In this document: positions 1-64,000 of the stretch, in pieces
Position numbering within the stretch: position 1 is the stretch's first letter
Layout: each line of letters begins with the position of its first letter
From: Leucobacter sp. cx-328
GTDB lineage: Bacteria > Actinomycetota > Actinomycetes > Actinomycetales > Microbacteriaceae
NCBI RefSeq assembly: GCF_014530035.1
Contig: NZ_JACVMX010000001.1
Span: 310,001 to 374,000 of the forward strand
DNA: 64,000 nucleotides
Direction of reading: 5' to 3'
Made by a program: the position numbers and the translations under genes
Notes under the pieces: generated by a model
Databases searched by the model: none
Seen by the model: only the letters and a program-made list of their open reading frames with translations
Told to the model about the DNA's origin: nothing

Positions 1-1108
1 GGTAGGCCATGAGCCGCCAGGCTTCGTCGTAGATCACATACCGCTGCCCGCCTGCCGGATCGAGCAGCGCACCCTCCATCCACGCAGACGAGCAAGTCAT
101 GAGCACTGAGGTCAGTGCGGAGTTTTCGACCATGCGCGACAGGTCGAGGCTCACCATTGGCAGCGACGGATCGAAGCGGACGGTCGATGGCCCGTCGAAG
201 ATGCCCTGCAAGTCGCCCGCGACGAGTCGCCTGAGCGCGTGCCCGAGTTGGCGACCGTCTTCTTTGAGCCTGCCGTCAGCGTCGCTGCCAGGCTCGAGGA
301 TACGGTCGACCACTTGCGGCAGGATGGGCGTGCCGTGCTCACGCATCACCGCGCCAAGCGCGTGGTCAATGCTGGTGTGTTCCAGTGGGGTGAGGGGGCG
401 GGAGAGCATAGTTTCTGCAAGTGCGCCGACGAGTTCACGGCGACGCGCGGTGACCTGAGCCGCCCAGTCTTGATCGCTGATCCCTGCCGCACGATAACCC
501 TCATCGAGCGGATTGAGGCGGTGTGGCAGGCCACGTCCAAGAATGATCGCGCGCCCGCCGACCAGCTCAGCGACGGGAGAGTGCTCGCCTTTCGGATCGC
601 CGGGCACATAGACTCTGCGCCCGAACGGCAGCGCTCTCGTGTAGAGCGATTTCACGAGCGCCGACTTGCCGCTGCCCACGATTCCCGCGATCACAATGTT
701 CGGGGCGGTGATGAGGCCGCGCTGGTAGAGCGTCCACGGGTCATACACGAACGAGGCACCGGAGTAGAGATCCTGCCCGATGAACGCACCGTCTGAGCCG
801 AGGCCGACCTCGGCAAGGAACGGGTACTGCGCCCCGAGCGTCGCCGTCGTGTCTTGATGCTTCGGCAACCGAAACCTGCCAGGAGTGCGCAGCGACTCAG
901 GATACGGCTCGCCCGCTGCGGGGAGATAGACCGTGTTCCGGCGCTCCTCCCGTTCGGCCTCGCGCCTGGCTCGCAGTTCGGCATCTTCACGGGCGCGCGC
1001 CTCGTAGCGAAGCTGCGCAGCCGCCCGGCGTCTGGCTTTCTTCAAGCGTCGACGCTCGGCGGTCGGGGCGACGAGCACGCTCGCGTGCAGACGCTCCTCG
1101 TCACTCAC
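1..1108 (-). CDS. VirB4-like conjugation ATPase, 3' end cut by the window edge
   Basis: Energises a Gram-positive type IV secretion system at the cytoplasmic membrane (known role of the family). I translated the minus strand from a GTG at 1108, which overlaps the stop of the upstream gene in a GTGA, and found an uninterrupted frame to base 2. The N-terminal part is Arg/Glu-rich and probably helical. A Walker A motif (AGIVGSGKS) lies near residue 145, followed by VYVPGDPKGEHSPV, and a Walker B strand (YVIYDEAWRLMAY) ends at the window edge near residue 365. The order Walker A, 'GDPKGE' and 'YDEAWRLM' is typical of the actinobacterial VirB4/TraC-type ATPases beside SCO6880 genes. The rest of the protein lies to the left of the window. 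Confidence 0.9.
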   Translation of the reverse strand, partial: MSDEERLHASVLVAPTAERRRLKKARRRAAAQLRYEARAREDAELRARREAEREERRNTVYLPAAGEPYPESLRTPGRFRLPKHQDTTATLGAQYPFLAEVGLGSDGAFIGQDLYSGASFVYDPWTLYQRGLITAPNIVIAGIVGSGKSALVKSLYTRALPFGRRVYVPGDPKGEHSPVAELVGGRAIILGRGLPHRLNPLDEGYRAAGISDQDWAAQVTARRRELVGALAETMLSRPLTPLEHTSIDHALGAVMREHGTPILPQVVDRILEPGSDADGRLKEDGRQLGHALRRLVAGDLQGIFDGPSTVRFDPSLPMVSLDLSRMVENSALTSVLMTCSSAWMEGALLDPAGGQRYVIYDEAWRLMAY

Positions 1109-1599
1109 CGCGACAACCCCGCATCGAGGCTCTGCGGTGCGGCCGTGCGGGAAAGGCCGTGCGCGGCTTTGGGCGCAAGGGTGCCCGAATCGAGCGGCTC
1201 CGGCCTGAGATGCGTGGTGACGCTCGCAGCGGGCGGAGCATCGGGGCGATGTGGGGTCGGCCATTCAAGGAGCGAGAGGTGTTCGGAGGTGCGACCCAGG
1301 CGGGTCTCGGCACGGTCGACAAACTCTGCGGCTTGGAGAAGGTCACGGGCTGCTTCTTCGATCACCGCGACACCAGAGACGATGGTGCCGCCGGTTCGGA
1401 TGATCGCCTCATCGTTCCGAGCGATCGCACGCGACGCGAAACTCCTGAACACGTCGGGCAGCAGCCGAGAGATGCCGAGCAGTTCACGGTTCAGATCGTA
1501 GAGTTCGCGGAGTGGGGTGTCACGAACGGTGTGCGCGAGGTAACGGAGTGCATCGTAGGCGGCGGTCGCCGCTTCGCGCGGGGTCTCATATTCAGGCAT
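1105..1599 (-). CDS. small hypothetical protein of the conjugation operon
   Basis: 164 residues, acidic to neutral, Arg- and Ala-rich, with no signal peptide or membrane segment; probably helical and cytoplasmic. It sits between the SCO6880-family gene (28-base gap) and the VirB4-like ATPase (4-base overlap), so it is translationally coupled to the ATPase. I do not recognise a domain. Its position suggests an accessory or adaptor protein of the secretion ATPases, but this is inference from context only. Confidence 0.75.
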   Translation of the reverse strand: MPEYETPREAATAAYDALRYLAHTVRDTPLRELYDLNRELLGISRLLPDVFRSFASRAIARNDEAIIRTGGTIVSGVAVIEEAARDLLQAAEFVDRAETRLGRTSEHLSLLEWPTPHRPDAPPAASVTTHLRPEPLDSGTLAPKAAHGLSRTAAPQSLDAGLSR

Positions 1600-1627
1600 C
1601 AGTGGTGTCCAATCAGTCGGGGCGGGT

Positions 1628-3073
1628 TCAGATGGGGCGGGCGAGCGGGAGGGCTGCGGCGGCGAACGCGCGGGCCTGCTGCCCGACCAAACGACGGCAT
1701 TCGCAGGAGGCTTGGATTGCGGCCTGTTCGACCGCGGCGACCGCTGCCTCGAGTTCCTCGCTGGTTGAAGCTGTGACCGAGATGAGGCCGGTGACGCGGG
1801 CGAGGCCGTGCCCGGCAGAGAGGTCGGCCTCTTGCTGCATCACGTCGACGTACTCGGCAGCAGTCGCAGCGTCTTCGATCTGCCCGATCTTCTGCCGCTG
1901 CGTCTTATCCGAAATCAGTTCGGTGCGTTTGCGCCGCAGATCACGCGCCGCTTGATCGGCGCGCACCGGCAGGTAGTGCAACGAGAGAGTGCGCAGGATC
2001 CCCGACGAGAGCACGAGGGGTGAGAGGAAGCCTGGGTAGACCTGGCTCCTGGGCCATTCGCTGACCCACAACACTGCATGATGCGCACTGTCAGACCTGA
2101 TCGACTCCCACCGTTCTGTGACAGCGACCGGGCCAGCGGTAGCGAGGTCGCGTCCGAGCTCGCCGTGACGTTCGAGCGCGGCAGCGGTCGCGGGATCGTA
2201 GGCTGCGCGCAGCACCATTGCGACATCGCCTGGGGTGAGCCACCCATCAACCTGCAGGTCTGCGGCACGAATCGCCGCGACCAGGGTGTGCATCTCTTGC
2301 CGCAGCACCTGTGCAGCCCCGCGCACGCCGCCGCCTGCGGTGCGGATCGCGCGTGCCGCGAGGCGCATATCGAGCGAGAGCGAGACGGTCGTGGCGTGCC
2401 GTTCCCCGGTGGGGCCCGCCCGGTCGATGAGTTCGCCATAGACGGTCGCCGCCCACGAGCCGTCAGCGTTGCCGTGCTCCTGCCACCATTGCGCAAGCCC
2501 GGTGCCGGAATCGGGCAGGGTGCGTTCCGACACCTGGATGCGGGCGATCCTGCCCGACCTGCACGCGGAAGCGAGCACTCTGCCCCAGCCGTCGACGCGG
2601 CGCTGCTGGTCGCCTGGATCGAGCAGCACGAACGCGGGGTGGGAGACTCCGAGGATTGCCGTCAAGAGGTGCTGGTGCGGGTCATGGATCATCGCCGCCC
2701 CGGTCTCATCGTCCACCCACTCCCGCAACGCGGCGGCATCGCCGGGAAGCGCGAGCGTGCCCTCGGGGCGAAGCCGCATAAGGGCACGTCGATACTCGGT
2801 CTGTCCGCTCGCTTGCTTCTGCCACCACCGCAGCACGATCGGCGCCCACTCGACGATCTTCCGCCCGCCAATCGGTACAGTCGCGGTGACAGCGGCAAGC
2901 CCCCAAACCGGGGCAGTCCAGGCAAGCCCCGCACCACCCGTGACGTAGAGGCCACCGACTGCGGCGACGAGACCGATCCCGAGCGTGACCAGCTGGGGCA
3001 GGGAGAGACCGAGCATCACGCCCCGCTTGGTGAGGCGCGAGAACTGCACGGTCGACAACTCGAACTCAGACAT
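1628..3073 (-). CDS. SCO6880-family conjugation protein
   Basis: 481 residues. The N terminus (STVQFSRLTKRGVMLGL) is followed by two adjacent hydrophobic segments (about residues 22-70), a PrgI-like arrangement, then a long soluble domain. This matches the SCO6880 family, found beside VirB4-like ATPases in actinobacterial integrative elements. The N-terminal membrane hairpin fits the VirB3-like part of type IV systems; the function of the soluble part is not established. It ends 28 bases before the next gene and starts 9 bases after the TrbL-like gene, so it is in the same operon. Confidence 0.85.
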   Translation of the reverse strand: MSEFELSTVQFSRLTKRGVMLGLSLPQLVTLGIGLVAAVGGLYVTGGAGLAWTAPVWGLAAVTATVPIGGRKIVEWAPIVLRWWQKQASGQTEYRRALMRLRPEGTLALPGDAAALREWVDDETGAAMIHDPHQHLLTAILGVSHPAFVLLDPGDQQRRVDGWGRVLASACRSGRIARIQVSERTLPDSGTGLAQWWQEHGNADGSWAATVYGELIDRAGPTGERHATTVSLSLDMRLAARAIRTAGGGVRGAAQVLRQEMHTLVAAIRAADLQVDGWLTPGDVAMVLRAAYDPATAAALERHGELGRDLATAGPVAVTERWESIRSDSAHHAVLWVSEWPRSQVYPGFLSPLVLSSGILRTLSLHYLPVRADQAARDLRRKRTELISDKTQRQKIGQIEDAATAAEYVDVMQQEADLSAGHGLARVTGLISVTASTSEELEAAVAAVEQAAIQASCECRRLVGQQARAFAAAALPLARPI

Positions 3074-3082
3074 GACCGCTCC

Positions 3083-4456
3083 TTACGCTTTCGGGGTCGA
3101 ACTATCGCCAGGGTTCGTGCTTGGGCCAGGCGGCAGCGCGCGAGGCGGCGGTACCTGCCCGTGGCGTGCGGGAGGCGGAGCCGAACTCTGCCCCGGCGTG
3201 CTCGCGCCCTCCATCTGACTGTCAGCCTGCTGCGCGACCTGACTGCCAAGCTCCGGGCCGAGGGTCGCGGCCTTCTTCGCCGCTGCCGCACCGAGCGCTA
3301 TCCCAACACCAATCGGCCCGCCCGCAGCACCCGCGCCAACGCCCGCCCCGGTGCCAGTCCCAGCACCTGTACCTGCACCAGTACCGGCTCCAGCGCCAGC
3401 ACCGCCTCCCGGCGGGGGCGGCGGGGGCGGCGGATTACCACCACCGCCCCCGCCAGAGGGCGGCTTATCGCCGCCACCCGAGCCGCTCGAATCGCCGAGA
3501 ACACGAGATGGATTCCCAGGCATCCGATTCGGCACAGGCACCGGTCGGTTGAGCGCTTGCTTCGCTTCGGACTCGGTGGACATGGCGTGGTAGTAGTCGG
3601 TGCCGAGCCACGAGATCGCCTTGTAGGTGATGTACGGGGCGAAGGCGGCAACCGCGAGGAGCACGATCCCCGCGAGCGGGTCAGTGAGCGCCTGGATGTC
3701 GAGGGCGATGGGCACAGAAATCTGTGCAATAGCGACCAGTAGGATCACGGTCAGCACGAGTTTCGAGACGATGAGCGCGACCACGAACATCAGCCATTTC
3801 CCCGCCCACCCGCGCGTGGTATCCCAGGAGAACCCCGCCAGTGCGAGCGGCGCGAGCGCGACCGTCAGCAGGAGCAGGCTCTTTCGCACGAGCAACGAGA
3901 ACCACACGATCGCAGTCGCCGCGATTGACAGGCCGCCGAGGAACAGCGTGACGATTGCTCCGATACCTGGGGAACCGAGGTTCAACGTAGTCAGTGCGGT
4001 AATGAGCATCGTGATCTTGTCGCCCATTGACTGCATCGAGTTCCCGGTCGCTTGCACAATGCCGAGGCACAGCTGATCCACGATCTCTAATCCCAGCGCG
4101 ACGAGCGAGACCGCGACGAACGAACCGAGGATGCTCTTCCCGAGGCCGATCCCGGCACGGGCGAGACCACCGGGTTCTCGTTTCACCACAGCGGTGATGA
4201 GTTGGAAGCAGGCCAGCAGCAGAGCGATCATGACGCCGATGCCGAAGATGAGATTGTAGACGCCGACGAACTCGCCACTGGTGACGTCGACCATCGTGGT
4301 TGAGTCGAATACGATCCAGAGGCCTTGGATGAACCAGGCCGCAGTCTGGCCGACACCATCGGCGATCCACTGGATCGGAGCGGCAGCGACCATCGCGGTG
4401 GTCTCATCTGCGGCATCGCACAGCAGCGAGAGAATGGGCTGCTCACACAGACTCAT
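3083..4456 (-). CDS. VirB6/TrbL-like conjugal transfer membrane protein
   Basis: 457 residues. Six or so strongly hydrophobic segments occupy about residues 70-290 (for example VYNLIFGIGVMIALLLACFQ and the stretch after SLLVRKS). Then comes a low-complexity soluble tail of Gly, Pro and Ala repeats (poly-Gly, poly-Pro and alternating GAGTGAG) up to the C terminus. Multi-spanning inner-membrane proteins of this shape form the VirB6/TrbL part of conjugation channels. The tail of about 140 residues is disordered and may reach the cytoplasmic ATPases or the cell wall, depending on topology. The neighbours are the small pilin-like proteins and the SCO6880 gene. Confidence 0.85.
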   Translation of the reverse strand: MSLCEQPILSLLCDAADETTAMVAAAPIQWIADGVGQTAAWFIQGLWIVFDSTTMVDVTSGEFVGVYNLIFGIGVMIALLLACFQLITAVVKREPGGLARAGIGLGKSILGSFVAVSLVALGLEIVDQLCLGIVQATGNSMQSMGDKITMLITALTTLNLGSPGIGAIVTLFLGGLSIAATAIVWFSLLVRKSLLLLTVALAPLALAGFSWDTTRGWAGKWLMFVVALIVSKLVLTVILLVAIAQISVPIALDIQALTDPLAGIVLLAVAAFAPYITYKAISWLGTDYYHAMSTESEAKQALNRPVPVPNRMPGNPSRVLGDSSGSGGGDKPPSGGGGGGNPPPPPPPPGGGAGAGAGTGAGTGAGTGTGAGVGAGAAGGPIGVGIALGAAAAKKAATLGPELGSQVAQQADSQMEGASTPGQSSAPPPARHGQVPPPRALPPGPSTNPGDSSTPKA

Positions 4457-4493
4457 TAGAGACTCTTTCGTTCATCAGATCGGCGGGTGGCGG

Positions 4494-4763
4494 TTAGACC
4501 GACTGGCCGACATCCCAGAAAAAATTGATCAAGGTCACGGCCGCCCCGCACAGCACGGCTGCGCCGCAGCAGATCAGCACACCCGTCTTCCCTCGGCCCG
4601 CCAAATGCGGGTTCGACGAGTTCGCACCAAACGCCCAGACCACGGCACTGATAATCAAGCCGAGCGCGGACAGGATGAGTCCGAAAGTCATGACTGCGCC
4701 GACGATCAATCGGAGGGCGTCGACGCCCGGCAGCCCGGACGAGTTGGGGTCGATGTCGATCAT
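4494..4763 (-). CDS. small two-helix membrane protein, pilin-like
   Basis: 89 residues with two hydrophobic helices (about 19-45 and 61-82) joined by a short polar loop (ANSSNPHLAGRGKTG). It is a paralogue of the next gene upstream (4890-5153), with the same loop pattern NP-x(2-3)-GR-x-GVL. Size and topology match VirB2-type pilins or the DUF6112 family of actinobacterial conjugation loci; the family name is from memory and not checked. It lies 37 bases upstream of the TrbL-like gene. Confidence 0.8.
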   Translation of the reverse strand: MIDIDPNSSGLPGVDALRLIVGAVMTFGLILSALGLIISAVVWAFGANSSNPHLAGRGKTGVLICCGAAVLCGAAVTLINFFWDVGQSV

Positions 4764-4889
4764 GGGTGAGGCTCCTCACAGCTCTCAAGACGGGAAGGGA
4801 ACACCGATGAGGTACCTGCCGAATCCCGAACACAAGTCGGGCCTGACAGTGACGCTCATGCGTCTGCCAGGCCCGAGTGGTGAGGGCGG

Positions 4890-5153
4890 TTAGAGGGTGG
4901 AGCCGTAGCTGAGGAAGAGGTTCACGATTGCGACAGCAGCTCCGGCCATGAGTGCACCGCCGAGTGCGACGAGCACACCGACGCGGCCGCGCATCGCGGT
5001 GTTCGGATTCCCGCCCCAGGTACCCAGCGCCCACGCCACACTCGAGATGATGAACATGAGAGCGCTCACAATGAGCACGAACATGAGCGCAGCACCGATC
5101 ACTTCCTCGAAGCCGCCCAGATCGAGGGAGCCAAAATCGGGAAAGACATTCAT
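4890..5153 (-). CDS. small two-helix membrane protein, pilin-like paralogue
   Basis: 87 residues starting MNVFPDFGSLD, with two hydrophobic helices (about 20-45 and 58-80) and the loop WGGNPNTAMRGRVGVL. It is homologous to the neighbouring 89-residue protein. Its ATG overlaps the stop codon of the M23 peptidase gene (ATGA), so the two are translationally coupled. It probably makes up, or pairs with its paralogue in, a membrane-embedded or extracellular part of the mating channel; this is inferred from size, topology and position. Confidence 0.8.
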   Translation of the reverse strand: MNVFPDFGSLDLGGFEEVIGAALMFVLIVSALMFIISSVAWALGTWGGNPNTAMRGRVGVLVALGGALMAGAAVAIVNLFLSYGSTL

Positions 5154-5881
5154 GCCGCGACCGCCTCGCGCGAACCCTCTTCGGCCGGTGCATCGCCGTC
5201 TTCGCTGCCGGGGTCGGCGTCCTCTTCATGGGTGGTGCAGCCTGCACGGCCGGGAGCCTCGCTGCCGGGGCCGGTGAGGTCGATCGCTCCGTGTGCGGCG
5301 AGCCACGGCTCCGGGTCGATGGCCTGCCCGTGCGTGCCACCGGGCCGCACTTCGAGATGCAAATGCGGCCCGGTCGAGTAGCCGCTCGATCCGACATCGG
5401 CGATGTGCTGGCCAGCGGTCACCCGATCGCCTGCAGAGACATGGATGCCGTGCGCCCACATATGCACATACGCGGTCGCGATCCGCTCTCCGCCGATGGT
5501 GTGCTCGATCGTGATAAGGCCACCCCAGCCGCCGTCGATCCCGGCGAAGGTGACGATGCCGTCAGCGACGGCGAGAATCGGTGTGCCGTCAGGGGCCGCG
5601 AGATCGAGACCGTAGTGGTAGCTTTGCTCTCCGCTGATCGGGTCGATGCGAGGCCCGAACCTGTCAGTGACGACGTAGGTGCCTTGCGCCATCGGGAACA
5701 CGATGCTCTTCGACTCGGGCGGAGCCTCGGTCGATACAGCCCCGCCACCGCCTCCGGTGGTCTGCGTGGTCGGCACCGTGCAGTTCCCGTTCCCTGGCAC
5801 GGCGACCAGCACCAGGCTGAGCAGCCCTGCGCTCGGAGCGAGCGCGAGCGCCGCGAGAAACGCGAGGATCTTCTTCATCAC
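5150..5881 (-). CDS. secreted M23-family peptidoglycan endopeptidase of the conjugation system
   Basis: 243 residues. An N-terminal signal or anchor (KKILAFLAALALAPSAGLLS) is followed by a short linker with poly-Gly and an M23 (LytM-type) domain from about residue 75 to 185. The zinc ligands are visible as HYGLD (H-x3-D) and HLHLE (H-x-H), with GSSGYSTGPH before the last motif. The enzyme cuts cell-wall peptide cross-bridges and in conjugation operons is thought to open the wall for the channel. The last 50 residues are acidic and disordered. The start ATGATG is preceded by GAGG. Confidence 0.9.
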   Translation of the reverse strand: MMKKILAFLAALALAPSAGLLSLVLVAVPGNGNCTVPTTQTTGGGGGAVSTEAPPESKSIVFPMAQGTYVVTDRFGPRIDPISGEQSYHYGLDLAAPDGTPILAVADGIVTFAGIDGGWGGLITIEHTIGGERIATAYVHMWAHGIHVSAGDRVTAGQHIADVGSSGYSTGPHLHLEVRPGGTHGQAIDPEPWLAAHGAIDLTGPGSEAPGRAGCTTHEEDADPGSEDGDAPAEEGSREAVAA

Positions 5882-5890
5882 CGACCTCGC

Positions 5891-6601
5891 TTACCGCAGC
5901 GGCGTATCGAGTGCCGTCAACCGCAGCAGACGGCACTGCTCATACGACGGCTTACAGGCCACGAACATGGTGAACGCGACCGGATGCTCGGTCGTCACCA
6001 CTTCACCATCCCAGACCCCGGATCGGTGCCTCGTACCGTCGACGGTGTAAGCGATCGTGCCGGGCTGCAGCGCATCCTCTCGGGCCTGCCGTACAACGTC
6101 GGTCCAGCCATCAGGCACGCCAATCGTGTCGATCTCGAGGTGCTGCCGAGTCTCGTACTGTTGCAACTCTTTCCAGGCCGCGTTGTTCGGCAGGTAGGTA
6201 GTGAGGTCTTTCACCAACCCGTTGGTTTCCAGATTGTCGGGATCGGAGCCTTGATCGAGGATCGACTGCACATAGTCGACCGGGAGATACCCGTCGTTCG
6301 TATCCCACGCGAAGATCGCGGAAGCGACCGATTCCGCGAAGCGATCAGCGTCCCCGGTCTGCGCGACCTTCCCGAACACTGGCCGGGCCTGCTCAGCCGG
6401 TTCCGTCGCATCGGGGGCTGTGGTGGTGCCGACCATTGGTGTCAGCTCGTCGTCGGGTGGGCCGAGCAGCAGCCCAATCGTGGCGATGACGAGGACGAAT
6501 AGGAGCCCGGTGCCGAGCACCGTAGCCACGATCATGCGCAACCGACGCGCCCGCTCAGAATCAGTGGCCGGTTGCTGCGGTAAGGGAGTGCGACGTTTCA
6601 T
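5891..6601 (-). CDS. VirB8-like single-pass conjugation protein
   Basis: 236 residues. A basic N terminus (RARRLRMIV) leads into one transmembrane helix (about residues 23-47), followed by an extracytoplasmic domain of about 180 residues. No catalytic motif is visible. One membrane anchor plus a compact outer domain next to an M23 peptidase is the usual form of VirB8/TcpC-type proteins in Gram-positive conjugation loci. The assignment rests on topology and context; I cannot confirm the NTF2-like fold from sequence alone. Confidence 0.7.
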   Translation of the reverse strand: MKRRTPLPQQPATDSERARRLRMIVATVLGTGLLFVLVIATIGLLLGPPDDELTPMVGTTTAPDATEPAEQARPVFGKVAQTGDADRFAESVASAIFAWDTNDGYLPVDYVQSILDQGSDPDNLETNGLVKDLTTYLPNNAAWKELQQYETRQHLEIDTIGVPDGWTDVVRQAREDALQPGTIAYTVDGTRHRSGVWDGEVVTTEHPVAFTMFVACKPSYEQCRLLRLTALDTPLR

Positions 6602-6642
6602 ACCGCACAGGTACGAGACTGCACCCCGGACACCGGCTCAGG

Positions 6643-7704
6643 TCAGGCGGCAGCGCGGGCGTTCTGGAGTTCGGTGGCGAAGCGCATCGTGCCCTCAGCG
6701 ATGGAGACGAACAAGTCGAGCTGCTCGCCGGAGAGCTCTCGCACCATCTGCTCGACATCGTAGTACCGCCACCAGCCGTCGAGTTCGCTCCAAGTCGCCC
6801 AGAACGCGCGGGAACTGCGCAGCTTCGGCACCTCATCACCCGCTGTGACCGCAGTGCGCGGTTTGGATGGGTGCTTCGAGCCACTGCTCCCTTTCACTCG
6901 TTCAAGGGCAGCTCGGGCGAGACGTTCCATCTCAGCGGCTTTCAGATCCGACTGGCGGGCGCGAGCCGCCTCACGGCCTGCGCTTTCGCGCACGCTCTCA
7001 GGCTGGGTGGGATCGGCCGCGATGCGATCGAGCTCGTCAAGCGACAGGGCGGCGTTCATGCGCTGATGCGAGGCCAGTACCCCGGCCCCATCCCGAATCC
7101 GGGCAAGCTCGGCCTCGGCCTGGCCGCGAACCGCCGCCGAGGCGGTGCCGTCAGCGGCGAGGTCTTCGATGCGGTTCACTCGTTCGAGCATCTGATGGGA
7201 GTCACGCCCGGTGACCATGCGGGCTGCCTGTTCGCGTGCTTTCCCGTATTCGTGTGGTGCTGACGGTGGTGGTGAATCACCACCACCGGAGATTCCTGCG
7301 AGTCCGGGCTGCGCGCCGAAGCGAGTCGCGGCTTGCCGCAGCGCGGCTTCTTCCTCGAGCACGGCCTTCAGTTCGCGGTAGAGCGCGGCAGCTTCCAGGG
7401 TGGTGAGGGGCTTGTGCAGGGCATGATCGGCGTGTTCGCTGAGCAGCTGGCCGAGCCGGTCAGAGAGGCCTGAGCGCACCCATACGTTGATGGTGCGCCA
7501 GCCGAGTTTCCGTGCGGCAGCGACCCGGCGCACCCCGATCAACACGAACCCTTCCGGGGTGATCGTTGGCGGTTGCAGCAGCCCGTGCTCAGACAGCGAC
7601 TTCGCCAGCAGGTCGAGATCGCCAAGGTCGCTGCGATGCCGGGTGCCAACCAAGAGCGAGTCGAGCGCCCGATCCAACTGAATCCCGTACTGGCCGCTCA
7701 TCAC
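6643..7704 (-). CDS. ParB-like nuclease-domain protein
   Basis: 353 residues. The N-terminal 90 residues fit a ParB/Srx domain: short strands, then LAKSLSEHGLLQPPTITPEGFVLIGVRRVAAARKLGW, in which G-x-RR-x-AA-x-KLGW corresponds to the conserved 'GERRxRAA' box. A helical, charged middle and a C-terminal part without a recognisable motif follow. No ParA is visible in the window, so this may be a regulator or a DNA-binding partition protein of the element. It overlaps the next upstream gene by 4 bases (ATGA). Confidence 0.8.
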   Translation of the reverse strand: MMSGQYGIQLDRALDSLLVGTRHRSDLGDLDLLAKSLSEHGLLQPPTITPEGFVLIGVRRVAAARKLGWRTINVWVRSGLSDRLGQLLSEHADHALHKPLTTLEAAALYRELKAVLEEEAALRQAATRFGAQPGLAGISGGGDSPPPSAPHEYGKAREQAARMVTGRDSHQMLERVNRIEDLAADGTASAAVRGQAEAELARIRDGAGVLASHQRMNAALSLDELDRIAADPTQPESVRESAGREAARARQSDLKAAEMERLARAALERVKGSSGSKHPSKPRTAVTAGDEVPKLRSSRAFWATWSELDGWWRYYDVEQMVRELSGEQLDLFVSIAEGTMRFATELQNARAAA

Positions 7705-8543
7705 GCACCGCCAGGTTTCGGGGCAGACTCCACGATCTGCCGCACCAGGTGTTCGTCACTCAGCAGTTCGGGAAAGCTCTCACCGATGACGATTCGCATG
7801 AACAGGCCACGGCCCGCGTTCGTTGCTGCGTAGGCCGGGTTCTGAGTGCCCAGCAGCACCGCGACAACGGTGTTCCAGGCATCCTTCTTCACGTCGAGGA
7901 GCGCGAGGGCGAGACGGTCGCGGCGCAGCACGTCGAACGCGCTCGTACGGCTCCCGAGTCTCTCAAGGCCTTCGTAGATGTACCAGATCACATTCCGGGC
8001 CGTTGATTCCGGCCAGCAGAGCCGTGAGAACAGGAATACTGCCTGCTCGATCATGGTCACCTCGGGAGAAGGTTCTTCTTCGCCTGCGTCCTCAATGCGA
8101 GGCTCACCGACTTGGAACGCTGGGTTCCATTCGAGCAGCGCCTGGTCGCGGTCTGCAAACCGTTCCGCATCATGATTCGCGGAGACCTCAGACTTGCGGG
8201 CCTTGTCGACCGAGCAGAGCAGCCCCTGGCCGCGCTGCTCATAGATGCACGTCAGCCGTACCGCCTCGGTGACCACGGCCCACGGGTTGTCGGCGCGGGC
8301 GGTGCCGGGTTTCCGCATCGCCTCGAACGCGGCGGTCACTGCCTCCCAACGGTCAAGGCCGTACTTGCGGGCAAGACGCGCATACTTGCCTGCGGTGAAC
8401 TTCGCGAGCTCATGCGCCTCGGTATCGTGCCGCCACGCGCCGGGGCCAGCCTCCTGCAAACGAATGAGCAACGCCCGCAGCCCCTCCGGGGTCTCGAACT
8501 CGTGATCCTCGGGCGAAGCAGCGGCGATAAGTGTTCTGGTCAT
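7701..8543 (-). CDS. hypothetical protein conserved in position next to the ParB-like gene
   Basis: 280 residues, soluble, helical, with no signal or membrane segment. The motif region SWAVV-like 'NPWAVVTEAVRLTCIYEQRGQGLLCS' and the C-terminal LLGTQNPAYAATNAGRGLFMRIV look structured, but I cannot assign a family. It is coupled to the ParB-like gene by a 4-base overlap, so it probably acts in replication, maintenance or regulation of the element (inference). A gap of 95 bases separates it from the next gene upstream. Confidence 0.7.
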   Translation of the reverse strand: MTRTLIAAASPEDHEFETPEGLRALLIRLQEAGPGAWRHDTEAHELAKFTAGKYARLARKYGLDRWEAVTAAFEAMRKPGTARADNPWAVVTEAVRLTCIYEQRGQGLLCSVDKARKSEVSANHDAERFADRDQALLEWNPAFQVGEPRIEDAGEEEPSPEVTMIEQAVFLFSRLCWPESTARNVIWYIYEGLERLGSRTSAFDVLRRDRLALALLDVKKDAWNTVVAVLLGTQNPAYAATNAGRGLFMRIVIGESFPELLSDEHLVRQIVESAPKPGGA

Positions 8544-8638
8544 GATGGCGCACCTCCTACAGGAGACGTGCGATCCTCATCCCGAACGAGCAGAACCAAT
8601 CTGAGAGCGATACCGTGCATGATCCATCACCGTCACCA

Positions 8639-9121
8639 TCAGCCCCGAGAAATCGTTTCGGGTTCCGGCATCGAGCGGTGCGGCGCATCCTGACCAAACG
8701 GGTTCATCGGAGCGAGATGCCAGGTGCCCTCACGCACCTCCCGATGGAAGTCTCCGACCTTGCCTCGGGCACGCTCCGAGAGCGCGGCGGTGAGATCCAT
8801 GCCGCGAGCGGTCACTCGCGCCCCGGCCTCCGCGAAGAGGTCGGTCGGGCGTTTCCACGCCACCCGCACCCCGGCCGGTTTCTCCGGTTCCGGGCCGACA
8901 ATATCGGCAGGATCATCCGTCACCCGAGCATCGAAGCCTCCCTCCAACTCGAGCGCATCCTCGACCACTTCGGCGTCGTAAATGAGTTCAGGGGAAGGTG
9001 TGTGCCGGACGAGTTTGGTATCTTCGATCAGCTCGGCCTCGATGATCTCTTCCTCGGCGTAAAGGTCAAGATGGGACGGAAAACGATACGGCGACATCGC
9101 GCCGGATGCAGGGGTGGTCAT
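8639..9121 (-). CDS. hypothetical acidic protein of the mobile element
   Basis: 160 residues. The first 75 residues are very acidic (EEEIIEAELIEDTK, IYDAEVVEDALELEGG); the second half is more basic. There is no signal peptide or membrane helix. It overlaps the DUF2637 gene by an ATGA, so it is co-translated with it. I do not recognise a domain. Confidence 0.65.
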   Translation of the reverse strand: MTTPASGAMSPYRFPSHLDLYAEEEIIEAELIEDTKLVRHTPSPELIYDAEVVEDALELEGGFDARVTDDPADIVGPEPEKPAGVRVAWKRPTDLFAEAGARVTARGMDLTAALSERARGKVGDFHREVREGTWHLAPMNPFGQDAPHRSMPEPETISRG

Positions 9122-9819
9122 GATGGGGTCTCCTGTTCTTCGACGGGTTTGAGTAGCCAGCGGCCGACGGTGCTGCGATCAACACCGAACAACCGGGCAA
9201 TCTGGGAGTTGTTGAGGCCGAGACCACGCAGCGTCGACGCCACGGTGCGCCGCTCTTCGGCATTGACCTCGGCAAGCGGAGCCTCAACGTCAATCTCGGG
9301 GTCGGGCGCTGGCTGGTGAGTCTCTACCGCGCGGAGTTGTGCGTCTGCCTGCGCTGCTTCTGCGGCGACAGATTCATGGTGGGCGGCGACCTGGAGCACG
9401 GTTCGGGAATGACGAATCAGGATCGCCGTGAGATGTGTCGAAGCGACCAGCACGATGGGAGGGACGGAGGCGACCGAGCCTGCGAGCAGTCCCGAAACTT
9501 CGGGGTCGGCTGCCACCAGCGCGTGAACCGCGTTCGCGGCGACCGATACCCCCGCACCGAGGATGAGCAGTAGCCACGGGTACCAGATCACGCGGGTGCC
9601 AGCGAGGGTGAATACCGCGACCGTTGCCACGACGATGATGCCGTCCACGATGAGCGGCCACAGCCAGGCGAGGTCGCGGTCGATGCCGCTGCGCGCGGCG
9701 AGGTCGTGCAGTGCGGTGAAGCTCAGCACGAACGCGGCAGCCGCCAACAGCACCGTGCCGGTCTCGGCGGCGAGCACCGCAAGCCTCAGACCACGAGACG
9801 AAATATGCGGGCAATTCAT
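9118..9819 (-). CDS. DUF2637-type membrane protein with C-terminal HTH
   Basis: 233 residues when started at the ATG at 9819, two bases after the stop of the primase gene. An upstream extension of 100 codons is open but overlaps that gene out of frame, so I rejected it. Four hydrophobic segments span about residues 12-125 (LAVLAAETGTVLLAAAAFVL, LWPLIVDGIIVVATVAVF and two more), the DUF2637 pattern known from transfer genes of actinomycete plasmids and ICEs. The C terminus is a helix-turn-helix (GLNNSQIARLFGVDRSTVGRWL), so the protein may link the membrane to DNA. Confidence 0.8.
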   Translation of the reverse strand: MNCPHISSRGLRLAVLAAETGTVLLAAAAFVLSFTALHDLAARSGIDRDLAWLWPLIVDGIIVVATVAVFTLAGTRVIWYPWLLLILGAGVSVAANAVHALVAADPEVSGLLAGSVASVPPIVLVASTHLTAILIRHSRTVLQVAAHHESVAAEAAQADAQLRAVETHQPAPDPEIDVEAPLAEVNAEERRTVASTLRGLGLNNSQIARLFGVDRSTVGRWLLKPVEEQETPS

Positions 9820-9820
9820 C

Positions 9821-10750
9821 TCAGCGCCCCAACCCGGCCGATGATGCGGCAGAACGCGATGCAGGCTCATAGCTCCAAGACCGCCGTGCTGCCGACGCTG
9901 CTGCATCGGCTTTTCTCGGCCCGGTCTTCTGGTATGCCGACTCAACCGTGCGCGTGATCTCCTGCACCCCAAGCCCCGCCTGCTCAGCGGCAGGACCCAG
10001 CACTGAGAGTGTTTCCGGCAGCGCGTACCCGTCTTCGACCATGCGGCACGCCATATAGAACAGGCCAGCGTTGCGTTCGCCCTCAGCCAGCCCCGCAACC
10101 CAAGCCGCACGCCGCTCAAGACTCACCCCGCGACGCTGACCACTGAACTGCGATGGAGGAAACTGTCGGCGAGGACGAAGAGGTGCCAGGAATCTTCGAA
10201 GCGTGACCGCATCGACCGGCGAGGTCGCGGCGACGCTCTGCGCACTGAGCGCATACACCCCGCTCGAACCATCAGGGTACGAGACCCTGGACGGAGGAAC
10301 GAGAACATAGCCGCCCTCGCCACGGAAATCTATCTGCGCTGATGCTGCCTGCCAGTTCCGCTGCTCCCGTGCAGGGCTAGCAGGATAGTAGACGTGCAGG
10401 CCACCCGAGGGGGTCGTAACGAGCGCCGTCCACCCGTGCAGCAGGCCAGCATCACGAGCACGCTTGAACGATGCCAATCCGAGGTCAGATTCGCCGTGCC
10501 GATCAACGTCAACAACCTCAACACCCGACGCCCTGCCGGTCGGCACCGCGACATTCGCGTCAGGCCACCGCCGCCACCACGCCTCGACTTGCTTCAAATT
10601 CGTCGTGGCTGCTTGAAAGCCACCCGGCACGAGCGGCCGCTTCGAGCCGGGCACACAGGGAAACACCGGTACCCCGGCCTCGGTAAGACGAAGTGTGGCA
10701 TCGTGCATTGTCAGGCCGTTGAGCTCCGCGAAAAGCCTGCCGGTATTCAT
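9821..10750 (-). CDS. bifunctional DNA primase/polymerase domain protein
   Basis: 309 residues. The Prim-Pol (AEP) domain occupies about residues 15-190: GVPVFPCVPGSKRPLVPGGF with the lysine/arginine entry motif, then VEVVDVDRHGE (the D-x-D catalytic pair), TPSGGLHVYYP and IDFRGEGGYVLVPPS. The C-terminal 100 residues resemble the helical part that often follows in ICE replication proteins. It probably primes or copies element DNA after transfer. It starts one base into the stop of the small upstream gene (TGATG). Confidence 0.9.
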   Translation of the reverse strand: MNTGRLFAELNGLTMHDATLRLTEAGVPVFPCVPGSKRPLVPGGFQAATTNLKQVEAWWRRWPDANVAVPTGRASGVEVVDVDRHGESDLGLASFKRARDAGLLHGWTALVTTPSGGLHVYYPASPAREQRNWQAASAQIDFRGEGGYVLVPPSRVSYPDGSSGVYALSAQSVAATSPVDAVTLRRFLAPLRPRRQFPPSQFSGQRRGVSLERRAAWVAGLAEGERNAGLFYMACRMVEDGYALPETLSVLGPAAEQAGLGVQEITRTVESAYQKTGPRKADAAASAARRSWSYEPASRSAASSAGLGR

Positions 10751-10905
10751 CAGACACCCCGCGCCCTGCCAGCGGCCAGCAACTCATCGGCCGCTGCTTC
10801 AGTGGTCGCCGCCTCGATCGGCTCTGCCAGTTGCTCGTTGAGTTCTTTGAGCTTCGCTTCACGCGCGGCCCGAGATTCTCCAACAGTCCTTTGTGGTGCA
10901 TCCAT
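10750..10905 (-). CDS. small hypothetical protein, first gene of the operon
   Basis: 51 residues starting MDAPQRTVGES. I chose the ATG at 10905 because AGAGGAAGG lies just upstream; the frame is open to 11013 but the extension has no ribosome site and lacks protein character. The product is a short charged helix (REAKLKELNEQLAEPIEAATTEAAADELL) without membrane parts. It is coupled to the primase-polymerase by a one-base overlap. The 213 bases upstream (10906-11118) should hold the operon promoter; I cannot point to clear -35/-10 boxes there. Confidence 0.65.
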   Translation of the reverse strand: MDAPQRTVGESRAAREAKLKELNEQLAEPIEAATTEAAADELLAAGRARGV

Positions 10906-11118
10906 GATCCGCCTTCCTCTGTAGCGGGCTGCGCAAACGGTTGGCAGCCTTGTCACCATGAGGTGCGCCGGGAAGAGCGAGGATTGAGGAGAATCAATGA
11001 CCGTCAAGCTCAACGCCGAACCCGACTAGTCCTTCCTGTCCTATCAACGCACAAGCCGAGAATACAGGTTTCTGCCCGCATGATGCGGTGAACGCAGCTA
11101 TGAATGCGGAGACCACCA

Positions 11119-12012
11119 CTATTGCTGTGGTGGTTGCTCCCATTGCAGGCATATGACTCGGTATCTGCTGGGTGTCACTCCGAGCGCGCGACGAAACTGT
11201 AGGGAAGCGTAACCCACGTGTCCCCAGCCCACCCGTGCCGCGATCTCAGAGACCGTGAGATTGGTGCTTCGCAGGAGCAGCGCCATCTCTTCGACTCGGA
11301 GCCGTGCAAGGTACTCGAAGGGGCTGCTGCCAAATGAGGCCACGAATACGCGCCCGAGTTGAGACGGTGAGAGATGCACCTGAGTGGCAAGGTCTTCGAG
11401 GGTCCAGCGCTGACGCAGGTTTGCCCGAATCAGCTCCGCAGCGACGCGAGCCTCATTCCGCAGTGCAAGAAAGCGGCGCTGCTCGATTTGATCAGTGCGC
11501 CACTTCTCAACTTTCATCGCCTGTTGCCCCGAACTCAGGAACGGTAACAGTGCGTCAAGGACCAGGGAGAGCACCGATTGCGCACGGTAGAACCGCTCGG
11601 AGGCGATGCCCTCCTGGCTCATGACCGTGAGTTCATCGAGCCAAGCCGCGATCTGTTCCAGTTGTGTGTGCCCGAGATGGAACTGTTGGGAGTGATTCGT
11701 GAACAGCACATCGAAAAAGTGCTTTACTTCCAGCCGATCGACAAAATGTGTGGCGCATTGCCAATACACCAAGTCGATGAGGTAGTCACGGTCAATATAG
11801 AGCGTCGATACTGTGACTCGAGGTTCGGGGGCAGCGCAACAGAGCGTGTGTGCTGAGACAACAATCACATCACCGGGGACAACTCGCGCTGTGTTCGCGC
11901 CGCACGCAAGTGTGGCAATTCCCTCTCTGACCAGGATGAACTTGACGCAGTCAAAGGCCGCCGGCGGCACATCTGACGCGATCGTCATCGTTCGCGCGGC
12001 AAAGGGGGTCAA
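11119..12012 (-). CDS. AraC-family transcriptional regulator
   Basis: 297 residues. The N-terminal half is a cupin-like sensor (residues 20-170). The C-terminal AraC/XylS domain has two helix-turn-helix units: WTLEDLATQVHLSPSQLGRVF, FEYLARLRVEEMALLL and NLTVSEIAARVGWGHVGYASLQFRR. The start is a TTG at 12012 with GAGG seven bases upstream; an ATG at 11988 is the alternative. It lies nine bases downstream of a small gene and is probably the last gene of the mscL-led operon. The target genes are unknown; the adjacent cassette is the simplest guess. Confidence 0.85.
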   Translation of the reverse strand: MTPFAARTMTIASDVPPAAFDCVKFILVREGIATLACGANTARVVPGDVIVVSAHTLCCAAPEPRVTVSTLYIDRDYLIDLVYWQCATHFVDRLEVKHFFDVLFTNHSQQFHLGHTQLEQIAAWLDELTVMSQEGIASERFYRAQSVLSLVLDALLPFLSSGQQAMKVEKWRTDQIEQRRFLALRNEARVAAELIRANLRQRWTLEDLATQVHLSPSQLGRVFVASFGSSPFEYLARLRVEEMALLLRSTNLTVSEIAARVGWGHVGYASLQFRRALGVTPSRYRVICLQWEQPPQQ

Positions 12013-12021
12013 GATGCGGCC

Positions 12022-12294
12022 TCACTGCCGTTCCTCACCGTTGTTCATCGTTTCGGTGTGAACGGAGAACGGTTGCAGCGGCGTTGGATCGGGAACGTTC
12101 AGCATGATGCGCTCACCACTGTGCGAGTCGAGGTAGAGGTCGATCTTGAGACGAAGATCCAAGTAGCTATCCCCGAGGACATCGTAGGGGCTACCCAATC
12201 GGGCGTTCAGTGAGTCGTAGGTGTCTTCTGCAAACCGCAGCGCATTGAGCAGCAGATCCCACTCTTGAAGCGATAGGGCTAAGCTCTTCTCCAT
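12022..12294 (-). CDS. small hypothetical protein
   Basis: About 90 residues, acidic, soluble, beginning MEKSLALSLQEWDLLLNALRFAEDTYDSL. The first part is amphipathic helix and the rest is polar; no known motif. A GTG at 12297 directly precedes the ATG at 12294, and GAGG upstream favours the ATG. It overlaps the stop of the next upstream gene and is probably part of the mscL/araC operon. Confidence 0.6.
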   Translation of the reverse strand: MEKSLALSLQEWDLLLNALRFAEDTYDSLNARLGSPYDVLGDSYLDLRLKIDLYLDSHSGERIMLNVPDPTPLQPFSVHTETMNNGEERQ

Positions 12295-12575
12295 CACCTG
12301 AGCCTCACTGTTTCACGATCGCGGATCGCATGAAAACACCAGCCGAATACCAGTGAACCGGCGAACGTCACCCCTGCAGATGTGAGCAGCGGGGTCAGCG
12401 GCAGGTCGAAACGAAGAATGGCAGCCACGATTACTGCCCACAGGATGATGCTGGTTACTGCAAGGCCGCACAGGGCGACAACATCAGACACTCGGATGTC
12501 ATCAAGCTGATGCGCGTCGTCGTCCCGTTGATGATTCATATCGTCGCCGTCATTCGCTACTACCCAATCGCACAC
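12294..12575 (-). CDS. small two-helix membrane protein
   Basis: 93 residues. A hydrophilic, Asp/His-rich N terminus (residues 1-30) is followed by two membrane helices (about 31-53 and 60-80) and a basic end (RDRETVRLR). The start is either a GTG at 12575 or an ATG at 12539; neither has a strong ribosome site. It lies 17 bases downstream of mscL, so the two are probably co-transcribed. Function unknown; an accessory to the channel is only a guess. Confidence 0.55.
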   Translation of the reverse strand: MCDWVVANDGDDMNHQRDDDAHQLDDIRVSDVVALCGLAVTSIILWAVIVAAILRFDLPLTPLLTSAGVTFAGSLVFGWCFHAIRDRETVRLR

Positions 12576-12592
12576 GAGATCACCGGTGCGCG

Positions 12593-12991
12593 CTACTTGT
12601 GTCGCTCGTTCAGCAGGTCTCTGATCTCGGTCAGCAAATCGAGCTCAGTCACTTCGGACTCGGACTCCTGCCCCTGCGCGTGACGCTCGTTGAGCTTGTT
12701 GATCGGGAGCACAAACACGAAATAGACCACAGCGGCGACGATCAGGAAGTTGATGATGGCCGCGAGGATCGCGCCGAGTCCGAGAGTAGCAGCGCCACCC
12801 GAGGTGGTCGGAATCTCGATCAGGAACGCATTCGCGAGGGAATCAGCGTTAAAGACCGCTCCGATGAGCGGGTTGAACAGCTGGTCTACCAGCGCGGTGA
12901 CAACGGTGGTGAATGCGGCACCGATCACCACCGCGACTGCAAGGTCGATCACGTTACCGCGAGCAATGAAGTCTTTGAATCCTTGAAACAC
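12593..12991 (-). CDS. mscL: large-conductance mechanosensitive channel MscL
   Basis: 132 residues, normal length for MscL. It begins MFQGFKDFIARGNVIDLAVAV, with the conserved N-terminal amphipathic helix and the first pore helix with VIGAAF. The second membrane helix (ILAAIINFLIVAAVVYFVFVL) is followed by the charged C-terminal bundle (LLTEIRDLLNERHK). The channel opens under membrane tension during osmotic downshock and releases small solutes. The start is GTG. Its placement inside an ICE, at the head of a small operon ending in araC, suggests it is cargo. Confidence 0.93.
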   Translation of the reverse strand: MFQGFKDFIARGNVIDLAVAVVIGAAFTTVVTALVDQLFNPLIGAVFNADSLANAFLIEIPTTSGGAATLGLGAILAAIINFLIVAAVVYFVFVLPINKLNERHAQGQESESEVTELDLLTEIRDLLNERHK

Positions 12992-13031
12992 GCTCAGTTG
13001 CTTTCTCTTAAATGAAAGGGAGTAAAAAGTT

Positions 13032-13076
13032 GACGGGCTCCATCCTCATTTGGGATCGGAGAGGATGAAGCCCGTC
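13032..13076 (-). terminator. intrinsic terminator of the repeat surface-protein gene
   Basis: Arms at 13032-13047 and 13061-13076 pair over 16 bases with one mismatch and a 13-base loop. Read on the minus strand, the stem is followed directly by AACTTTTTACT, a clear U tract. It lies 35 bases after the stop codon at 13111. Confidence 0.9.
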
Positions 13077-13110
13077 TGGTCCAGTAGCCATAACCAATCA
13101 GAGCTACGTC

Positions 13111-14610
13111 TTAAGTGAGCTTGTTGCGACGAATGAACATTGCCGATGCACCCACACCGATCAGACCAATCGCGAGCATGAGAGCGCCCGCTGCCGAGAT
13201 TCCACCGGTCGTGGCGAGAGGGGGAGTTGTCGAGTTCTTTGAGCAATCGATCTGTTTGAGATCAACCGTGTAGGTTGCCGTGCCATCGTCATTCATGGTC
13301 CAGCCCTCTGCGGCCTTCAGTCGGTATCCGTCTTGAGCGGAAGCCGTGACAGTTACAGTGCTGCCCGCTTTCACCTCACCCTTGCGGGTGTACGAGATAC
13401 CCTCGGTCTCAGCAACCGTAACCGTGGGATCAGTCAGATCACCAGGAACCTCGCACACGGCGTCAGTCACGGCAGGAGCAACCGGAGCAACCTCGACAGG
13501 AGGGGTCACGTCACAAGGAACGTCTTTCAGCTCGACCGTGTAGGTTGCAATCTTGCTATCGTCACTGAGAGCCCACCCATCAGTAGCAGCCAGCATGTAG
13601 CCTTGCTCAGCAGTAGCGGTAACGGTGAGGGTGCTGCCTGCCTTGATGTCGCCCTCAACATCGTAGTTCACGCCCTCAGTCTCAGCGACCGTAATCGTGG
13701 GATCAGTCAGATCACCAGGAACCTCGCACACGGCGTCAGTCACGGCAGGAGCAACCGGAGCAACCTCGACAGGAGGGGTCACGTCACAAGGAACGTCTTT
13801 CAGCTCGACCGTGTAGGTTGCAATCTTGTTATCGTCACTGAGAGCCCACCCATCAGTAGCAGCCAGCATGTAGCCTTTGTTAGCGTAGTCGTCGTCCAGC
13901 GCCGCAATGACGACAACGGTCTCGCCCACAGCGACAGTTCCGTCAAGGGTATAGGTGATGCCGGCGGTGTCTGCCAGCGTCACCGAAGGATCGGTCACGT
14001 CTCCGCCGGGAACGGTGCACACGGCCTGCTCTACCATCGGAGCTACGGGAGCGAGGTCGCAGGCTTCAGCGGGAGTTTCGAACCAGGTGAAGAATGAGAA
14101 GTCTCCGTCGTTCTTCCAGTTATCGTGGCTGTACTCGGGATTCGTATCTTGATACTCTCTTTCCCAGTTCGCGCCGAGGTCGCCGTCTGTCCAGGGGCGG
14201 AGTTCGCCTCTGCTGATCCAATCGAGCACCGCAAAGTGAGCGCCATCGTCCAGAATGCGGTAACTGTCAATTTGGTAGATGCCGCCACACTCGGCCTGAT
14301 CATAGAAGTTAGGAATGGTGTTGGGAGCCATGCCATCGGTGATCTGAACGTAGTCGACTAGCGTCTGCGATTGGCCATTGGGAAACGGGTTCCAGGGTGC
14401 ACTTCCGCCTTCAGGTAGCTTCCATACGAAGGTGATGTCGTACGGCTCGGTGAACTCGTCTTCGACTGCCGTTGCCGCTGTGGAACCAGCGAAACCCATA
14501 CCAAGAGCTACCAAAAACGCCAGTACAATCGCCAGAACTCTTCGCACCCAGTAGGGACCGGTTCTGGTTCTGAGGTGTTGAATGTGGTTGGCGGGTCTAC
14601 TGAGATTCAT
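13111..14610 (-). CDS. LPXTG-like cell-wall surface protein with three tandem domains
   Basis: 499 residues from the ATG at 14610, which has GGAAG eight bases upstream; other in-frame ATGs at 14616 and 14703 are less well placed. A signal peptide (VRRVLAIVLAFLVALGMGFAGSTAATAV) precedes a unique domain of about 150 residues with Cys and Trp, then three tandem modules of about 91 residues that begin VAPVAPxVxxAVCxVPG. The C terminus is a sortase signal: LATTGG, a hydrophobic helix and RRNKLT. The two downstream modules are almost identical in DNA. The protein is predicted to be anchored to peptidoglycan. No sortase gene is visible in the window. Confidence 0.85.
   Translation of the reverse strand: MNLSRPANHIQHLRTRTGPYWVRRVLAIVLAFLVALGMGFAGSTAATAVEDEFTEPYDITFVWKLPEGGSAPWNPFPNGQSQTLVDYVQITDGMAPNTIPNFYDQAECGGIYQIDSYRILDDGAHFAVLDWISRGELRPWTDGDLGANWEREYQDTNPEYSHDNWKNDGDFSFFTWFETPAEACDLAPVAPMVEQAVCTVPGGDVTDPSVTLADTAGITYTLDGTVAVGETVVVIAALDDDYANKGYMLAATDGWALSDDNKIATYTVELKDVPCDVTPPVEVAPVAPAVTDAVCEVPGDLTDPTITVAETEGVNYDVEGDIKAGSTLTVTATAEQGYMLAATDGWALSDDSKIATYTVELKDVPCDVTPPVEVAPVAPAVTDAVCEVPGDLTDPTVTVAETEGISYTRKGEVKAGSTVTVTASAQDGYRLKAAEGWTMNDDGTATYTVDLKQIDCSKNSTTPPLATTGGISAAGALMLAIGLIGVGASAMFIRRNKLT
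13424..13828 (-). repeat. near-identical direct repeat inside the surface-protein gene
   Basis: Bases 13424-13555 and 13697-13828 are identical as far as I can align them by eye, with an offset of 273 bases (91 codons). After one mismatch the match goes on for about 45 more bases. The third module (13970 region) has diverged. Such a repeat can change copy number by recombination. Confidence 0.8.
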
Positions 14611-14685
14611 GGTCATTTCTTCCGTTAGTGCGTAGTCGGGCAGGAAACTTTCAAAATAAGAAAATGTCTTAACCCGCAAGTGGTT

Positions 14686-14729
14686 GGCGGGCTTCGTCCT
14701 CATCGGGGATTGAAAGGACGAAGCCCGCC
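14686..14729 (-). terminator. hairpin between the two surface-protein genes
   Basis: Perfect 15-base arms at 14686-14700 and 14715-14729 with a 14-base loop. The stem sequence is close to that of the terminator at 13032-13076. There is only a weak T-rich stretch after it on the minus strand. It may terminate the giant adhesin transcript or lie in the leader of the smaller gene. Confidence 0.65.
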
Positions 14730-14794
14730 AAGTCGGCCAGGAGGAGCAGAGCCAGCATGATGGGGGGAAACTGGGTTACTCGCTGCCTGACCTG

Positions 14795-14855
14795 GCCGGG
14801 GCTCAATTTGGGGTGGAGGCAAGGGGGAGAAGCCTCAAAGGGGTTGAGCCCCGGC
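14795..14855 (-). terminator. nested hairpin just after the giant adhesin gene
   Basis: Perfect 12-base arms at 14795-14806 and 14844-14855, with an inner stem GAGGC (14816-14820) / GCCTC (14832-14836). It begins 11 bases after the stop codon. There is no U tract, so it is a likely transcript-end or RNA-stabilising structure rather than a classic terminator. Confidence 0.6.
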
Positions 14856-14865
14856 GGTCTATCAG

Positions 14866-17800
14866 TTAGGCGTTTCCGCCTTCAGTTCCAGCTACGACGC
14901 GGTTGCGTCGTCGGCTGAGCAGGAGAGCCCCGCCACCCAGACCGAGGATCAGTGCGAGGGCGATTGCCCCACCCGCGAGCGTCCCACCGGTAACGGGGAG
15001 CGACGGGGGCACTTCATGCTCGGTCTCTGCCGGAGGCGGAGTGATCGGCGGCAGCCCTGGAGGTGTAGCGTTTCCAACCACGAGGTTGTAGAGCTTTACA
15101 TCCTTAGCATTCTCGTTCACCTTCACCGAATAGTTGAGCTCTACTCGTTCACCAATCTCGAGAGTCCCCGACCACTTCAGGGTGGTGCCCACGAGAACCG
15201 GTGCGGTCGCGCTGGTTTCGGTGCCGTCTGCGGCGATGATTGTCGCAGACGGAGTACCCGACAGTGCACTGTGGTTCAGCACCTTCGACAGGTCGTCGGT
15301 GATGTTCACCGGATCGAGTTTGGTCGCACCAGTGTTCGTGCCGGTCACGGTGTAGGTGACGACCGAGCCTGGCTTGACCTTGCTCCCCGAAGCCGGGTCG
15401 CTGGTCTTGTCGATGGTGAACCCAGGGATCGGGTGCTCGGTTTCTACCGGGGGCGGAGTGATCGGCGGTTTGCCCGGAGGCGTTGCATCAGATTCGGCGT
15501 GGTTATTGAGCGTCTTGCCCTCGAACCCGGCCTTGACCTTGACGGTGTAGACCACCTGCACCTGCTCGCCCTTTTCGAGCTTGCCGCTCCAAGCGAGCGT
15601 CGTACCGTCGATGCTCGGAGCCGATGTCTCGGTTCCGTCAATCGTGGCAGTTGGCTGGCCCGTGAGCTCTGCGAACTCGAGCACCTGCGAGAGGTCATCC
15701 GTGATGTTCACCGGATCGAGCACCGTCTCACCGGAGTTGGTGCCGGTCAGCGTGTAGGTGATCTCGTCACCGGCCTGAACGGCAGTGCCGCTCACCGGGT
15801 CGGCGGTCTTCATGAACGTGTACCCGGGGGTCGGGTGCCACGTCTCAACCTCAGGCGGCGTGATCGGAGGCAGACCCGGGGGCGTCGCTTCAGACTCAGC
15901 GTGGTTGTTCACGATCACGCCGACAGCGTCATCGTTCAGGGTCACCGTGTAGGTGATCTTCACCGACTGGCCTTCCTTCAACGAGCCCGTCCACTTCAGA
16001 TCCGTGCCGTCAACGGAGGGCTGAGGTACAGAATCCTCTCCTTCAATCGTGGCCACGGGATCGATCGTGATGTTCGCGTGGTTCAGTACCTTCGAAAGAT
16101 CATCGGTAATCATCACTGGATCGAGGACGGTCTTGCCCGTGTTCGAACCGGTCAGCGTGTAGGTAATCGTCTCACCTGGAACAACCGTTGTACCTGACTC
16201 AGGATCCGAGGACTTGGTGAACTCGTAATCCGGAGTCGGGTGCTCAGTCTCGCCCGGGGGCGGGGTGATCGGCGGCTTGCCCGGAGGCGTTGCTTCAGAT
16301 TCCGCATGGTTGTTGATCAGAACACCGTTCGCGTCGTCGTTCAGCGTCACCGTGTAGGTGATGGTGACCGACTGGCCGACCTCCAACGAGCCAGTCCACG
16401 TGAGCGCTGTGCCATCGACGACCGGAGCCGGAACACTATCTTCACCGTCGATCGTCGCTACGGGATCGATCGTCAGCTCAGCGTTGTTCAGCACATTCGA
16501 CAGGTCGTCGGTGATGAGAACCGGGTCGAGCGCTGTCGCGCCAGTGTTCTCACCCGTCAGTGTGTAGGTCACTGTGCTGCCGGGTGCGACCGCAGTAACG
16601 CTCGCGGGGTCGGAGCTCTTGGCGAACTCGTAGCCCGGAATCGGGTGCTCGGTCTCCACTGGAGGCGGAGTGATCGGCGGCAGCCCCGGAGGCGTCGCCT
16701 CGGACTCAGCGTGGTTGTTGAGGATCTTGCCCTCATGCCCCTCGCCAACGGTGACCGTGTACGTCACGGTGACTGTCTCGCCAGGCTTCAGCGTGCCATT
16801 CCAGCTCAGCGCATTCCCGTCACGCTCCGCAGCGGGCACATTGTCCGCACCTTCAATGACAGCCACCGGCTCCGACTTGATCGTCGAGAACTCGAGCACC
16901 TTTGTCAGGTCATCAGTGATCTCAACTTCAAGATCGGTCTTACCAGTGTTCTCACCCGTGATCGTGTAAGTGATGTCGTCGCCAGCCACAACTGTGCTAC
17001 CTGACACGGGATCCGAGGTCTTATCGAACTCGTAACCCGGAGTCGGGTGTTCAGTCTCGCCCGGGGGCGGGGTGATCGGCGGCTCGCCCGGAGGCGTGGC
17101 AGTCGACTCAGCGTGGTTGTTCACCAGTACGCCAGCAGCATCATCGTTCAGAGTGACCGAGTAGGTCACTCTGACTGACTGGCCGGGCTGCAGACTCTGC
17201 AATAGCGAGAGCCAGGTCAGCGTCGTCCCGTTGACCGACGGCTGCGATGCGGCGTCCACTCCGTCGATCTGTGCAACTGCGTCCCCGTTGTAGGTAGCGT
17301 TGTTCAGCACGTTCGACAGATCATCGGTAATCACCACCGGTGACAGCGTGGTCTCACCCGAGTTGGTGCCGGTCAGCGTGTACGTAATGGTGTCGCCAGG
17401 GTTCACCGCTGTACCCGACTCAGGGTCAGAGGTCTTAGTGAACTCGTATCCTGGAACTGGCTTCGTCTTCAGCGCCATATCGAGCGTGAAGTTGGTGAAA
17501 TCATCCGTGGTACCCGGGGTCACCGTCATACCACCAGTGTTGTCGTCCGTGGGCTCGTCACCGGTGATCGTCGAACCGTTCACCGTGGCGGACAGCGTGA
17601 TCAGGCCAGTTTTCACCGAGCCGTCCGATTGCTGCGCACCGTTGTGGTCGGTACCCTCATTCGCATCGTTGTTCGGGTCAGCCTCGTAACCCTTGTCCTG
17701 AGCGATGTACCCGGCGAGCGGGCCGGCCGGTGTCGTTTCGTCACCGGCAGCGAACTCAGAGGCCGGGATCTCAGCGTAGTACTTGCCCTCGGGCAGGTCA

Positions 17801-20800
17801 TTGATCACCCAGCGACCGTCGGCGTTGGTGGTGGTTTCACCCACCTTGTCACCGGCCTCGTTGTAAACGTTGACCTTCACACCTTCGGGCGCGACAGTGT
17901 CGGTGCCTGCGGTGTACTTGCCGTCGTCGTCGGTGTCGAGCCAGATCAGGTCGCCCAGTGAGAACCCGACCACGCGTACGAGCACCTGGTTTGAGGTCAG
18001 CAGCTGGAAGACGCCGTCCTTGGAGGCCGTCTCACTGAACGCCGTGAAGCGGTTCGCGTAGAGATCACCCGCGGCGTTATCTGCCTGGTTGGTCTTGAAA
18101 GTGATCTTCAAGCCTGACGAAGTGCCCTCGTTCACGTTGCCCAGTCGATTTGCCGCGACGAACTTGAAGGCCGTCGCGTCAGCCGTGAAGGTCGTCGACC
18201 AGATCGACGGATCGATGTCGTCGTTCAGGTTCTGCGGAACATTGGCGGGATCGATCGTCGTGTAGTAGAACGTACCGTCGACGTCGGCTGTCGGAGCAGC
18301 ATCGAGCTTGCTCGTTCCCTCGTAATCCGAAGCCGGGTTACGGTTGACGTTCGCAGAGTTCACCTTGTCACCGTTATACGGCAGCACATCGATGACCGTC
18401 GGTGCCGCATAGCGGAGCGCCTCCGCGAAGTTCTTCACCTGCAGCGTGTAGACCTGATCCTTATCTTGCAGATCAAGCGGGGCGTCGACCGTCTTCTTCA
18501 GCTGCAGGCCACCCGGCTGGGTCACCGTCACGGTGTGGTCGTCATTGTGGCTCTGCTGCACCGCGATGATGCCATCAGCCTTGATGTTGACCTTGTTCAC
18601 CAGACTCGAGTTATTCGCCTGGAACGGGTCGACGTGGGTAGCCACCTTGAACGAACCGATCGGCTCGTTCGGTGTGAGCGTACCGAGCTGCCACACCAGG
18701 GTGGTGGTTCCGTTCGCGTTGACCGTGACGCTCGAAGGCATAGTTGTACCGAGTTCTTCGGTGCCCGCTGCATCGTATTCCACCCCCTTGGGGAGGGTGT
18801 CGGTGACAGTCACATTGTTCACGGGCGCCGGATCATCAGAGACTGCGGAGAGTGAAGGATCGATCTGCCAGATGACAGGCGTGCCGGCCTTCGCGCTGCC
18901 GGTTACACCAATGTCGCTCGCGCCGGTCGCGTCTTCACCGTTCACCGTACCTTCGATGGTGTACTTCGTGATCGCCATCGTTGCACGGGTCAGCGTCCAG
19001 CGGTCACCGAAGGCATGCTTGACATCGGAGCCATAGGTGCCGTCGTTAGTGGTGCCGGAACCTGGAACGTACGGGTGATTCTTCACCACCCAGTCGCCTG
19101 CGCCGTAGGTCGGGCTCTTGATGTTGCCGAAGTTGGCAGCAATCGTACCGGCGGGAATCTCTTCACCGTCGTTCGGGCCACCGTAATAGGTGTTGCGCTG
19201 CTCGAGCACTGTCAACATCTGCAGACGGTAACCCGCCGGAGCCTTGTAGCCATCCTTCGTCTTCATCCAGACAGCGTTGACCTCGTCAATGCCGCCGGGG
19301 ACGTCGTTCGGGTTGTCGTACCAGGTGATGCTGGCGTCTTCGGTGATCGAGTTCGTGCCGCTAGCTGCCGTGGCCTGATTAGTCCAGTCGCCTTCATAGC
19401 GCGCTTGATCCGAATCGAAGTTGCCGTTATTCGCGGTGTCGCGAGCGACATCGTCGGTCAGGTTAACGTGAGCGTACTTGAACGTGAAGTTGTCCTGATA
19501 GGCCAGTGCCACGTTGCGGTTGTCACCGTTGACCGTGTTCGTGCCAACCGAATAGAGATCATCGGGGATGACCGGCCCACTCGTGTCGTTCGGATCGTTC
19601 GGCTTATCAGCGTTAAACGGCGCAAGCTTCATCATCGAGTTATCCCAGACATCGATCATCTCGACGTCAGGAGTGTCGAAGTTGAACAGTGCCTGCACCT
19701 TAGAGGTGAACGCCTGCCCTGGCTGCACCTGGCCCGCACCGGCCTGGCCTGCCGACTCGGGCATGTTTGCCTCGCGCATGTTCCAGCTCATGCGCTGGTC
19801 AACGAGGGTCTTGCCGCCATTGCCGGGAGAGATCTCGATGTTTGCGGGACCGGATACGTTGTTGCTTCGGCTGGTGCCGTCGGGCATCGTGTCACAGTTA
19901 CTGCTGCGATCATCACTGGGGCCTGCCTCGCAGTAGCCAGGCTCATCAGCCGAGCCGTAGTTGCTCGCACCAGACTTGCCCTTGGGGTCGAAGTCGCCAA
20001 CGCGGTTCCAGATGTTTACCTTGCCGGTGTAGTCACCCATGACGTCGTTCATTGCGTCGACCTCGTCGAACGGAATGAAGACGCGCACAGTGTAAGCCGC
20101 AACATAGAACTTGTCGGCTGCAAGTGCGGTGCCATTCTGAGACTTTGTCGGGTAGCTGGAGCCCGATGTATCGATGCCGTCAAGTGTGAATTTGTAGTTG
20201 CCGGTGTCGGCATCGCCTACGCGCTCATACGAGCACGTGCCGGAATCCACGACAGAGTTTTCTGCAGTTGTCACACCGCCGCCAAAGATCGGGGTGCCGA
20301 CCTTGCCATAAACAGTCGAGCCACCAGGGCCAACCGAGGTGTTCTGGGCGTTCAAGCCGTCAGGGCCACAGTGCATCATGTACCACTTGAACGGTGTCTT
20401 CAGTGTGTTGCTGCCGTCCGCGGTATTCGCCCAAAGTGCGTCTTCGAACGTTACCGGCTGCTCAAACGCTTCATTGCCGACCGTACGGTCAGTCGTGATG
20501 TTGATCGAGTACGAGACCTCGTAGCCCCTCATTTCAGTCGGGGTGCCATTGACGTCGACGGTCTTCGTGCCGAGCTGCCACACCCAGGGGCGCTGCTTCT
20601 CAATATCGTACCGCGGGGCAGCGGTGATCTCGAAGGGGCCGAACTCGTGCGGTCCGTCGGGGCGTGCGGTGGTGACACCGTTCTCATCAGCGCCATAGGT
20701 GCGCACGTTGGTGGTGAATGTCGCGCCGTTTTCTGAACTGCCCGAGACGAATACTTGCGTATCAAGCTGGTGGTTCGCCTTGTCAACGCTGGTCGCACCG

Positions 20801-21723
20801 AGGTTGCACTTCAGCACCACAGAGGTGGTGCCGCTCGGAGGATCCTGCCGAGGCTGCAGGACATCTCCCGAGGGAAGCGCTAGAATCTCGCTGCCGGTGC
20901 CACACGAGTTTGGCATCTGACCGAATGTGGCGACCGCACCTGGCTCCAGCACCAGCTCCTGTTCAAACCACGCGTCGAATGAAGATCCGAGATCCTGTTC
21001 GGCGCTCGCGGTGATTGACCAGGAGTGGTTGATCACGTCGGAGGTACGCACACGGTTATTGCCGTCACCCGCATCTTGACCCGGCTCGCTATCGTCAGCA
21101 TCAAACGGAGCGGTGCCCGTGTAAATGGTGTAGCCCCCGAACCCATCCGGGTCGTTCATCGCGATCACATCAGTCGACCAGGTTGGGTATACGAGCGCGT
21201 TGAGCTCAACGTCGTTTGCGTCAGCTGGAATCGTCGCGATTGACTTCTGTGTTGCATTCGCGTCGCTGTTGTCAACGACTCTCTCAAAGTCATTGACCCC
21301 AGCGGTTTTCGCTGTAGGCGTGAGGTAGTTGTCGCCGCCCAGTCCATCGGCATTGATCATCACCGTGTAGGGGCCGGCAATTCCCGAGACGTCTGCCGTC
21401 TTGAATGACCAATTGCCGTCCGCGTCGGTGGTGGTCTCCGCCTTCTGGGTGGGATCTGCGCCAATGAGCGTCACCTTCACGCCCGCGAGGGGGGTGTCGT
21501 TCTCGCCCGTCGGCTGGCTCGTATTAACCGCACCGTTATTGTTCGAGTCAACGTGGATCACGCCGTGGGCAAGATCGCCGGGTGCAGCGATTGCTGCTGA
21601 GGGCATACCAACACCGAACGCCACCAGCACGGCGGTCGCTAGCGCAAGAGTCTTCCCGCCCTGCGCCTTGAGATTTCGCCCGATCTTGGAACGTCTCTTA
21701 TTTAACAACTGTTCCTGTTTCAT
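14866..21723 (-). CDS. giant LPXTG-anchored adhesin with SdrD-type and DUF11-like repeats
   Basis: 2285 residues. The signal peptide has a long basic n-region (KRRSKIGRNLKAQGGKT) and a core ending AIAAPGD. An SdrD/CnaB-type domain follows (about 55-125), then a region of about 1100 residues with adhesin-like beta character, and a second SdrD/CnaB domain (GDLIWLDTDDDGKY, about 1255-1325). Six tandem DUF11-like modules of about 135 residues (about 1421-2238) each begin with a K(T/S)(S/A)DP motif and end TPPG-x-PPITPP. The C terminus is LPVTGG, a hydrophobic helix and SRRRNR, a sortase signal. It is predicted to form a long wall-anchored stalk. It is transcribed away from a LuxR-type regulator across a 302-base region. 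Confidence 0.92.
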   Translation of the reverse strand: MKQEQLLNKRRSKIGRNLKAQGGKTLALATAVLVAFGVGMPSAAIAAPGDLAHGVIHVDSNNNGAVNTSQPTGENDTPLAGVKVTLIGADPTQKAETTTDADGNWSFKTADVSGIAGPYTVMINADGLGGDNYLTPTAKTAGVNDFERVVDNSDANATQKSIATIPADANDVELNALVYPTWSTDVIAMNDPDGFGGYTIYTGTAPFDADDSEPGQDAGDGNNRVRTSDVINHSWSITASAEQDLGSSFDAWFEQELVLEPGAVATFGQMPNSCGTGSEILALPSGDVLQPRQDPPSGTTSVVLKCNLGATSVDKANHQLDTQVFVSGSSENGATFTTNVRTYGADENGVTTARPDGPHEFGPFEITAAPRYDIEKQRPWVWQLGTKTVDVNGTPTEMRGYEVSYSINITTDRTVGNEAFEQPVTFEDALWANTADGSNTLKTPFKWYMMHCGPDGLNAQNTSVGPGGSTVYGKVGTPIFGGGVTTAENSVVDSGTCSYERVGDADTGNYKFTLDGIDTSGSSYPTKSQNGTALAADKFYVAAYTVRVFIPFDEVDAMNDVMGDYTGKVNIWNRVGDFDPKGKSGASNYGSADEPGYCEAGPSDDRSSNCDTMPDGTSRSNNVSGPANIEISPGNGGKTLVDQRMSWNMREANMPESAGQAGAGQVQPGQAFTSKVQALFNFDTPDVEMIDVWDNSMMKLAPFNADKPNDPNDTSGPVIPDDLYSVGTNTVNGDNRNVALAYQDNFTFKYAHVNLTDDVARDTANNGNFDSDQARYEGDWTNQATAASGTNSITEDASITWYDNPNDVPGGIDEVNAVWMKTKDGYKAPAGYRLQMLTVLEQRNTYYGGPNDGEEIPAGTIAANFGNIKSPTYGAGDWVVKNHPYVPGSGTTNDGTYGSDVKHAFGDRWTLTRATMAITKYTIEGTVNGEDATGASDIGVTGSAKAGTPVIWQIDPSLSAVSDDPAPVNNVTVTDTLPKGVEYDAAGTEELGTTMPSSVTVNANGTTTLVWQLGTLTPNEPIGSFKVATHVDPFQANNSSLVNKVNIKADGIIAVQQSHNDDHTVTVTQPGGLQLKKTVDAPLDLQDKDQVYTLQVKNFAEALRYAAPTVIDVLPYNGDKVNSANVNRNPASDYEGTSKLDAAPTADVDGTFYYTTIDPANVPQNLNDDIDPSIWSTTFTADATAFKFVAANRLGNVNEGTSSGLKITFKTNQADNAAGDLYANRFTAFSETASKDGVFQLLTSNQVLVRVVGFSLGDLIWLDTDDDGKYTAGTDTVAPEGVKVNVYNEAGDKVGETTTNADGRWVINDLPEGKYYAEIPASEFAAGDETTPAGPLAGYIAQDKGYEADPNNDANEGTDHNGAQQSDGSVKTGLITLSATVNGSTITGDEPTDDNTGGMTVTPGTTDDFTNFTLDMALKTKPVPGYEFTKTSDPESGTAVNPGDTITYTLTGTNSGETTLSPVVITDDLSNVLNNATYNGDAVAQIDGVDAASQPSVNGTTLTWLSLLQSLQPGQSVRVTYSVTLNDDAAGVLVNNHAESTATPPGEPPITPPPGETEHPTPGYEFDKTSDPVSGSTVVAGDDITYTITGENTGKTDLEVEITDDLTKVLEFSTIKSEPVAVIEGADNVPAAERDGNALSWNGTLKPGETVTVTYTVTVGEGHEGKILNNHAESEATPPGLPPITPPPVETEHPIPGYEFAKSSDPASVTAVAPGSTVTYTLTGENTGATALDPVLITDDLSNVLNNAELTIDPVATIDGEDSVPAPVVDGTALTWTGSLEVGQSVTITYTVTLNDDANGVLINNHAESEATPPGKPPITPPPGETEHPTPDYEFTKSSDPESGTTVVPGETITYTLTGSNTGKTVLDPVMITDDLSKVLNHANITIDPVATIEGEDSVPQPSVDGTDLKWTGSLKEGQSVKITYTVTLNDDAVGVIVNNHAESEATPPGLPPITPPEVETWHPTPGYTFMKTADPVSGTAVQAGDEITYTLTGTNSGETVLDPVNITDDLSQVLEFAELTGQPTATIDGTETSAPSIDGTTLAWSGKLEKGEQVQVVYTVKVKAGFEGKTLNNHAESDATPPGKPPITPPPVETEHPIPGFTIDKTSDPASGSKVKPGSVVTYTVTGTNTGATKLDPVNITDDLSKVLNHSALSGTPSATIIAADGTETSATAPVLVGTTLKWSGTLEIGERVELNYSVKVNENAKDVKLYNLVVGNATPPGLPPITPPPAETEHEVPPSLPVTGGTLAGGAIALALILGLGGGALLLSRRRNRVVAGTEGGNA
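15010..17460 (-). repeat. six tandem modules of about 405 bp in the giant adhesin
   Basis: Module starts, marked by the motif read as (P)G(Y/F)xF/I-x-K(T/S)(S/A)DP, lie near 17447, 17037, 16632, 16227, 15822 and 15420. Units are about 135 codons long and similar but not identical in DNA. They are coding repeats of a DUF11-like domain. Confidence 0.85.
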
Positions 21724-22025
21724 CTACCTTTGCCCCCATCGAATCCCGGAGAATCGTCGAGTGTGTTCTTTACCGCCCCGCCGCAGAACGCGCACGAAGC
21801 AGAGCGAAGTCCATTTCGATTGAACTCTGTAGCGCTCGTGGAATCTGCCCCATTGGGGGAGATTCCCCCAGGGGAGTCACCCACCAGGCGTAAAATCCCC
21901 CAGACGTGTCACCCATTCCTTCGGCTTGCTGATCTGGAAGCGTGGATAATCTACTTATTCAAACAACTCGAATTATCGGGGGGGGGGGTAATATAGACCC
22001 TTTTTCTCCACTGGAGATTGAAGAC
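21724..22025. promoter_or_regulatory. divergent control region with poly-G tract and GGGGGA/TCCCCC palindrome
   Basis: This 302-base gap separates the giant adhesin (minus) from the LuxR-type regulator (plus). It holds a 7+7 palindrome, TGGGGGA-GAT-TCCCCCA, at 21854-21870, and another TCCCCCA at 21896-21902, about three helical turns away. GTCACCCA occurs at about 21875 and 21908. A run of 11 G (21978-21988) is directly followed by TAATAT (21989-21994), a good -10 box for the regulator, so the run lies in the -35/-10 spacer. GGAG sits at 22012-22015, a good distance from the ATG at 22026. Binding of the regulator to the palindrome is inference. Confidence 0.6.
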
Positions 22026-24464
22026 ATGACTGTTCAACACTCGCTCCTGTCAGCACCTGAGAACGTGGCTGCTTCATGGCGGGCACACATCCCAGGTCTT
22101 GATGTGTCTCCTCATATTTCGCGGCCTCGTCTTGTCCAGCAAATACTCGCTTCCACAGGGCGGTGGGTTTCCGTGCTCGGGCTGCCTGGTTCGGGAAGAT
22201 CCACTGTTCTGTTTCAGCTGGCCACCCATTTGGAACACATCGGTTCCCCATACGTGGCTTCTTTCTCCGCTGCGCAGTCGCTAGACCTCGTCGGTGTGCT
22301 TGCAGCCGGTGTGCCTGAGGGAAGCGCCGTGTTGGTCGATGATTTTGACCTCGCTACTGATCCTGACCGTTTACGTGATGCACTTTGCGGCTTCCTTGCT
22401 GTCGACCCAAGCGGGCGTGTGATCACCACATCTATTGACGATCTTTCATGCGACAGGCTCGAGAGACACTCAGAAACTCTCAAGCTCGATTTCGTGGCGG
22501 GGGCACACCTGCTCTTCACCCATGAAGAAATCAGATCTCTGTTCCTGGCGACTTGTGCGGAGCACAATATCGTCTTGGTTGATGAGCAAAGCATCGAAGC
22601 TTCTGTCCGACGAATCGAAGAGTCCTCGATGAGGTCACCCTTTTCTGTGCGTATTGCGCTCCAGCAGGAGATCCGGTCACTGCCTGACCCGCCATCCGTC
22701 GTGAGGGGGAGCGCTTTAGCTGCGGCCGCGTCAGCAGTGCAGTCCAAATTGCTCGAGACGATACCGCAACGACGGCTTCGAGACGGCTTGCTCGGCAAGC
22801 TGGCCATCCTGGAACTCATGCCGCGTTTCACCCAACGGCACATCGGCAAACTATTCCCAGCTATCTCTGCTGCAGAGGGTCATGAAATTCTTGGCCTGCC
22901 GCACCTTGATAGCGAACTTTCTATAAACGAGATCGATGTTGCGTGGGTTGCAGCCTACTGGCCAGCACTCATTGAGAAGCGACGCCTGCATCGGGAGCAG
23001 CGCATCAAGCTAGCCGAACAGCTCCTCGCCCTGGATGAACCCGGGGCGGCGTTCGATCAGTTTGTTTTGGCGCAGGATTATCTACGCGCAGAGATGCTTC
23101 TCCGCTCTCAGTTCTTGACAGTTTTTGAAACCACTGCACCTGAGACGGTTGCAGCGCTTGCCAGCACTGCACGTAAGCACTACAAGAGCTACCCACTTCT
23201 GTACACGTTCCACGCGCTCGTGATGCCATACACAGTTCAAGCGCAACTCTCGGAGTGTGCGCAAATGTTGCGTGGCTTTGTGAGCCAACTGAACGAAACA
23301 GACAGGCACCTCACCAACGCCGTGCGCGCTGTTGTGCACGATCGTCTGCAAGACACTCAGGCGGCGAGAGAAACAGCCTGGGGCGTCATTGAAGCTGTGC
23401 AGGCGCAGATCGATGAAGAAGACTCGTCTGAGATCAACTCATCCCCGGCAGAAGCGAGTGTGATTGCAATTCTCGCGCTACTGTCTTGTGGCGGTTTCCC
23501 GCGCAGAGAGCTACTTCTCCCGAAGAGCGAGAGCGGTGACTACCTTGAGCACCGCAGGTCGCTAGCATTCTCTGCAATCAACGCAGCCCTCTACGAACAG
23601 TTCCCCAACGAAGAATCTGCCGGAGCATTGAGTGATGCCTATCGTTCGCTCGTGTACCCTCCCTCACGCTGCCTCACCGACATCGCGGTCTTTCAAGAGT
23701 ACGACGAGCAGTTCAGACGTATCCTTGCATCTTGGAAGGACGCTGAAGAAACAGATGTGAGGGTCATCGAGCGCCCAGAAGACATCTTCGCGTTAAGCGA
23801 CCTTGAAGATTCATCGCCCTCAATCCTCAGAGATGTCGCGATGCTCTACAAGAGACTCACCAGCACCACGGCAGCACCACCTGCCTCGAAAGAAGCGTTC
23901 CAGACTATTCCGTTACCGTTTAGGCACGTGGTTGAGTGGCAAGCAGCTCTCTATCAAGGCGACACCCTCGGAGCAATCACAGCTATCGACCAAATCGATG
24001 ATGGCTGGGGTGAACGACTGATCGCCATACGCGTAGTACATAGATGCTCAGCAATGTTGTACCAAGGTAACACCGAGGGTGTCCAGCTCATGCTAGATCG
24101 CTCAGACGCGGTATCAGAAGCGCTCCTCGCACAAACCATCACCCTCATGCCCGCAGCAAGCGGACAAGCACTAGCCGCCCTATCCCCTCGCTTGGCTCGT
24201 ATCTTCAACGCAGCCTCCACAGTCGGGTTGCTTGGTACCGGAGCGTTGCGAGAAAAATCTGTCTATACTCCAAGCCTGTCACCAGCTGAACTCAGAGTAC
24301 TGCGACACCTCGCTGACGGGCTCAACACCGCACAGATTGCAGACCGCCTGCACCTCTCCGCTGAAACAGTGCGAACCCATGTCAAGCGAATGGCTTCGAA
24401 GCTCGGCGTTCGCGGACAGGCAGCAATCTTGCAGCGCGCCAGAAAACTCTCTCTGCTTTCCTGA
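22026..24464 (+). CDS. LuxR-type ATPase regulator (LAL/MalT-like)
   Basis: 812 residues from the ATG at 22026 (GGAG upstream). A GTG at 21942 in the same frame would add 28 residues and put the poly-G tract inside the gene, but it lacks a properly spaced ribosome site. The N-terminal NTPase has Walker A (VLGLPGSGRST, about residue 50) and Walker B (AVLVDDFDLA, about residue 103). A long helical, TPR-like middle follows. The C-terminal LuxR HTH is SPAELRVLRHLADGLNTAQI and on through LSAETVRTHVKRMASKLGV. LAL regulators usually need ATP and an inducer. It is divergent from the giant adhesin and is its most likely activator (inference). Confidence 0.88.
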   Translation: MTVQHSLLSAPENVAASWRAHIPGLDVSPHISRPRLVQQILASTGRWVSVLGLPGSGRSTVLFQLATHLEHIGSPYVASFSAAQSLDLVGVLAAGVPEGSAVLVDDFDLATDPDRLRDALCGFLAVDPSGRVITTSIDDLSCDRLERHSETLKLDFVAGAHLLFTHEEIRSLFLATCAEHNIVLVDEQSIEASVRRIEESSMRSPFSVRIALQQEIRSLPDPPSVVRGSALAAAASAVQSKLLETIPQRRLRDGLLGKLAILELMPRFTQRHIGKLFPAISAAEGHEILGLPHLDSELSINEIDVAWVAAYWPALIEKRRLHREQRIKLAEQLLALDEPGAAFDQFVLAQDYLRAEMLLRSQFLTVFETTAPETVAALASTARKHYKSYPLLYTFHALVMPYTVQAQLSECAQMLRGFVSQLNETDRHLTNAVRAVVHDRLQDTQAARETAWGVIEAVQAQIDEEDSSEINSSPAEASVIAILALLSCGGFPRRELLLPKSESGDYLEHRRSLAFSAINAALYEQFPNEESAGALSDAYRSLVYPPSRCLTDIAVFQEYDEQFRRILASWKDAEETDVRVIERPEDIFALSDLEDSSPSILRDVAMLYKRLTSTTAAPPASKEAFQTIPLPFRHVVEWQAALYQGDTLGAITAIDQIDDGWGERLIAIRVVHRCSAMLYQGNTEGVQLMLDRSDAVSEALLAQTITLMPAASGQALAALSPRLARIFNAASTVGLLGTGALREKSVYTPSLSPAELRVLRHLADGLNTAQIADRLHLSAETVRTHVKRMASKLGVRGQAAILQRARKLSLLS

Positions 24465-24581
24465 CTTTGAGTCAGCCTCAGGACTCCGCAACCTTCGCCC
24501 GACTTCGCCGTCACATATCTTGCAAACATGGCTGAAGTGCCGCGAGCCGACTCTGATTTGACCGCGTAACGCGGGGCAGTG

Positions 24582-24613
24582 GAGGCCACCTTTCGAGCGT
24601 GAAAGGTGGCCTC
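24582..24613 (+). other. perfect 13-bp inverted repeat directly before the relaxase start
   Basis: Arms at 24582-24594 and 24601-24613 are fully complementary, with a 6-base loop; the relaxase ATG follows two bases later at 24616. The right arm contains AAAGGTGG, the only plausible ribosome site. It may be part of the origin of transfer, which MobF relaxases often have next to their gene, or an RNA hairpin that hides the ribosome site. A smaller palindrome, CCGCGTAACGCGG, lies just upstream (about 24562-24574). Confidence 0.6.
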
Positions 24614-24615
24614 TG

Positions 24616-27600
24616 ATGACGGTTTCGATGCGTCGTATGACGGCGGGTGACGGGTACAAGTACCTCCTGAAGTCGGTCGCCTATGGCGACGGCGATAGAG
24701 CCATGTCGACCCCGTTGACGCGCTATTACAGCGAAGATGGAACCCCGCCTGGCAGGTGGCTCGGTTCGGGTCTGAGCGGCCTCGCGGATGGTCAGATAGT
24801 TGCCGGTGATACGGTGACCGAGGCGCAGCTCCAACTGCTCATCGGGATGGGGCGAGATCCGGTATCTGGTGACGCGCTGGGGCGACCTTATAGCCAGTTC
24901 CAGACGCTCGATGAGCGCGTTGCCGCTCGCATTGCCGCGCTCGATCCTGAACTCACGCCATCGCAGCGGGCCGAAGCGGTCACGGTGATTGAGGCGGAGG
25001 AAGCGGCGAAGAAGAGCCGTAAAGCGGTCGCGGGCTTCGACTTCACGTTCTCGATCCCGAAGTCAGCGTCGGTGTTGTGGGCGGTGGCTGATGGGGGCAC
25101 GCAACAACTCATTTGGGAGGCGCACCATGCCGCGATCAGTGATGTGTTGCAGTTCATGGAGCGCGAGGTCGCTGCAACACGGGGTGGTGCGCGGGGCCCT
25201 GACGGTGCGGTGCTGCAACTCGATGTTGCTGGGGTTGTTGCAGCCGCGTATGACCACTACGACTCCAGGTTGCACGACCCCTACTTGCATACGCATGTGG
25301 TGGTGTCGAACAAGGTGCAGCACGCCCAGACCGGGCGTTGGCTCGCGCTTGACGGGCGACCTCTGCACGCGGCAACGGTCGCGCTGAGCGAGTTGCATGA
25401 GGCGATCTTCGCTGACTCACTCACTCGGCTGTTCGGGGTCTCGTGGGAGTCACGCGAGCAAGCTGCTGGCCGGAATCAGTCGTGGGTGATCAGTGATGTG
25501 CCGGAGGAACTGATCAAAGCGTTCTCGAGGCGCGCACGCGATATTGAAGTCGAGAAAGAACGCCTCATCGTAGAGTTCGTGGCACGTCACGGTCGCAGGC
25601 CGTCGTCGGCTCAGGTCATCAAGCTGTTGCAGGAGGCCACGCTCGCAACACGCCCCGAGAAAGACGTGCGCTCGCTTGATGATCTCACGAGCGAGTGGCG
25701 GGATCGTGCAACAGTGATCCTCGGCGAAGATGCGGCGGCGTGGGCGATCCGTGTTGCGTGGCAACACGACCCCAGAAGCTCAGGTCTACGGTTGTTGCGC
25801 GCCGATGATGTTCCGCTCGACATGATCGCGGCCCTCGGGCAGCAAGTGATTGAGACGGTGGGTGAGAAGCGTTCGACCTGGCGACGCTGGAACCTCATGG
25901 CCGAAGCCGCCCGGCAGTCGATGTGGCTCAGGTTCGCGTCAACCGAGGATCGCGAGGTCATCGTCGGCATGATCGCGGATGCCGCCGAGCACGCATCCCT
26001 GACGCTCACTCCGCCCGAGCTTGCCGTCACTCCCGTCGAGTTTCAGCGCGCTGACGGCTCCACAAGATTCCGGCCGAAGCACTCGACACTGTTCTCATCG
26101 ACGGCGTTGCTTGCGGCGGAGGATCGGCTGACCGCGAGAGCACGGGGCATGGCCGGCCCCAGGCTCGCGCTCGACACGATCGAGCGGTTCGCGAGTGAAC
26201 CCGATGATGAGGGGCGCACGCTCGGCCCCGACCAGCGCGACGCGCTCGCCCGGATCGCGGTCTCAGGCCGCACCGTCGATGTTCTCGTGGGGCCTGCAGG
26301 TACTGGGAAGACTACGACGCTGGGCGCTTTGCGTCGTGCCTGGGAATGGAAGCACGGTGAGGGGTCAGTGGTGGGGCTTGCCCCGTCAGCAGTCGCGGCA
26401 GGCGTGCTCGCTGACGAACTCGGTATCCCGACCGACAACACCGCGAAATGGCGAGAAGTGTTCGAGCGCACCGGGCAGACCTTCACACGCGGTCAGCTGG
26501 TGATTCTTGATGAGGCGTCGCTTGCGGGCACGCACTCGCTCGATCTCATCACCCGTGAGGCTGAGCGGGTCGGAGCGAAAGTGCTGCTCGTTGGAGACCC
26601 GGCACAGTTGCAGTCGGTCGGCGTGGGCGGCGCGTTCTCCCTGATCGTGAACGACCGCGCTGAGGGCACGCCGGAGTTGACGGAGGTGTGGCGGCTGCAA
26701 CACGACTGGGAGAAGCGCGCCTCGCTCGAGTTGCGCCACGGCCGCGCACCAGTGATCGACACCTATATGGAGCACGGCAAGATCCGGGGCGGCACCATTG
26801 ACGAGATGGCCGAGGCCGCGTACCGGGCCTGGTGGGAAGACCGGCAGGCCGGGCGAGGAACGATCCTGATCGCAGAAACCGTCGAGAACGTCACCGAACT
26901 GAACCAGCGGGCACGCCGCGACCTCATCGCCCACGGCTTCGTCGCCGCCGAACGCGAGATCGAACTGGGCGACGGCAGCCGCGTGAGTGTGGGAGACACG
27001 ATCATCACGAGGAAGAACGACCGCCGCCTGCGCTCGGCACATGGATGGGTGCGCAACGGTGAACGTTGGGTGGTGACGAACGTGCGCGATGACGGTTCGG
27101 TCTTCGTGCGGCCACCCACCATGCGGCGCGGGGGCGGGATCTTGTTGCCCGCCGCATACGTTGCCGAGCACGTCGACCTCGGCTACGCGGTGACCGCGCA
27201 CCGTGCCCAGGGCGTTACCGTCGACACCGCACACACGCTCGTCGAAGCCACCACGACCAGGGAAGTGCTCTACGTCTCCATGACGCGCGGCCGCTACTCG
27301 AACCGAGCCTATGTCGCCACCGATCGGCTCGATCCCGCGCACAGCGTGCCGCAGCCCGGCGAGAACCCCGATGTGACCGCCCGCACCGTGCTCCAGGGCG
27401 TGCTTCAGCATGTCGGGGCTGAACTCTCGGCACACGAGACGATTACTGCGGAGCAGGAACGGTGGGGCGGGATCGCGCAGCTTGCCGCCGAATACGAGAC
27501 GATCGCTGTCGCCGCGCAACAGGACAGGTGGGCGCGGTTGCTTGCTGCATCCGGGCTGACCTACGCGCAGGTAGACGAGGCGGTGAGTGCGGAGACGTTC

Positions 27601-28194
27601 GGGGCGCTCGTCGCTGAGCTCCGACGCGCAGAGGCCAGCGGGCATCCGGTCGATACGATCATGCCGAGGCTTGTGTGGGCGCGTGGCTTCGCGGACGCCG
27701 ACGATATAGCCTCCGTGCTGCACTACCGACTCGAACAAGCCGTAACTCGGCTCGGCGTTGGTGGTGCGCTGCCGCGCGCTCGGTTCATCGTAGGACTACT
27801 GCCCGAAGCGGTCGGAGAGATGAGCGCCGATATGCGTGCCGCGCTCGAGGAGCGGCGGGAACTCATCGAAGCGCGCGCCGCCGCGATCCTCGACACCGCC
27901 CTCGAACGCGGCGAGCAGTGGGTGACCGCTGCTGGTGCCCCGCCGAAGAATGAGCAGGATCGGGCGCGCTGGCGATCAGGGCTGATGACCGTCGCCGCAT
28001 ACCGCGACCGGCATGGCATCGACCCCAGGGAGGCGCAGCCGCTTGGAGTCGAGCCGGAGAGTATCGGGCAACGCATCGACTACGAACGCGCTGGGGCGGC
28101 CCTGATTCGTGCCCAGCAGATCGTTCACCTAACTGTCCAGTCTGAAGTGCCGAGGCCGACAGCCGGGCGCGAGCATCGCGGCCCGACGCGATAG
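24616..28194 (+). CDS. MobF-family conjugative relaxase-helicase
   Basis: 1192 residues. The N-terminal TrwC-type relaxase domain (about 1-330) has two adjacent candidate catalytic tyrosines (TRYYSEDG, residues 37-38) and the metal-binding histidines in DPYLHTHVVVSN (about 225). The helicase part has Walker A VGPAGTGKTTTL (about 557), VILDEASLAGT, LLVGDPAQLQSVG, and a C-terminal motif region with YAVTAHRAQGVTVD and LYVSMTRGRYSN, typical of RecD/TraI-like superfamily 1 helicases. The protein nicks element DNA at oriT, stays bound to the 5' end and unwinds the strand for transfer. It is transcribed opposite to the secretion operon. Confidence 0.95.
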   Translation: MTVSMRRMTAGDGYKYLLKSVAYGDGDRAMSTPLTRYYSEDGTPPGRWLGSGLSGLADGQIVAGDTVTEAQLQLLIGMGRDPVSGDALGRPYSQFQTLDERVAARIAALDPELTPSQRAEAVTVIEAEEAAKKSRKAVAGFDFTFSIPKSASVLWAVADGGTQQLIWEAHHAAISDVLQFMEREVAATRGGARGPDGAVLQLDVAGVVAAAYDHYDSRLHDPYLHTHVVVSNKVQHAQTGRWLALDGRPLHAATVALSELHEAIFADSLTRLFGVSWESREQAAGRNQSWVISDVPEELIKAFSRRARDIEVEKERLIVEFVARHGRRPSSAQVIKLLQEATLATRPEKDVRSLDDLTSEWRDRATVILGEDAAAWAIRVAWQHDPRSSGLRLLRADDVPLDMIAALGQQVIETVGEKRSTWRRWNLMAEAARQSMWLRFASTEDREVIVGMIADAAEHASLTLTPPELAVTPVEFQRADGSTRFRPKHSTLFSSTALLAAEDRLTARARGMAGPRLALDTIERFASEPDDEGRTLGPDQRDALARIAVSGRTVDVLVGPAGTGKTTTLGALRRAWEWKHGEGSVVGLAPSAVAAGVLADELGIPTDNTAKWREVFERTGQTFTRGQLVILDEASLAGTHSLDLITREAERVGAKVLLVGDPAQLQSVGVGGAFSLIVNDRAEGTPELTEVWRLQHDWEKRASLELRHGRAPVIDTYMEHGKIRGGTIDEMAEAAYRAWWEDRQAGRGTILIAETVENVTELNQRARRDLIAHGFVAAEREIELGDGSRVSVGDTIITRKNDRRLRSAHGWVRNGERWVVTNVRDDGSVFVRPPTMRRGGGILLPAAYVAEHVDLGYAVTAHRAQGVTVDTAHTLVEATTTREVLYVSMTRGRYSNRAYVATDRLDPAHSVPQPGENPDVTARTVLQGVLQHVGAELSAHETITAEQERWGGIAQLAAEYETIAVAAQQDRWARLLAASGLTYAQVDEAVSAETFGALVAELRRAEASGHPVDTIMPRLVWARGFADADDIASVLHYRLEQAVTRLGVGGALPRARFIVGLLPEAVGEMSADMRAALEERRELIEARAAAILDTALERGEQWVTAAGAPPKNEQDRARWRSGLMTVAAYRDRHGIDPREAQPLGVEPESIGQRIDYERAGAALIRAQQIVHLTVQSEVPRPTAGREHRGPTR

Positions 28195-28233
28195 CGATGG
28201 GCCACCGACAGCGGAAGATGCGAGGATGTGTAG

Positions 28234-29886
28234 GTGGCTGCTCAACTGGACGACCTGACCGTGCTCGCGCGTTTCGTGATCCGCGCACGTCGGGTAGAAG
28301 CTCATTCTCTCGTGCAAGACGAAAAGACCTTGTTGGGTTATGCAAAGGGCACGTTCAAAGTCACGCTTGGCTTTGATGGAGCGGCAACTATCAGGCGGCC
28401 ACTCCCAGATAACGAAGAAGAGTTCGAATCCTTGGTCGCGAGGATCAGACCGCTGACGCTGAAATCTGAACCAATCTATTACGCCAAGGTGCTTGGAGCT
28501 CTGGAACGAGTGTTGGAGCAGTGCGACCCAAGTGCAGAGGTTCTATCTGAATGCCAAGCGTTGAGAGCTTCTTGGGAGGCCGCCGAGCTTCAGGGAACCC
28601 AAGTACAGGGATACTCAGTGCAGCGCTCACGTCATGATGGTTCGGAAGCAACCAAGCATGTCTCCGATACACAACTCGCTGCCGCGTGGGTATACGCAGA
28701 CCTTGTCCATGCCGATGCTCAAGGCCCCAAAGCCGAGGCGCTTGCTTTCGATCTTGACGAACGATACGCAGCCGCAGTGCTCGTGTTCTGCGGTGCAGCC
28801 GTGCGGGTGGTAAGGACACTTCGCCTGATCGAGCATCTGAAAGCCGCAAACATACTCAACCTTGCTGATGAACTCTGGTCTCAAAAGGTTACGGTCGACA
28901 CTACCGAGATCGTCGAGGAAGCGGAGGTGTTCATGGCTCCTGTAGGGGCCCCGATGCCAAATCTCATGACTTCGGTCGAAATGGGAGAAGACTGGAAATC
29001 AATCTCGGTGACTGAGATGCTCAGGCTTGAGATAGCAAACCGAGTAACAGTCCTCCTGCGTGACGACGATCGCAACATAGAGTCCAGCGACGCGGCGGTC
29101 ATAAGGCGAGAAAATGGCGAAGACTTGATGACCTGGGAAGCCCTCATCGCTGAAAGCGTCCTCTGTCGTTTGGTCTTTGAAGCCGATTCAGGCGAGATTC
29201 GGTCGATTCGGTCGATGGAACTTCAGTTCCTAGATCACACTCATTCACTCAAACTCTCCGCCCATGAATTCAAACTGAAGATGTTCCAAGCCAAGACGTT
29301 AACCCTCCAGGTTGGAGACCAAAACTGGGTGACTCTGCGAGTTCCAGAGGCCTCCGAGGAAGAGCTATTCCAGCAGCAAGTTCTCTTTGAAACGACAAGA
29401 GACATTGTTCTGATCGAGCAAATCGCGAACAGAAGGTTCAAAACAAGTAGCGAGCCCTTCACGAACGACGATCGCATGGCGTTGAGAGTCGCACGTCTGG
29501 CCTGGGAGGGCAAGATCACCTATTGGAATCAAGGGCCGATAAAGGTCACGACCGAAAACGGGCTGCCACCCTCTCAAATTCAAATACCCGCCCAAACTCT
29601 CTCAATCGGTGGCGCGGAGATCCCTACCCCTGAAATACGATTGCGCCACCCAGACATGGACATCACCGAACTGCAGCCTGAGCCGCCGCTCGAACCAGGA
29701 GTGAAACTCTATGAGCTCCGGCCCCCTGCGCAAGCATTCTTCCGGGTGTGGGCACCAGAGCAGATGCAGGTTTCAAGTGACGCTGATCTCACTTCGCCTG
29801 TTCCCTGGGGCCTGCTCGGGATACAGGAAGCCGAGCCTCCCGAAACGGATGCCGCGTCGGTCGACTCAGACCAGCAGGAGCAATGA
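28234..29886 (+). CDS. hypothetical protein of 550 residues, unknown function
   Basis: It starts at a GTG at 28234, 39 bases after the relaxase stop. The product is soluble and acidic, with no signal peptide, membrane helix, Walker box or recognisable nuclease motif. Stretches such as LPDNEEEFESLVARIRPLTL, and later a beta-rich middle and a Pro-rich acidic end, look structured. Codon use appears less GC-extreme than in the relaxase. It lies between the relaxase and genes related to phage defence, so defence or transfer accessory roles are both possible. I cannot assign a family. Confidence 0.7.
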   Translation: MAAQLDDLTVLARFVIRARRVEAHSLVQDEKTLLGYAKGTFKVTLGFDGAATIRRPLPDNEEEFESLVARIRPLTLKSEPIYYAKVLGALERVLEQCDPSAEVLSECQALRASWEAAELQGTQVQGYSVQRSRHDGSEATKHVSDTQLAAAWVYADLVHADAQGPKAEALAFDLDERYAAAVLVFCGAAVRVVRTLRLIEHLKAANILNLADELWSQKVTVDTTEIVEEAEVFMAPVGAPMPNLMTSVEMGEDWKSISVTEMLRLEIANRVTVLLRDDDRNIESSDAAVIRRENGEDLMTWEALIAESVLCRLVFEADSGEIRSIRSMELQFLDHTHSLKLSAHEFKLKMFQAKTLTLQVGDQNWVTLRVPEASEEELFQQQVLFETTRDIVLIEQIANRRFKTSSEPFTNDDRMALRVARLAWEGKITYWNQGPIKVTTENGLPPSQIQIPAQTLSIGGAEIPTPEIRLRHPDMDITELQPEPPLEPGVKLYELRPPAQAFFRVWAPEQMQVSSDADLTSPVPWGLLGIQEAEPPETDAASVDSDQQEQ

Positions 29887-29904
29887 ACCGCGCACAAAGC
29901 GAGG

Positions 29905-30261
29905 TTACCCAGTTCTTTGATCCTGGGAGGGCTGTCGAGTTGGAGAAGCGTTGAATCGCTCTGCTTCGCGGAATCTCGCTTTGGTGAGGAAAAGGAGGCT
30001 GATCGGCCCCCACACGAGGAACTTGATCGCGTTCCAGATGCAGAGAATGAACACGAGATACAGCCACTCGGGAGCCCCCACCCCGATCAGAGCGAGAGCG
30101 CCGCGTGCGATCAACAGGTAGGGAACCGAGAACAGCATCGCCAGGACGCCGTAGCGAAGGTTCTCACGGCGGCGCAGGAACCAGATCAGCCGGTTCGTCG
30201 GAGCGTACCGCTGCAACAGATCATTCGCGAAGCTGCTGAGATGCCAGATGAGAGCGAGCAT
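29905..30261 (-). CDS. small hypothetical membrane protein
   Basis: 118 residues. The N terminus MLALIWHLSSFANDLLQRYAPTNRLIWFLRRRENLRYG is followed by two to three hydrophobic segments (about 38-58, 65-92) and a basic tail. Similar small membrane proteins of unknown function are common on actinobacterial plasmids and ICEs (from memory). It is convergent with the 550-residue gene, with 18 bases between the stops, and divergent from the Abi gene. Confidence 0.6.
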   Translation of the reverse strand: MLALIWHLSSFANDLLQRYAPTNRLIWFLRRRENLRYGVLAMLFSVPYLLIARGALALIGVGAPEWLYLVFILCIWNAIKFLVWGPISLLFLTKARFREAERFNASPTRQPSQDQRTG

Positions 30262-30507
30262 GACGAAGTCCTTTACAGATCTACCGGCGGTCAGATTCGT
30301 GTAAAAGCACTTCGCAGCTAAAGCTGCTCCGTCGTACCCCAGGCGGGGCTTGTTTGCCGTGTGCTCCTACTATACGCCCGAAATCTTGAAAGCGCAGTAG
30401 TTGGTGAGCTGGAGGCCGGTACTGCTGGAACGTTCGCTGCATCCCAGTAGAAGCTGTGAGCGTGGGCAGAATCGCCCACCAGGTGGGCGTGAAGTGGGCT
30501 AGACTGT
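30262..30507. promoter_or_regulatory. intergenic region before the Abi locus with a likely promoter
   Basis: No protein gene is seen. It contains GTGGGC(GA)-type inverted repeats at about 30463-30487 (GTGGGCAGAATCGCCCAC) and, at its right end, GGGCTAGACT (about 30497-30506), where TAGACT is a plausible extended -10 box for a transcript starting near 30510. Confidence 0.4.
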
Positions 30508-30562
30508 AGACACCACGGCTGGCCGCTAGTTCCGACAAGGATAGGCGGCCAGTTCTTTTTCT
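30508..30562 (+). ncRNA. small terminator-ended RNA directly upstream of the Abi_2 gene
   Basis: A short predicted transcript that contains CACCACGG, then an 8-bp stem CTGGCCGC (30519-30526) / GCGGCCAG (30545-30552) with an 18-base loop (TAGTTCCGACAAGGATAG), followed by TTCTTTTTCT. This is an intrinsic terminator 11 bases before the abi start codon. Conserved RNAs of this kind have been described upstream of Abi_2 (abiF) genes, as far as I recall. It may be an RNA antitoxin or an attenuator for the Abi protein; the start point is estimated. Confidence 0.6.
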
Positions 30563-30572
30563 AGGCAGGGTC

Positions 30573-32024
30573 ATGGCAGACAGCACCTACGAGAAACCCT
30601 TTCTCACAGTCGAACAGCAGATCGACCAGATCAAGCAGCGCGGCATGAAAATCGGGAGCCGTGATGACGCGCGGAACGCGCTGCGGCGCATCGGGTACTA
30701 CCGGCTGTCGGGCTACTGGCATCCCGACCGAGTGCCTGCCGGGCCGGGAGAAAAGCGGGCATCCGAGTTCCTTCCGAATACGCGACTCAGCGATGTGCTC
30801 GACCTCTATGCCTTCGACGAGCAACTGCGCGCTGCCCTGCTCGAAGCGATCGCTCAGATCGAGGTCGCATTGCGGTTTGAACTTGGACATCCGCTCGGCA
30901 GGAACGGCCCGTTCGCGCACCTTGACGACTCCCACTTCAACTCCGGATTCACGAAGTTGCGCGATCGGGTGTGCAAGTTGCCCGGCTGTGATGGCGACTG
31001 CCGCTGGGAAGAATCAGACCACCACGAATGGGTCGACCGGCAGCGCCAGACCGAGCAGGTCTCGACTGAGGCGTTCGCGGCGCACTTCCGCGAGAACTAT
31101 GGCGAACCTCTGCCGATCTGGGTGGCAACCGAAACAATGTCATTCGGCAGACTCACCCGGCTGCTCGATGGTCTGGACTCGGCCGAGCGTGAACTCCTCG
31201 CGGCTGAGTGGGATGTGATCGACAGCACCGGGCAGGGTGACCCGTCGGTGCTATCAAACTGGATGGAGCACCTGCGCCAGGTGCGCAACATCTGTGCGCA
31301 CCACGCCCGCATCTGGAACCGCAACATCAACGCGACTATCGCCGTGCCCTCCGGTATGCCGGAACTACAACATCTGCTTCTCGAAGTCCCGCGCGGTGAC
31401 GAGTACACACCCCCGATGGTGCGCCGCATCTACGGCACGTTCGTGATCCTCACCCATCTGCTCGCTGTGATCGAAGCACCCGTCCGCTATCGAGACCGAC
31501 TCCGCACACTACTCACAGGTTTCCTCGCTGCGCGTCCGCAGGCAGAGGCGAACATGGGTTTCCCCGTAGGCTGGCAAGCGCATCGGATCATGGCTGAGGA
31601 TTATCGGCGGGATCAGCAGCGTGCTGCACGGTTGGCGATGCTCAGAGCGATCGAAATGTTCGGTTCGGGTGAGGCAGCTGATGCGTTGAGCGCTGTGCCG
31701 GAAGGGAAACCGCGCAGGTCGAGAGTGAACTACTACCGCAAGAACGGGGCGCTGCTCTCAGTAATGTGGAACGCTCGCCGAGCATACCCCGCGTTCCAGT
31801 TTGATCCAGCGACGGGCGTTGTGCCTGAATTGGTAGTCCTCGCCAACCGGCGTCTGCTCGACGGCGGGAACGTCAATGATGACGGGCATTGGGCGGCGCT
31901 CGAGTGGTGGCTTACCCCGAACACCTCGCTGCCAGATGAAACCAGCCCAGCAGAAGCGATGGGCACTGGCGCTCTCACGCGCGATGCGCTCGACCGGCTC
32001 CTGCCGCCGCGTGACGATGAGTAA
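30573..32024 (+). CDS. Abi_2 (AbiD/AbiF-like) abortive-infection family protein
   Basis: 483 residues. The Abi_2 domain covers about residues 8-300: KPFLTVEQQIDQIKQRGM, ALRRIGYYRLSGYWHP, LDLYAFDEQLRAALLEAIAQIE, PIWVATETMSFGRLTRLL and VRNICAHHARIWNR. The last motif carries the R-x(4-6)-H of HEPN ribonucleases. About 180 residues beyond the usual family length have no recognisable motif. Proteins of this family abort phage infection or act as toxins. It is preceded by a small terminator-ended RNA, so leaky read-through would set its level. Confidence 0.88.
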   Translation: MADSTYEKPFLTVEQQIDQIKQRGMKIGSRDDARNALRRIGYYRLSGYWHPDRVPAGPGEKRASEFLPNTRLSDVLDLYAFDEQLRAALLEAIAQIEVALRFELGHPLGRNGPFAHLDDSHFNSGFTKLRDRVCKLPGCDGDCRWEESDHHEWVDRQRQTEQVSTEAFAAHFRENYGEPLPIWVATETMSFGRLTRLLDGLDSAERELLAAEWDVIDSTGQGDPSVLSNWMEHLRQVRNICAHHARIWNRNINATIAVPSGMPELQHLLLEVPRGDEYTPPMVRRIYGTFVILTHLLAVIEAPVRYRDRLRTLLTGFLAARPQAEANMGFPVGWQAHRIMAEDYRRDQQRAARLAMLRAIEMFGSGEAADALSAVPEGKPRRSRVNYYRKNGALLSVMWNARRAYPAFQFDPATGVVPELVVLANRRLLDGGNVNDDGHWAALEWWLTPNTSLPDETSPAEAMGTGALTRDALDRLLPPRDDE

Positions 32025-32032
32025 TGCGAGCA

Positions 32033-32758
32033 TTACCGAGTGATCCTGTTGGGAGCCTGGGCTGATCGCGGAGACTCCATACCTGCCGTGGCGAGCGTAG
32101 AGCGCAGGGGTTGCACATCGGTTCGGATAGTCGTTGGTCTGTTGAGCGCGGTCGATGAAAGGTCATAGCCGCCCCAGGGCGAGTATCCGGCGACGTGTCG
32201 AGTCGCGTATCGTGCGCGCTCGGTGATGATCGGCGCACCAGATACTTGCATCTCGGCTGGGTAGTGCGCTTCGATCCATTTGCGACCCAACTTGGTCAAG
32301 CCACTGCCATCGCGCACCCGAATCTGCGCGGGCACCACAGGCAGCTCACGCCAGTTCGGGATCGCGTGATTGTGCCACCCCTCGACGCTATCGTCTTCTG
32401 AGTCGCTGACCTGATGCCATCCGCATGGTTCGCAGACCGCGAGATACATGAGGTCGCCCGGCCCCTCGCACTTCGGCTCGGGGCGCAGGTCAGCTGAGAA
32501 CATGACGAGGCGGTGATCGCCGTACTCGGTACCACCATTGAGCCAGCCGTAGCCGGTGTGCCACATATGGCTATGCGGGATCGACCCGAAACGGCCATTG
32601 AGAAGCTGCCATTGCTCAAATGCGGCCTGTAGCTCGCCCGGCGGGTAGTAGTCGGTGGTGAAGTGGAGCGGCGCGCCGTGCCACTCGGGTGGGTTCGCGC
32701 GGAGATCCTCACGCACGAGTTCGTCAAGATCGAACGCAAGCTGGCTATCGTTGTTCAA
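32033..32758 (-). CDS. hypothetical ICE-associated protein
   Basis: 241 residues, soluble. A conserved-looking core contains HGAPLHFTTDYYPPGELQAAF, IPHSHMWH, LVMFSADLRPEPKCEGPGDL, MYLAVCEPCGWHQVSDSE and WHNHAIPNWRELPVVP; the Cys and His could bind a metal. Similar proteins occur on actinobacterial mobile elements (possibly DUF6349; not verified). It follows the DprA-like gene by 28 bases on the same strand and is probably co-transcribed with it. Its last 9 bases before the Abi stop are a convergent junction. Confidence 0.65.
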   Translation of the reverse strand: MNNDSQLAFDLDELVREDLRANPPEWHGAPLHFTTDYYPPGELQAAFEQWQLLNGRFGSIPHSHMWHTGYGWLNGGTEYGDHRLVMFSADLRPEPKCEGPGDLMYLAVCEPCGWHQVSDSEDDSVEGWHNHAIPNWRELPVVPAQIRVRDGSGLTKLGRKWIEAHYPAEMQVSGAPIITERARYATRHVAGYSPWGGYDLSSTALNRPTTIRTDVQPLRSTLATAGMESPRSAQAPNRITR

Positions 32759-32786
32759 CGTCTATTACCACCACTCGGAGCCTGAA

Positions 32787-33785
32787 CTATCTGGTGAGAC
32801 TGTGCTCGCGAGTAACGGTGTGTCGCAGGGTATTCTGCGCAAGTGTCGCCGTGAGAAGACCACGCGGTGGTGCATCTAAAAGTTCGGTGATGTCGGTGTG
32901 GCTTTGCACGAGGGTTGCGCGGCCCTCGCGGATGAGCGCGTTGGTGCCGTGGCTAGCAACATCGGTTGCACGCCCCGGTACTGCGCCGACAGGTCTGCCA
33001 TAGGCTGCCGCATGGAACGGGGCACCAGTCCAGCGGTAGTCCCAGCCGGCTTGTTCCTCAACAACGGTCGTCATGCCGGAGAGCGCAGCAAGGAGGCCAT
33101 TCGCGGTCAACGCGCTGGCATGTCGCATGTCGCTCGGCGGGCGATCCGTGACGAGCAGGCCGGTCGCTGCCGCCTGTTCCAGCCAGTCGTAGTTTTCGAT
33201 CTGTGATTGATTGATCGGATCGGGCATGACGAGAATCACGCGGTCGTTTTGCTTGAGTGCGGAAGTGATTGCGGCCTCAGCGATGCCGTCATCGGGGAAC
33301 GAAACGATAGTGCGCCCATCTGCGGCGAGATCAGCTGCCAGTGCTGTGGCCATCTGCAGTCCATATTGAGATGGATTGGGGGTGCCAATAAGCGCGGCGC
33401 GGCTCGCCAACGAGTCTGCGAGCAAACTCGTGTCTCCCTGCGTCCACAGCGCGAGCGGCGTGCGGTGATCGAGAGGATCAAGCGCAGCAGGCCAATGAGG
33501 ATCACCGGGGATCAGAATATGTTGCCCGAGTAGTTCACTTTGCTCGATTCCTTCAAATACCTGCACGGGGTCGGCGACATCGAATCGCCGCCGCCACAGG
33601 TGCAAGTCGGCGCGCTGCATCCCGACGATCAACTCGTTGCTCAGGGCAAACCGGAGTGTATCGAGACCGTTCCCAGCGAGCCGGAGCACCGTGTTGGTCT
33701 GAAAATCGCCGGTCTCGGTTACTGACGTGATCACCGCACGCGCGGTTCGCTCATCGGTTACGCTCTCAAGCGTCCTATCGGCCAT
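32787..33785 (-). CDS. DprA/Smf-like DNA-processing protein of the mobile element
   Basis: 332 residues from the ATG at 33785, chosen because AGGAGG lies six bases upstream; the frame is open to 34094 but the extension is low-complexity and unlikely to be translated. The Rossmann-like core has QHILIPGDPHWPAALDPL, then RAALIGTPNPSQYGLQMATALAADLAADGRTIVS and DRVILVMPDP. The usual 'GSR' box of DprA is replaced by GTPN. A C-terminal region follows. DprA loads RecA on single strands during transformation; ICE-borne copies may process incoming DNA. The partner gene downstream is unknown. Confidence 0.75.
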   Translation of the reverse strand: MADRTLESVTDERTARAVITSVTETGDFQTNTVLRLAGNGLDTLRFALSNELIVGMQRADLHLWRRRFDVADPVQVFEGIEQSELLGQHILIPGDPHWPAALDPLDHRTPLALWTQGDTSLLADSLASRAALIGTPNPSQYGLQMATALAADLAADGRTIVSFPDDGIAEAAITSALKQNDRVILVMPDPINQSQIENYDWLEQAAATGLLVTDRPPSDMRHASALTANGLLAALSGMTTVVEEQAGWDYRWTGAPFHAAAYGRPVGAVPGRATDVASHGTNALIREGRATLVQSHTDITELLDAPPRGLLTATLAQNTLRHTVTREHSLTR

Positions 33786-34163
33786 GTCGCCCTCCTGATA
33801 CACGGATAGTGTGTCGGGAAGGTACGACAACGGTGACGAGCAACGGGGCGGCCACTTACTACGCCCGTGGGTATCGCGTGTTGCAACTTCTGAGTGTGTC
33901 TGGGGGCGAGTTGTGGACTGCGGCCGCCGCGAGCCCGAATCTTGTGCTGACGAAGGGGTTAGGTCGTTATCGCCTCGGTATTCTTGTGTCATGTTGTTGA
34001 CTGGTGCCTTCGTTGATTTGGCTGGATATGTGGTCGGACGTGACTCATGCGCTGTCTTCGACGGCCAGAATTCTGATGTCGGTGTTGTGACCATGCGCGG
34101 AAGTATCCAAGCGCACGCCTCGGGCTCCTCTGCGGTGTCACGTCACCAGACGGAGAAATGACT
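33786..34163. other. intergenic region between dprA-like and RloC-like genes
   Basis: No convincing protein gene is seen; open frames here lack ribosome sites or protein-like composition. It must hold the divergent promoters of the two defence-like genes, but I cannot assign -35/-10 boxes with confidence. GGAG at 34152-34155 serves the downstream gene. Confidence 0.5.
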
Positions 34164-36503
34164 ATGCTCCAGAGCTTCACCAGCGACGTGGCCTTTCGCG
34201 GCCTGAGCAAAACCCCATTCGACGGAGCCTCACCCTGCAGGCTAGGTAAGCGAACGGTGATCTACGGCCGAAACGGCACGGGAAAGACGAGTCTGTCAGA
34301 AGCTCTCAGGCTCGCGGAGGGTTCCGGACGCGCTGACAGTGCCACTCTTCAAGCCCGAATCATTGCGAATGGTTCGTCTTCAGGGATACGCCTTGAGCCC
34401 GGTAGCGCACCGTTTCGGCTGTTTGTCTACAATCGCTTTTACGTTCAGGAGTCTTTGCGGCTTTTCCTTAGCGGTGATGGTCACGCATCACCGATTGTGC
34501 AGCTCGGCATTGACAACATTAAGGCCGAAGCCGAACTGAAAGAGCATCAGGCATATTTGGCTGTGCTTGAAGCACGAGAAACCTCTATTCGTGAAGCTGT
34601 GAAGCGTATCGAACGTGATCGCGAGACGCTTGAGAAAGAAACCAAAGCTGAGATCATCTCAGCTCTCGCGCCAGCGGACGCAGCGTATTACAATCCAACC
34701 AGGTTCCAAGTCACTCAGGTGAGAAAACTGCTCGATGATCAGAGCGCAGCTGCCCTATCGAAAGAGGAACTCGCTTCAGAGTTGAACGCGGCAACAGCCG
34801 CCCTGTTGGGTCAGGTCGACCTATCTCCTGCGCCCGAACAAATAGCGTCGAACCTGCATCTGACGGTCAACGATGAACTCCTTAGCGCGCACGTGGAATC
34901 AGTGCCTTTACCTCGGTTGACCGAGAATGCTGATCTCTCGACTTGGGTCGAAGATGGATTGGCATTTCATAGCGAAGGTGATCTTTGCGAGTTCTGCCAG
35001 AACGGTATTGTCAACTCCGATGTTCTCGCGGCATACCGGCGGCATTTCAGTGCGGCTCTCGACTCTCTACGAGAACGACTTGGAAAAGCAATCGCATACT
35101 TTGAGCGTCAGCGTGATGCTCTAGATACTTGGCTCCAGAGTATCCCCAGTGAAAGCGAGTTTCTGCCGGACTTCCAGGAGCGCGCTAAGGATGCGATGGC
35201 TGATGTGAGGAAGGATGTCGAGGCTCTCCAGATTGAGATTGGTAAAGCGATTTCCGCCATTCAGAGACGGCAAGCCGATCCTCTCCGTGTGAGGCCGGAT
35301 GCAGACCTCCTCACAGAGTCATTCGCTGTAGTGGATGTTGCCGGGCTCAACCAAGTTCTGACTGAGAATAATGCGGCTTGCGGGTCGCAAGCCGCGCGCA
35401 TAAAAGGGGCGCGTGCATCCGTTGAGCTGCATTTTGGCGCTCAGAAGGGTGCCGAATACCGATCTGCTGCACGGCGCCTGGAGCTAGCCCAAAGGGCACT
35501 GTCGAGGCTTCAGCAGCGAACTGTTGAGGTGGATGCAAAACGGCTTGCGGCTCAACAAGAACTGCAAGACGTCGGGCAGATGGCGAACCTTATCGACGTG
35601 GATCTTCGAGAACATTTCGGTCATGCACACTTGAGGGTCTCGGTCACGCCGGACGGAACTGGCTATGTTGTGACGCGCTCCGGGACCGTGGCTACTCATC
35701 TGAGCGAAGGCGAGCGAAACGCTATTGCCTTTACCTACTTCTTGCGCTCGCTTGAGGAAGAAGACGTCGATCCCGAGCAGGCCATCGTGGTGATTGACGA
35801 CCCAGTAACGAGCCTCGACAAAGAGTCACTATTCGCTGCATTCGCATTCGCCCGCGAGCGTACAGAACAGTTCATTCAAACTATATTTCTTACCCATGAC
35901 TACGAATACTTCAGGTTGAACCTCATCGATTTAAAGAACCGTTGGGGGAGCTCTCAAAAACGCATTCGCATGAACGACGCTACTGAGAAGCAAATGCCCG
36001 AAGTCTCATTCTTGGAGGTTCGCGCAGTCTCGCAGGATGCGAACTCGCGACATGGAGAGGTGCGAGAACTTCCTCGAAGCCTGGTGCAACACCCTAGTGA
36101 ATACCACTTCTTGTTCTTTCACGTGGCAGAAACATCTGTGGGAACTTCGCAAGAGTATCTACCGTTGGTCGGAAATGCGGCTCGGCGACTTCTTGAGGGT
36201 TTCCTCTCCTTTCGCGCCCCGGACAAAATCAATTTCCAGGAGAAGGTCAACGCTGTCGCAGCGAACGCGTCTATTGATGGAGCGTTGAAGGAGCGCGTCG
36301 TCAAGTTCCTCCATAGTCAATCCCATCGAGAAGAACCCCGGCCTTCGTCAGCGCTCGACTTTCCTTCGATTGAGGCGGAACTAGCCGCTACGTTGAAGTT
36401 CATCCATGCTGCAGACGGCCCCCATTTCGAAGCGATGTGCAAGTCAGTGGACCTCGACCCGGTCGCGATCCTTCAAAATTTAGCCGCGCAGCAGGTGGCG
36501 TAG
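34164..36503 (+). CDS. RloC/PrrC-like AAA ATPase, probable anticodon nuclease
   Basis: 779 residues from the ATG at 34164, eight bases after GGAG; an ATG at 34158 is too close to it. Numbering below counts from 34158. Walker A is YGRNGTGKTS (about 36-45), a coiled coil follows, and a CxxC zinc-hook-like motif (LCEFCQ) is at 277-280. The ABC signature LSEGER is at 515, Walker B AIVVIDDPVTSLD at 542, and THDYEYF at 579. The end resembles the nuclease part of PrrC/RloC: R676-x3-E680 (AARRLLEGF) and a later His in FLHSQSH. RloC-type proteins cut tRNA anticodon loops after DNA damage or phage infection. No restriction-modification genes are nearby. Confidence 0.85.
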   Translation: MLQSFTSDVAFRGLSKTPFDGASPCRLGKRTVIYGRNGTGKTSLSEALRLAEGSGRADSATLQARIIANGSSSGIRLEPGSAPFRLFVYNRFYVQESLRLFLSGDGHASPIVQLGIDNIKAEAELKEHQAYLAVLEARETSIREAVKRIERDRETLEKETKAEIISALAPADAAYYNPTRFQVTQVRKLLDDQSAAALSKEELASELNAATAALLGQVDLSPAPEQIASNLHLTVNDELLSAHVESVPLPRLTENADLSTWVEDGLAFHSEGDLCEFCQNGIVNSDVLAAYRRHFSAALDSLRERLGKAIAYFERQRDALDTWLQSIPSESEFLPDFQERAKDAMADVRKDVEALQIEIGKAISAIQRRQADPLRVRPDADLLTESFAVVDVAGLNQVLTENNAACGSQAARIKGARASVELHFGAQKGAEYRSAARRLELAQRALSRLQQRTVEVDAKRLAAQQELQDVGQMANLIDVDLREHFGHAHLRVSVTPDGTGYVVTRSGTVATHLSEGERNAIAFTYFLRSLEEEDVDPEQAIVVIDDPVTSLDKESLFAAFAFARERTEQFIQTIFLTHDYEYFRLNLIDLKNRWGSSQKRIRMNDATEKQMPEVSFLEVRAVSQDANSRHGEVRELPRSLVQHPSEYHFLFFHVAETSVGTSQEYLPLVGNAARRLLEGFLSFRAPDKINFQEKVNAVAANASIDGALKERVVKFLHSQSHREEPRPSSALDFPSIEAELAATLKFIHAADGPHFEAMCKSVDLDPVAILQNLAAQQVA

Positions 36504-36692
36504 ACACGGAGAAACCTGCGTCGGCCCAAGCGATGTGGGCCACGGGAAACCCATGCCAATCAACCGTGACGAGTCAGAAATGACCGGGTACACTCGGAAG
36601 TGGCGTAGCGCCAATTCCCTAGATAACACCAGGGAACCGTTGCTATTCGCATGGTCTCGAAACTATTCGTGACCAGGGGTTTTAAGAGACGG

Positions 36693-36721
36693 GGTCGCAG
36701 GTTCAAATCCTGTCATCCCGA
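36693..36721 (+). other. right attachment site (attR): 3' end of a tRNA-Pro
   Basis: These 29 bases match the end of an actinobacterial tRNA-Pro: variable-loop end, T stem GCAGG, T loop TTCAAAT, T stem CCTGT, acceptor CATCCCG and the discriminator A. The matching 5' half (CGGGATG and the D and anticodon arms) is absent upstream, so this is a fragment. ICEs often integrate into tRNA 3' ends and leave such a copy at the distal border. The bases just upstream carry repeats (CTATTCG twice at about 36642 and 36663) that could be integrase arm sites. Confidence 0.8.
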
Positions 36722-36726
36722 CTGCT

Positions 36727-36759
36727 AACCCCCGGAACTTCATTGAAGTTCCGGGGGTT
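36727..36759 (+). terminator. intrinsic terminator of the former tRNA-Pro gene
   Basis: Perfect 15-base arms at 36727-36741 and 36745-36759 with a 3-base loop, followed by TTCT and preceded by the tRNA 3' end. This position fits the original tRNA terminator, separated from the intact gene by the inserted element. Confidence 0.9.
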
Positions 36760-37078
36760 TTCTAGTTGGGAGCATACGTCCCAATTGTGCGGCGGCCTGC
36801 GCTGGCGAGGCGCCTCAGCACGTCCGTCCGTGAAGAGAGTGCACTTTGCGGGAGCCGGCGCCTCCGGGTATGAGCACGAGGTCAACCGCACTCGCCCCGT
36901 GCCCCGGTTTTCACGACCTAGGATGAGGGTGAAGTGGAATCCTCGGCGCTCGAATCTGCCAGCTGCGTGGGGCCGCCATGTGTATCTGGCAGGGCTCGCG
37001 TTTCAGGCCGTTCAGAAGGCACAGCGCCGCACGGCCACCAGTCAGGGCTGCAGCAGCAGCTGCGGTTCGAACACAGAG
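36760..37078. other. chromosomal spacer without a clear gene
   Basis: I see no supported gene. Open frames on the plus strand that run on to 37660 are antisense to the ThDP enzyme gene and have no ribosome site. The stretch is GC-rich and of low complexity in places (CAGCAGCAGCAGCTG at about 37050). Confidence 0.5.
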
Positions 37079-37110
37079 AACGGCTCCCCTCTCGAAAGAG
37101 GGGAGCCGTT
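37079..37110 (-). terminator. hairpin after the ThDP enzyme gene
   Basis: Perfect 14-base arms at 37079-37092 and 37097-37110 around a CGAA tetraloop, 29 bases after the stop codon. There is no strong U tract on the minus strand, but the stem is long and GC-rich. Confidence 0.75.
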
Positions 37111-37138
37111 CATGTATCAGGCGAGGGAAGTTGCCAGC

Positions 37139-38782
37139 TTACTCGGGGAGCAATACCGCAGGGTCGACGTGCACGTGCAGCAGGGCAACGCGGCCAGCCT
37201 CGACAGCAGCGATCGCACGGGTCACAGCGCCCGAGATCTGGTCGTCAGCCGAGATGTCTTCGGCGTGTGCGCCGTACGCTGCCGCAAGACCAGCGAAGTC
37301 TGGGCTCGTCACCTGCGTACCGGAGACGCGGCCGGGATATTCGCGTTCCTGATGGACGCGGATCGTGCCAAACTGCTGGTTGTCCATCACGACAGCGAGG
37401 AACGCGGCACCCTCCTGGACCGCGGTAGCAAGCTCCTGGCCGTTCATGAGGAACTCGCCATCACCCGCGAGCGCGAGGACGTTGCGGTTCGGGCGGGCGA
37501 GCGCCGCCGCGGTCGCCGCGGGAATCGAGTAGCCCATGGAGCCATTGCGGGGACCGAGCTCCGACTGGGGGCTCGTCGTATGTACGAGTGCACCCCATGC
37601 GCCGTGGTTGCCAGCGCCCATGGTCACGATGGGGTCGGCGAACTGCGCAGCGACCTGTGAGATCACGCGGGTCATGCTTGCGTAGCCATCGGGTGCAGCG
37701 GGGGCCTGTACTTCGCGGCTTGCGAGGTAGGCGGTGCGGAGCGAAGCGGACCAAGCCGTGCGCGACTCAGATGCGGCGATGCCGAGCGCCGAGATACCTG
37801 CAAGTGCCGCGGGCAGGACCTCTGGGGTTGCGAGGTAGTGGCGGTTGACACGTCCCATGTGACCGCGCAGCGCCGCGTCACCGCTGATGACGATCGTCTG
37901 TGAGCCGGCCGCGCGGGTGATGCGGAACGAGTCGGTTGGCGTATCGGTGAGCGTGCCACCGAAGCACACGATGAGGTCTGCCTCTTCGAGCGCCTTGGTC
38001 GCGTGGGGAGCTGTGCCGAAGGCGCTCTGGCCGATGCACGCCGGCGAGGTCGTGGGGATGCGCCAGGTGCCATGCCAATCGTTGATGACGGGCAGCTCAT
38101 GCCGCTCAGCAAAGGTTCGTACGGCGGTCGCCGACGCGTCAGTCCAGCCTTCGCCTGCGAGGAACAGCAGCGGTCGCTCGGCGCCAGCGATGCTCGCTTG
38201 GAGCTCGGCGATGTGTTCGGGTGCGATTGCTCCGGTTGCTGTGGCGTACGGCTCAACGAGCCCGCCAGCGAAACCGCTTGCGACGACGTCCTCCGGCAGG
38301 CCGACGATGACGGGGCCTGGACGGCCGCTCCGGGCCGCGTGGAATGCCTCTGCGACGACTTCGCTTGCGCGATCCGCGTTGTCCAGAATCAGCACCCGCT
38401 TGGCCTGGCTACCAAACCAGGCGCGCGGATCAAATTCCTGGAACGCTTCGCGGTCACGGTCAGGTACGGGAACCAGGCCGACGAATAGTACGAGCGGAGA
38501 CGCATCCTGCCATGCAGTGTGCACCGCGACAAACGCATTAGCTGCGCCCGGTCCGCGCGTCACCATTGCAACGCCAACCGAGCTTGTTGCGCGGCCGTAG
38601 GCGTCGGCCATGTATGCGGCGCCACCTTCCTGGCGGCAGACGACGTTGCGAATTCCTGTGTCGCGGAGTCCGTCGAGTACTGCGAGGTAGCTTTCACCGG
38701 GAACGGTGAAGACCCGATCTACCCCGTGCAGTTCGAGTGAGCGAGCAATCGCCAAGCCAACATGGCCCTCGTGAGTCGACAT
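37139..38782 (-). CDS. thiamine-diphosphate-dependent enzyme, acetolactate-synthase-like
   Basis: 547 residues, normal for the family. The N-terminal Pyr domain has GESYLAVLDGL and the catalytic Glu region RQEGGAAYMADAYGR (about residue 52); the middle is a Rossmann-like domain. The C-terminal PP domain has the ThDP motif GDGEFLMNGQELATAVQEG ending near MDNQQFG (about 445). The enzyme probably carries out decarboxylation and/or carboligation of a 2-oxo acid. Without a regulatory subunit nearby it is more likely a catabolic relative than the biosynthetic IlvB. It is followed by its own hairpin and shares a region with a LysR regulator, MHS transporter and amidohydrolase, which suggests a catabolic cluster. 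Confidence 0.8.
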   Translation of the reverse strand: MSTHEGHVGLAIARSLELHGVDRVFTVPGESYLAVLDGLRDTGIRNVVCRQEGGAAYMADAYGRATSSVGVAMVTRGPGAANAFVAVHTAWQDASPLVLFVGLVPVPDRDREAFQEFDPRAWFGSQAKRVLILDNADRASEVVAEAFHAARSGRPGPVIVGLPEDVVASGFAGGLVEPYATATGAIAPEHIAELQASIAGAERPLLFLAGEGWTDASATAVRTFAERHELPVINDWHGTWRIPTTSPACIGQSAFGTAPHATKALEEADLIVCFGGTLTDTPTDSFRITRAAGSQTIVISGDAALRGHMGRVNRHYLATPEVLPAALAGISALGIAASESRTAWSASLRTAYLASREVQAPAAPDGYASMTRVISQVAAQFADPIVTMGAGNHGAWGALVHTTSPQSELGPRNGSMGYSIPAATAAALARPNRNVLALAGDGEFLMNGQELATAVQEGAAFLAVVMDNQQFGTIRVHQEREYPGRVSGTQVTSPDFAGLAAAYGAHAEDISADDQISGAVTRAIAAVEAGRVALLHVHVDPAVLLPE

Positions 38783-38881
38783 CCTTGTCCTTCCAGTCGA
38801 TCAGTGGGCACAGATTCGTGCCATCGATCAGGAGCTTAGACCGACAGAACTATGACAACAACGACCAGAAAGGTCGACCCA

Positions 38882-39787
38882 CTATGCGCTTTTGTTATGC
38901 CAGGGAAGGATGTAGTTTCGCATGAAGTGCGCGAGTCGGGTGGCGAGGCCCGCGAGCTGATCGGCCGCATAGTGTTCACGTTGCCAGCAGGCATACAGTG
39001 TGATGCGTAGTTCGGCGCCATCGGCTGTGGTGACCGGCGCAACCCAGAGTGGGGCGTCGAGCACCGAGGTGGTGATGACCACGCCGCGCCCCGAAGTAGC
39101 GAGCGCCAGCGCGGTCATATCTGAGGCTTCGACAGTATGGTTGCCGAGTGAGATGCCGTCCCGGCGATAGGCCCGGTCAAGCTCTTGTCTGCTCATGCTC
39201 GTGCTTGGCGGCAAGATGAGAAGTTCCTTGGTGAGATCCGAGATGCGGATCGAGCCGGGGTTTCCCTTGGCAATCGGGTGATCTGGGTGCGCGGCGGCGA
39301 TCACCGGGAACGAGCCGAGGGGGAGCGACGCCACTTGGCTGGATGGCGGTGCGGGCGAGACCGCCAGATCCGCCCCCTTGAATAGCGCGCTCTCAACTTC
39401 CGCGTGGTCGACTTCTCTGCAGAGGAAGATCGGGTCATCTGCCTCGAGGGACTCAATGAATGGGGCGAGCAAGCTGTCTGCGGTGGCGCGAGCACTGGAA
39501 CACACGAGCTGTTCTAGGTGGCCCGCGCGAAGGCTCTTGGTGGCGCGTTCCGCAAGACTTGCCTGGTCGAGCAGGGTGCGGGCGATCGTCTCCAGGCGAT
39601 GTGCCGAAGGGGTTGGCTGGAGGCGGCCACGCTCGCGGTTGAAGAGCGCAAGCCCGAGCTCATCTTCAAGCGTGCGAATCTGGCGACTCAATGCTGGCTG
39701 CGCCACATGCAGTGCATCTGCAGCAGCCATGAGGGTGCCATGATCAATGACTGCCAAGAAATAGGTCAGGCGTCGCAAGTGCAGCAT
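38882..39787 (-). CDS. LysR-family transcriptional regulator
   Basis: 301 residues from the ATG at 39787; an upstream extension to 39898 is open but lacks the LysR start. The HTH is LRRLTYFLAVIDHGTLMAAA through ALHVAQPALSRQIRTLEDELG (about residues 4-45). The C-terminal substrate-binding domain is of normal length. It is divergent from the MHS transporter gene, with a palindrome in between, and directly downstream of the ThDP enzyme gene. It probably controls this cluster in response to its substrate. Confidence 0.9.
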   Translation of the reverse strand: MLHLRRLTYFLAVIDHGTLMAAADALHVAQPALSRQIRTLEDELGLALFNRERGRLQPTPSAHRLETIARTLLDQASLAERATKSLRAGHLEQLVCSSARATADSLLAPFIESLEADDPIFLCREVDHAEVESALFKGADLAVSPAPPSSQVASLPLGSFPVIAAAHPDHPIAKGNPGSIRISDLTKELLILPPSTSMSRQELDRAYRRDGISLGNHTVEASDMTALALATSGRGVVITTSVLDAPLWVAPVTTADGAELRITLYACWQREHYAADQLAGLATRLAHFMRNYILPWHNKSA

Positions 39788-39809
39788 AACTATCACAATT
39801 CGGTATAGA

Positions 39810-39827
39810 GACCATGCGTTAATGGTC
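39810..39827. promoter_or_regulatory. candidate LysR binding site
   Basis: GACCAT-GCGTTA-ATGGTC, perfect 6-base arms around 6 bases, in the 122-base gap between the divergent lysR and transporter genes. LysR proteins bind such partly palindromic T-N11-A sites next to their own gene; the link is inferred from position. Confidence 0.5.
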
Positions 39828-39909
39828 GTAGACAGTATGGGGTGTAGCAGGAATTCTAGTCTGGAACACTGGCGACGTCGCCAGCGCAAGACACCCAATG
39901 GAGGGAAAC

Positions 39910-41259
39910 ATGGGGAAAACCGAGATTACCGCCGATCAGCGGCGACGCAGAGCCGTCGTGGGAGCGTTCGTTGGCACCGCAATTGAGTGGTACGACTTCT
40001 TCATCTTTGGCACCGCAGCCGCACTGGTATTTGGGCCGGTGTTCTTCCCGGTAGCTGACCCAGCCATCGGCGTGCTCGCGAGCTTTGCCACCTTCTGGGT
40101 TGGCTTCCTCGCGCGTCCCATCGGCGGAATTCTCTTCGGCCACTTGGGCGACAAGATTGGGCGTAAGAAGGTCCTGGTGACCACCCTGTTCTTGATGGGT
40201 ATTGGCACGACCGCGATTGGCCTGCTGCCCACCTACGCGCAGGTCGGAATGCTCGCGCCGATCCTGCTTATTCTCCTGCGCGCAATGCAGGGCCTCGCTG
40301 TAGGTGGCGAATGGGCGGGCGCAACGGTTATGGCGACCGAGAGCGCTGAAGGTGGCAAGCGAACTGGTGCAGGCATGTGGGTACAGCAGGGGTCGCCCGC
40401 TGGCTCGATCCTCGCAACGCTCGTCTTCCTGCTCGTTGGAAATCTGCCTGACGAAGCGTTCATGAGCTGGGGCTGGCGCGTGCCGTTCCTGCTCTCAGCT
40501 GCGCTCCTCGTGGTCGCGCTCGTGATCCGCTCACGCGTGGAAGAATCGGAAGACTTCACGAAGACCCAACAGCAGAAGCAGGTTGTGAAGGTGCCGCTGT
40601 TCGAAGTATTCCGCGAGATGCCTGGGATCGTCATCTTCGGTATCTTCGCCAGCGCACTCGGTATCTCGGCGGCGTTCTTCCAGAACACCTTCCTGGTTTC
40701 GTGGTGGACAAACGAGCTTCAGGGCGATCGCCAGACAATTCTGCTGCTCGTCTTTATTATGGCCGTCGGCCAGTTCATCTGGCAGCCCATCTCGTCGCTC
40801 ATCGCGACCAAGATCGGCCGTGACCGCGTCATGTACTACGGCGTTCTACTTTCGATTGCCATCACGATTCCCTACTTCTTCGCGATCCTCAGCGGAAACA
40901 TGGTGTTCCTCGTCATCACGATGTTCATCCTCATGATGGGTGGCGCGGCATACTACGCAATGCTCGCCGGCTTCCTCTCGTCGATGTTCCCACCGAACGT
41001 TCGATACACCGGCGTCGCGCTGGCGAACGGCCTCTGTGCAGTGCTCATCGGTGGCGCAACTCCCGTCATCGCCCAGGCCATTCTCACCGCCTCCGGTCCG
41101 TGGGGAGTCGCAGCGTTCTACATTGGCATTTCGGTGCTCACGATCATCGGCATCTGGGGCGCGACCCGGTCGCTTGCTCGCTACCAGGCCCGCGTCGGAG
41201 CCGCGGCTGATGCAGACGACGCCAAAGCAACCCACCCAGCGCAGCCTGCTGCCCGGTAA
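39910..41259 (+). CDS. MHS-type major facilitator transporter
   Basis: 449 residues from the ATG at 39910, four bases after GGAGGG. Twelve hydrophobic segments. The N-terminal signature GTAIEWYDFFIFGTAAALVF and GILFGHLGDKIGRKKVL mark the metabolite:H+ symporter (MHS) branch, which imports organic acids and osmolytes. A charged loop follows TM6 (RVEESEDFTKTQQQKQ). The gene is 29 bases upstream of the amidohydrolase, so the two form an operon that probably takes up and breaks down the same compound. Confidence 0.88.
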   Translation: MGKTEITADQRRRRAVVGAFVGTAIEWYDFFIFGTAAALVFGPVFFPVADPAIGVLASFATFWVGFLARPIGGILFGHLGDKIGRKKVLVTTLFLMGIGTTAIGLLPTYAQVGMLAPILLILLRAMQGLAVGGEWAGATVMATESAEGGKRTGAGMWVQQGSPAGSILATLVFLLVGNLPDEAFMSWGWRVPFLLSAALLVVALVIRSRVEESEDFTKTQQQKQVVKVPLFEVFREMPGIVIFGIFASALGISAAFFQNTFLVSWWTNELQGDRQTILLLVFIMAVGQFIWQPISSLIATKIGRDRVMYYGVLLSIAITIPYFFAILSGNMVFLVITMFILMMGGAAYYAMLAGFLSSMFPPNVRYTGVALANGLCAVLIGGATPVIAQAILTASGPWGVAAFYIGISVLTIIGIWGATRSLARYQARVGAAADADDAKATHPAQPAAR

Positions 41260-41288
41260 CCCCTCCGCCACACTGAAAGGACATCAAC

Positions 41289-42920
41289 ATGCGCGTAGAT
41301 GCGATTTATGAAAACGGACGAATCTGGACCGGTGACGCGGATCGCCCAGAGGTCACCGAACTCGGTGTGCTGCACGGTCGACTCGTATGCGTGGGAGACG
41401 TGTCGGAGCTTGTATCTGACGTGCGGATCGACTTGGAAGGCAAACGCGTCATTCCTGGTCTGCACGACGCGCACCATCACCTCGGTCTGACCGGTCGCCG
41501 ACTGCTCAATGTCAACGTGCGACCTACCGCGATTTCTTCACTCGCAGAACTGTACGAGCGGATCGCGGAGCGTGCGGCCGAGACCCCCGCTGATGGTTGG
41601 GTCTTTGCGAGTGGGTACGACCAGAACTTCCTGGGTGGGGAGCATCCCACTGCTGAGGGCCTCGACCGAGTTGCCGGTGGTCGTCCGGTGCTGCTCGAGC
41701 ACGTATCTGGCCACATGATCGTCGCAAACACTGCCGCGTTCGAGCGTGCAGGATACCCCGGTCGCGAGAACTACCCTGAGATTCCCGGTGGACGAGTCTT
41801 CCGTGACGCGGATGGCCTTCCCGAAGGACTGCTGCAGGAAACTGCAATGGACCCCGTGCGTTCGGCCGGTGCTGCAGCCTCTCGTGACCCCGAGGTGGTC
41901 GCTGAAGCGCTCCGTCTCGCGAGCGAGCAAGCCGTGCGCTATGGCTTGACGAGTATCACCGAGCCCGGCGTCGCAATCGATGGCGCGATTGGCGCCGGCA
42001 CTATTGAGATGGATCACTATCTCCGGGCCGTGGCGAATGACACGATTTTGCCGCGCATGACGGTCATGCCGTTCCACACCGCGCTGCACTCGATCCCCGA
42101 GGCTCCTGAAGGCATGAAGTCGTTCGACTGGGGGATCCGCACCGGACTCGGCGATGATCGTCTGCGCATCGGTCCCGTCAAGATCGTGTCTGATGGCTCT
42201 CTCATTGGTCGTTCCGCGGCTGTGCACGAGTGCTACTGTGGCGAACCTGACAACTACGGCGTACTGCAGGTAACGCCTGAGGAACTGCACGACGCGATCC
42301 TCGCGTATCACCGCGCAGGTTGGACGGTCGCGACCCACGCGATCGGCGACCGTGCGATCGACAACGTGCTTGATGCTGTGGCTGAAGCCCAGGCAGCAGT
42401 GCCGCGTGAGGTGCGTCACCGCATCGAGCACTTCGCGATCGCGACCGACGAACAGGTCGCTCGCGGTGCGGAGCTCGGGCTCATTCCCGTACCGCAGGGC
42501 GTATTCATCTCTGACTTCGACGATGGCATTCTCGAGGCGATTGGTGAAGAACGTTCGGCGGGTACTTACCGCATGCGTTCGTTCCTCGACGCTGGCATGG
42601 TGGTGCCTGGATCAACTGACTCACCCGTTTCAGACGCGAATCCATTCGTATCGATTCACGATCTCGTGAACCGAGTGACGAGCGGAGGCAAGCCGTTTGG
42701 TCAGCACGAGTGCGTCACTGTCGAAGAAGCTGTGGTTGCCTACACCTACGGTTCGGCGTACGCGGTTGATGCTGATCACGAGCGCGGCCGAATCATGGAT
42801 GGTCAGCTTGCTGACTTCATCGCCCTGAGTGATGACATCTTCGCAATTGACCAGACTACGATCCGCGACCTGACGGTCGAAACCACCGTCATCGGTGGCA
42901 AGGTCGTCTACGCGGCCTAA
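41289..42920 (+). CDS. YtcJ-like metal-dependent amidohydrolase
   Basis: 543 residues. The N-terminal strand-rich part (YENGRIWTGD) leads to the metal motif VIPGLHDAHHHLGLTG (about residue 60). Later ligands are probably in VATHAIGDRAID, HRIEHFAI and GSTDSPVSDANP, the typical end motif of the amidohydrolase_3/YtcJ group. These enzymes hydrolyse amide or N-formyl bonds; the substrate cannot be read from sequence. It is co-transcribed with the MHS transporter and ends at a strong two-way terminator. Confidence 0.85.
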   Translation: MRVDAIYENGRIWTGDADRPEVTELGVLHGRLVCVGDVSELVSDVRIDLEGKRVIPGLHDAHHHLGLTGRRLLNVNVRPTAISSLAELYERIAERAAETPADGWVFASGYDQNFLGGEHPTAEGLDRVAGGRPVLLEHVSGHMIVANTAAFERAGYPGRENYPEIPGGRVFRDADGLPEGLLQETAMDPVRSAGAAASRDPEVVAEALRLASEQAVRYGLTSITEPGVAIDGAIGAGTIEMDHYLRAVANDTILPRMTVMPFHTALHSIPEAPEGMKSFDWGIRTGLGDDRLRIGPVKIVSDGSLIGRSAAVHECYCGEPDNYGVLQVTPEELHDAILAYHRAGWTVATHAIGDRAIDNVLDAVAEAQAAVPREVRHRIEHFAIATDEQVARGAELGLIPVPQGVFISDFDDGILEAIGEERSAGTYRMRSFLDAGMVVPGSTDSPVSDANPFVSIHDLVNRVTSGGKPFGQHECVTVEEAVVAYTYGSAYAVDADHERGRIMDGQLADFIALSDDIFAIDQTTIRDLTVETTVIGGKVVYAA

Positions 42921-42933
42921 CGCCAAAACCGCA

Positions 42934-42982
42934 AGCGCAGGAGGGGCTGGTTCCGTGTTCTGGAACCAGCCCCTCCTGCGCT
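42934..42982. terminator. long bidirectional hairpin between the amidohydrolase and leuA
   Basis: Perfect 21-base arms at 42934-42954 and 42962-42982 with a 7-base loop, between convergent stop codons at 42920 and 43061. On the minus strand it is followed by TGCGGTTTTGG. One of the longest stems in the window. Confidence 0.9.
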
Positions 42983-43060
42983 ATGTGAGAGGTTGATCTG
43001 CGGAAACTGGATTCGCATATGACGTACCTGGCCTCCTCGACACCGTCGCGCGTGAGGTCG

Positions 43061-44548
43061 CTAGTCTGCGCCGGTGACCGTCGTTGGGTTCTCGGCGTCG
43101 GCGAAGTTCGCTTCGGAACCGGGGGGCGCGAATGCCTCCTGATAGATCCGCCAAATGTCGGCCGCGCTTGCTTCGGCGCCGGATGCTTCGGTAGACGCCT
43201 GCACCGCGAGTGCCAGTCGCACCTGTTCATCGCGCGAGAGTGCGACACCGTATTCGGTCTCGAGTAGATACGCGATGCCGCCCTTGCCTGATTGTGAATT
43301 CACGCGGATCACGGCATCGTAGCTCCGCCCAATATCTGCGGGATCAATGGGGAGATAGGGAACGCGCCATGCGGTCTCCTGCTCTGAGGTGCCGAGTGCT
43401 TGTGCGCGCGCTCGGTGCTCGCTAAAACCCTTCTTGATCGCGTCCTGATGGGTGCCGCTGAAAGCGGTGTGCACGAGTGAGCCAACGTATGGGTGTCGCG
43501 CGTGCACTTCCAACTGATTGCAATACTCAACAGTGCGGCGTACCTCGTCAATGTCAGAAAAATCGATCATCGGATCCACACCCTGTGCGTGCAAATTCAG
43601 CGCGAGCACCGCGAGGTCCACATTGCCAGTGCGCTCGCCGTTGCCAAAGATGCAGCCCTCGACCCGCTGTGCGCCGGCGAGCACGGCGAGCTCGGCACAA
43701 GCAATTCCTGTACCGCGATCGTTGTGCGGATGTACCGACAAGATCACGCTCTCGCGACGAGCGAGGTGCTTGTGCATGTATTCGATCTGATCCGCATAGA
43801 CGTTAGGCGTCGCGATCTCGACGGTCGCCGGGAGATTGAGAATCACCGGGCGCTCCGGTCGCGCATCCCACAGGTCCGTCATGGCATCACAGACGTCGAG
43901 TACATAACCGGGCTCGGTGAGATTGAACACCTCCGGCGAGAATTCAAATCGCACGTTTGGCATATCTTCTGCGAGATCGAGCACGTCGCGACCGCCGTTG
44001 AGAATGAGCCCGTGCAGACTCTCGCGGCTGTGGCCGAGTACGTGCTCACGCCAGGTTGGGGCGGTCGCGGTGTACAGGTGAATGACGACGTTGTTGCGGA
44101 TCCCCTGAATCGACGCCACCGTTCGCTCGATGAGGTCCCGGCGGGCGGCCGTGAAGACGACGATCGTGACGTCCGGGGGAGCGATGCCGGTATCGGCAAT
44201 CAACCGCACGAAATCGAAATCTGTTCTCGATGCCGATGGGTAGCCGACCTCGATCTCCTTGTAGCCCATGGCGACCATGAGTTCGAAGAATCGACGCTTG
44301 CGCGCGGGATCCATTGGCTCGGCCAGCGCCTGGTTGCCATCGCGCAGGTCGACCGGCACCCAGAGCGGGGCGGAGGTGAGCGTGTGGCGTGGCCAATCCC
44401 GTTCAGTGAGCGGAACGTCGACGCGGGAGAACGCATCGGTGTACCGGTATGACGGCATCTGTGACTGGCGCTGGGTGTTCCAGCGCGGTGCATCGGCCGG
44501 CACCGGGCCCGCTGGGGTGGAAATCGTGGGGAATATGTTGGTGTGCAT
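43061..44548 (-). CDS. leuA: 2-isopropylmalate synthase, short form without the regulatory domain
   Basis: 495 residues from the ATG at 44548 (AAGGA seven bases upstream); an extension to 44599 is open but unneeded. The catalytic TIM barrel begins with [12 protein letters not shown] and contains the metal ligands in [11 protein letters not shown] and [11 protein letters not shown], then the lid region [23 protein letters not shown]. The enzyme joins acetyl-CoA and 2-oxoisovalerate, the first step of leucine synthesis. The C-terminal LeuA feedback domain of full-length actinobacterial enzymes (about 570-640 residues) is missing: the protein stops shortly after [10 protein letters not shown] Leu-rich leader peptide and hairpin upstream point to attenuation control. 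Confidence 0.88.
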
Positions 44549-44574
44549 TGTGAGTCCTTTGTGCGCGGATCGCC

Positions 44575-44615
44575 AGACCGGCCCATGGCTCAACCCCACG
44601 ACGGGGAGCCGGTCT
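44575..44615 (-). promoter_or_regulatory. attenuator-like RNA hairpins upstream of leuA
   Basis: Outer arms AGACCGGC (44575-44582) and GCCGGTCT (44608-44615); inner arms GGCTC (44587-44591) with GAGCC (44606-44610), extended by CCCC/GGGG. GCC at 44608-44610 belongs to both stems, so two alternative structures exclude each other, as in leader attenuators. It lies between the leader peptide stop and the leuA ribosome site. Confidence 0.6.
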
Positions 44616-44618
44616 TGG

Positions 44619-44666
44619 CTACGCCCCGCCGTGGCGGCGAAGAAGAAGGAAACTCAAGCGGATCAT
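44619..44666 (-). CDS. leuA leader peptide
   Basis: A 15-codon frame, [15 protein letters not shown], with four Leu codons in six positions, including three CTT in a row, a codon otherwise uncommon in this DNA. It stops just before the hairpins in front of leuA. TGATAC (about 44676-44681) lies nine bases before the ATG, so the transcript may start at the ATG (leaderless), as is common in actinobacteria. The layout matches ribosome-mediated attenuation by leucine supply. Confidence 0.7.
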
Positions 44667-44690
44667 GTGAACACCGTATCACAACTCCTC

Positions 44691-44722
44691 AGACAAGTAG
44701 ACAGGTGGACAAGCTGACAAGT
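44691..44722. promoter_or_regulatory. four tandem octamers in the leuA-gntR promoter region
   Basis: AGACAAGT, AGACAGGT, GGACAAGC and TGACAAGT follow each other without gaps. They overlap the expected -35 region of the leuA leader (minus strand, CTGTCT 17 bases before TGATAC) and lie 12 bases before the GntR start. Probable operator for the GntR protein. Confidence 0.6.
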
Positions 44723-44734
44723 TATGCTGGACGC

Positions 44735-45427
44735 ATGGCACAGGTAACGCGCGTCTCGCTCGCTGATCAGGCAGCCGAGCTGCTCCTCGAACGCATCCGG
44801 AGCGGCGAATGGGAAATCGGTGCAAAACTCCCGAGCGAAATGACGCTGGTCCCTGAACTTGGCGTCGGCCGATCCACGGTGCGCGAGGCGATCCGCCAGC
44901 TTGCTGGCCGCGGAATCCTCACTTCTCGCCAAGGGGCCGGCGTCTTTGTCACCGCGTTCGAGGCGTCGGAAGATCTTTCCGATGTGCTACGCCGTGCAGA
45001 CATCGCTGCCGTGCTTGAGGCGCGGATCGCGATCGAGACCGAAGCCGCCGCGCTCGCCGCAGCACGACGCACGGGCGCGGATCTCGATGACTTGCGTGCG
45101 GCCCTCGCCGAACGCGAACGTGACTTCCCAGACGTGGTGAGCCTTGTCGCTGCCGACACGGCGTTCCATAGGGCCGTGATTGTTGCCTCGCACAACCCCG
45201 TTCTTGTGGAACTCTTTGACAGCTTCGCTCCCCGGCTGCGCGACGCGATGGTCGAGATGCTTGAGCTGCCGCGCGCAGGCGGGGTTGGCAGCGCTGACCG
45301 GGGCCACGAGATTGAACCAGACAATGAGGCCCACGAAGCGTTGATCAAGGCAATTATCGAGCGTGATGCCCAGACTGCGGCGCGAGAGAGTCGCTCGCAC
45401 CTTGAGGAGTTGAAGGTTCGCCTATAG
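44735..45427 (+). CDS. GntR-family regulator, FadR/FCD type
   Basis: 230 residues from the ATG at 44735; an open extension to 44543 runs through leuA leader sequence and is rejected. The winged HTH is LLLERIRSGEWEIGAKLPSE then LGVGRSTVREAIRQLAGRG (about residues 12-60). The FCD domain (about 85-220) has the metal/ligand-binding pattern with FHRAVIVASHNPVL and a late His (EAHEALIKAIIERDA). It is divergent from leuA with a tandem octamer array between them, so it probably regulates itself and leuA (inference). It converges with the metalloprotease gene with a 15-base gap. Confidence 0.88.
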   Translation: MAQVTRVSLADQAAELLLERIRSGEWEIGAKLPSEMTLVPELGVGRSTVREAIRQLAGRGILTSRQGAGVFVTAFEASEDLSDVLRRADIAAVLEARIAIETEAAALAAARRTGADLDDLRAALAERERDFPDVVSLVAADTAFHRAVIVASHNPVLVELFDSFAPRLRDAMVEMLELPRAGGVGSADRGHEIEPDNEAHEALIKAIIERDAQTAARESRSHLEELKVRL

Positions 45428-45442
45428 CGCTAGCGGGGTTAC

Positions 45443-47101
45443 TCAGGGCGATCCAACGCACGCAGACTCCAGCGGCGCGCTCCCCGGATCCACCTCGTGT
45501 GTCACCTGTGCGATCAAGGTGTAGTTGCCAATGCTCCCGTAATCGCTGTATGCGTTCGCAGCCCCTCGTGTGACTTGAGAAGGATCCCCATAGCCAATTC
45601 CCTCGACTGTCAGGAAATAGGTTCCGGCTCGCAAGGCAACGGTGATGTCTGAGTTGAGGTCCTCTGAATGTCCTTCAGCTAGCACCTGGCCACACGCATT
45701 GATGAGTGCGAGCTTCGAGTGTAGGTTGGGGCCAATCGCTGCGACCTGGGCAAGCGCGGTGAGTGTGCCACCAGAAGTCTCGAACCTGTAGACATCGACA
45801 TCGTCGCGGGTAATGATGACTCCCTTCTGCACCTTTTGTTCAGCGATGTCACCCAGGAGCCACGCCGTCGACGCATTGTTTCCCACTTCGTCAGTGATGA
45901 AATCTGCCCGGTCAAGGTAATGCCAGACAGGGAAGACCCGTTCGCCTGTGTCGTCGCAGCGAACGCTTGCATTCGGGAGATAAAGCTTTTGTCCGCTCTT
46001 TGGTGGCCAAGGGTCTTGTGGCTTGTCCCTGCACACACCGCCCAGTACCGGGGTGCCATCCGCTAGCTCAAGCGCCATGAGGCCACGTCGAATGGCCGTG
46101 CTGTCCGTGATGAGTGCGAGGTCATCCTCGTGATTTGTTGCGTGCGCATACTCGCCATTTGACCATTGAGTGATTGGCTGTGGGTAGGCGGAACCCATGA
46201 TTGGTGCCCAGACTCCACCGCGACCTCTGTAGTACTCGTCTTCCTTGAAACCATCGTGCATCACGCCGAAGTTGTGACCGATCTCATGAGATACCAGCTC
46301 TGCAACGTTCTTTGCCGCGGTGGCTCGTGACATACCGCCGTATATCGCACCCTTGGTAAATACCAGCGCCCCTGTAAGCATTCGTGAACCGGCGCCGCCA
46401 AGGAAGGCGAGGCCGCCAGTGCCTTTCGCGTGGGGGAATGTGTCGGTGTACGTGTCTGTGATGACCGCCTGAGCGCCATATCGGTCGTCGGTGACTGACG
46501 TCTTGAATAGATCGTCATCGCTTGGTCGGGTGGTTGTGACATTGACGTTAAAGGGTGCGTAGTCCTCTGCCACACGGGCCCACACCAGGTATCGGAATTC
46601 TGTGGTGGCCATGCTGGCAGGTTCGAACCAGATACGCTCGATGTTGCTCAGCAGATTCCACTGTTGACGTTCGAAATACGCGCCATCGAAATTGAGAAAA
46701 ATCGTGACGGGTGCATCTGGTCGAGACCCGGTCTCAGGGGTGCCGGGAATATCCGCCACGGCAACCGCCCCGTCTGCAGGGGCACCGTCTGCTTCGATTA
46801 CGTCTGCGAACTCTTGCGATTGCAGTACCTCGGGCGACAACGCAGGGTCAATCGCAAACACAAAACCGTCAGGCATGACCTCAATCACGCCATCTTCTTC
46901 AAGTGCTTTAAGCTCTTCGCGCGTTCTATCTACGTTTGCGGCGGCAACTTCAAAACGGTCTTCGTTGTCGGTGGCGGCCGACGCCCGCGTGGTCTGCAGC
47001 GCCATTAGTGGAGGTCCGGGCAAAGCGCTGCCAGTGGCGCAGGCGACAATGACCCCGATCGCCAGTACCTGAGAGATTCGTCGTGCAATGATGTGATTCA
47101 T
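45443..47101 (-). CDS. secreted metzincin-type zinc metalloprotease
   Basis: 552 residues. A signal peptide (ISQVLAIGVIVACATGSAL) and a pro-region of about 110 residues precede the catalytic domain. The zinc motif is HEIGHNFGVMHD (about residue 272) with the Met-turn PIMGSAY about 25 residues later; this is the reprolysin/M12-type metzincin pattern. The C-terminal 200 residues contain a pre-peptidase-like beta domain (DVDVYRFETSGG, TYFLTVEGIGYGD) that usually helps substrate binding. The enzyme is exported and probably degrades extracellular proteins. The pro-domain likely keeps it inactive until secretion. Confidence 0.88.
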   Translation of the reverse strand: MNHIIARRISQVLAIGVIVACATGSALPGPPLMALQTTRASAATDNEDRFEVAAANVDRTREELKALEEDGVIEVMPDGFVFAIDPALSPEVLQSQEFADVIEADGAPADGAVAVADIPGTPETGSRPDAPVTIFLNFDGAYFERQQWNLLSNIERIWFEPASMATTEFRYLVWARVAEDYAPFNVNVTTTRPSDDDLFKTSVTDDRYGAQAVITDTYTDTFPHAKGTGGLAFLGGAGSRMLTGALVFTKGAIYGGMSRATAAKNVAELVSHEIGHNFGVMHDGFKEDEYYRGRGGVWAPIMGSAYPQPITQWSNGEYAHATNHEDDLALITDSTAIRRGLMALELADGTPVLGGVCRDKPQDPWPPKSGQKLYLPNASVRCDDTGERVFPVWHYLDRADFITDEVGNNASTAWLLGDIAEQKVQKGVIITRDDVDVYRFETSGGTLTALAQVAAIGPNLHSKLALINACGQVLAEGHSEDLNSDITVALRAGTYFLTVEGIGYGDPSQVTRGAANAYSDYGSIGNYTLIAQVTHEVDPGSAPLESACVGSP

Positions 47102-47328
47102 GGCTTCCCAAGGTTGAAGTTCAAAATCCTTCGAAGCGCTGCCCTTTCAAGCCGGTAACGCACCGCGCGACGAAGGAACCAAGATGAGGCACCCCACAGG
47201 TGCGTCATATGCTGCATCATCGGCCCTGAAAGGGCGCTGCCGATGGGCGTGTAGGAAGCCTAGTTTCTTCGAAATGCGCGTGGCCGAATTGCGTCAATCC
47301 GGCGCTCGAAACCAATCACGTCGCGGGA
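47102..47328. other. intergenic region upstream of the metalloprotease
   Basis: No gene is seen. It must contain the metalloprotease promoter (minus strand). GGCCCTGAAAGGGC-type short inverted repeats near 47221-47240 could be the end of the ABC transcript. Confidence 0.4.
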
Positions 47329-48771
47329 CTAGCGCTCGGAAACCACCCCACCACTCACCCGCACTTCGCGATCGCACAGTGCCTGCACAGCCTCGCGGTC
47401 GTGCGAGATAAACACAATCCCGTGGTCGTTGCGCAGCCCCGCGAGCAGCGCGAGCACGCTCGCCCGATGGTGCGGATCAAGCGCCGAAACCGGCTCATCA
47501 CACACCAGCACGTCCGGCGAAGCCGCCAGCGCCCGAGCAATCGCCACTCGCTGACGCTCACCGCCAGACAACGTATTGGGGGAGCGCTTGAGCAACCCAG
47601 GCGTCAAACCAACGCGAGCCAGCAGAGACACCACTGTGTCAGTCGAACCGGGTCGCAGGGAGGTCCGGATGATCCGCGCAACACTCCAGCGCGGGTCGAA
47701 CGTCGCACGTGGGTCCTGCGGAATTAATCGCACCCGCACCTGCCCGCCTGGTGTCGAGACGGTGCCGCTGTCGATCTTTTCCGCGCCAGCAATGATCCGC
47801 CCGAGCGTGGTTTTGCCGGCGCCAGAGGGGCCGGTGAGTCCGATGATCTCACCGCGGTGAATGTTGAGTGACGCGTCATGCAGGCCAATCGGCCGACCGT
47901 CGCGCTTTCCAAACTCACGAGTCACCCGATCGAGCGACATGAGCGGCACGGAACCGGCCTCACCGCGCGCACCCTCGCCTGAACCGCCTCGTAGCTCAGG
48001 CATTCGCAACCTCGTCATCAGCTTTGCCGCGGGCCGGGACCGCGCATCGGCCAAGACTCGGGCGGTTGGCCCGCTGTCGACGATCCGCCCCCGTGCGAGC
48101 ACGGCGACGCGGTCAGCGATGCGAGCGACCGCGGCAAGGTCGTGGCTCACGATGATGAGCGCGGTTCCAGCGTCGCGCAGCCGTGCGAACTCGTCGAGCA
48201 CCTCGACCGCGGTGTCACTGTCGAGCGAGGCAGTGGGCTCGTCAGCAATGAGTAGCGGCGGCTTGCCAATCATTGCCGAAGCGATGAGCGCCCGCTGTCG
48301 CATGCCGCCCGAGAGCTGCGGTGATCGCAGTCCAAGCAGCGCCTCGGGCTCGGGGAGCCCCGCGCGGGAAAGCGCATCGATGATGGCGGATCGGCGATCC
48401 GCACCACGTGGCCCGCCGTGAATGGCGAGCGTCTCGCCGACCTCATGCTCGATGGTGCGCAACGGATCGAGCGACTGGAGCGCGTCCTGGAGTACGAGGC
48501 CAACCTCGCGGCCGCGGATACTGCGCCAGGTGCGCTCTGAAGCGGCTGACACATCTTGTCCGCCAATGCGGAACGCCTGCGAAGTCTGTCGCCATGCCCC
48601 GTGCCGCGGAGTGAAGCCGAGCAGGGTGCGGGTAAGGAGTGACTTGCCCGCACCAGATTCGCCGATGATTGCGAGACATTCGCCAGGGGAGACCGCGAGT
48701 GACACGTCATCCACCAGCGGTACGCCGTGCAAACGGACAGAGAGGTTTTCGATGTGGAGGGCGTGGGTCAT
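47329..48771 (-). CDS. ABC importer ATPase, two ATPase domains fused (peptide/nickel type)
   Basis: 480 residues from the ATG at 48771, which overlaps the permease stop as ATGA; an extension to 48963 is open but overlaps the permease gene. The first domain has Walker A GESGAGKSLL (about residue 36), signature LSGGMRQRA and Walker B LLIADEPTAS. The second has GPSGAGKTTL (about 310), LSGGERQRV and VLVCDEPVSAL. This corresponds to DppD and DppF joined in one chain. It powers uptake of peptides, nickel or similar ligands with the two permeases and the binding protein in the same operon. Confidence 0.9.
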   Translation of the reverse strand: MTHALHIENLSVRLHGVPLVDDVSLAVSPGECLAIIGESGAGKSLLTRTLLGFTPRHGAWRQTSQAFRIGGQDVSAASERTWRSIRGREVGLVLQDALQSLDPLRTIEHEVGETLAIHGGPRGADRRSAIIDALSRAGLPEPEALLGLRSPQLSGGMRQRALIASAMIGKPPLLIADEPTASLDSDTAVEVLDEFARLRDAGTALIIVSHDLAAVARIADRVAVLARGRIVDSGPTARVLADARSRPAAKLMTRLRMPELRGGSGEGARGEAGSVPLMSLDRVTREFGKRDGRPIGLHDASLNIHRGEIIGLTGPSGAGKTTLGRIIAGAEKIDSGTVSTPGGQVRVRLIPQDPRATFDPRWSVARIIRTSLRPGSTDTVVSLLARVGLTPGLLKRSPNTLSGGERQRVAIARALAASPDVLVCDEPVSALDPHHRASVLALLAGLRNDHGIVFISHDREAVQALCDREVRVSGGVVSER

Positions 48772-49616
48772 GACGGGTTCCGTTCGGCAAGGCGACGGCC
48801 GAGTACGGTCAGCGTCGTAGCGGTGAGCACGATCGCGAGGCCGGGGAAGACTGTCATCCACCAGGCCGAGCCGAGGTAGACACGGCCGGCGTCGAGCATC
48901 GCACCCCACTCTGGCGCTGGCGGCGCTGCGCCGAGGCCAAGGAAGCCGAGCGCCGAAACCCACACGATGGCCTGGCCGACACCGAGCGTCGCCGCCGAGG
49001 CGAGCGGCCAGAGCGAGTTTGGTGCAATGTGGCGGACGAAGACCGTGAGCCGCGGGACCTCATCGAGGAGTGCCCATTCCACGTAACCGCTCGCGGCGAT
49101 CTCTCGCACGCGAGCCCGAAGCATGCGCGCGTATCCGGGAATGGTGGCGATGCCGATGGCGAGGATCGCGGGCGCGGATCCGCCCCCAAACACCGCAATA
49201 AACAACAGCGCGAGCACGAGCGTTGGCATGGCGAACATGACCTCGAACAGTCGGGAGAGCACGAGATCGAGCCAGGCTGGGCTCAGCGCAGCAGCGAAGC
49301 CAAGTGCGGCCCCGATGCCCACGCCGATTGCGGTTGCCGCGACACCGATACCCACGGAGTCGCGGGCGCCATGGACCACGCGGGTGAAGATGTCTCGTCC
49401 CGACTCGTCCGTGCCAAACCAGTGTTCGAAGGATGGCGGTTGCAAGCCGGCGGCAGGGTTGATGCTAAGCGGGTCACCTGGCGCAACAATGCTCGGCCAA
49501 GCCAAGACGAAAGCAACGACGCCGAGAACGGCAAGCGCAATCCACTCGACCACAGAGAACCTGGCCTGCGGAGCCACAGCAAGTAGACGCGTCGACTGGG
49601 ATTCAGCCTGGCTCAT
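48768..49616 (-). CDS. ABC importer permease, DppC-like
   Basis: 282 residues from the ATG at 49616 (ATGA overlap with the upstream permease). Five or six membrane helices. The N-terminal helix is followed by a periplasmic stretch with HWFGTDESGRDIFTRVVHGARDS, the family hallmark, and the cytoplasmic EAA loop (ARVREIAASGYVEWALLDEVP). It forms the membrane channel with the DppB-like protein. Confidence 0.9.
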   Translation of the reverse strand: MSQAESQSTRLLAVAPQARFSVVEWIALAVLGVVAFVLAWPSIVAPGDPLSINPAAGLQPPSFEHWFGTDESGRDIFTRVVHGARDSVGIGVAATAIGVGIGAALGFAAALSPAWLDLVLSRLFEVMFAMPTLVLALLFIAVFGGGSAPAILAIGIATIPGYARMLRARVREIAASGYVEWALLDEVPRLTVFVRHIAPNSLWPLASAATLGVGQAIVWVSALGFLGLGAAPPAPEWGAMLDAGRVYLGSAWWMTVFPGLAIVLTATTLTVLGRRLAERNPS

Positions 49617-50584
49617 GCGATCACCTCCCGTGGACGAACGATCCACTCGGCCACATCAGCGAGGATCATCACCGCAACGTAGAACAACGCGATCACCACG
49701 ACCGCGCCAACGACGACGGGCACATCCCGCACGGTTGCGGCCTCCTGCAGTAAGCGTCCAAGGCCTGGTCGCGCGAACAGTACTTCAACGACGACCGCAC
49801 CGCTGAGCAGTGAGCCGTATGCCCAGCCCGATAATGCAATTGCTGGCAACGCAGCGTGCCGCAACGTGTGTGAGAAAAGTACCCGCGTCTCGGAAGCGCC
49901 GCGCGCTCGCGCAGTGGTGGCAAATGGTGAGTTCGTTGCTTCGGTGAGCGGGCCGTAGAGCACGTGCGCGAGATATCCCGCGACCGGAACGGCGAGCGTC
50001 ACCGTTGGCAACACGAGCCCGCCAGGTCCGGTACCCGTTGCTGGTAGCACTTTCCAGGTCATGGCGAACGCCAAGATGAGGAGTGCCCCGAGGAAGAACT
50101 GTGGGGTGACGCTCGCAATCGTTTCGATCGCGGTGAGCACGGCGCGGATCGCCCCACCAAACCGACCCCGCGCGTTCACCGCAATGACGACGCTGACAAG
50201 CGCCAAGGCCCAGGCCAACACAAAGCTCAGTGAAGCCAGGACGAGCGTGGGTGGAACGTGTGCGGTGAGGAGATCAGCGACTGGCTGCTTGCGGGCATAC
50301 GAGTCGCCAAAATCGAGGGTCGCGATCCGCCACAACTGCAGGAAGTACTGCACGAAGATCGAACGGTCGAGACCGTATTCGGCTCGCGCCTGTGCGGTGG
50401 CCTCGGCTGATGCTTGCGAGCCGGGCCCACCCATGATCGCCTCGAGGGGGTCGCCCGCCGCGCGGAGCGCGAAGAACACGATGGTCGCGGTTGCCCAAAC
50501 GACGAGCACAGCCGAGAGCAGACGGCGAATCACCGCGCGAACAACACGGTGTTCGCGCGGTGAAGCTGCCAGCTGACTAGTCAA
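49613..50584 (-). CDS. ABC importer permease, DppB-like
   Basis: 323 residues. The first helix (VWATATIVFFALRAAGDPLEAIM) and the conserved stretch YGLDRSIFVQYFLQLWRIATLDFGDSYARKQPVADLLTAHVPPTL are typical of DppB/OppB. The EAA loop is ATTARARGASETRVLFSHTL. It ends at a 4-base overlap with the DppC-like gene and begins next to the stop of the binding protein. Confidence 0.9.
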   Translation of the reverse strand: MTSQLAASPREHRVVRAVIRRLLSAVLVVWATATIVFFALRAAGDPLEAIMGGPGSQASAEATAQARAEYGLDRSIFVQYFLQLWRIATLDFGDSYARKQPVADLLTAHVPPTLVLASLSFVLAWALALVSVVIAVNARGRFGGAIRAVLTAIETIASVTPQFFLGALLILAFAMTWKVLPATGTGPGGLVLPTVTLAVPVAGYLAHVLYGPLTEATNSPFATTARARGASETRVLFSHTLRHAALPAIALSGWAYGSLLSGAVVVEVLFARPGLGRLLQEAATVRDVPVVVGAVVVIALFYVAVMILADVAEWIVRPREVIA

Positions 50585-52240
50585 TTACTGAGTGAACTCC
50601 GTGTTGATGAACGTCGGCGTACTGATGGTGCCGAGCGTGGTGACTCCCTCGACCCCGTTGGTGAGGAAGTGGTTCTGCTGATCATAGAGCGGCAGAACGG
50701 CGAATGACTCGAGCACGCGCTGCTGTGCATCTGCATAGATTGCTGCGCGCTCGGCTTCGTCCTGAGTTGCTGCGGCCCGTTCGAGGAGCGCGTCGACTTC
50801 TGGGTCTGTGATTTCTGCGAGGTTTGAGAAGTAGCCGGAGGGTGCCGGGACAGTGTTGCTTGAGTGGAAGATCGTGCGCAGCACGTCAGGTCCGACCTTC
50901 GTGTACGGTGCGCTCACGGCCTCGTACTCGTGCGCGGCAAGCTTGCCGTACCAGGTCGACAGATCGACCGGCTCGAGCACAACGTTGAAGCCGACCGCTC
51001 CTGCGTTCGCCTGGATCTGTTCGAACAGCGACTGTTCTGCCGCGGTCGACTGGTTCGTGCTGACCGGGAATCGGACGGTGAGTTCCTTGCCATCCTTGGC
51101 GCGGATCCCTGCTGCTCCGGCGGGCTTCCAGCCTGCATCGTCGAGCAGCTTGGCAGCCTTGGTCGCATCGGTCTTGAAGAGCTCGGGCAGTGAAAGGCCT
51201 GCGGGTTCAACACTCGACAGTGCCGAGTATGAGCGGGTGGCCGTGCCCTGGAAGAGGGATTCGATGCCGGGTGACGGATCCGCCGCCAAGACGAACGCCT
51301 CACGGACTCGAATGTCATCGAACGGCGCCTGCGCCGAGTTGAGCTCGATGCGGTTCGATGCGCCGGGGCGAGGCGCATCGATGTGACCGAAGTCTGCGGC
51401 CTTCGCAGCGACGATGTCTGCTGGGAGCGGGTTGTCAATGACCTGCACTTCGCCAGACGTAAGGGCAGCGTAGCGGGTCGCGGCATCGGGGATGAAGCGC
51501 CAAACGATCTTCTCGAGCTTGGCAGCGCCGTCGTGGGTTGCCTCGGGGATGGTCGAGACATAGTCGTCATTGCGCACGAGCGTGATGCTCTCCTGCGGTT
51601 CCCAGCTTGAGACCTTGAACGGACCAGTGCCTACTGGCTCAGCGCAGTTCACGTCTTTACCGCGCTCCATGCCCGCGGGCGACTGCATTGCGGTCCACTG
51701 CTGGCTGAGCGACTCGAGCAGTGCCGAGTCTGGGGACGAAAGCGTGAAGCGAACGTGAGTGGCATCGACGGCCTCAGCCTTCACAATCTTCTGTACCGCG
51801 AGGTAGCCGGTTGAGGAGCCGGTGTCTGGGTCTTGCAGGTGTGCAATGTTCGCGATGACGGCTTTTGCGTCGAACGGGGTGCCGTCGGTGAAGGTGATGC
51901 CACTCTGCAGCGTGAAGTCCCAAACGAGGCCGTCTTCGCTCGTGGTCCAGCTCTTCGCGAGCCACGGGGTGATCTTGCCATCAGCGGTGCGGCCAGTGAG
52001 CGGCTCGAGGTACTGCGTCGAGATGAGCGCCTGCGGGTAGTTGCCGCCAACGTGGGGGTCAAGGCAGGTCGGCTCCGCGTCGCCGGTCGCGTAGGTCAGG
52101 GTTGAAGTGCTGGTCGCGGTTGACGTACCGCCTGCGCAACCTGTGAGCAGTAGCGCGGGGATCGCAATCAGGGCAGCGGCGCTGGTGCGGACCGCATTGC
52201 CCGGACGGCGTGACGCAGAATGGAGAACATTGTGAAGCAT
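50585..52240 (-). CDS. ABC importer substrate-binding lipoprotein (SBP_bac_5 family)
   Basis: 551 residues from the ATG at 52240; a TTG start 13 codons earlier is possible. The lipobox LLLTGC (about residue 35) follows a basic and hydrophobic start. The mature part has DGLVWDFTLQSGITFTDGTPFDAKAV and LPLYDQQN, which mark the peptide/nickel-binding (family 5) group. It captures the ligand outside the membrane. The gene leads the operon for the permeases and fused ATPase and is divergent from a TetR regulator with a palindrome between them. Confidence 0.9.
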   Translation of the reverse strand: MLHNVLHSASRRPGNAVRTSAAALIAIPALLLTGCAGGTSTATSTSTLTYATGDAEPTCLDPHVGGNYPQALISTQYLEPLTGRTADGKITPWLAKSWTTSEDGLVWDFTLQSGITFTDGTPFDAKAVIANIAHLQDPDTGSSTGYLAVQKIVKAEAVDATHVRFTLSSPDSALLESLSQQWTAMQSPAGMERGKDVNCAEPVGTGPFKVSSWEPQESITLVRNDDYVSTIPEATHDGAAKLEKIVWRFIPDAATRYAALTSGEVQVIDNPLPADIVAAKAADFGHIDAPRPGASNRIELNSAQAPFDDIRVREAFVLAADPSPGIESLFQGTATRSYSALSSVEPAGLSLPELFKTDATKAAKLLDDAGWKPAGAAGIRAKDGKELTVRFPVSTNQSTAAEQSLFEQIQANAGAVGFNVVLEPVDLSTWYGKLAAHEYEAVSAPYTKVGPDVLRTIFHSSNTVPAPSGYFSNLAEITDPEVDALLERAAATQDEAERAAIYADAQQRVLESFAVLPLYDQQNHFLTNGVEGVTTLGTISTPTFINTEFTQ

Positions 52241-52287
52241 TTGGTGGGCACGCTTTTCATATTGTTGGACTGAGTGCAATTAAGTAG

Positions 52288-52304
52288 CTTACGGGATCCG
52301 TGAG
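52288..52304. promoter_or_regulatory. candidate TetR operator
   Basis: CTTACGGGATCCGTGAG, a 17-base palindrome with one mismatched pair, in the 113-base gap between the divergent binding-protein and tetR genes. Position and symmetry suit a TetR dimer; binding is inferred. Confidence 0.55.
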
Positions 52305-52353
52305 AGAACACAAATTGGTGCGGAAATCTGATTGCTCGCTAAGCTCAAGCACT

Positions 52354-52929
52354 ATGAGTGCACCAGTTTCTCGAGGCCGCCCGCAGGCTTCCACCCGTGA
52401 GGTTCTCGCAGAGGCGGCGTGTGAACTGTTTCTTGAACGTGGGTACGATGCCACCTCGGTTACTGATCTCGCGAAGCGTGTGGGGGTAAGCCGCTCAAGC
52501 TTTTTCAACTACTTTGATGGCAAAGATGCGATTCTCTGGTTTGCACTCGACGAGCGCATCACGCACCTGCTTGATGCCCTTGCTGATGATGCTGGCACGC
52601 TTGATGATGCACTTGGAATGTTCGGTACTGGCGCAGCCCCCGAGAGTCTGCTCATTGCGATCGTGAATGCTGACGCAATGGGGGTTGGGAATGAGCTTGC
52701 GCAGGGACGCGCGGTGCGGCAAATGCGCATCGCCGATGCGCTCGTAAGCAAGCTCAGGCGTACGGGAGTCGAAGGTCGAAAGGCTGAAATTATTGGTGCC
52801 GGAATTGCCGGCGCCCTGCTAGCTGCTGTCTGGGAATGGGCGAAAAGTGGATCCGCGCGCCGTGGGCTTGATGAAGTACTGGCCGAGTCTTTGAAGATCG
52901 TGCGCGAGATATTCGCTGGAGCAATCTGA
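52354..52929 (+). CDS. TetR-family transcriptional regulator
   Basis: 191 residues from the ATG at 52354. The HTH is TREVLAEAACELFLERGYDA with SVTDLAKRVGVSRSSFFNYF (about residues 12-55). The C-terminal ligand domain is helical. TAAGCT eight bases before the ATG suggests a leaderless transcript. It is divergent from the ABC importer operon and probably represses it and itself. Confidence 0.9.
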   Translation: MSAPVSRGRPQASTREVLAEAACELFLERGYDATSVTDLAKRVGVSRSSFFNYFDGKDAILWFALDERITHLLDALADDAGTLDDALGMFGTGAAPESLLIAIVNADAMGVGNELAQGRAVRQMRIADALVSKLRRTGVEGRKAEIIGAGIAGALLAAVWEWAKSGSARRGLDEVLAESLKIVREIFAGAI

Positions 52930-52989
52930 TTTCTTCTCTACAGCGTACGGATTTCCGGCTAGCCTGAATGGAAACCTCAGGAGGAACCA

Positions 52990-53775
52990 ATGAGTCTTCG
53001 CGTAGCCGTATTTGGACATGGCGCAATCGGTGGCCGCATCGCTTCCGAACTCGCCGCTGGTAACGTTCCCGGCGTTGAACTGGCTGGAGTCATCGTGCGA
53101 CGTTCGGGCTCAGGCGGTGGGCACCTCGAGATCACGCTTGACGATGCGCTCGCCGCGGGTGATCTGATCGTAGAAAGCGCAGGAATCCCCGCGGTGGAGG
53201 AGTATGGTGAGCGCATCATCGCCGCTGGAGGCGACCTTCTCCTCGTGTCTCTTGGCGCGCTCGCGGACCCAGCGCTCCGGACGGCGCTCTACGCGGGTCC
53301 AGGCGAGCTGTATCTCAGTACCGGTGCGATTGGTGGACTCGATTTGCTTGTCGCTGCGAGCCGTGATGGCGGTGTGAGTGAGGCAAGCATCACCTCTACG
53401 AAGAAATCATCAACCCTTGCTCAGCCTTGGATGAGCAATATGGAGCGCACACGTCTCGCAACTGCGACCGAACCATTCACGCTTTTCGAGGGCAGTGTTG
53501 CAGAGGCAGTGCAGCTCTTTCCGACCTCGCTCAACGTTGCGTGTGCACTCGCCACTGCCGTTGACATGTGGGACACAGTATCGGTGAGATTGGTTGCGGA
53601 TCCGCAGGCCAAACTCACCCGGCACTCGATTGCAGCGCGTGGCTCAGCGGGCTCCTACTCTTTCGATATCGTCAATGAGCCGTCGCCCGCAACGCCGACG
53701 ACGAGCGGTGTGGTTGCGGAGGCGATGCTTGCTGGAATCCGGCGGCTTGCTGGCCAGAACGGCACATTCATTTAG
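52990..53775 (+). CDS. L-aspartate dehydrogenase-like protein
   Basis: 261 residues. The Rossmann motif VFGHGAIGGRIASELAAG opens the protein; DLIVESAGIPAVEEYGERI and LYLSTGAIGGLDLLVAA (with the catalytic-lysine region TSTKKS) are typical of the aspartate dehydrogenase (DUF108) family. Members convert aspartate to iminoaspartate/oxaloacetate, sometimes for NAD synthesis. GGAGG upstream (CAGGAGGAACCA) fixes the start. The nearby TetR and ABC genes do not show a clear link; no nadA or nadC is seen here. Confidence 0.82.
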   Translation: MSLRVAVFGHGAIGGRIASELAAGNVPGVELAGVIVRRSGSGGGHLEITLDDALAAGDLIVESAGIPAVEEYGERIIAAGGDLLLVSLGALADPALRTALYAGPGELYLSTGAIGGLDLLVAASRDGGVSEASITSTKKSSTLAQPWMSNMERTRLATATEPFTLFEGSVAEAVQLFPTSLNVACALATAVDMWDTVSVRLVADPQAKLTRHSIAARGSAGSYSFDIVNEPSPATPTTSGVVAEAMLAGIRRLAGQNGTFI

Positions 53776-53827
53776 GGAAAGCGTTCGATTTCTTGTGAAA
53801 AACCTGTGTGTTGCGCGACACTTCGTC

Positions 53828-53857
53828 TTGGTATTTGTAGAGCCTGGCGTTTAAGCT
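53828..53857 (+). promoter_or_regulatory. promoter candidate for the coiled-coil surface protein
   Basis: TTGGTA and TAAGCT with an 18-base spacer, 34 bases before the start codon. TAAGCT also appears upstream of the tetR gene, so it may be a frequent -10 form in this genome. Confidence 0.45.
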
Positions 53858-53891
53858 TTTCTCACAGGGGGGCATTCATTTCACTCGAAAG

Positions 53892-56303
53892 ATGGTGAAC
53901 GCCTTGAAGAACACATCAGGTCGGTTTGGGAAGAAACCGACCAATTCCGCTCTGCGCGCGACCGCAACGACACTTGCTGTCACGCTGTCATGCAGCGCAT
54001 TCGGGCTTATGGCCGCAGCAACACCCGCACAAGCGTCCGTCTATGGCGAACGACTTGTCACAACCATTGGTTCTTGGGGTGCTACGCCCGGTTTTGGCCC
54101 CGAAAACTCCAATGGACAAGTGCGTGCCGGACGCGACCAGCCCAACGCATTGTTTGAAATTCCGGCAATTGATAAGACGGGTCCCATCACGTACAGCGAT
54201 GCCCACCGTTCTCGCACGTACTGTCTCGCAGCGGATCAGACTGCTGTGGGCGTCGAACTCACTTGGGCTGAAGTTGGCACTCGCAAGTGTGAGAATGTGA
54301 AAACCGTCCGCCGCGGCAAGCTCAATCAGTTTGGTTTCGTTGGCGCGGTCGGCTCGAACTGGGGTAAGAAGCTCGGGGTGCTGCCGGGCAGCGATGGAAT
54401 CGGTTGGACCGGCAACCAGCAGTACTTCAATATTGAGGCTGTATCTGACCCGAAGACTGTGACTATTCAGGGCCCGGTCTCCACGAGTCTGTCGCAGAAG
54501 CCGGAGATCTTTGGCCGCGGGACGATACGCGCAACGATTCAAGTGTGGAACTCGACGACTGGTGTGCTGCTTGGCACGACGACAGTGCGCGATGACGGCT
54601 ATTGGTTCCTTGATGCTGGGACGGTGTTCCAATCAGGACAGACCGTCGAAATTACGGCGAAGCAGGTTGCTCGATACAGCGTCAAAGCCTCTGAAGCTCA
54701 CGCCACCTTTACCGTGTCGCAGCCCGTGACGATTCGGCTACGTTCTATTAGCACCCAGAAACAGCAAGCGGTGGTCTTTGGCACGGCGACACCGAATGCA
54801 AAGGTGCATGTGCGCGCAGACTCGACGGGCGAGGAAGCCTTTATTCTGGCGGACGCCCAAGGAAAATGGCGGGACCACACCTTTACTGGCCTGCCAAGCG
54901 GCAAGACCACCTTTACGGTTGTGCAGTACATCGATACGGTGAGGCCGGTACAGGGCGGATCGGCATCGATTGGGTTCAGCATTGAGGTGCCTGCTGTCGC
55001 AGAAAAGCCGGTGACGCCTGTTGTGCCAGAGAAGCCGGTTGAGCCGGTGACGCCTGTTGAGCCAGAAAAGCCGGTCGATCCTGTCGATCCGGTCGTCCCA
55101 GACTCGTCCGTTGTTGAAACGTTTGATCACGATCCAGGCGATATCACCACGGAGACAAGCGAGGAAGACGAATCCAGCGTCGAAGCAGTGACTGACGATG
55201 CGGTAGAACAGTTGCCGCTCGGCCCCTCCGCCAAAGCTGTGGAGGAAGCTCGCCTTGAAGAGGCGCGTCTCGCGGCGCTCGCCGAGCTTGAGGAAAAGCG
55301 CCTGGCCGCCGCACGGGAGGCCGAAGCGAAGCTTGCCGCTGAGCGGCGCGAACTTGAACAGAAGCAGCGCGAGCTTGAGAAGCTACAGCGAGAACTTGCC
55401 GAAAAGAAGCCCGAGACCGAGCTTGATCAACCGGCCGAAAGCGAGACGAAGCAAGACGTTGAGATCGGGTCTCATGCTGCCATTCAACCGGAGCCAGATG
55501 CCTCGCCAGAGACTGAGGACTCAAAGGCTGCCACTGGCGTGACTGCTGATGTTTCTGCCGAGGCAGATCGCCTTGAAGAGGCGAAACGAGTGCTTGAAGC
55601 CGAAAAGCGTGCCCTTGAAGAGCGCGCGGCTGCTGAAGCAGCCCAGCAAGAGGAGGGTGAGCAACCGCACGATATTGCACAAGCCGTCGCAGAAATCGAT
55701 GTTGTGGCAGAAGCGGAGCTTGTCGCTGAAACGCTGCCAGCCGCTGAGAACGCTGAGGCCGCTGAGCCTGTGCCTGCTGAGCCTGTGCCCGCGCAGGTCC
55801 CAGCGAACGACGTGGCCGAAGCAGTACCCGGAGTAGACAAGCCAGTGTATTCGCCTGACAATACAACATTGCCGGCAGTAGGTCGCGTAGAGCTAACAGC
55901 CCCCTTGGAGCAGGCCGGTGGACGAGTCACGATAAACGTTCAACCGGCAAGGGCTCAGAATGTCGCTCCCGCGCCCCAGCCAGTCACCACGCTTGTGCGA
56001 GCTCAGGCTGAAGCAGCGCCGGTTGCCGCGGTACATACACGCGAATCGGCACGATCGGTGGCTTTGCCGATAGCAGCCTCGGCCCCGACCGCTCCGAAAC
56101 CCGCGGCGGTTCCGATGAAATCTGTTGTCGCAGACAAAAGCGCCGCAATCGCGAGTGTTCGAGAGTCTGAAAGCGTGAACATGGGCGGTATTTACGTGCT
56201 CGGCTTCGGAGTGCTTGCAGCGGCTGGTGCGGCCGCATGCTCGCGCGAGGTGCTACGTCGACGCAATACTGCCGTGAACCAGGATGATGTCTCAGCCGCA
56301 TAG
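53892..56303 (+). CDS. secreted surface protein with coiled coil and C-terminal anchor helix
   Basis: 803 residues. A signal peptide (ATATTLAVTLSCSAFGLMAAATPAQA) precedes a globular region of about 140 residues with two Cys, then two beta-sandwich (Ig-like) repeats (about 190-365). A Pro-rich stretch with PEKPVEPVTPVEPEKPVDP leads into a long Glu/Ala/Arg coiled coil (about 450-510, again 555-590), then a low-complexity Ala/Pro/Val tail. The end has a hydrophobic helix (MGGIYVLGFGVLAAAGAAA) followed by EVLRRRN, like a sortase tail but without a visible LPXTG. It may be membrane-held and span the wall as a structural or adhesive protein. A two-way terminator follows. Confidence 0.8.
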   Translation: MVNALKNTSGRFGKKPTNSALRATATTLAVTLSCSAFGLMAAATPAQASVYGERLVTTIGSWGATPGFGPENSNGQVRAGRDQPNALFEIPAIDKTGPITYSDAHRSRTYCLAADQTAVGVELTWAEVGTRKCENVKTVRRGKLNQFGFVGAVGSNWGKKLGVLPGSDGIGWTGNQQYFNIEAVSDPKTVTIQGPVSTSLSQKPEIFGRGTIRATIQVWNSTTGVLLGTTTVRDDGYWFLDAGTVFQSGQTVEITAKQVARYSVKASEAHATFTVSQPVTIRLRSISTQKQQAVVFGTATPNAKVHVRADSTGEEAFILADAQGKWRDHTFTGLPSGKTTFTVVQYIDTVRPVQGGSASIGFSIEVPAVAEKPVTPVVPEKPVEPVTPVEPEKPVDPVDPVVPDSSVVETFDHDPGDITTETSEEDESSVEAVTDDAVEQLPLGPSAKAVEEARLEEARLAALAELEEKRLAAAREAEAKLAAERRELEQKQRELEKLQRELAEKKPETELDQPAESETKQDVEIGSHAAIQPEPDASPETEDSKAATGVTADVSAEADRLEEAKRVLEAEKRALEERAAAEAAQQEEGEQPHDIAQAVAEIDVVAEAELVAETLPAAENAEAAEPVPAEPVPAQVPANDVAEAVPGVDKPVYSPDNTTLPAVGRVELTAPLEQAGGRVTINVQPARAQNVAPAPQPVTTLVRAQAEAAPVAAVHTRESARSVALPIAASAPTAPKPAAVPMKSVVADKSAAIASVRESESVNMGGIYVLGFGVLAAAGAAACSREVLRRRNTAVNQDDVSAA

Positions 56304-56325
56304 CGTCGATTCGCGTGAAAGGTGG

Positions 56326-56355
56326 AAGGTGGGCAGGCGCAATCCTGCCCACCTT
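56326..56355. terminator. bidirectional terminator hairpin
   Basis: Perfect 12-base arms at 56326-56337 and 56344-56355 with a 6-base loop, between the surface-protein stop and the convergent DUF4192 gene stop. Confidence 0.85.
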
Positions 56356-56388
56356 TCATCTTGAGCTATCGATTCTGAGCAGTTGAGC

Positions 56389-57624
56389 TCAAGCCACCCG
56401 ACAGTCGCTCGCCTCAGCCTCAACTGAGGCATACGACTCGCGGCCAAACAGCGGTACGTCTACGAGCTCTTGCACCATTTGACTGACCTTGTGCTCCGGC
56501 TCGATTCGAAGCGCCTCAGAAATGTGCTGAAGTGCAATTGACTGCAACCCCGACGTCCACCAAATCCAGCTACTGAGTGCGAGCACCCGCGGCCGATCAG
56601 CTTCGGCGATTGAGGGGAGTACTTCAGTCATGCGTTTTCGCAGGTTCACGAAGATGTGTGGGTGCTCACACTCAGGTGAGAAGCTCGCCAGTATGGCGAA
56701 CACGGTCCATCGATGGTTATCAACATCGTGTGGTTCATCTTGGCTGCCCAGTGGTACAAAGTCGAATGAGGTGTGGCCCCCGCCACGTACGATCTCCTCA
56801 GGGGATTCTGGCCGGGTGAGTAGCGCGAGCGCGAGTGCAAACCATAGGTCGGAGTCAGCTGAGAGCCGCAGCAAACGAGCGATCATGCGCGGCGGCATTG
56901 GGGTATCAAACTGCAGAAGCGCTCTGGTGACAGCGCATACTTCGCGCATGCGGCGATGAGCCTCGGGCACTGACCCGTGCTGTGAGCCAGCGGCCGGTAG
57001 CTCCTTGAGCTCGCGCCTGACTGAGGCAACCAACGCGACCTTTGACTCATTCGGTGCTGGAATGTCGCCCATATCTGTGAGGCTTGGCGGCGAAGAATCG
57101 CATGACGCGCGTTGCGAACTACCTGGCCCGCCAGTGCCAGTGTTGTGCGCCGACCCACGCAAATCGTCGCGCACTTCAATGGCTGAAAGTGGTCGACCAC
57201 TGAGCGGGAGCTTCGGGTCGTCATACGCGCCCCAGCCATCGGCAGCAACGACGCACAGGTCACGCAGTACTACTCCGTCTCGCATGAGGCAACGCTGCAG
57301 GCGGTTCGCGAAACCGCGGTGCGGAGCACCCCCGCTGCCAGCGAAGGTCGCCGTAGTTGAAACGACGAGAACCGGTTCAGACGTTGCGTCAAAGCGGCTG
57401 CTGAGCTCGCGAATCATGTCGCTCACCCCTTCAACATATGATCGCTCAATGGCGCCGCCGAATGACTCTGGGAGATCAAGCCGTGCTGATCGCTTTGCGC
57501 GCTTCCCGGAGAAAAAGACAATGAACAAGCAGTTTGTTGCGGTGAACCCTGTGAGCTGGGGGAGTACTCGAAGGAAATCTGCGGTGCTACTGCACCTGAT
57601 GGTTTCTGAACTGTTGGATGTCAT
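56389..57624 (-). CDS. DUF4192 domain protein
   Basis: 411 residues, soluble. Landmarks of the DUF4192 family are FLRVLPQLTGFTATNCLFIVFF at the start and RDLCVVAADGWGAYDDPKLPLSGRPL near residue 130. The C-terminal half carries a helical region. No enzymatic role is known. It is transcribed alone here. Confidence 0.8.
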   Translation of the reverse strand: MTSNSSETIRCSSTADFLRVLPQLTGFTATNCLFIVFFSGKRAKRSARLDLPESFGGAIERSYVEGVSDMIRELSSRFDATSEPVLVVSTTATFAGSGGAPHRGFANRLQRCLMRDGVVLRDLCVVAADGWGAYDDPKLPLSGRPLSAIEVRDDLRGSAHNTGTGGPGSSQRASCDSSPPSLTDMGDIPAPNESKVALVASVRRELKELPAAGSQHGSVPEAHRRMREVCAVTRALLQFDTPMPPRMIARLLRLSADSDLWFALALALLTRPESPEEIVRGGGHTSFDFVPLGSQDEPHDVDNHRWTVFAILASFSPECEHPHIFVNLRKRMTEVLPSIAEADRPRVLALSSWIWWTSGLQSIALQHISEALRIEPEHKVSQMVQELVDVPLFGRESYASVEAEASDCRVA

Positions 57625-57693
57625 GCACTGATCATTGCGAGCTCGATGAGGTGGCGATCAGTTGTGCACAGCGCGAAGGCGAGAAACGACAAA

Positions 57694-57725
57694 ATCGGCG
57701 CCCACAGAAGCCTGTGAGCGCCGAT
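57694..57725 (-). terminator. intrinsic terminator after sufU
   Basis: Arms ATCGGCGCCCACAG (57694-57707) and CTGTGAGCGCCGAT (57712-57725) pair with one mismatch; on the minus strand TTTTGTCG follows. It is 18 bases from the sufU stop codon. Confidence 0.85.
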
Positions 57726-57742
57726 AGTCGGAAAAGCGAAAC

Positions 57743-58216
57743 CTATGCGGCTTGCTGCGCCTCAACCTTGGTGAGGTCAGCTTCGAGCGCAACCCAACCA
57801 AGCATCGCGCACTTCACACGCATGACGAACTTTGAGACGCCCTGCAGTGCAACGGCGTCGCCGAGCAGGTCTTCATCGGGCTCACCTTCGCCGCGCGCCT
57901 GGATCATCTCGCGGAATGCAGCAATGCGGGTGCGCGCCTCGTCCATGGTGAGCTTCTCGTCGCGCACGAGCTGCGCGAGAATCGAGACCGAAGCCATTGA
58001 GATTGAGCAGCCCTGGCCTTCCCAGGAGAGCTGCGAGATGTGGCCAGTCTCGGGATCGACCGCGATTGCGAGGTCGAGTTCGTCGCCACAGCTCGGGTTG
58101 AACTCGTGGTGCGACGCCGTAAGCGCCCCCTCAGCCGGCGTTAGCTCGCCCTTACCGATGGGTCGCTTCGAATGATCGAGAATGACCTCTTGGTACAGTC
58201 CGTCGAGCGAATTCAC
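57743..58216 (-). CDS. sufU: iron-sulfur cluster assembly protein SufU
   Basis: 157 residues. The three zinc/sulfur-acceptor Cys are seen in FNPSCGDELDLA, GQGCSISMASVS and RVKCAMLGW. SufU accepts sulfur from SufS. It starts at a GTG overlapping the sufS stop (GTGA), so the two are coupled. The C-terminal tail KVEAQQAA is short, as usual. Confidence 0.93.
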   Translation of the reverse strand: MNSLDGLYQEVILDHSKRPIGKGELTPAEGALTASHHEFNPSCGDELDLAIAVDPETGHISQLSWEGQGCSISMASVSILAQLVRDEKLTMDEARTRIAAFREMIQARGEGEPDEDLLGDAVALQGVSKFVMRVKCAMLGWVALEADLTKVEAQQAA

Positions 58217-59520
58217 GCGGACACCTCCACTCCAAAGTACCGCTGAGCGCCGCGGAGCGCGTCAAGGAAACGATCGACCTCGTCCTTGGTAGTTGTCATG
58301 TGCACGCTCGCACGCGTCGATGACGCAATGCCGAACGCGCGGTGCAGAGGCTGTGCGCAGTGGTGGCCGACGCGCACAACAACGCCCTCCTGATCGAGGA
58401 ACTGGCCTACGTCGTGAGCGTGCAAGTTCTCGACGGAAACTGCTGCGAGCGAGGTGCGCTGCGCAGTCGAGTTCGATGCTGGGCCGAGTAGGCTCACGCC
58501 GGGGATCTCTTCGATGCCTGCGACGAGGTGTTCGACGAGCAGATCCTCGGTCGCGGCGATTCGCTCCATGTCAGCAGCAACCAGGTAGTCGACAGCCGCA
58601 CCGAGCGCCACGATCTGAGAGACAGGCTGCGTGCCGGGCTCGAAGCGGAGGGGCGGAGGCATGAACTCGGCACGCTCCATGGTGACGCGGGTGATGGCGG
58701 ATCCGCCAGTGCGCGACGGGGGAAGCGCTGCGAGCATCTCTGGGCGACCGTACAAAACGCCAATGCCGTTCGGGCCGAGCATCTTGTGGCCGGAGAACGC
58801 CGCGAAGTCGACGCCGAGCTCTTCGAAGTTGACGGGGATGTGGGGGACCGCCTGGCAGGAGTCGAGCACGGTGACCGCACCAACCGCGCGTGCGAGCTCG
58901 ACGAGCTCTGCGACGGGCACAATATAACCGGTGACGTTCGAGACGTGGCCGAATGCGAAGACGCGAGTGCGCTCGTTCAGGGCCTCGCGGGCGTCATCGA
59001 CTGTCCAAGTGCCGTCGGGGCGAACCGGGATGTACTTGAGCGTTGCACCCGTCTTTGCCGCAAGTCGCTGCCACGGGATGAGGTTTGCGTGGTGCTCTGC
59101 CTCAGTCACGAGGATCTCGTCACCCGCGCCCAGCGCGAAGCGCTCGCTGCCCTCGGTGAGCGCGCCGAGCGCGGTGCTCGCCTCACCCATGCCCAAGGCC
59201 ACGGTATTGAGTGCGCCAGTCGCATTGCCGGTCCACACGATCTGCTCGGGAGTAGCCGCACCAACGAACGCGGCAACCTTCGCACGTGCGCCCTCGAACG
59301 CCTCGGTCGCGGCACCAACGGCACCGCTCGTGCCGCGGTGAACCGCAGCATTGAGTTTCTCGAGGAAGTAGCGCTCGGTATCAAGAACCTGCGTCGGACG
59401 ATGCGACGTCGCTACGGAATCGAGGTACGCAGCGCCGCCCTCGCGGTCCTGCGTAACAAAGTACGGGAAGTCAGCACGGAAGCCGGCGACCTCTGCTGGC
59501 GAAAAAGGCTCTCTGGACAT
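58213..59520 (-). CDS. sufS: cysteine desulfurase SufS
   Basis: 435 residues from the ATG at 59520; an ATG at 59529 is possible. Class V aminotransferase fold: AAYLDSVATSHRPTQVLD at the N terminus, EAEHHANLIPWQRLA, and the PLP lysine in FAAFSGHKMLGPNGIGVLYG. The catalytic Cys is in RVGHHCAQPLHRAFG. It takes sulfur from cysteine for Fe-S clusters and works with SufU, the next gene (4-base overlap). The Suf scaffold genes (sufBCD) are not in this window. Confidence 0.93.
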   Translation of the reverse strand: MSREPFSPAEVAGFRADFPYFVTQDREGGAAYLDSVATSHRPTQVLDTERYFLEKLNAAVHRGTSGAVGAATEAFEGARAKVAAFVGAATPEQIVWTGNATGALNTVALGMGEASTALGALTEGSERFALGAGDEILVTEAEHHANLIPWQRLAAKTGATLKYIPVRPDGTWTVDDAREALNERTRVFAFGHVSNVTGYIVPVAELVELARAVGAVTVLDSCQAVPHIPVNFEELGVDFAAFSGHKMLGPNGIGVLYGRPEMLAALPPSRTGGSAITRVTMERAEFMPPPLRFEPGTQPVSQIVALGAAVDYLVAADMERIAATEDLLVEHLVAGIEEIPGVSLLGPASNSTAQRTSLAAVSVENLHAHDVGQFLDQEGVVVRVGHHCAQPLHRAFGIASSTRASVHMTTTKDEVDRFLDALRGAQRYFGVEVSA

Positions 59521-59592
59521 GTTCTCCATTCTTCCATTGAACCCAACCACGGGGAAACAGTTTCTATTCCCTCCGTCACGGTTGGTAAAAAC

Positions 59593-60864
59593 CTAGTCGT
59601 TGGTACCCGCACGGGAAGGGGCAGGCGTCAGGAACCAGTTCACCGCGCCGAGGATTAGGCCGAACACCCCTGCGAAGAGCGGCAGCATGAGCGAGAGACG
59701 CACCTCACCAGTGGCCTGCAGCTCACTCTCTGAGATTGTGCCGGTGAACGCGGCAGCGAGCGACTGGCCGAGGATGATGCCCGAACCGAGCATTGTCATA
59801 ACGGTTGCCGAGCGACCGTGCGGACTGCGGGCGGTGCCAAAGGTGTAGAGCGTCACGAGCAATGGGCCGACACCGATACCCATGATGGTGAGTGCGAGGA
59901 TGATCCGCGGCATACCTGCGTCGTGCGCGGTAGCGAGAATGACCCCGCCCACGGTGACAAAGACCGAGAATACGAGCCAGCGCATACGGAGCGTGAAGCG
60001 GGGTGAGAAGAGCGAGACCGCGAGGGCGAGAACGGCGGATCCGACGCCCATCGCGCCATATACGAGACCCGCGGCTTCAGGGTCGCTGTGCTCCTGCATA
60101 TACGCGGTGAGCGAGGTAAGGGTGGTACCAAAGACCAAGCCAACACTGGCGATGCCAAGCACAATCACGATGAGACGTGGGCGGAACAGCTCGCTGACGG
60201 GTGCAGCCGGCTCTTTCTCGGAGCTTGTGGTCGGTGCGAGCTTGGCAGATGGGTGCAGCGCGAATGCCGTGACGCAGAGCAGTGTGAGTACTGCAGCGGC
60301 AATGATCGGCGCACCAGCGTTGAAGGTCGTTGCGAGCAGGCCAACGATGACGGGCCCGAACACGAACACGACCTCATCTGCCGCTGACTCGTACGCGAGT
60401 GTGCTCGACGTGACTTTGCCCTGGCGGTCAACCGGGAGGAACCGGCGGATGATCGCAACCAGGCGCGCACGCGACATCGGGGAAGTTTGAGGGCTTGTCG
60501 CGCCAACGGCGAAAGCCGCAGCGAAGACAGCAAGATTTGGCAGCTCGCTGTATGCCACCCACACCAGCGAGACGAGGGCAGCGCTGTGGAGAACAGCAGT
60601 AATGAGGAGTACCGGGCGCTGGCCGTAGCGATCCGCTGCCGCACCAATGAGTGGCCCGATCGCGGCAGAACCGATGCCGACCATTGCGGAGCCGAGACCA
60701 CCAAGCTGCATCGATCCGCGCGCGGAAACGACGATCGTCAGCACACCGATCACCATCATGGCGAACGGCAGACGTGCAATGAGCGCGAGCGGGAAGTATG
60801 TGAAGCCGGTCTGAGCGATCAGGCCGGGACCCTGAGACGACGAGGAAGCGTTGGTGTTGGGCAT
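59593..60864 (-). CDS. MFS transporter
   Basis: 423 residues with twelve hydrophobic segments. The N-terminal half contains GAAADRYGQRPVLLI, a variant of the MFS motif A, and the loop TSPMSRARLVAIIRR. The middle cytoplasmic loop is short and charged (KEPAAPVSELFRPR). The substrate is not evident; members with this form are often drug or sugar exporters. It is divergent from rsmI with 33 bases between the starts and lies next to sufS. Confidence 0.82.
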   Translation of the reverse strand: MPNTNASSSSQGPGLIAQTGFTYFPLALIARLPFAMMVIGVLTIVVSARGSMQLGGLGSAMVGIGSAAIGPLIGAAADRYGQRPVLLITAVLHSAALVSLVWVAYSELPNLAVFAAAFAVGATSPQTSPMSRARLVAIIRRFLPVDRQGKVTSSTLAYESAADEVVFVFGPVIVGLLATTFNAGAPIIAAAVLTLLCVTAFALHPSAKLAPTTSSEKEPAAPVSELFRPRLIVIVLGIASVGLVFGTTLTSLTAYMQEHSDPEAAGLVYGAMGVGSAVLALAVSLFSPRFTLRMRWLVFSVFVTVGGVILATAHDAGMPRIILALTIMGIGVGPLLVTLYTFGTARSPHGRSATVMTMLGSGIILGQSLAAAFTGTISESELQATGEVRLSLMLPLFAGVFGLILGAVNWFLTPAPSRAGTND

Positions 60865-60897
60865 AGCCTGCCCAGACTAACAGCGTACGATGGGAGC

Positions 60898-61746
60898 ATG
60901 ATCGTCCTTGCTGCGACCCCTATTGGAAACCTCGGGGACGCCTCCCTCCGTTTGCGCGAGACCCTGTCGAACGCGCGGGTGATCGCTGCTGAAGATACTC
61001 GGAAGACGATTCATCTCATGCGCCTGCTCGAGATCGAGAACCGACCCGAGCTCATCGCGCTGCACGACCACAATGAGCATGAGCGCGCTGCGTCGCTTGT
61101 GGAGCGTGCCCGCACCGAGGAAATCGTCCTCGTAAGTGATGCCGGTATGCCGACTGTCTCGGATCCCGGATTCCGCGTCGTCCAGCTCGCCGCTGAACAG
61201 GGCGTCGATGTCACCGTGATCCCCGGACCTTCGGCTGTCGTCTCCGCGCTCGCAATCGCGGGCCTGCCGACCGACCGCTTCGCCTTCGAGGGCTTCCTGC
61301 CCCGCAAGGCCGGCGAGCGCGAGCGCATGATCGCCGAGCTCGCTGGCGAACGTCGCACTCTCGTCTTCTTTGAATCACCGAACCGCATCGCGAAGTCGCT
61401 CGCTGACCTTGCGACCGGTTTTGGCGCGGATCGTCCAGCAGCGGTCTGCCGCGAACTCACGAAGATGCACGAAGAGGTTCGCCGTGGTGGCCTCGCAGAG
61501 CTCGCCACCTGGGCAGAAGACGGCGTGCGCGGCGAGATCGTGCTCGTTGTCGGTGGCGCCCCCGAGACGATCATCGACGAAGCTTCGGCGCTCGACGCCG
61601 TGCTCGCACGCGCAGATGCCGGTATGCGGTTGAAAGACGCAACCCGCGAGGTCGCTGCTGAGACCGGCCGCTCCGCCAGAGAGCTCTACGAAGCAGCGCT
61701 CGCAGCGAAGCCCGCTGGCAGCAAGCCAGGTAAAGCACGTAAGTAG
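60898..61746 (+). CDS. rsmI: 16S rRNA (cytidine(1402)-2'-O)-methyltransferase RsmI
   Basis: 282 residues. Diagnostic stretches are ATPIGNLGDASLRLRETL at the N terminus, IAAEDTRKTIHLM, LVSDAGMPTVSDPGFRVV, VIPGPSAVVSALAIAGLPTD and FEGFLPRK. The enzyme methylates C1402 in 16S rRNA. The ATG at 60898 is chosen because the family begins here; a frame open to 60487 is not coding upstream. It is the first of a plus-strand row of genes that goes on to dxr. Confidence 0.93.
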   Translation: MIVLAATPIGNLGDASLRLRETLSNARVIAAEDTRKTIHLMRLLEIENRPELIALHDHNEHERAASLVERARTEEIVLVSDAGMPTVSDPGFRVVQLAAEQGVDVTVIPGPSAVVSALAIAGLPTDRFAFEGFLPRKAGERERMIAELAGERRTLVFFESPNRIAKSLADLATGFGADRPAAVCRELTKMHEEVRRGGLAELATWAEDGVRGEIVLVVGGAPETIIDEASALDAVLARADAGMRLKDATREVAAETGRSARELYEAALAAKPAGSKPGKARK

Positions 61747-61830
61747 TGTGCGGGGCGCGGATTTCACATCGAGCCTGGGCCCGTCTACAAGGAAACCGCA
61801 AGACCAATAGCCGCAGGAGGCACGAAACAC

Positions 61831-62346
61831 ATGGGACGCAATTCACGGCAGCAGACACCCAAGGCACCCGCTGTTCCGGTTGGGCTGATCCGCACGGAAC
61901 TGTGGCGCTTCGCTATTCCCATTCTGTGGCTCGGCATGGTGCTCGCGATCTCATTCCTCGAAGCGCCGCTGAAATTCCAGGCGGACGGCATCACGATTCC
62001 GCTCGGGCTTGGTATCGGCCGCTTGGTCTTCGCAGCTCTCAATACCGCTGAGGGCATCCTGCTGCTCGCGTACACCGTGCTCGCGTTCTGGCCAGCGGCC
62101 TACCGCGCCGTCGGCGTACGCGTCTGGGTCTGGCTCGCGCTCGCCGCCGTGTTCGTGTTCAAGGTATCGGTCGTTCGTCCGCCGCTCAACGCCCGCACCG
62201 ATCAGGTCATCGCAGGTGCCGCGCCAGGCGAGTCGCCCTGGCACTACATCTATATCGGCGCTGACATTGTGACCGTGCTGCTCTTGCTGCTGCTCACCGC
62301 GCTGTCAGGAAAAGCGCTCATGCAGCGCGTGACCCGGGCCGCATAG
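61831..62346 (+). CDS. hypothetical four-helix membrane protein
   Basis: 171 residues; start has AGGAGG upstream. Four hydrophobic segments (about 24-44, 60-80, 95-113, 137-160). The first helix region contains AISFLEAPLKFQADGI, and the loop between helices 3 and 4 has the motif VRPPLNARTDQVIAG. I do not recognise the family for certain. Basic N terminus and short C terminus. Confidence 0.75.
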   Translation: MGRNSRQQTPKAPAVPVGLIRTELWRFAIPILWLGMVLAISFLEAPLKFQADGITIPLGLGIGRLVFAALNTAEGILLLAYTVLAFWPAAYRAVGVRVWVWLALAAVFVFKVSVVRPPLNARTDQVIAGAAPGESPWHYIYIGADIVTVLLLLLLTALSGKALMQRVTRAA

Positions 62347-62437
62347 AGGTTTCTTAAGTTTCCCAGCCACTTCGCCACTCAACTACGAGAGAATAGCGAA
62401 GGCGCCCAATTCTCTACGAGTAAGGACACTCAATACT

Positions 62438-63463
62438 GTGAAGCGCAAACACGTCATCGTTCCCGCTGTGGTTGCGACCGCGGCACTTCTGCTGACCGGC
62501 TGCTCGTCGTCGAACGGCCCGAGCAAGGATGCACGCGGCGAAGCCTGCATCGCGTCAGGTTCCGTCAGTGACTCGATCAAGGTCAAGACGAGCGAAGATA
62601 CTCCGTCGCTCGAAACCAAGACCCCGATCAAGGCCACTTCGGTAGAACGCACGGTTCTCAAGGCAGGCAAGGGTGATGTCGTCGAAGACGGCGCATCGAT
62701 CAACATCTCGTTCCTCGTGTACAACGGTGCTGACGGTGCGGCAATCAACGGTGCGAGCGAGACGCCCGTGCAGAACACCCCCGGTCTCTACACCGGCACC
62801 GAGTGGGTAGATGACCTCATCCGCTGCGCCGTTCCCGGCCAGCAGGCGGCACTCACCATGCCCGCAACAGACTTCTTCGGTGAAGACCTCGCAGCAGCAG
62901 GTGCACCCGAGGGCGTGAAGAAGGACACCGCGATCGTGGTCGTCGCCGATTTCACCGCAGCAGCAGACACCGAGCCCGACACCGGTGGCAGCTCGGACTC
63001 GCTGAGCCCCGATCAGTTGCTCAAGAAGGCAGAAGGCACCGCAAAGGCGGCGCCCGAGGGCTTCCCCAAGGTTGAGCTCGCAGAAGATGGCGAACCCACC
63101 ATTACCATGCCTGAGGGCGTAGCCGCTCCCACCAAGCTCGAGATCGCAACGATCATCGAGGGTGAGGGAGACGTCGTCAACCCCGGCGACACCGTATACG
63201 TCAACTACAAGGGTGTCATCTGGAGCACCGGCGAAGAGTTCGACTCGAGCTGGAGCCGTGGCGAGCCCACCCCGTTCCCGACGACCGGCGTCATCCCCGG
63301 CTTCCAGAAGGCGCTCGAAGGCCAGAAGGTCGGCTCGCAGATCATCTCGATCGTTCCTCCCTCGGAAGGCTACGGCGCAGACGGCCTCCAGCAGATGGGC
63401 CACGCGCCTGACGCGGTCATGGTCTTCGTCCTCGACATCGTCGGATTGCTTCCCGCGAAGTAG
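62438..63463 (+). CDS. FKBP-type peptidyl-prolyl isomerase lipoprotein
   Basis: 341 residues from a GTG with AAGGA upstream. The lipobox LLLTGC is at about residue 22. A first, degenerate FKBP-like domain spans about 60-170. The second (about 235-340) has the intact elements GDTVYVNYKGVIWSTGEEFDSSW, VIPGFQKALEGQKVGSQ and a VFVLDIVGLL end. It helps fold exported proteins at the outer face of the membrane. CCCGCC/GGCGGG just after the stop (63476-63489) may end the transcript. Confidence 0.9.
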   Translation: MKRKHVIVPAVVATAALLLTGCSSSNGPSKDARGEACIASGSVSDSIKVKTSEDTPSLETKTPIKATSVERTVLKAGKGDVVEDGASINISFLVYNGADGAAINGASETPVQNTPGLYTGTEWVDDLIRCAVPGQQAALTMPATDFFGEDLAAAGAPEGVKKDTAIVVVADFTAAADTEPDTGGSSDSLSPDQLLKKAEGTAKAAPEGFPKVELAEDGEPTITMPEGVAAPTKLEIATIIEGEGDVVNPGDTVYVNYKGVIWSTGEEFDSSWSRGEPTPFPTTGVIPGFQKALEGQKVGSQIISIVPPSEGYGADGLQQMGHAPDAVMVFVLDIVGLLPAK

Positions 63464-63504
63464 TCAGGTCTGACCCCGCCAAGGCGGGCGTCACGCAGAC
63501 GAGA

Positions 63505-63539
63505 GACGCGCCTCATACAATTGCTGTATGAGGCGCGTC
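63505..63539 (+). promoter_or_regulatory. perfect 14-bp inverted repeat across the dxr start codon
   Basis: Arms at 63505-63518 and 63526-63539 are fully complementary with a 7-base loop (AATTGCT). The dxr ATG (63528-63530) lies in the right arm. TACAAT (63516-63521), a near-consensus -10 box, spans the end of the left arm, so a leaderless dxr transcript would start at the ATG. A read-through transcript from upstream would form a stem over the start codon. Confidence 0.65.
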
Positions 63540-64000
63540 GTTATTTTGGGGTCAACTGGTTCGATCGGTGTGCAGGGGCTCGATGTGATTCGGGCGAACC
63601 CTGACAAGTACGAGGTCGTTGGCCTCGCGGTCGGCAACAACGTCGAGCGCATGCGCGAGCAGGCCGCAGAGTTCGGCGTGCGTCACTCCGCGGTCGGCGC
63701 TGACGAAGCCGCCCAGCTGGTGCGCGATGTTGATGCCGATGTCGTGCTCAACGGCATCACGGGTTCGGTTGGCCTCGGCCCGACCCTCGCAGCGCTCGAG
63801 AGCGGTCGCACGCTCGCGCTCGCAAACAAGGAATCGCTCATCGTCGGTGGCGATCTCGTCACGAAGCTCGCGAAGCCGGGCCAGATCGTGCCCGTCGACT
63901 CAGAGCACTCAGCGATTGCGCAGGCGTTGCGCTCTGGCGAGAAGCACGAGGTGCGCCGCCTCGTGCTGACGGCGTCTGGCGGCCCCTTCCGTGGCCGCAG
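63528..64000 (+). CDS. dxr: 1-deoxy-D-xylulose-5-phosphate reductoisomerase, 3' end cut
   Basis: The first 157 residues are in the window. They show the NADPH-binding start [20 protein letters not shown], then [30 protein letters not shown] and [14 protein letters not shown], the metal and substrate-binding region of Dxr, ending at [10 protein letters not shown]. It carries out the first committed step of the MEP pathway to isoprenoids. No ribosome site precedes the ATG; a -10 box just upstream suggests leaderless translation. The gene goes on past the window. Confidence 0.95.

Follow-up and report, generated by a model that had tools for sequence, protein, structure and literature searches.

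In a 64,000-nucleotide stretch of Leucobacter sp. cx-328 DNA (the window), eleven consecutive G residues abut a −10-like TAATAT box upstream of the gene for a LuxR-type regulator, which is divergent from the gene for a large surface adhesin. We propose that this tract forms a spacer-length slippage switch on the regulator of the adhesin, a plausible reading to which we assign about an even chance. Three observations favor a slippage-tuned regulator promoter: the anatomy of the site, the exceptional length of the run, and the fact that this length differs between nearly identical copies of the locus. The relevant features, in window coordinates, are:

14866 to 21723, minus strand: surface protein of 2285 residues, divergent from the regulator, with DUF7927, DUF11, SdrD-B and isopeptide fimbrial domains and an LPVTG motif
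21855 to 21883 and 21887 to 21915, no strand assigned: two 29-nt direct repeats, 76% identical, 32 bp from start to start, each with the end GTCACCCA
21942 to 22025, plus strand: in-frame extension of the regulator from a GTG, through the tract at 11 G (a rival reading)
21968 to 21973, plus strand: TCGAAT, the best −35-like hexamer (3 of 6 matches), giving a spacer of 15 with 11 G; doubtful
21978 to 21988, plus strand: G tract, with 11 G here, 10 G in Gulosibacter macacae, and 8 G and 6 G around an IS110 element in Ca. L. sulfamidivorax
21989 to 21994, plus strand: TAATAT, putative −10-like box of the regulator promoter; TANNNT stands at the same place in the promoters of genome G424
22014 to 22017, plus strand: GGAG ribosome binding site, 8 bases 5′ of the ATG
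22026 to 24464, plus strand: regulator of 812 residues with a C-terminal LuxR (GerE) helix-turn-helix and, by eye, a P-loop-like N-terminal region
24616 to 28194, plus strand: MOBF/TrwC relaxase of a mobile element, from domain matches
36688 to 36722, plus strand: tRNA-3′-end-like stretch at the right edge of identity between two Leucobacter copies

A long G tract abuts a candidate −10 box

An earlier, sequence-only reading of this DNA described an 11-G run leading directly into TAATAT, a ribosome binding site and the regulator start, and this layout is confirmed: TAATAT abuts the run with no gap, GGAG follows, and the ATG lies 31 bases past the box. That reading also held that the run fills much of a −35/−10 spacer. 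The junction with TAATAT stands, but a good −35 is absent at spacers 13–19, where no hexamer matches TTGACA at more than three of six positions. The best of them is TCGAAT, at a spacer of 15 (14 in Gulosibacter), and a standard promoter scan over 21600–22100 returned no promoter. If TCGAAT does act as the −35, both known tract lengths would fall short of a spacer of 17, the optimum being reached with 13 G.

In the window, G/C runs of lengths 1 to 6 number 22811, 5677, 1194, 304, 63 and 4, and beyond 6 there is one run of 11. The decay per extra base of about 0.21–0.25 (lengths 2–5) leads by our arithmetic to about 0.003 expected runs of at least 11 per window. Elsewhere in the 2.64-Mb genome, one other internal run of at least 9 occurs, a 10-G run on contig C7; the remaining runs of this size sit at contig ends (C11 and C12), where they appear to be artefacts of assembly. 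Because the window holds no other run above 6 and the genome interior only one other of at least 9, a long G run is exceptional for this genome. The run of eight G is less striking against dinucleotide shuffles (four overlapping matches, all within the 11-G run, versus 1.6 expected, a count matched by 12 of 100 shuffles), and composition alone would permit some long G runs. The C7 run (G000:C7:372823-372832; L037, L085) adjoins a frame with the end GGYWSNGSSTGVLALALSTALSNSNGSVGFRVTR, which we take to resemble variable C-type-lectin-like proteins.

These observations bear on both sides of an alternative that we regard as a genuine possibility, though short of an even chance, namely that the tract is unstable but functionally neutral. 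The promoter would then be driven by an activator or lie elsewhere, with little effect from shifting the spacing by one base. The lack of a usable −35 is consistent with neutrality, as is the expectation that any 11-G run slips, and both distant relatives of the regulator (described below) manage without a tract. Neutrality sits less well with the exact abutment on TAATAT, with the near-absence of such run lengths from the rest of the interior of the window’s genome, and with the repetition of the layout before surface genes in G424.

Start and relatives of the regulator

The longest open reading frame of the regulator begins upstream, at GTG 21942, encodes 840 residues rather than the 812 counted from the ATG at 22026, and crosses the tract in frame. 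It is conceivable that the switch is translational, with the start at GTG 21942 and a coding tract, so that only some lengths would keep the frame. Besides the frame open at 11 G, a precedent exists in the pili of Bifidobacterium breve, which are controlled by intragenic G tracts according to the portion of PMC9187656 available to us. We consider a translational switch improbable, since the ATG at 22026 has a well-placed GGAG and is usable at any tract length, whereas a GGAAG lies just one base 5′ of the GTG. Furthermore, the 10 G of Gulosibacter break the upstream frame, and an insertion sequence cuts the upstream segment away in Ca. L. sulfamidivorax.

The regulator had been described as a large ATPase of the LuxR type. 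Its C-terminus indeed matches the GerE helix-turn-helix (Pfam, E 2.3e-14), and for the ATPase part, GLPGSGRST and VLVDDFD were recognized by eye in the N-terminal region; Pfam gave no ATPase domain match in the protein, which scores far under NCBI’s MalT cut-off. When the whole regulator was searched against 40 relative genomes, the matches listed extended beyond the C-terminus in its own genome and in genome G007 (E 6e-50), the further ones being confined to the C-terminal 190 residues. Among 396 genomes of the order, residues 1–695 had a match at E 1e-10 in the own genome only.

Another genome of the genus, G567, encodes a homolog of the LuxR type (E 7e-11; 24% across 353 aligned positions) upstream of, and on the same strand as, a homologous adhesin of 2412 residues with shared domains (59% over residues 49–2213). 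G007 has a better LuxR homolog (29% over 619 positions), whose neighbors resemble, by eye, type IV pilus genes. G/C runs of at least 7 are absent from both the 14-kb stretch of G567 and the stretch of G007 that was fetched. The regulator–adhesin pair is thus found once more in the genus, in a genome where no G tract accompanies it, and these two tract-free relatives suggest that the pairing may predate the tract, which would be an addition on this element. Upstream of regulator or neighboring genes, three loci share the 6-mers GGGTGA (8 versus 2.1 expected, P 0.0013 uncorrected) and, as the best, GGGGGA (3.9e-6 uncorrected, or about 0.008 once 2080 tests are allowed for), both post hoc and not relied on.

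The divergent adhesin and the shared intergenic region

The product of the divergent gene was correctly read as a surface protein of 2285 residues: it ends in LPVTG, a hydrophobic stretch and RRR, and together with the domain matches this identifies a wall-anchored protein. The direct repeats at 21855–21915, between the two genes, are candidate regulator binding sites or a candidate operator, and their 32-bp spacing corresponds to about three helical turns. On the other side of the adhesin gene, an InlB-repeat-like frame (13111–14703) contains a stretch of some 205 bases twice, in nearly identical form (window 13400–13877).

Tract length in near-identical copies

A genome scan identified two near-identical loci, in Ca. 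L. sulfamidivorax GP (L032) and in Gulosibacter macacae (L033). The Gulosibacter alignment spans 16,734 columns, of which 24 are mismatched, and contains 2 gaps (99.8% identical), one gap being a 3-base insertion within the adhesin gene and the other the loss of one G from the tract (10 G). By our arithmetic, the chance of one random indel landing in the 11-base tract of these 16.7 kb is about 0.0007. The variability that the sequence-only reading had expected of the tract is therefore seen among relatives, at 11 G in the window and 10 G in Gulosibacter, although each length comes from one assembly and assembly error or slow drift may account for either. Runs of at least 9 G/C stand at four further places in the Gulosibacter assembly; one is 28 G long and lies beside Ns, which indicates that G-run artefacts occur there. 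Long G runs are less exceptional in Gulosibacter than in the window’s genome.

Identity with Ca. L. sulfamidivorax covers window 1–36722, at 99.9% in each aligned block, and an insertion sequence is the sole large interruption. This 1.5-kb element (L032:6467-7957), whose transposase belongs to the IS110 family (NF033542, E 5.5e-71), splits the tract, with 8 G remaining to its left and 6 G to its right, and parts the −10 from its upstream region. Between relatives, then, the tract differs both by the 10 G of Gulosibacter and by this insertion. Comparison of the element with its other copies in that genome (G420; L065–L070) provided five left and five right junctions, all of which abut at least 4 G (4–7 G in the other copies), and this suggests that the element has a G-run target.

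Such targeting raises the question of whether the tract is mainly a landing site for a G-run-seeking IS110-family element, with any promoter role secondary. The insertion inside the Ca. L. sulfamidivorax tract and the ten junctions would fit, but some junction Gs may belong to the ends of the element itself, and two of the three copies of the tract carry no insertion. A landing site would also leave the adjacent TAATAT and the difference in length unexplained, and we judge this explanation very unlikely. A slippage-prone promoter spacer remains our preferred reading.

L032 and L033 have ten base differences from the window in common, marking them as the closer pair. DNA from 21700–22900 matched 11 of 398 family genomes, nine of them by stretches of fewer than 60 bases, and the full matches were to the own genome and the Gulosibacter contig (G438). 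DNA from 20000–26000 matched 33 of 54 genomes of the genus; among the matches listed, the tract region was found only in the own genome and the Ca. L. sulfamidivorax copy (G810), G567 matched through the adhesin, and the others through the relaxase. Four of 11 genomes in Gulosibacter’s genus matched, with the module only in the known copy. Since searches of the wider family, genus and order gave no further copy, we count three in total.

Poly-G spacers in other genomes

The pattern G8-TANNNT occurs at 30 sites in 398 family genomes, versus 12 in the reversed control. Sixteen of the 30 (control 1) lie in a single 1.4-Mb Microbacteriaceae genome, G424, and the remainder (14 versus 11) amounts to hardly any excess in the family. 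Twelve of the 16 have TTGA seven bases 5′ of the tract (the reversed control of the TTGA pattern gave 4), placing 12 tracts between TTGA(C/T) and TANNNT. At the ten sites that were read (contigs C7, C12, C20, C21, C22, C26 and C28; L139–L147, L158–L163, L178–L184), the tracts have 9, 13 or 14 G and the spacers measure 14, 18 or 19. All five complete downstream frames encode wall-anchor-like ends (three LPLTG, two NTGA) that lead into a hydrophobic stretch and then a basic tail; at the other sites read, three frames run off the contig, one is too short to judge, and one site has no frame before the contig end. When three of the products were compared with Pfam, one proved to be a pilin and two had no match at E 1e-5. 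By their layout, the G424 sites are poly-G spacer promoters, and they belong to the window’s own family. The 10 bases 5′ of the window tract match one of these promoters at 8 of 10 positions, a post hoc comparison equaled in 107 of 20,000 shuffles.

Several G424 tracts precede wall-anchored surface proteins, including tandem pilins, and a phase-variable surface repertoire is probable in that organism. Five genomes of G424’s genus were available for comparison; in two others than G424, tracts of 10 G (L126) and 9 G (L127) precede proteins whose starts resemble signal peptides.

Order-wide, G9-TANNNT occurs at 46 sites in 26 of 396 genomes, versus 18 in the reversed control. Thirty of these sites were read, including the window’s own; seven have TTGA at a spacer of 18–20, the TTGA part having no control, and the window’s site is not one of the seven. 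Judged by eye, the proteins behind six of the seven begin with what resembles a signal peptide. Tracts of 9–12 G between TTGA and TANNNT, with signal-peptide-like proteins, are present in other families of the order (L185, L192, L193, L208, L211, L212).

A probable mobile element around the locus

The relaxase and the tRNA-like edge of identity indicate that the region is probably an integrated conjugative-type element, and the stretch at 36688–36722 is, by eye, a likely attachment site; ARAGORN found no tRNA over the window. A plasmid collection gave no match in DNA and protein searches, and the exact downstream motif had 0 occurrences in viral contigs. For strain GP, the accessible part of PMC6868719 assigns conjugative genes to contigs other than the one with the copy.

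The proposed switch had also been linked to mating, a link that gained no support. In all seven relaxase neighborhoods fetched from other genomes of the genus, a subset of the many relaxase matches there, both module genes are missing from the roughly 9–13 kb upstream of the relaxase (tblastn, E 1e-6), and the regulator–adhesin module consequently looks like cargo. Relaxase homology begins 105 bp 5′ of the relaxase in the closest genome, G804, and approximately at the relaxase start in most other matches listed; where it begins is not informative on shared transcription. Near the right end of the element (window 30573–36503) are genes for Abi_2, DNA-processing-A (DprA-like) and AAA_13 proteins, possibly defence cargo. 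To the left of the window, about 5.9 kb of the window’s genome (L084:7711-13635) is missing from the Ca. L. sulfamidivorax element copy.

Proposed mechanism and implications

We propose that the tract would act as a slippage-prone spacer of the regulator promoter. Replication errors that add or remove a G would alter both the distance and the helical phase between TAATAT and an upstream RNA polymerase contact, which could be the weak −35 (TCGAAT) or an activator. Cells would then differ from one another in regulator level, and the regulator could in turn switch the divergent adhesin through sites in the common intergenic region. In this scheme the tract, its difference in length, the layout of the locus and the one further regulator–adhesin pair are observations, whereas we infer the promoter, the effect of tract length, the direction of control and reversibility.

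A bolder version can be offered only tentatively, and we would not give it an even chance. The conjugative element, with its slippage-controlled regulator and giant adhesin, would be a travelling master phase switch that moves a random on/off surface program between Leucobacter and Gulosibacter, as part of an undescribed class of Microbacteriaceae poly-G spacer promoters, a dozen of them in one small genome. Promoter-homopolymer switches are known elsewhere, but it is unusual for one to act on a regulator that a mobile element carries. If real, it would mean contingency switching in environmental actinobacteria that is set on a regulator and a mobile element, and a recipient population would acquire a ready-made mix of adhesive and non-adhesive cells. 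With the G424 set, G-tract promoters of Microbacteriaceae could be examined in one small natural system.

Comparison with known systems

In Neisseria opc and porA, the homopolymer is located at the −35/−10 spacer. The likeness to the present site lies in the promoter homopolymer, whose length in Neisseria sets surface-protein expression; for opc, the available part of PMC3447861 gives 11 C in the parent and 12 C in high expressers. Neisseria, however, switches the surface gene itself, whereas here the candidate is a regulator gene on a mobile element, behind a weak −35.

As for the statement that no such case is known in this group, we found no report of poly-G promoter switching for Leucobacter or Microbacteriaceae among the open-licence papers listed by our searches, but there are examples in other actinobacteria, namely Cutibacterium acnes, Bifidobacterium and Gardnerella. 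A link to Tropheryma was not confirmed by literature search. In C. acnes, according to the part of PMC4746626 available, 54 homopolymers are variable (96% G/C), and HPT_37 is inferred to lie between −35 and −10 with a 2-fold expression difference; the authors there favor slow, clade-wise accumulation rather than active modification. C. acnes is likewise an actinobacterium, but the tracts of HPT_37 and HPT_26 are short (5 versus 7 C; PMC4746626).

B. breve resembles our system as an actinobacterium with G-tract slippage and sortase-dependent surface structures; its demonstrated cases are intragenic frameshift switches, although the authors also mention G tracts inside promoter spacers (PMC9187656, in part). 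Gardnerella has tracts of at least 8, with about 70% of the G/C ones upstream of open reading frames, and many surface proteins, and transcriptional regulators too, are associated with them; in the available portion of PMC11287997, a promoter-spacer role is not dissected and no tie to a mobile element is made.

The G424 promoters differ from the window site in having a real TTGA −35, with 5 bases from the −35 hexamer to the tract, and in controlling surface genes directly, whereas the window site has no TTGA. They are like it in belonging to the same family, in the G tract that abuts TANNNT and, in the best case, in the agreement of 8 of the 10 bases before the tract.
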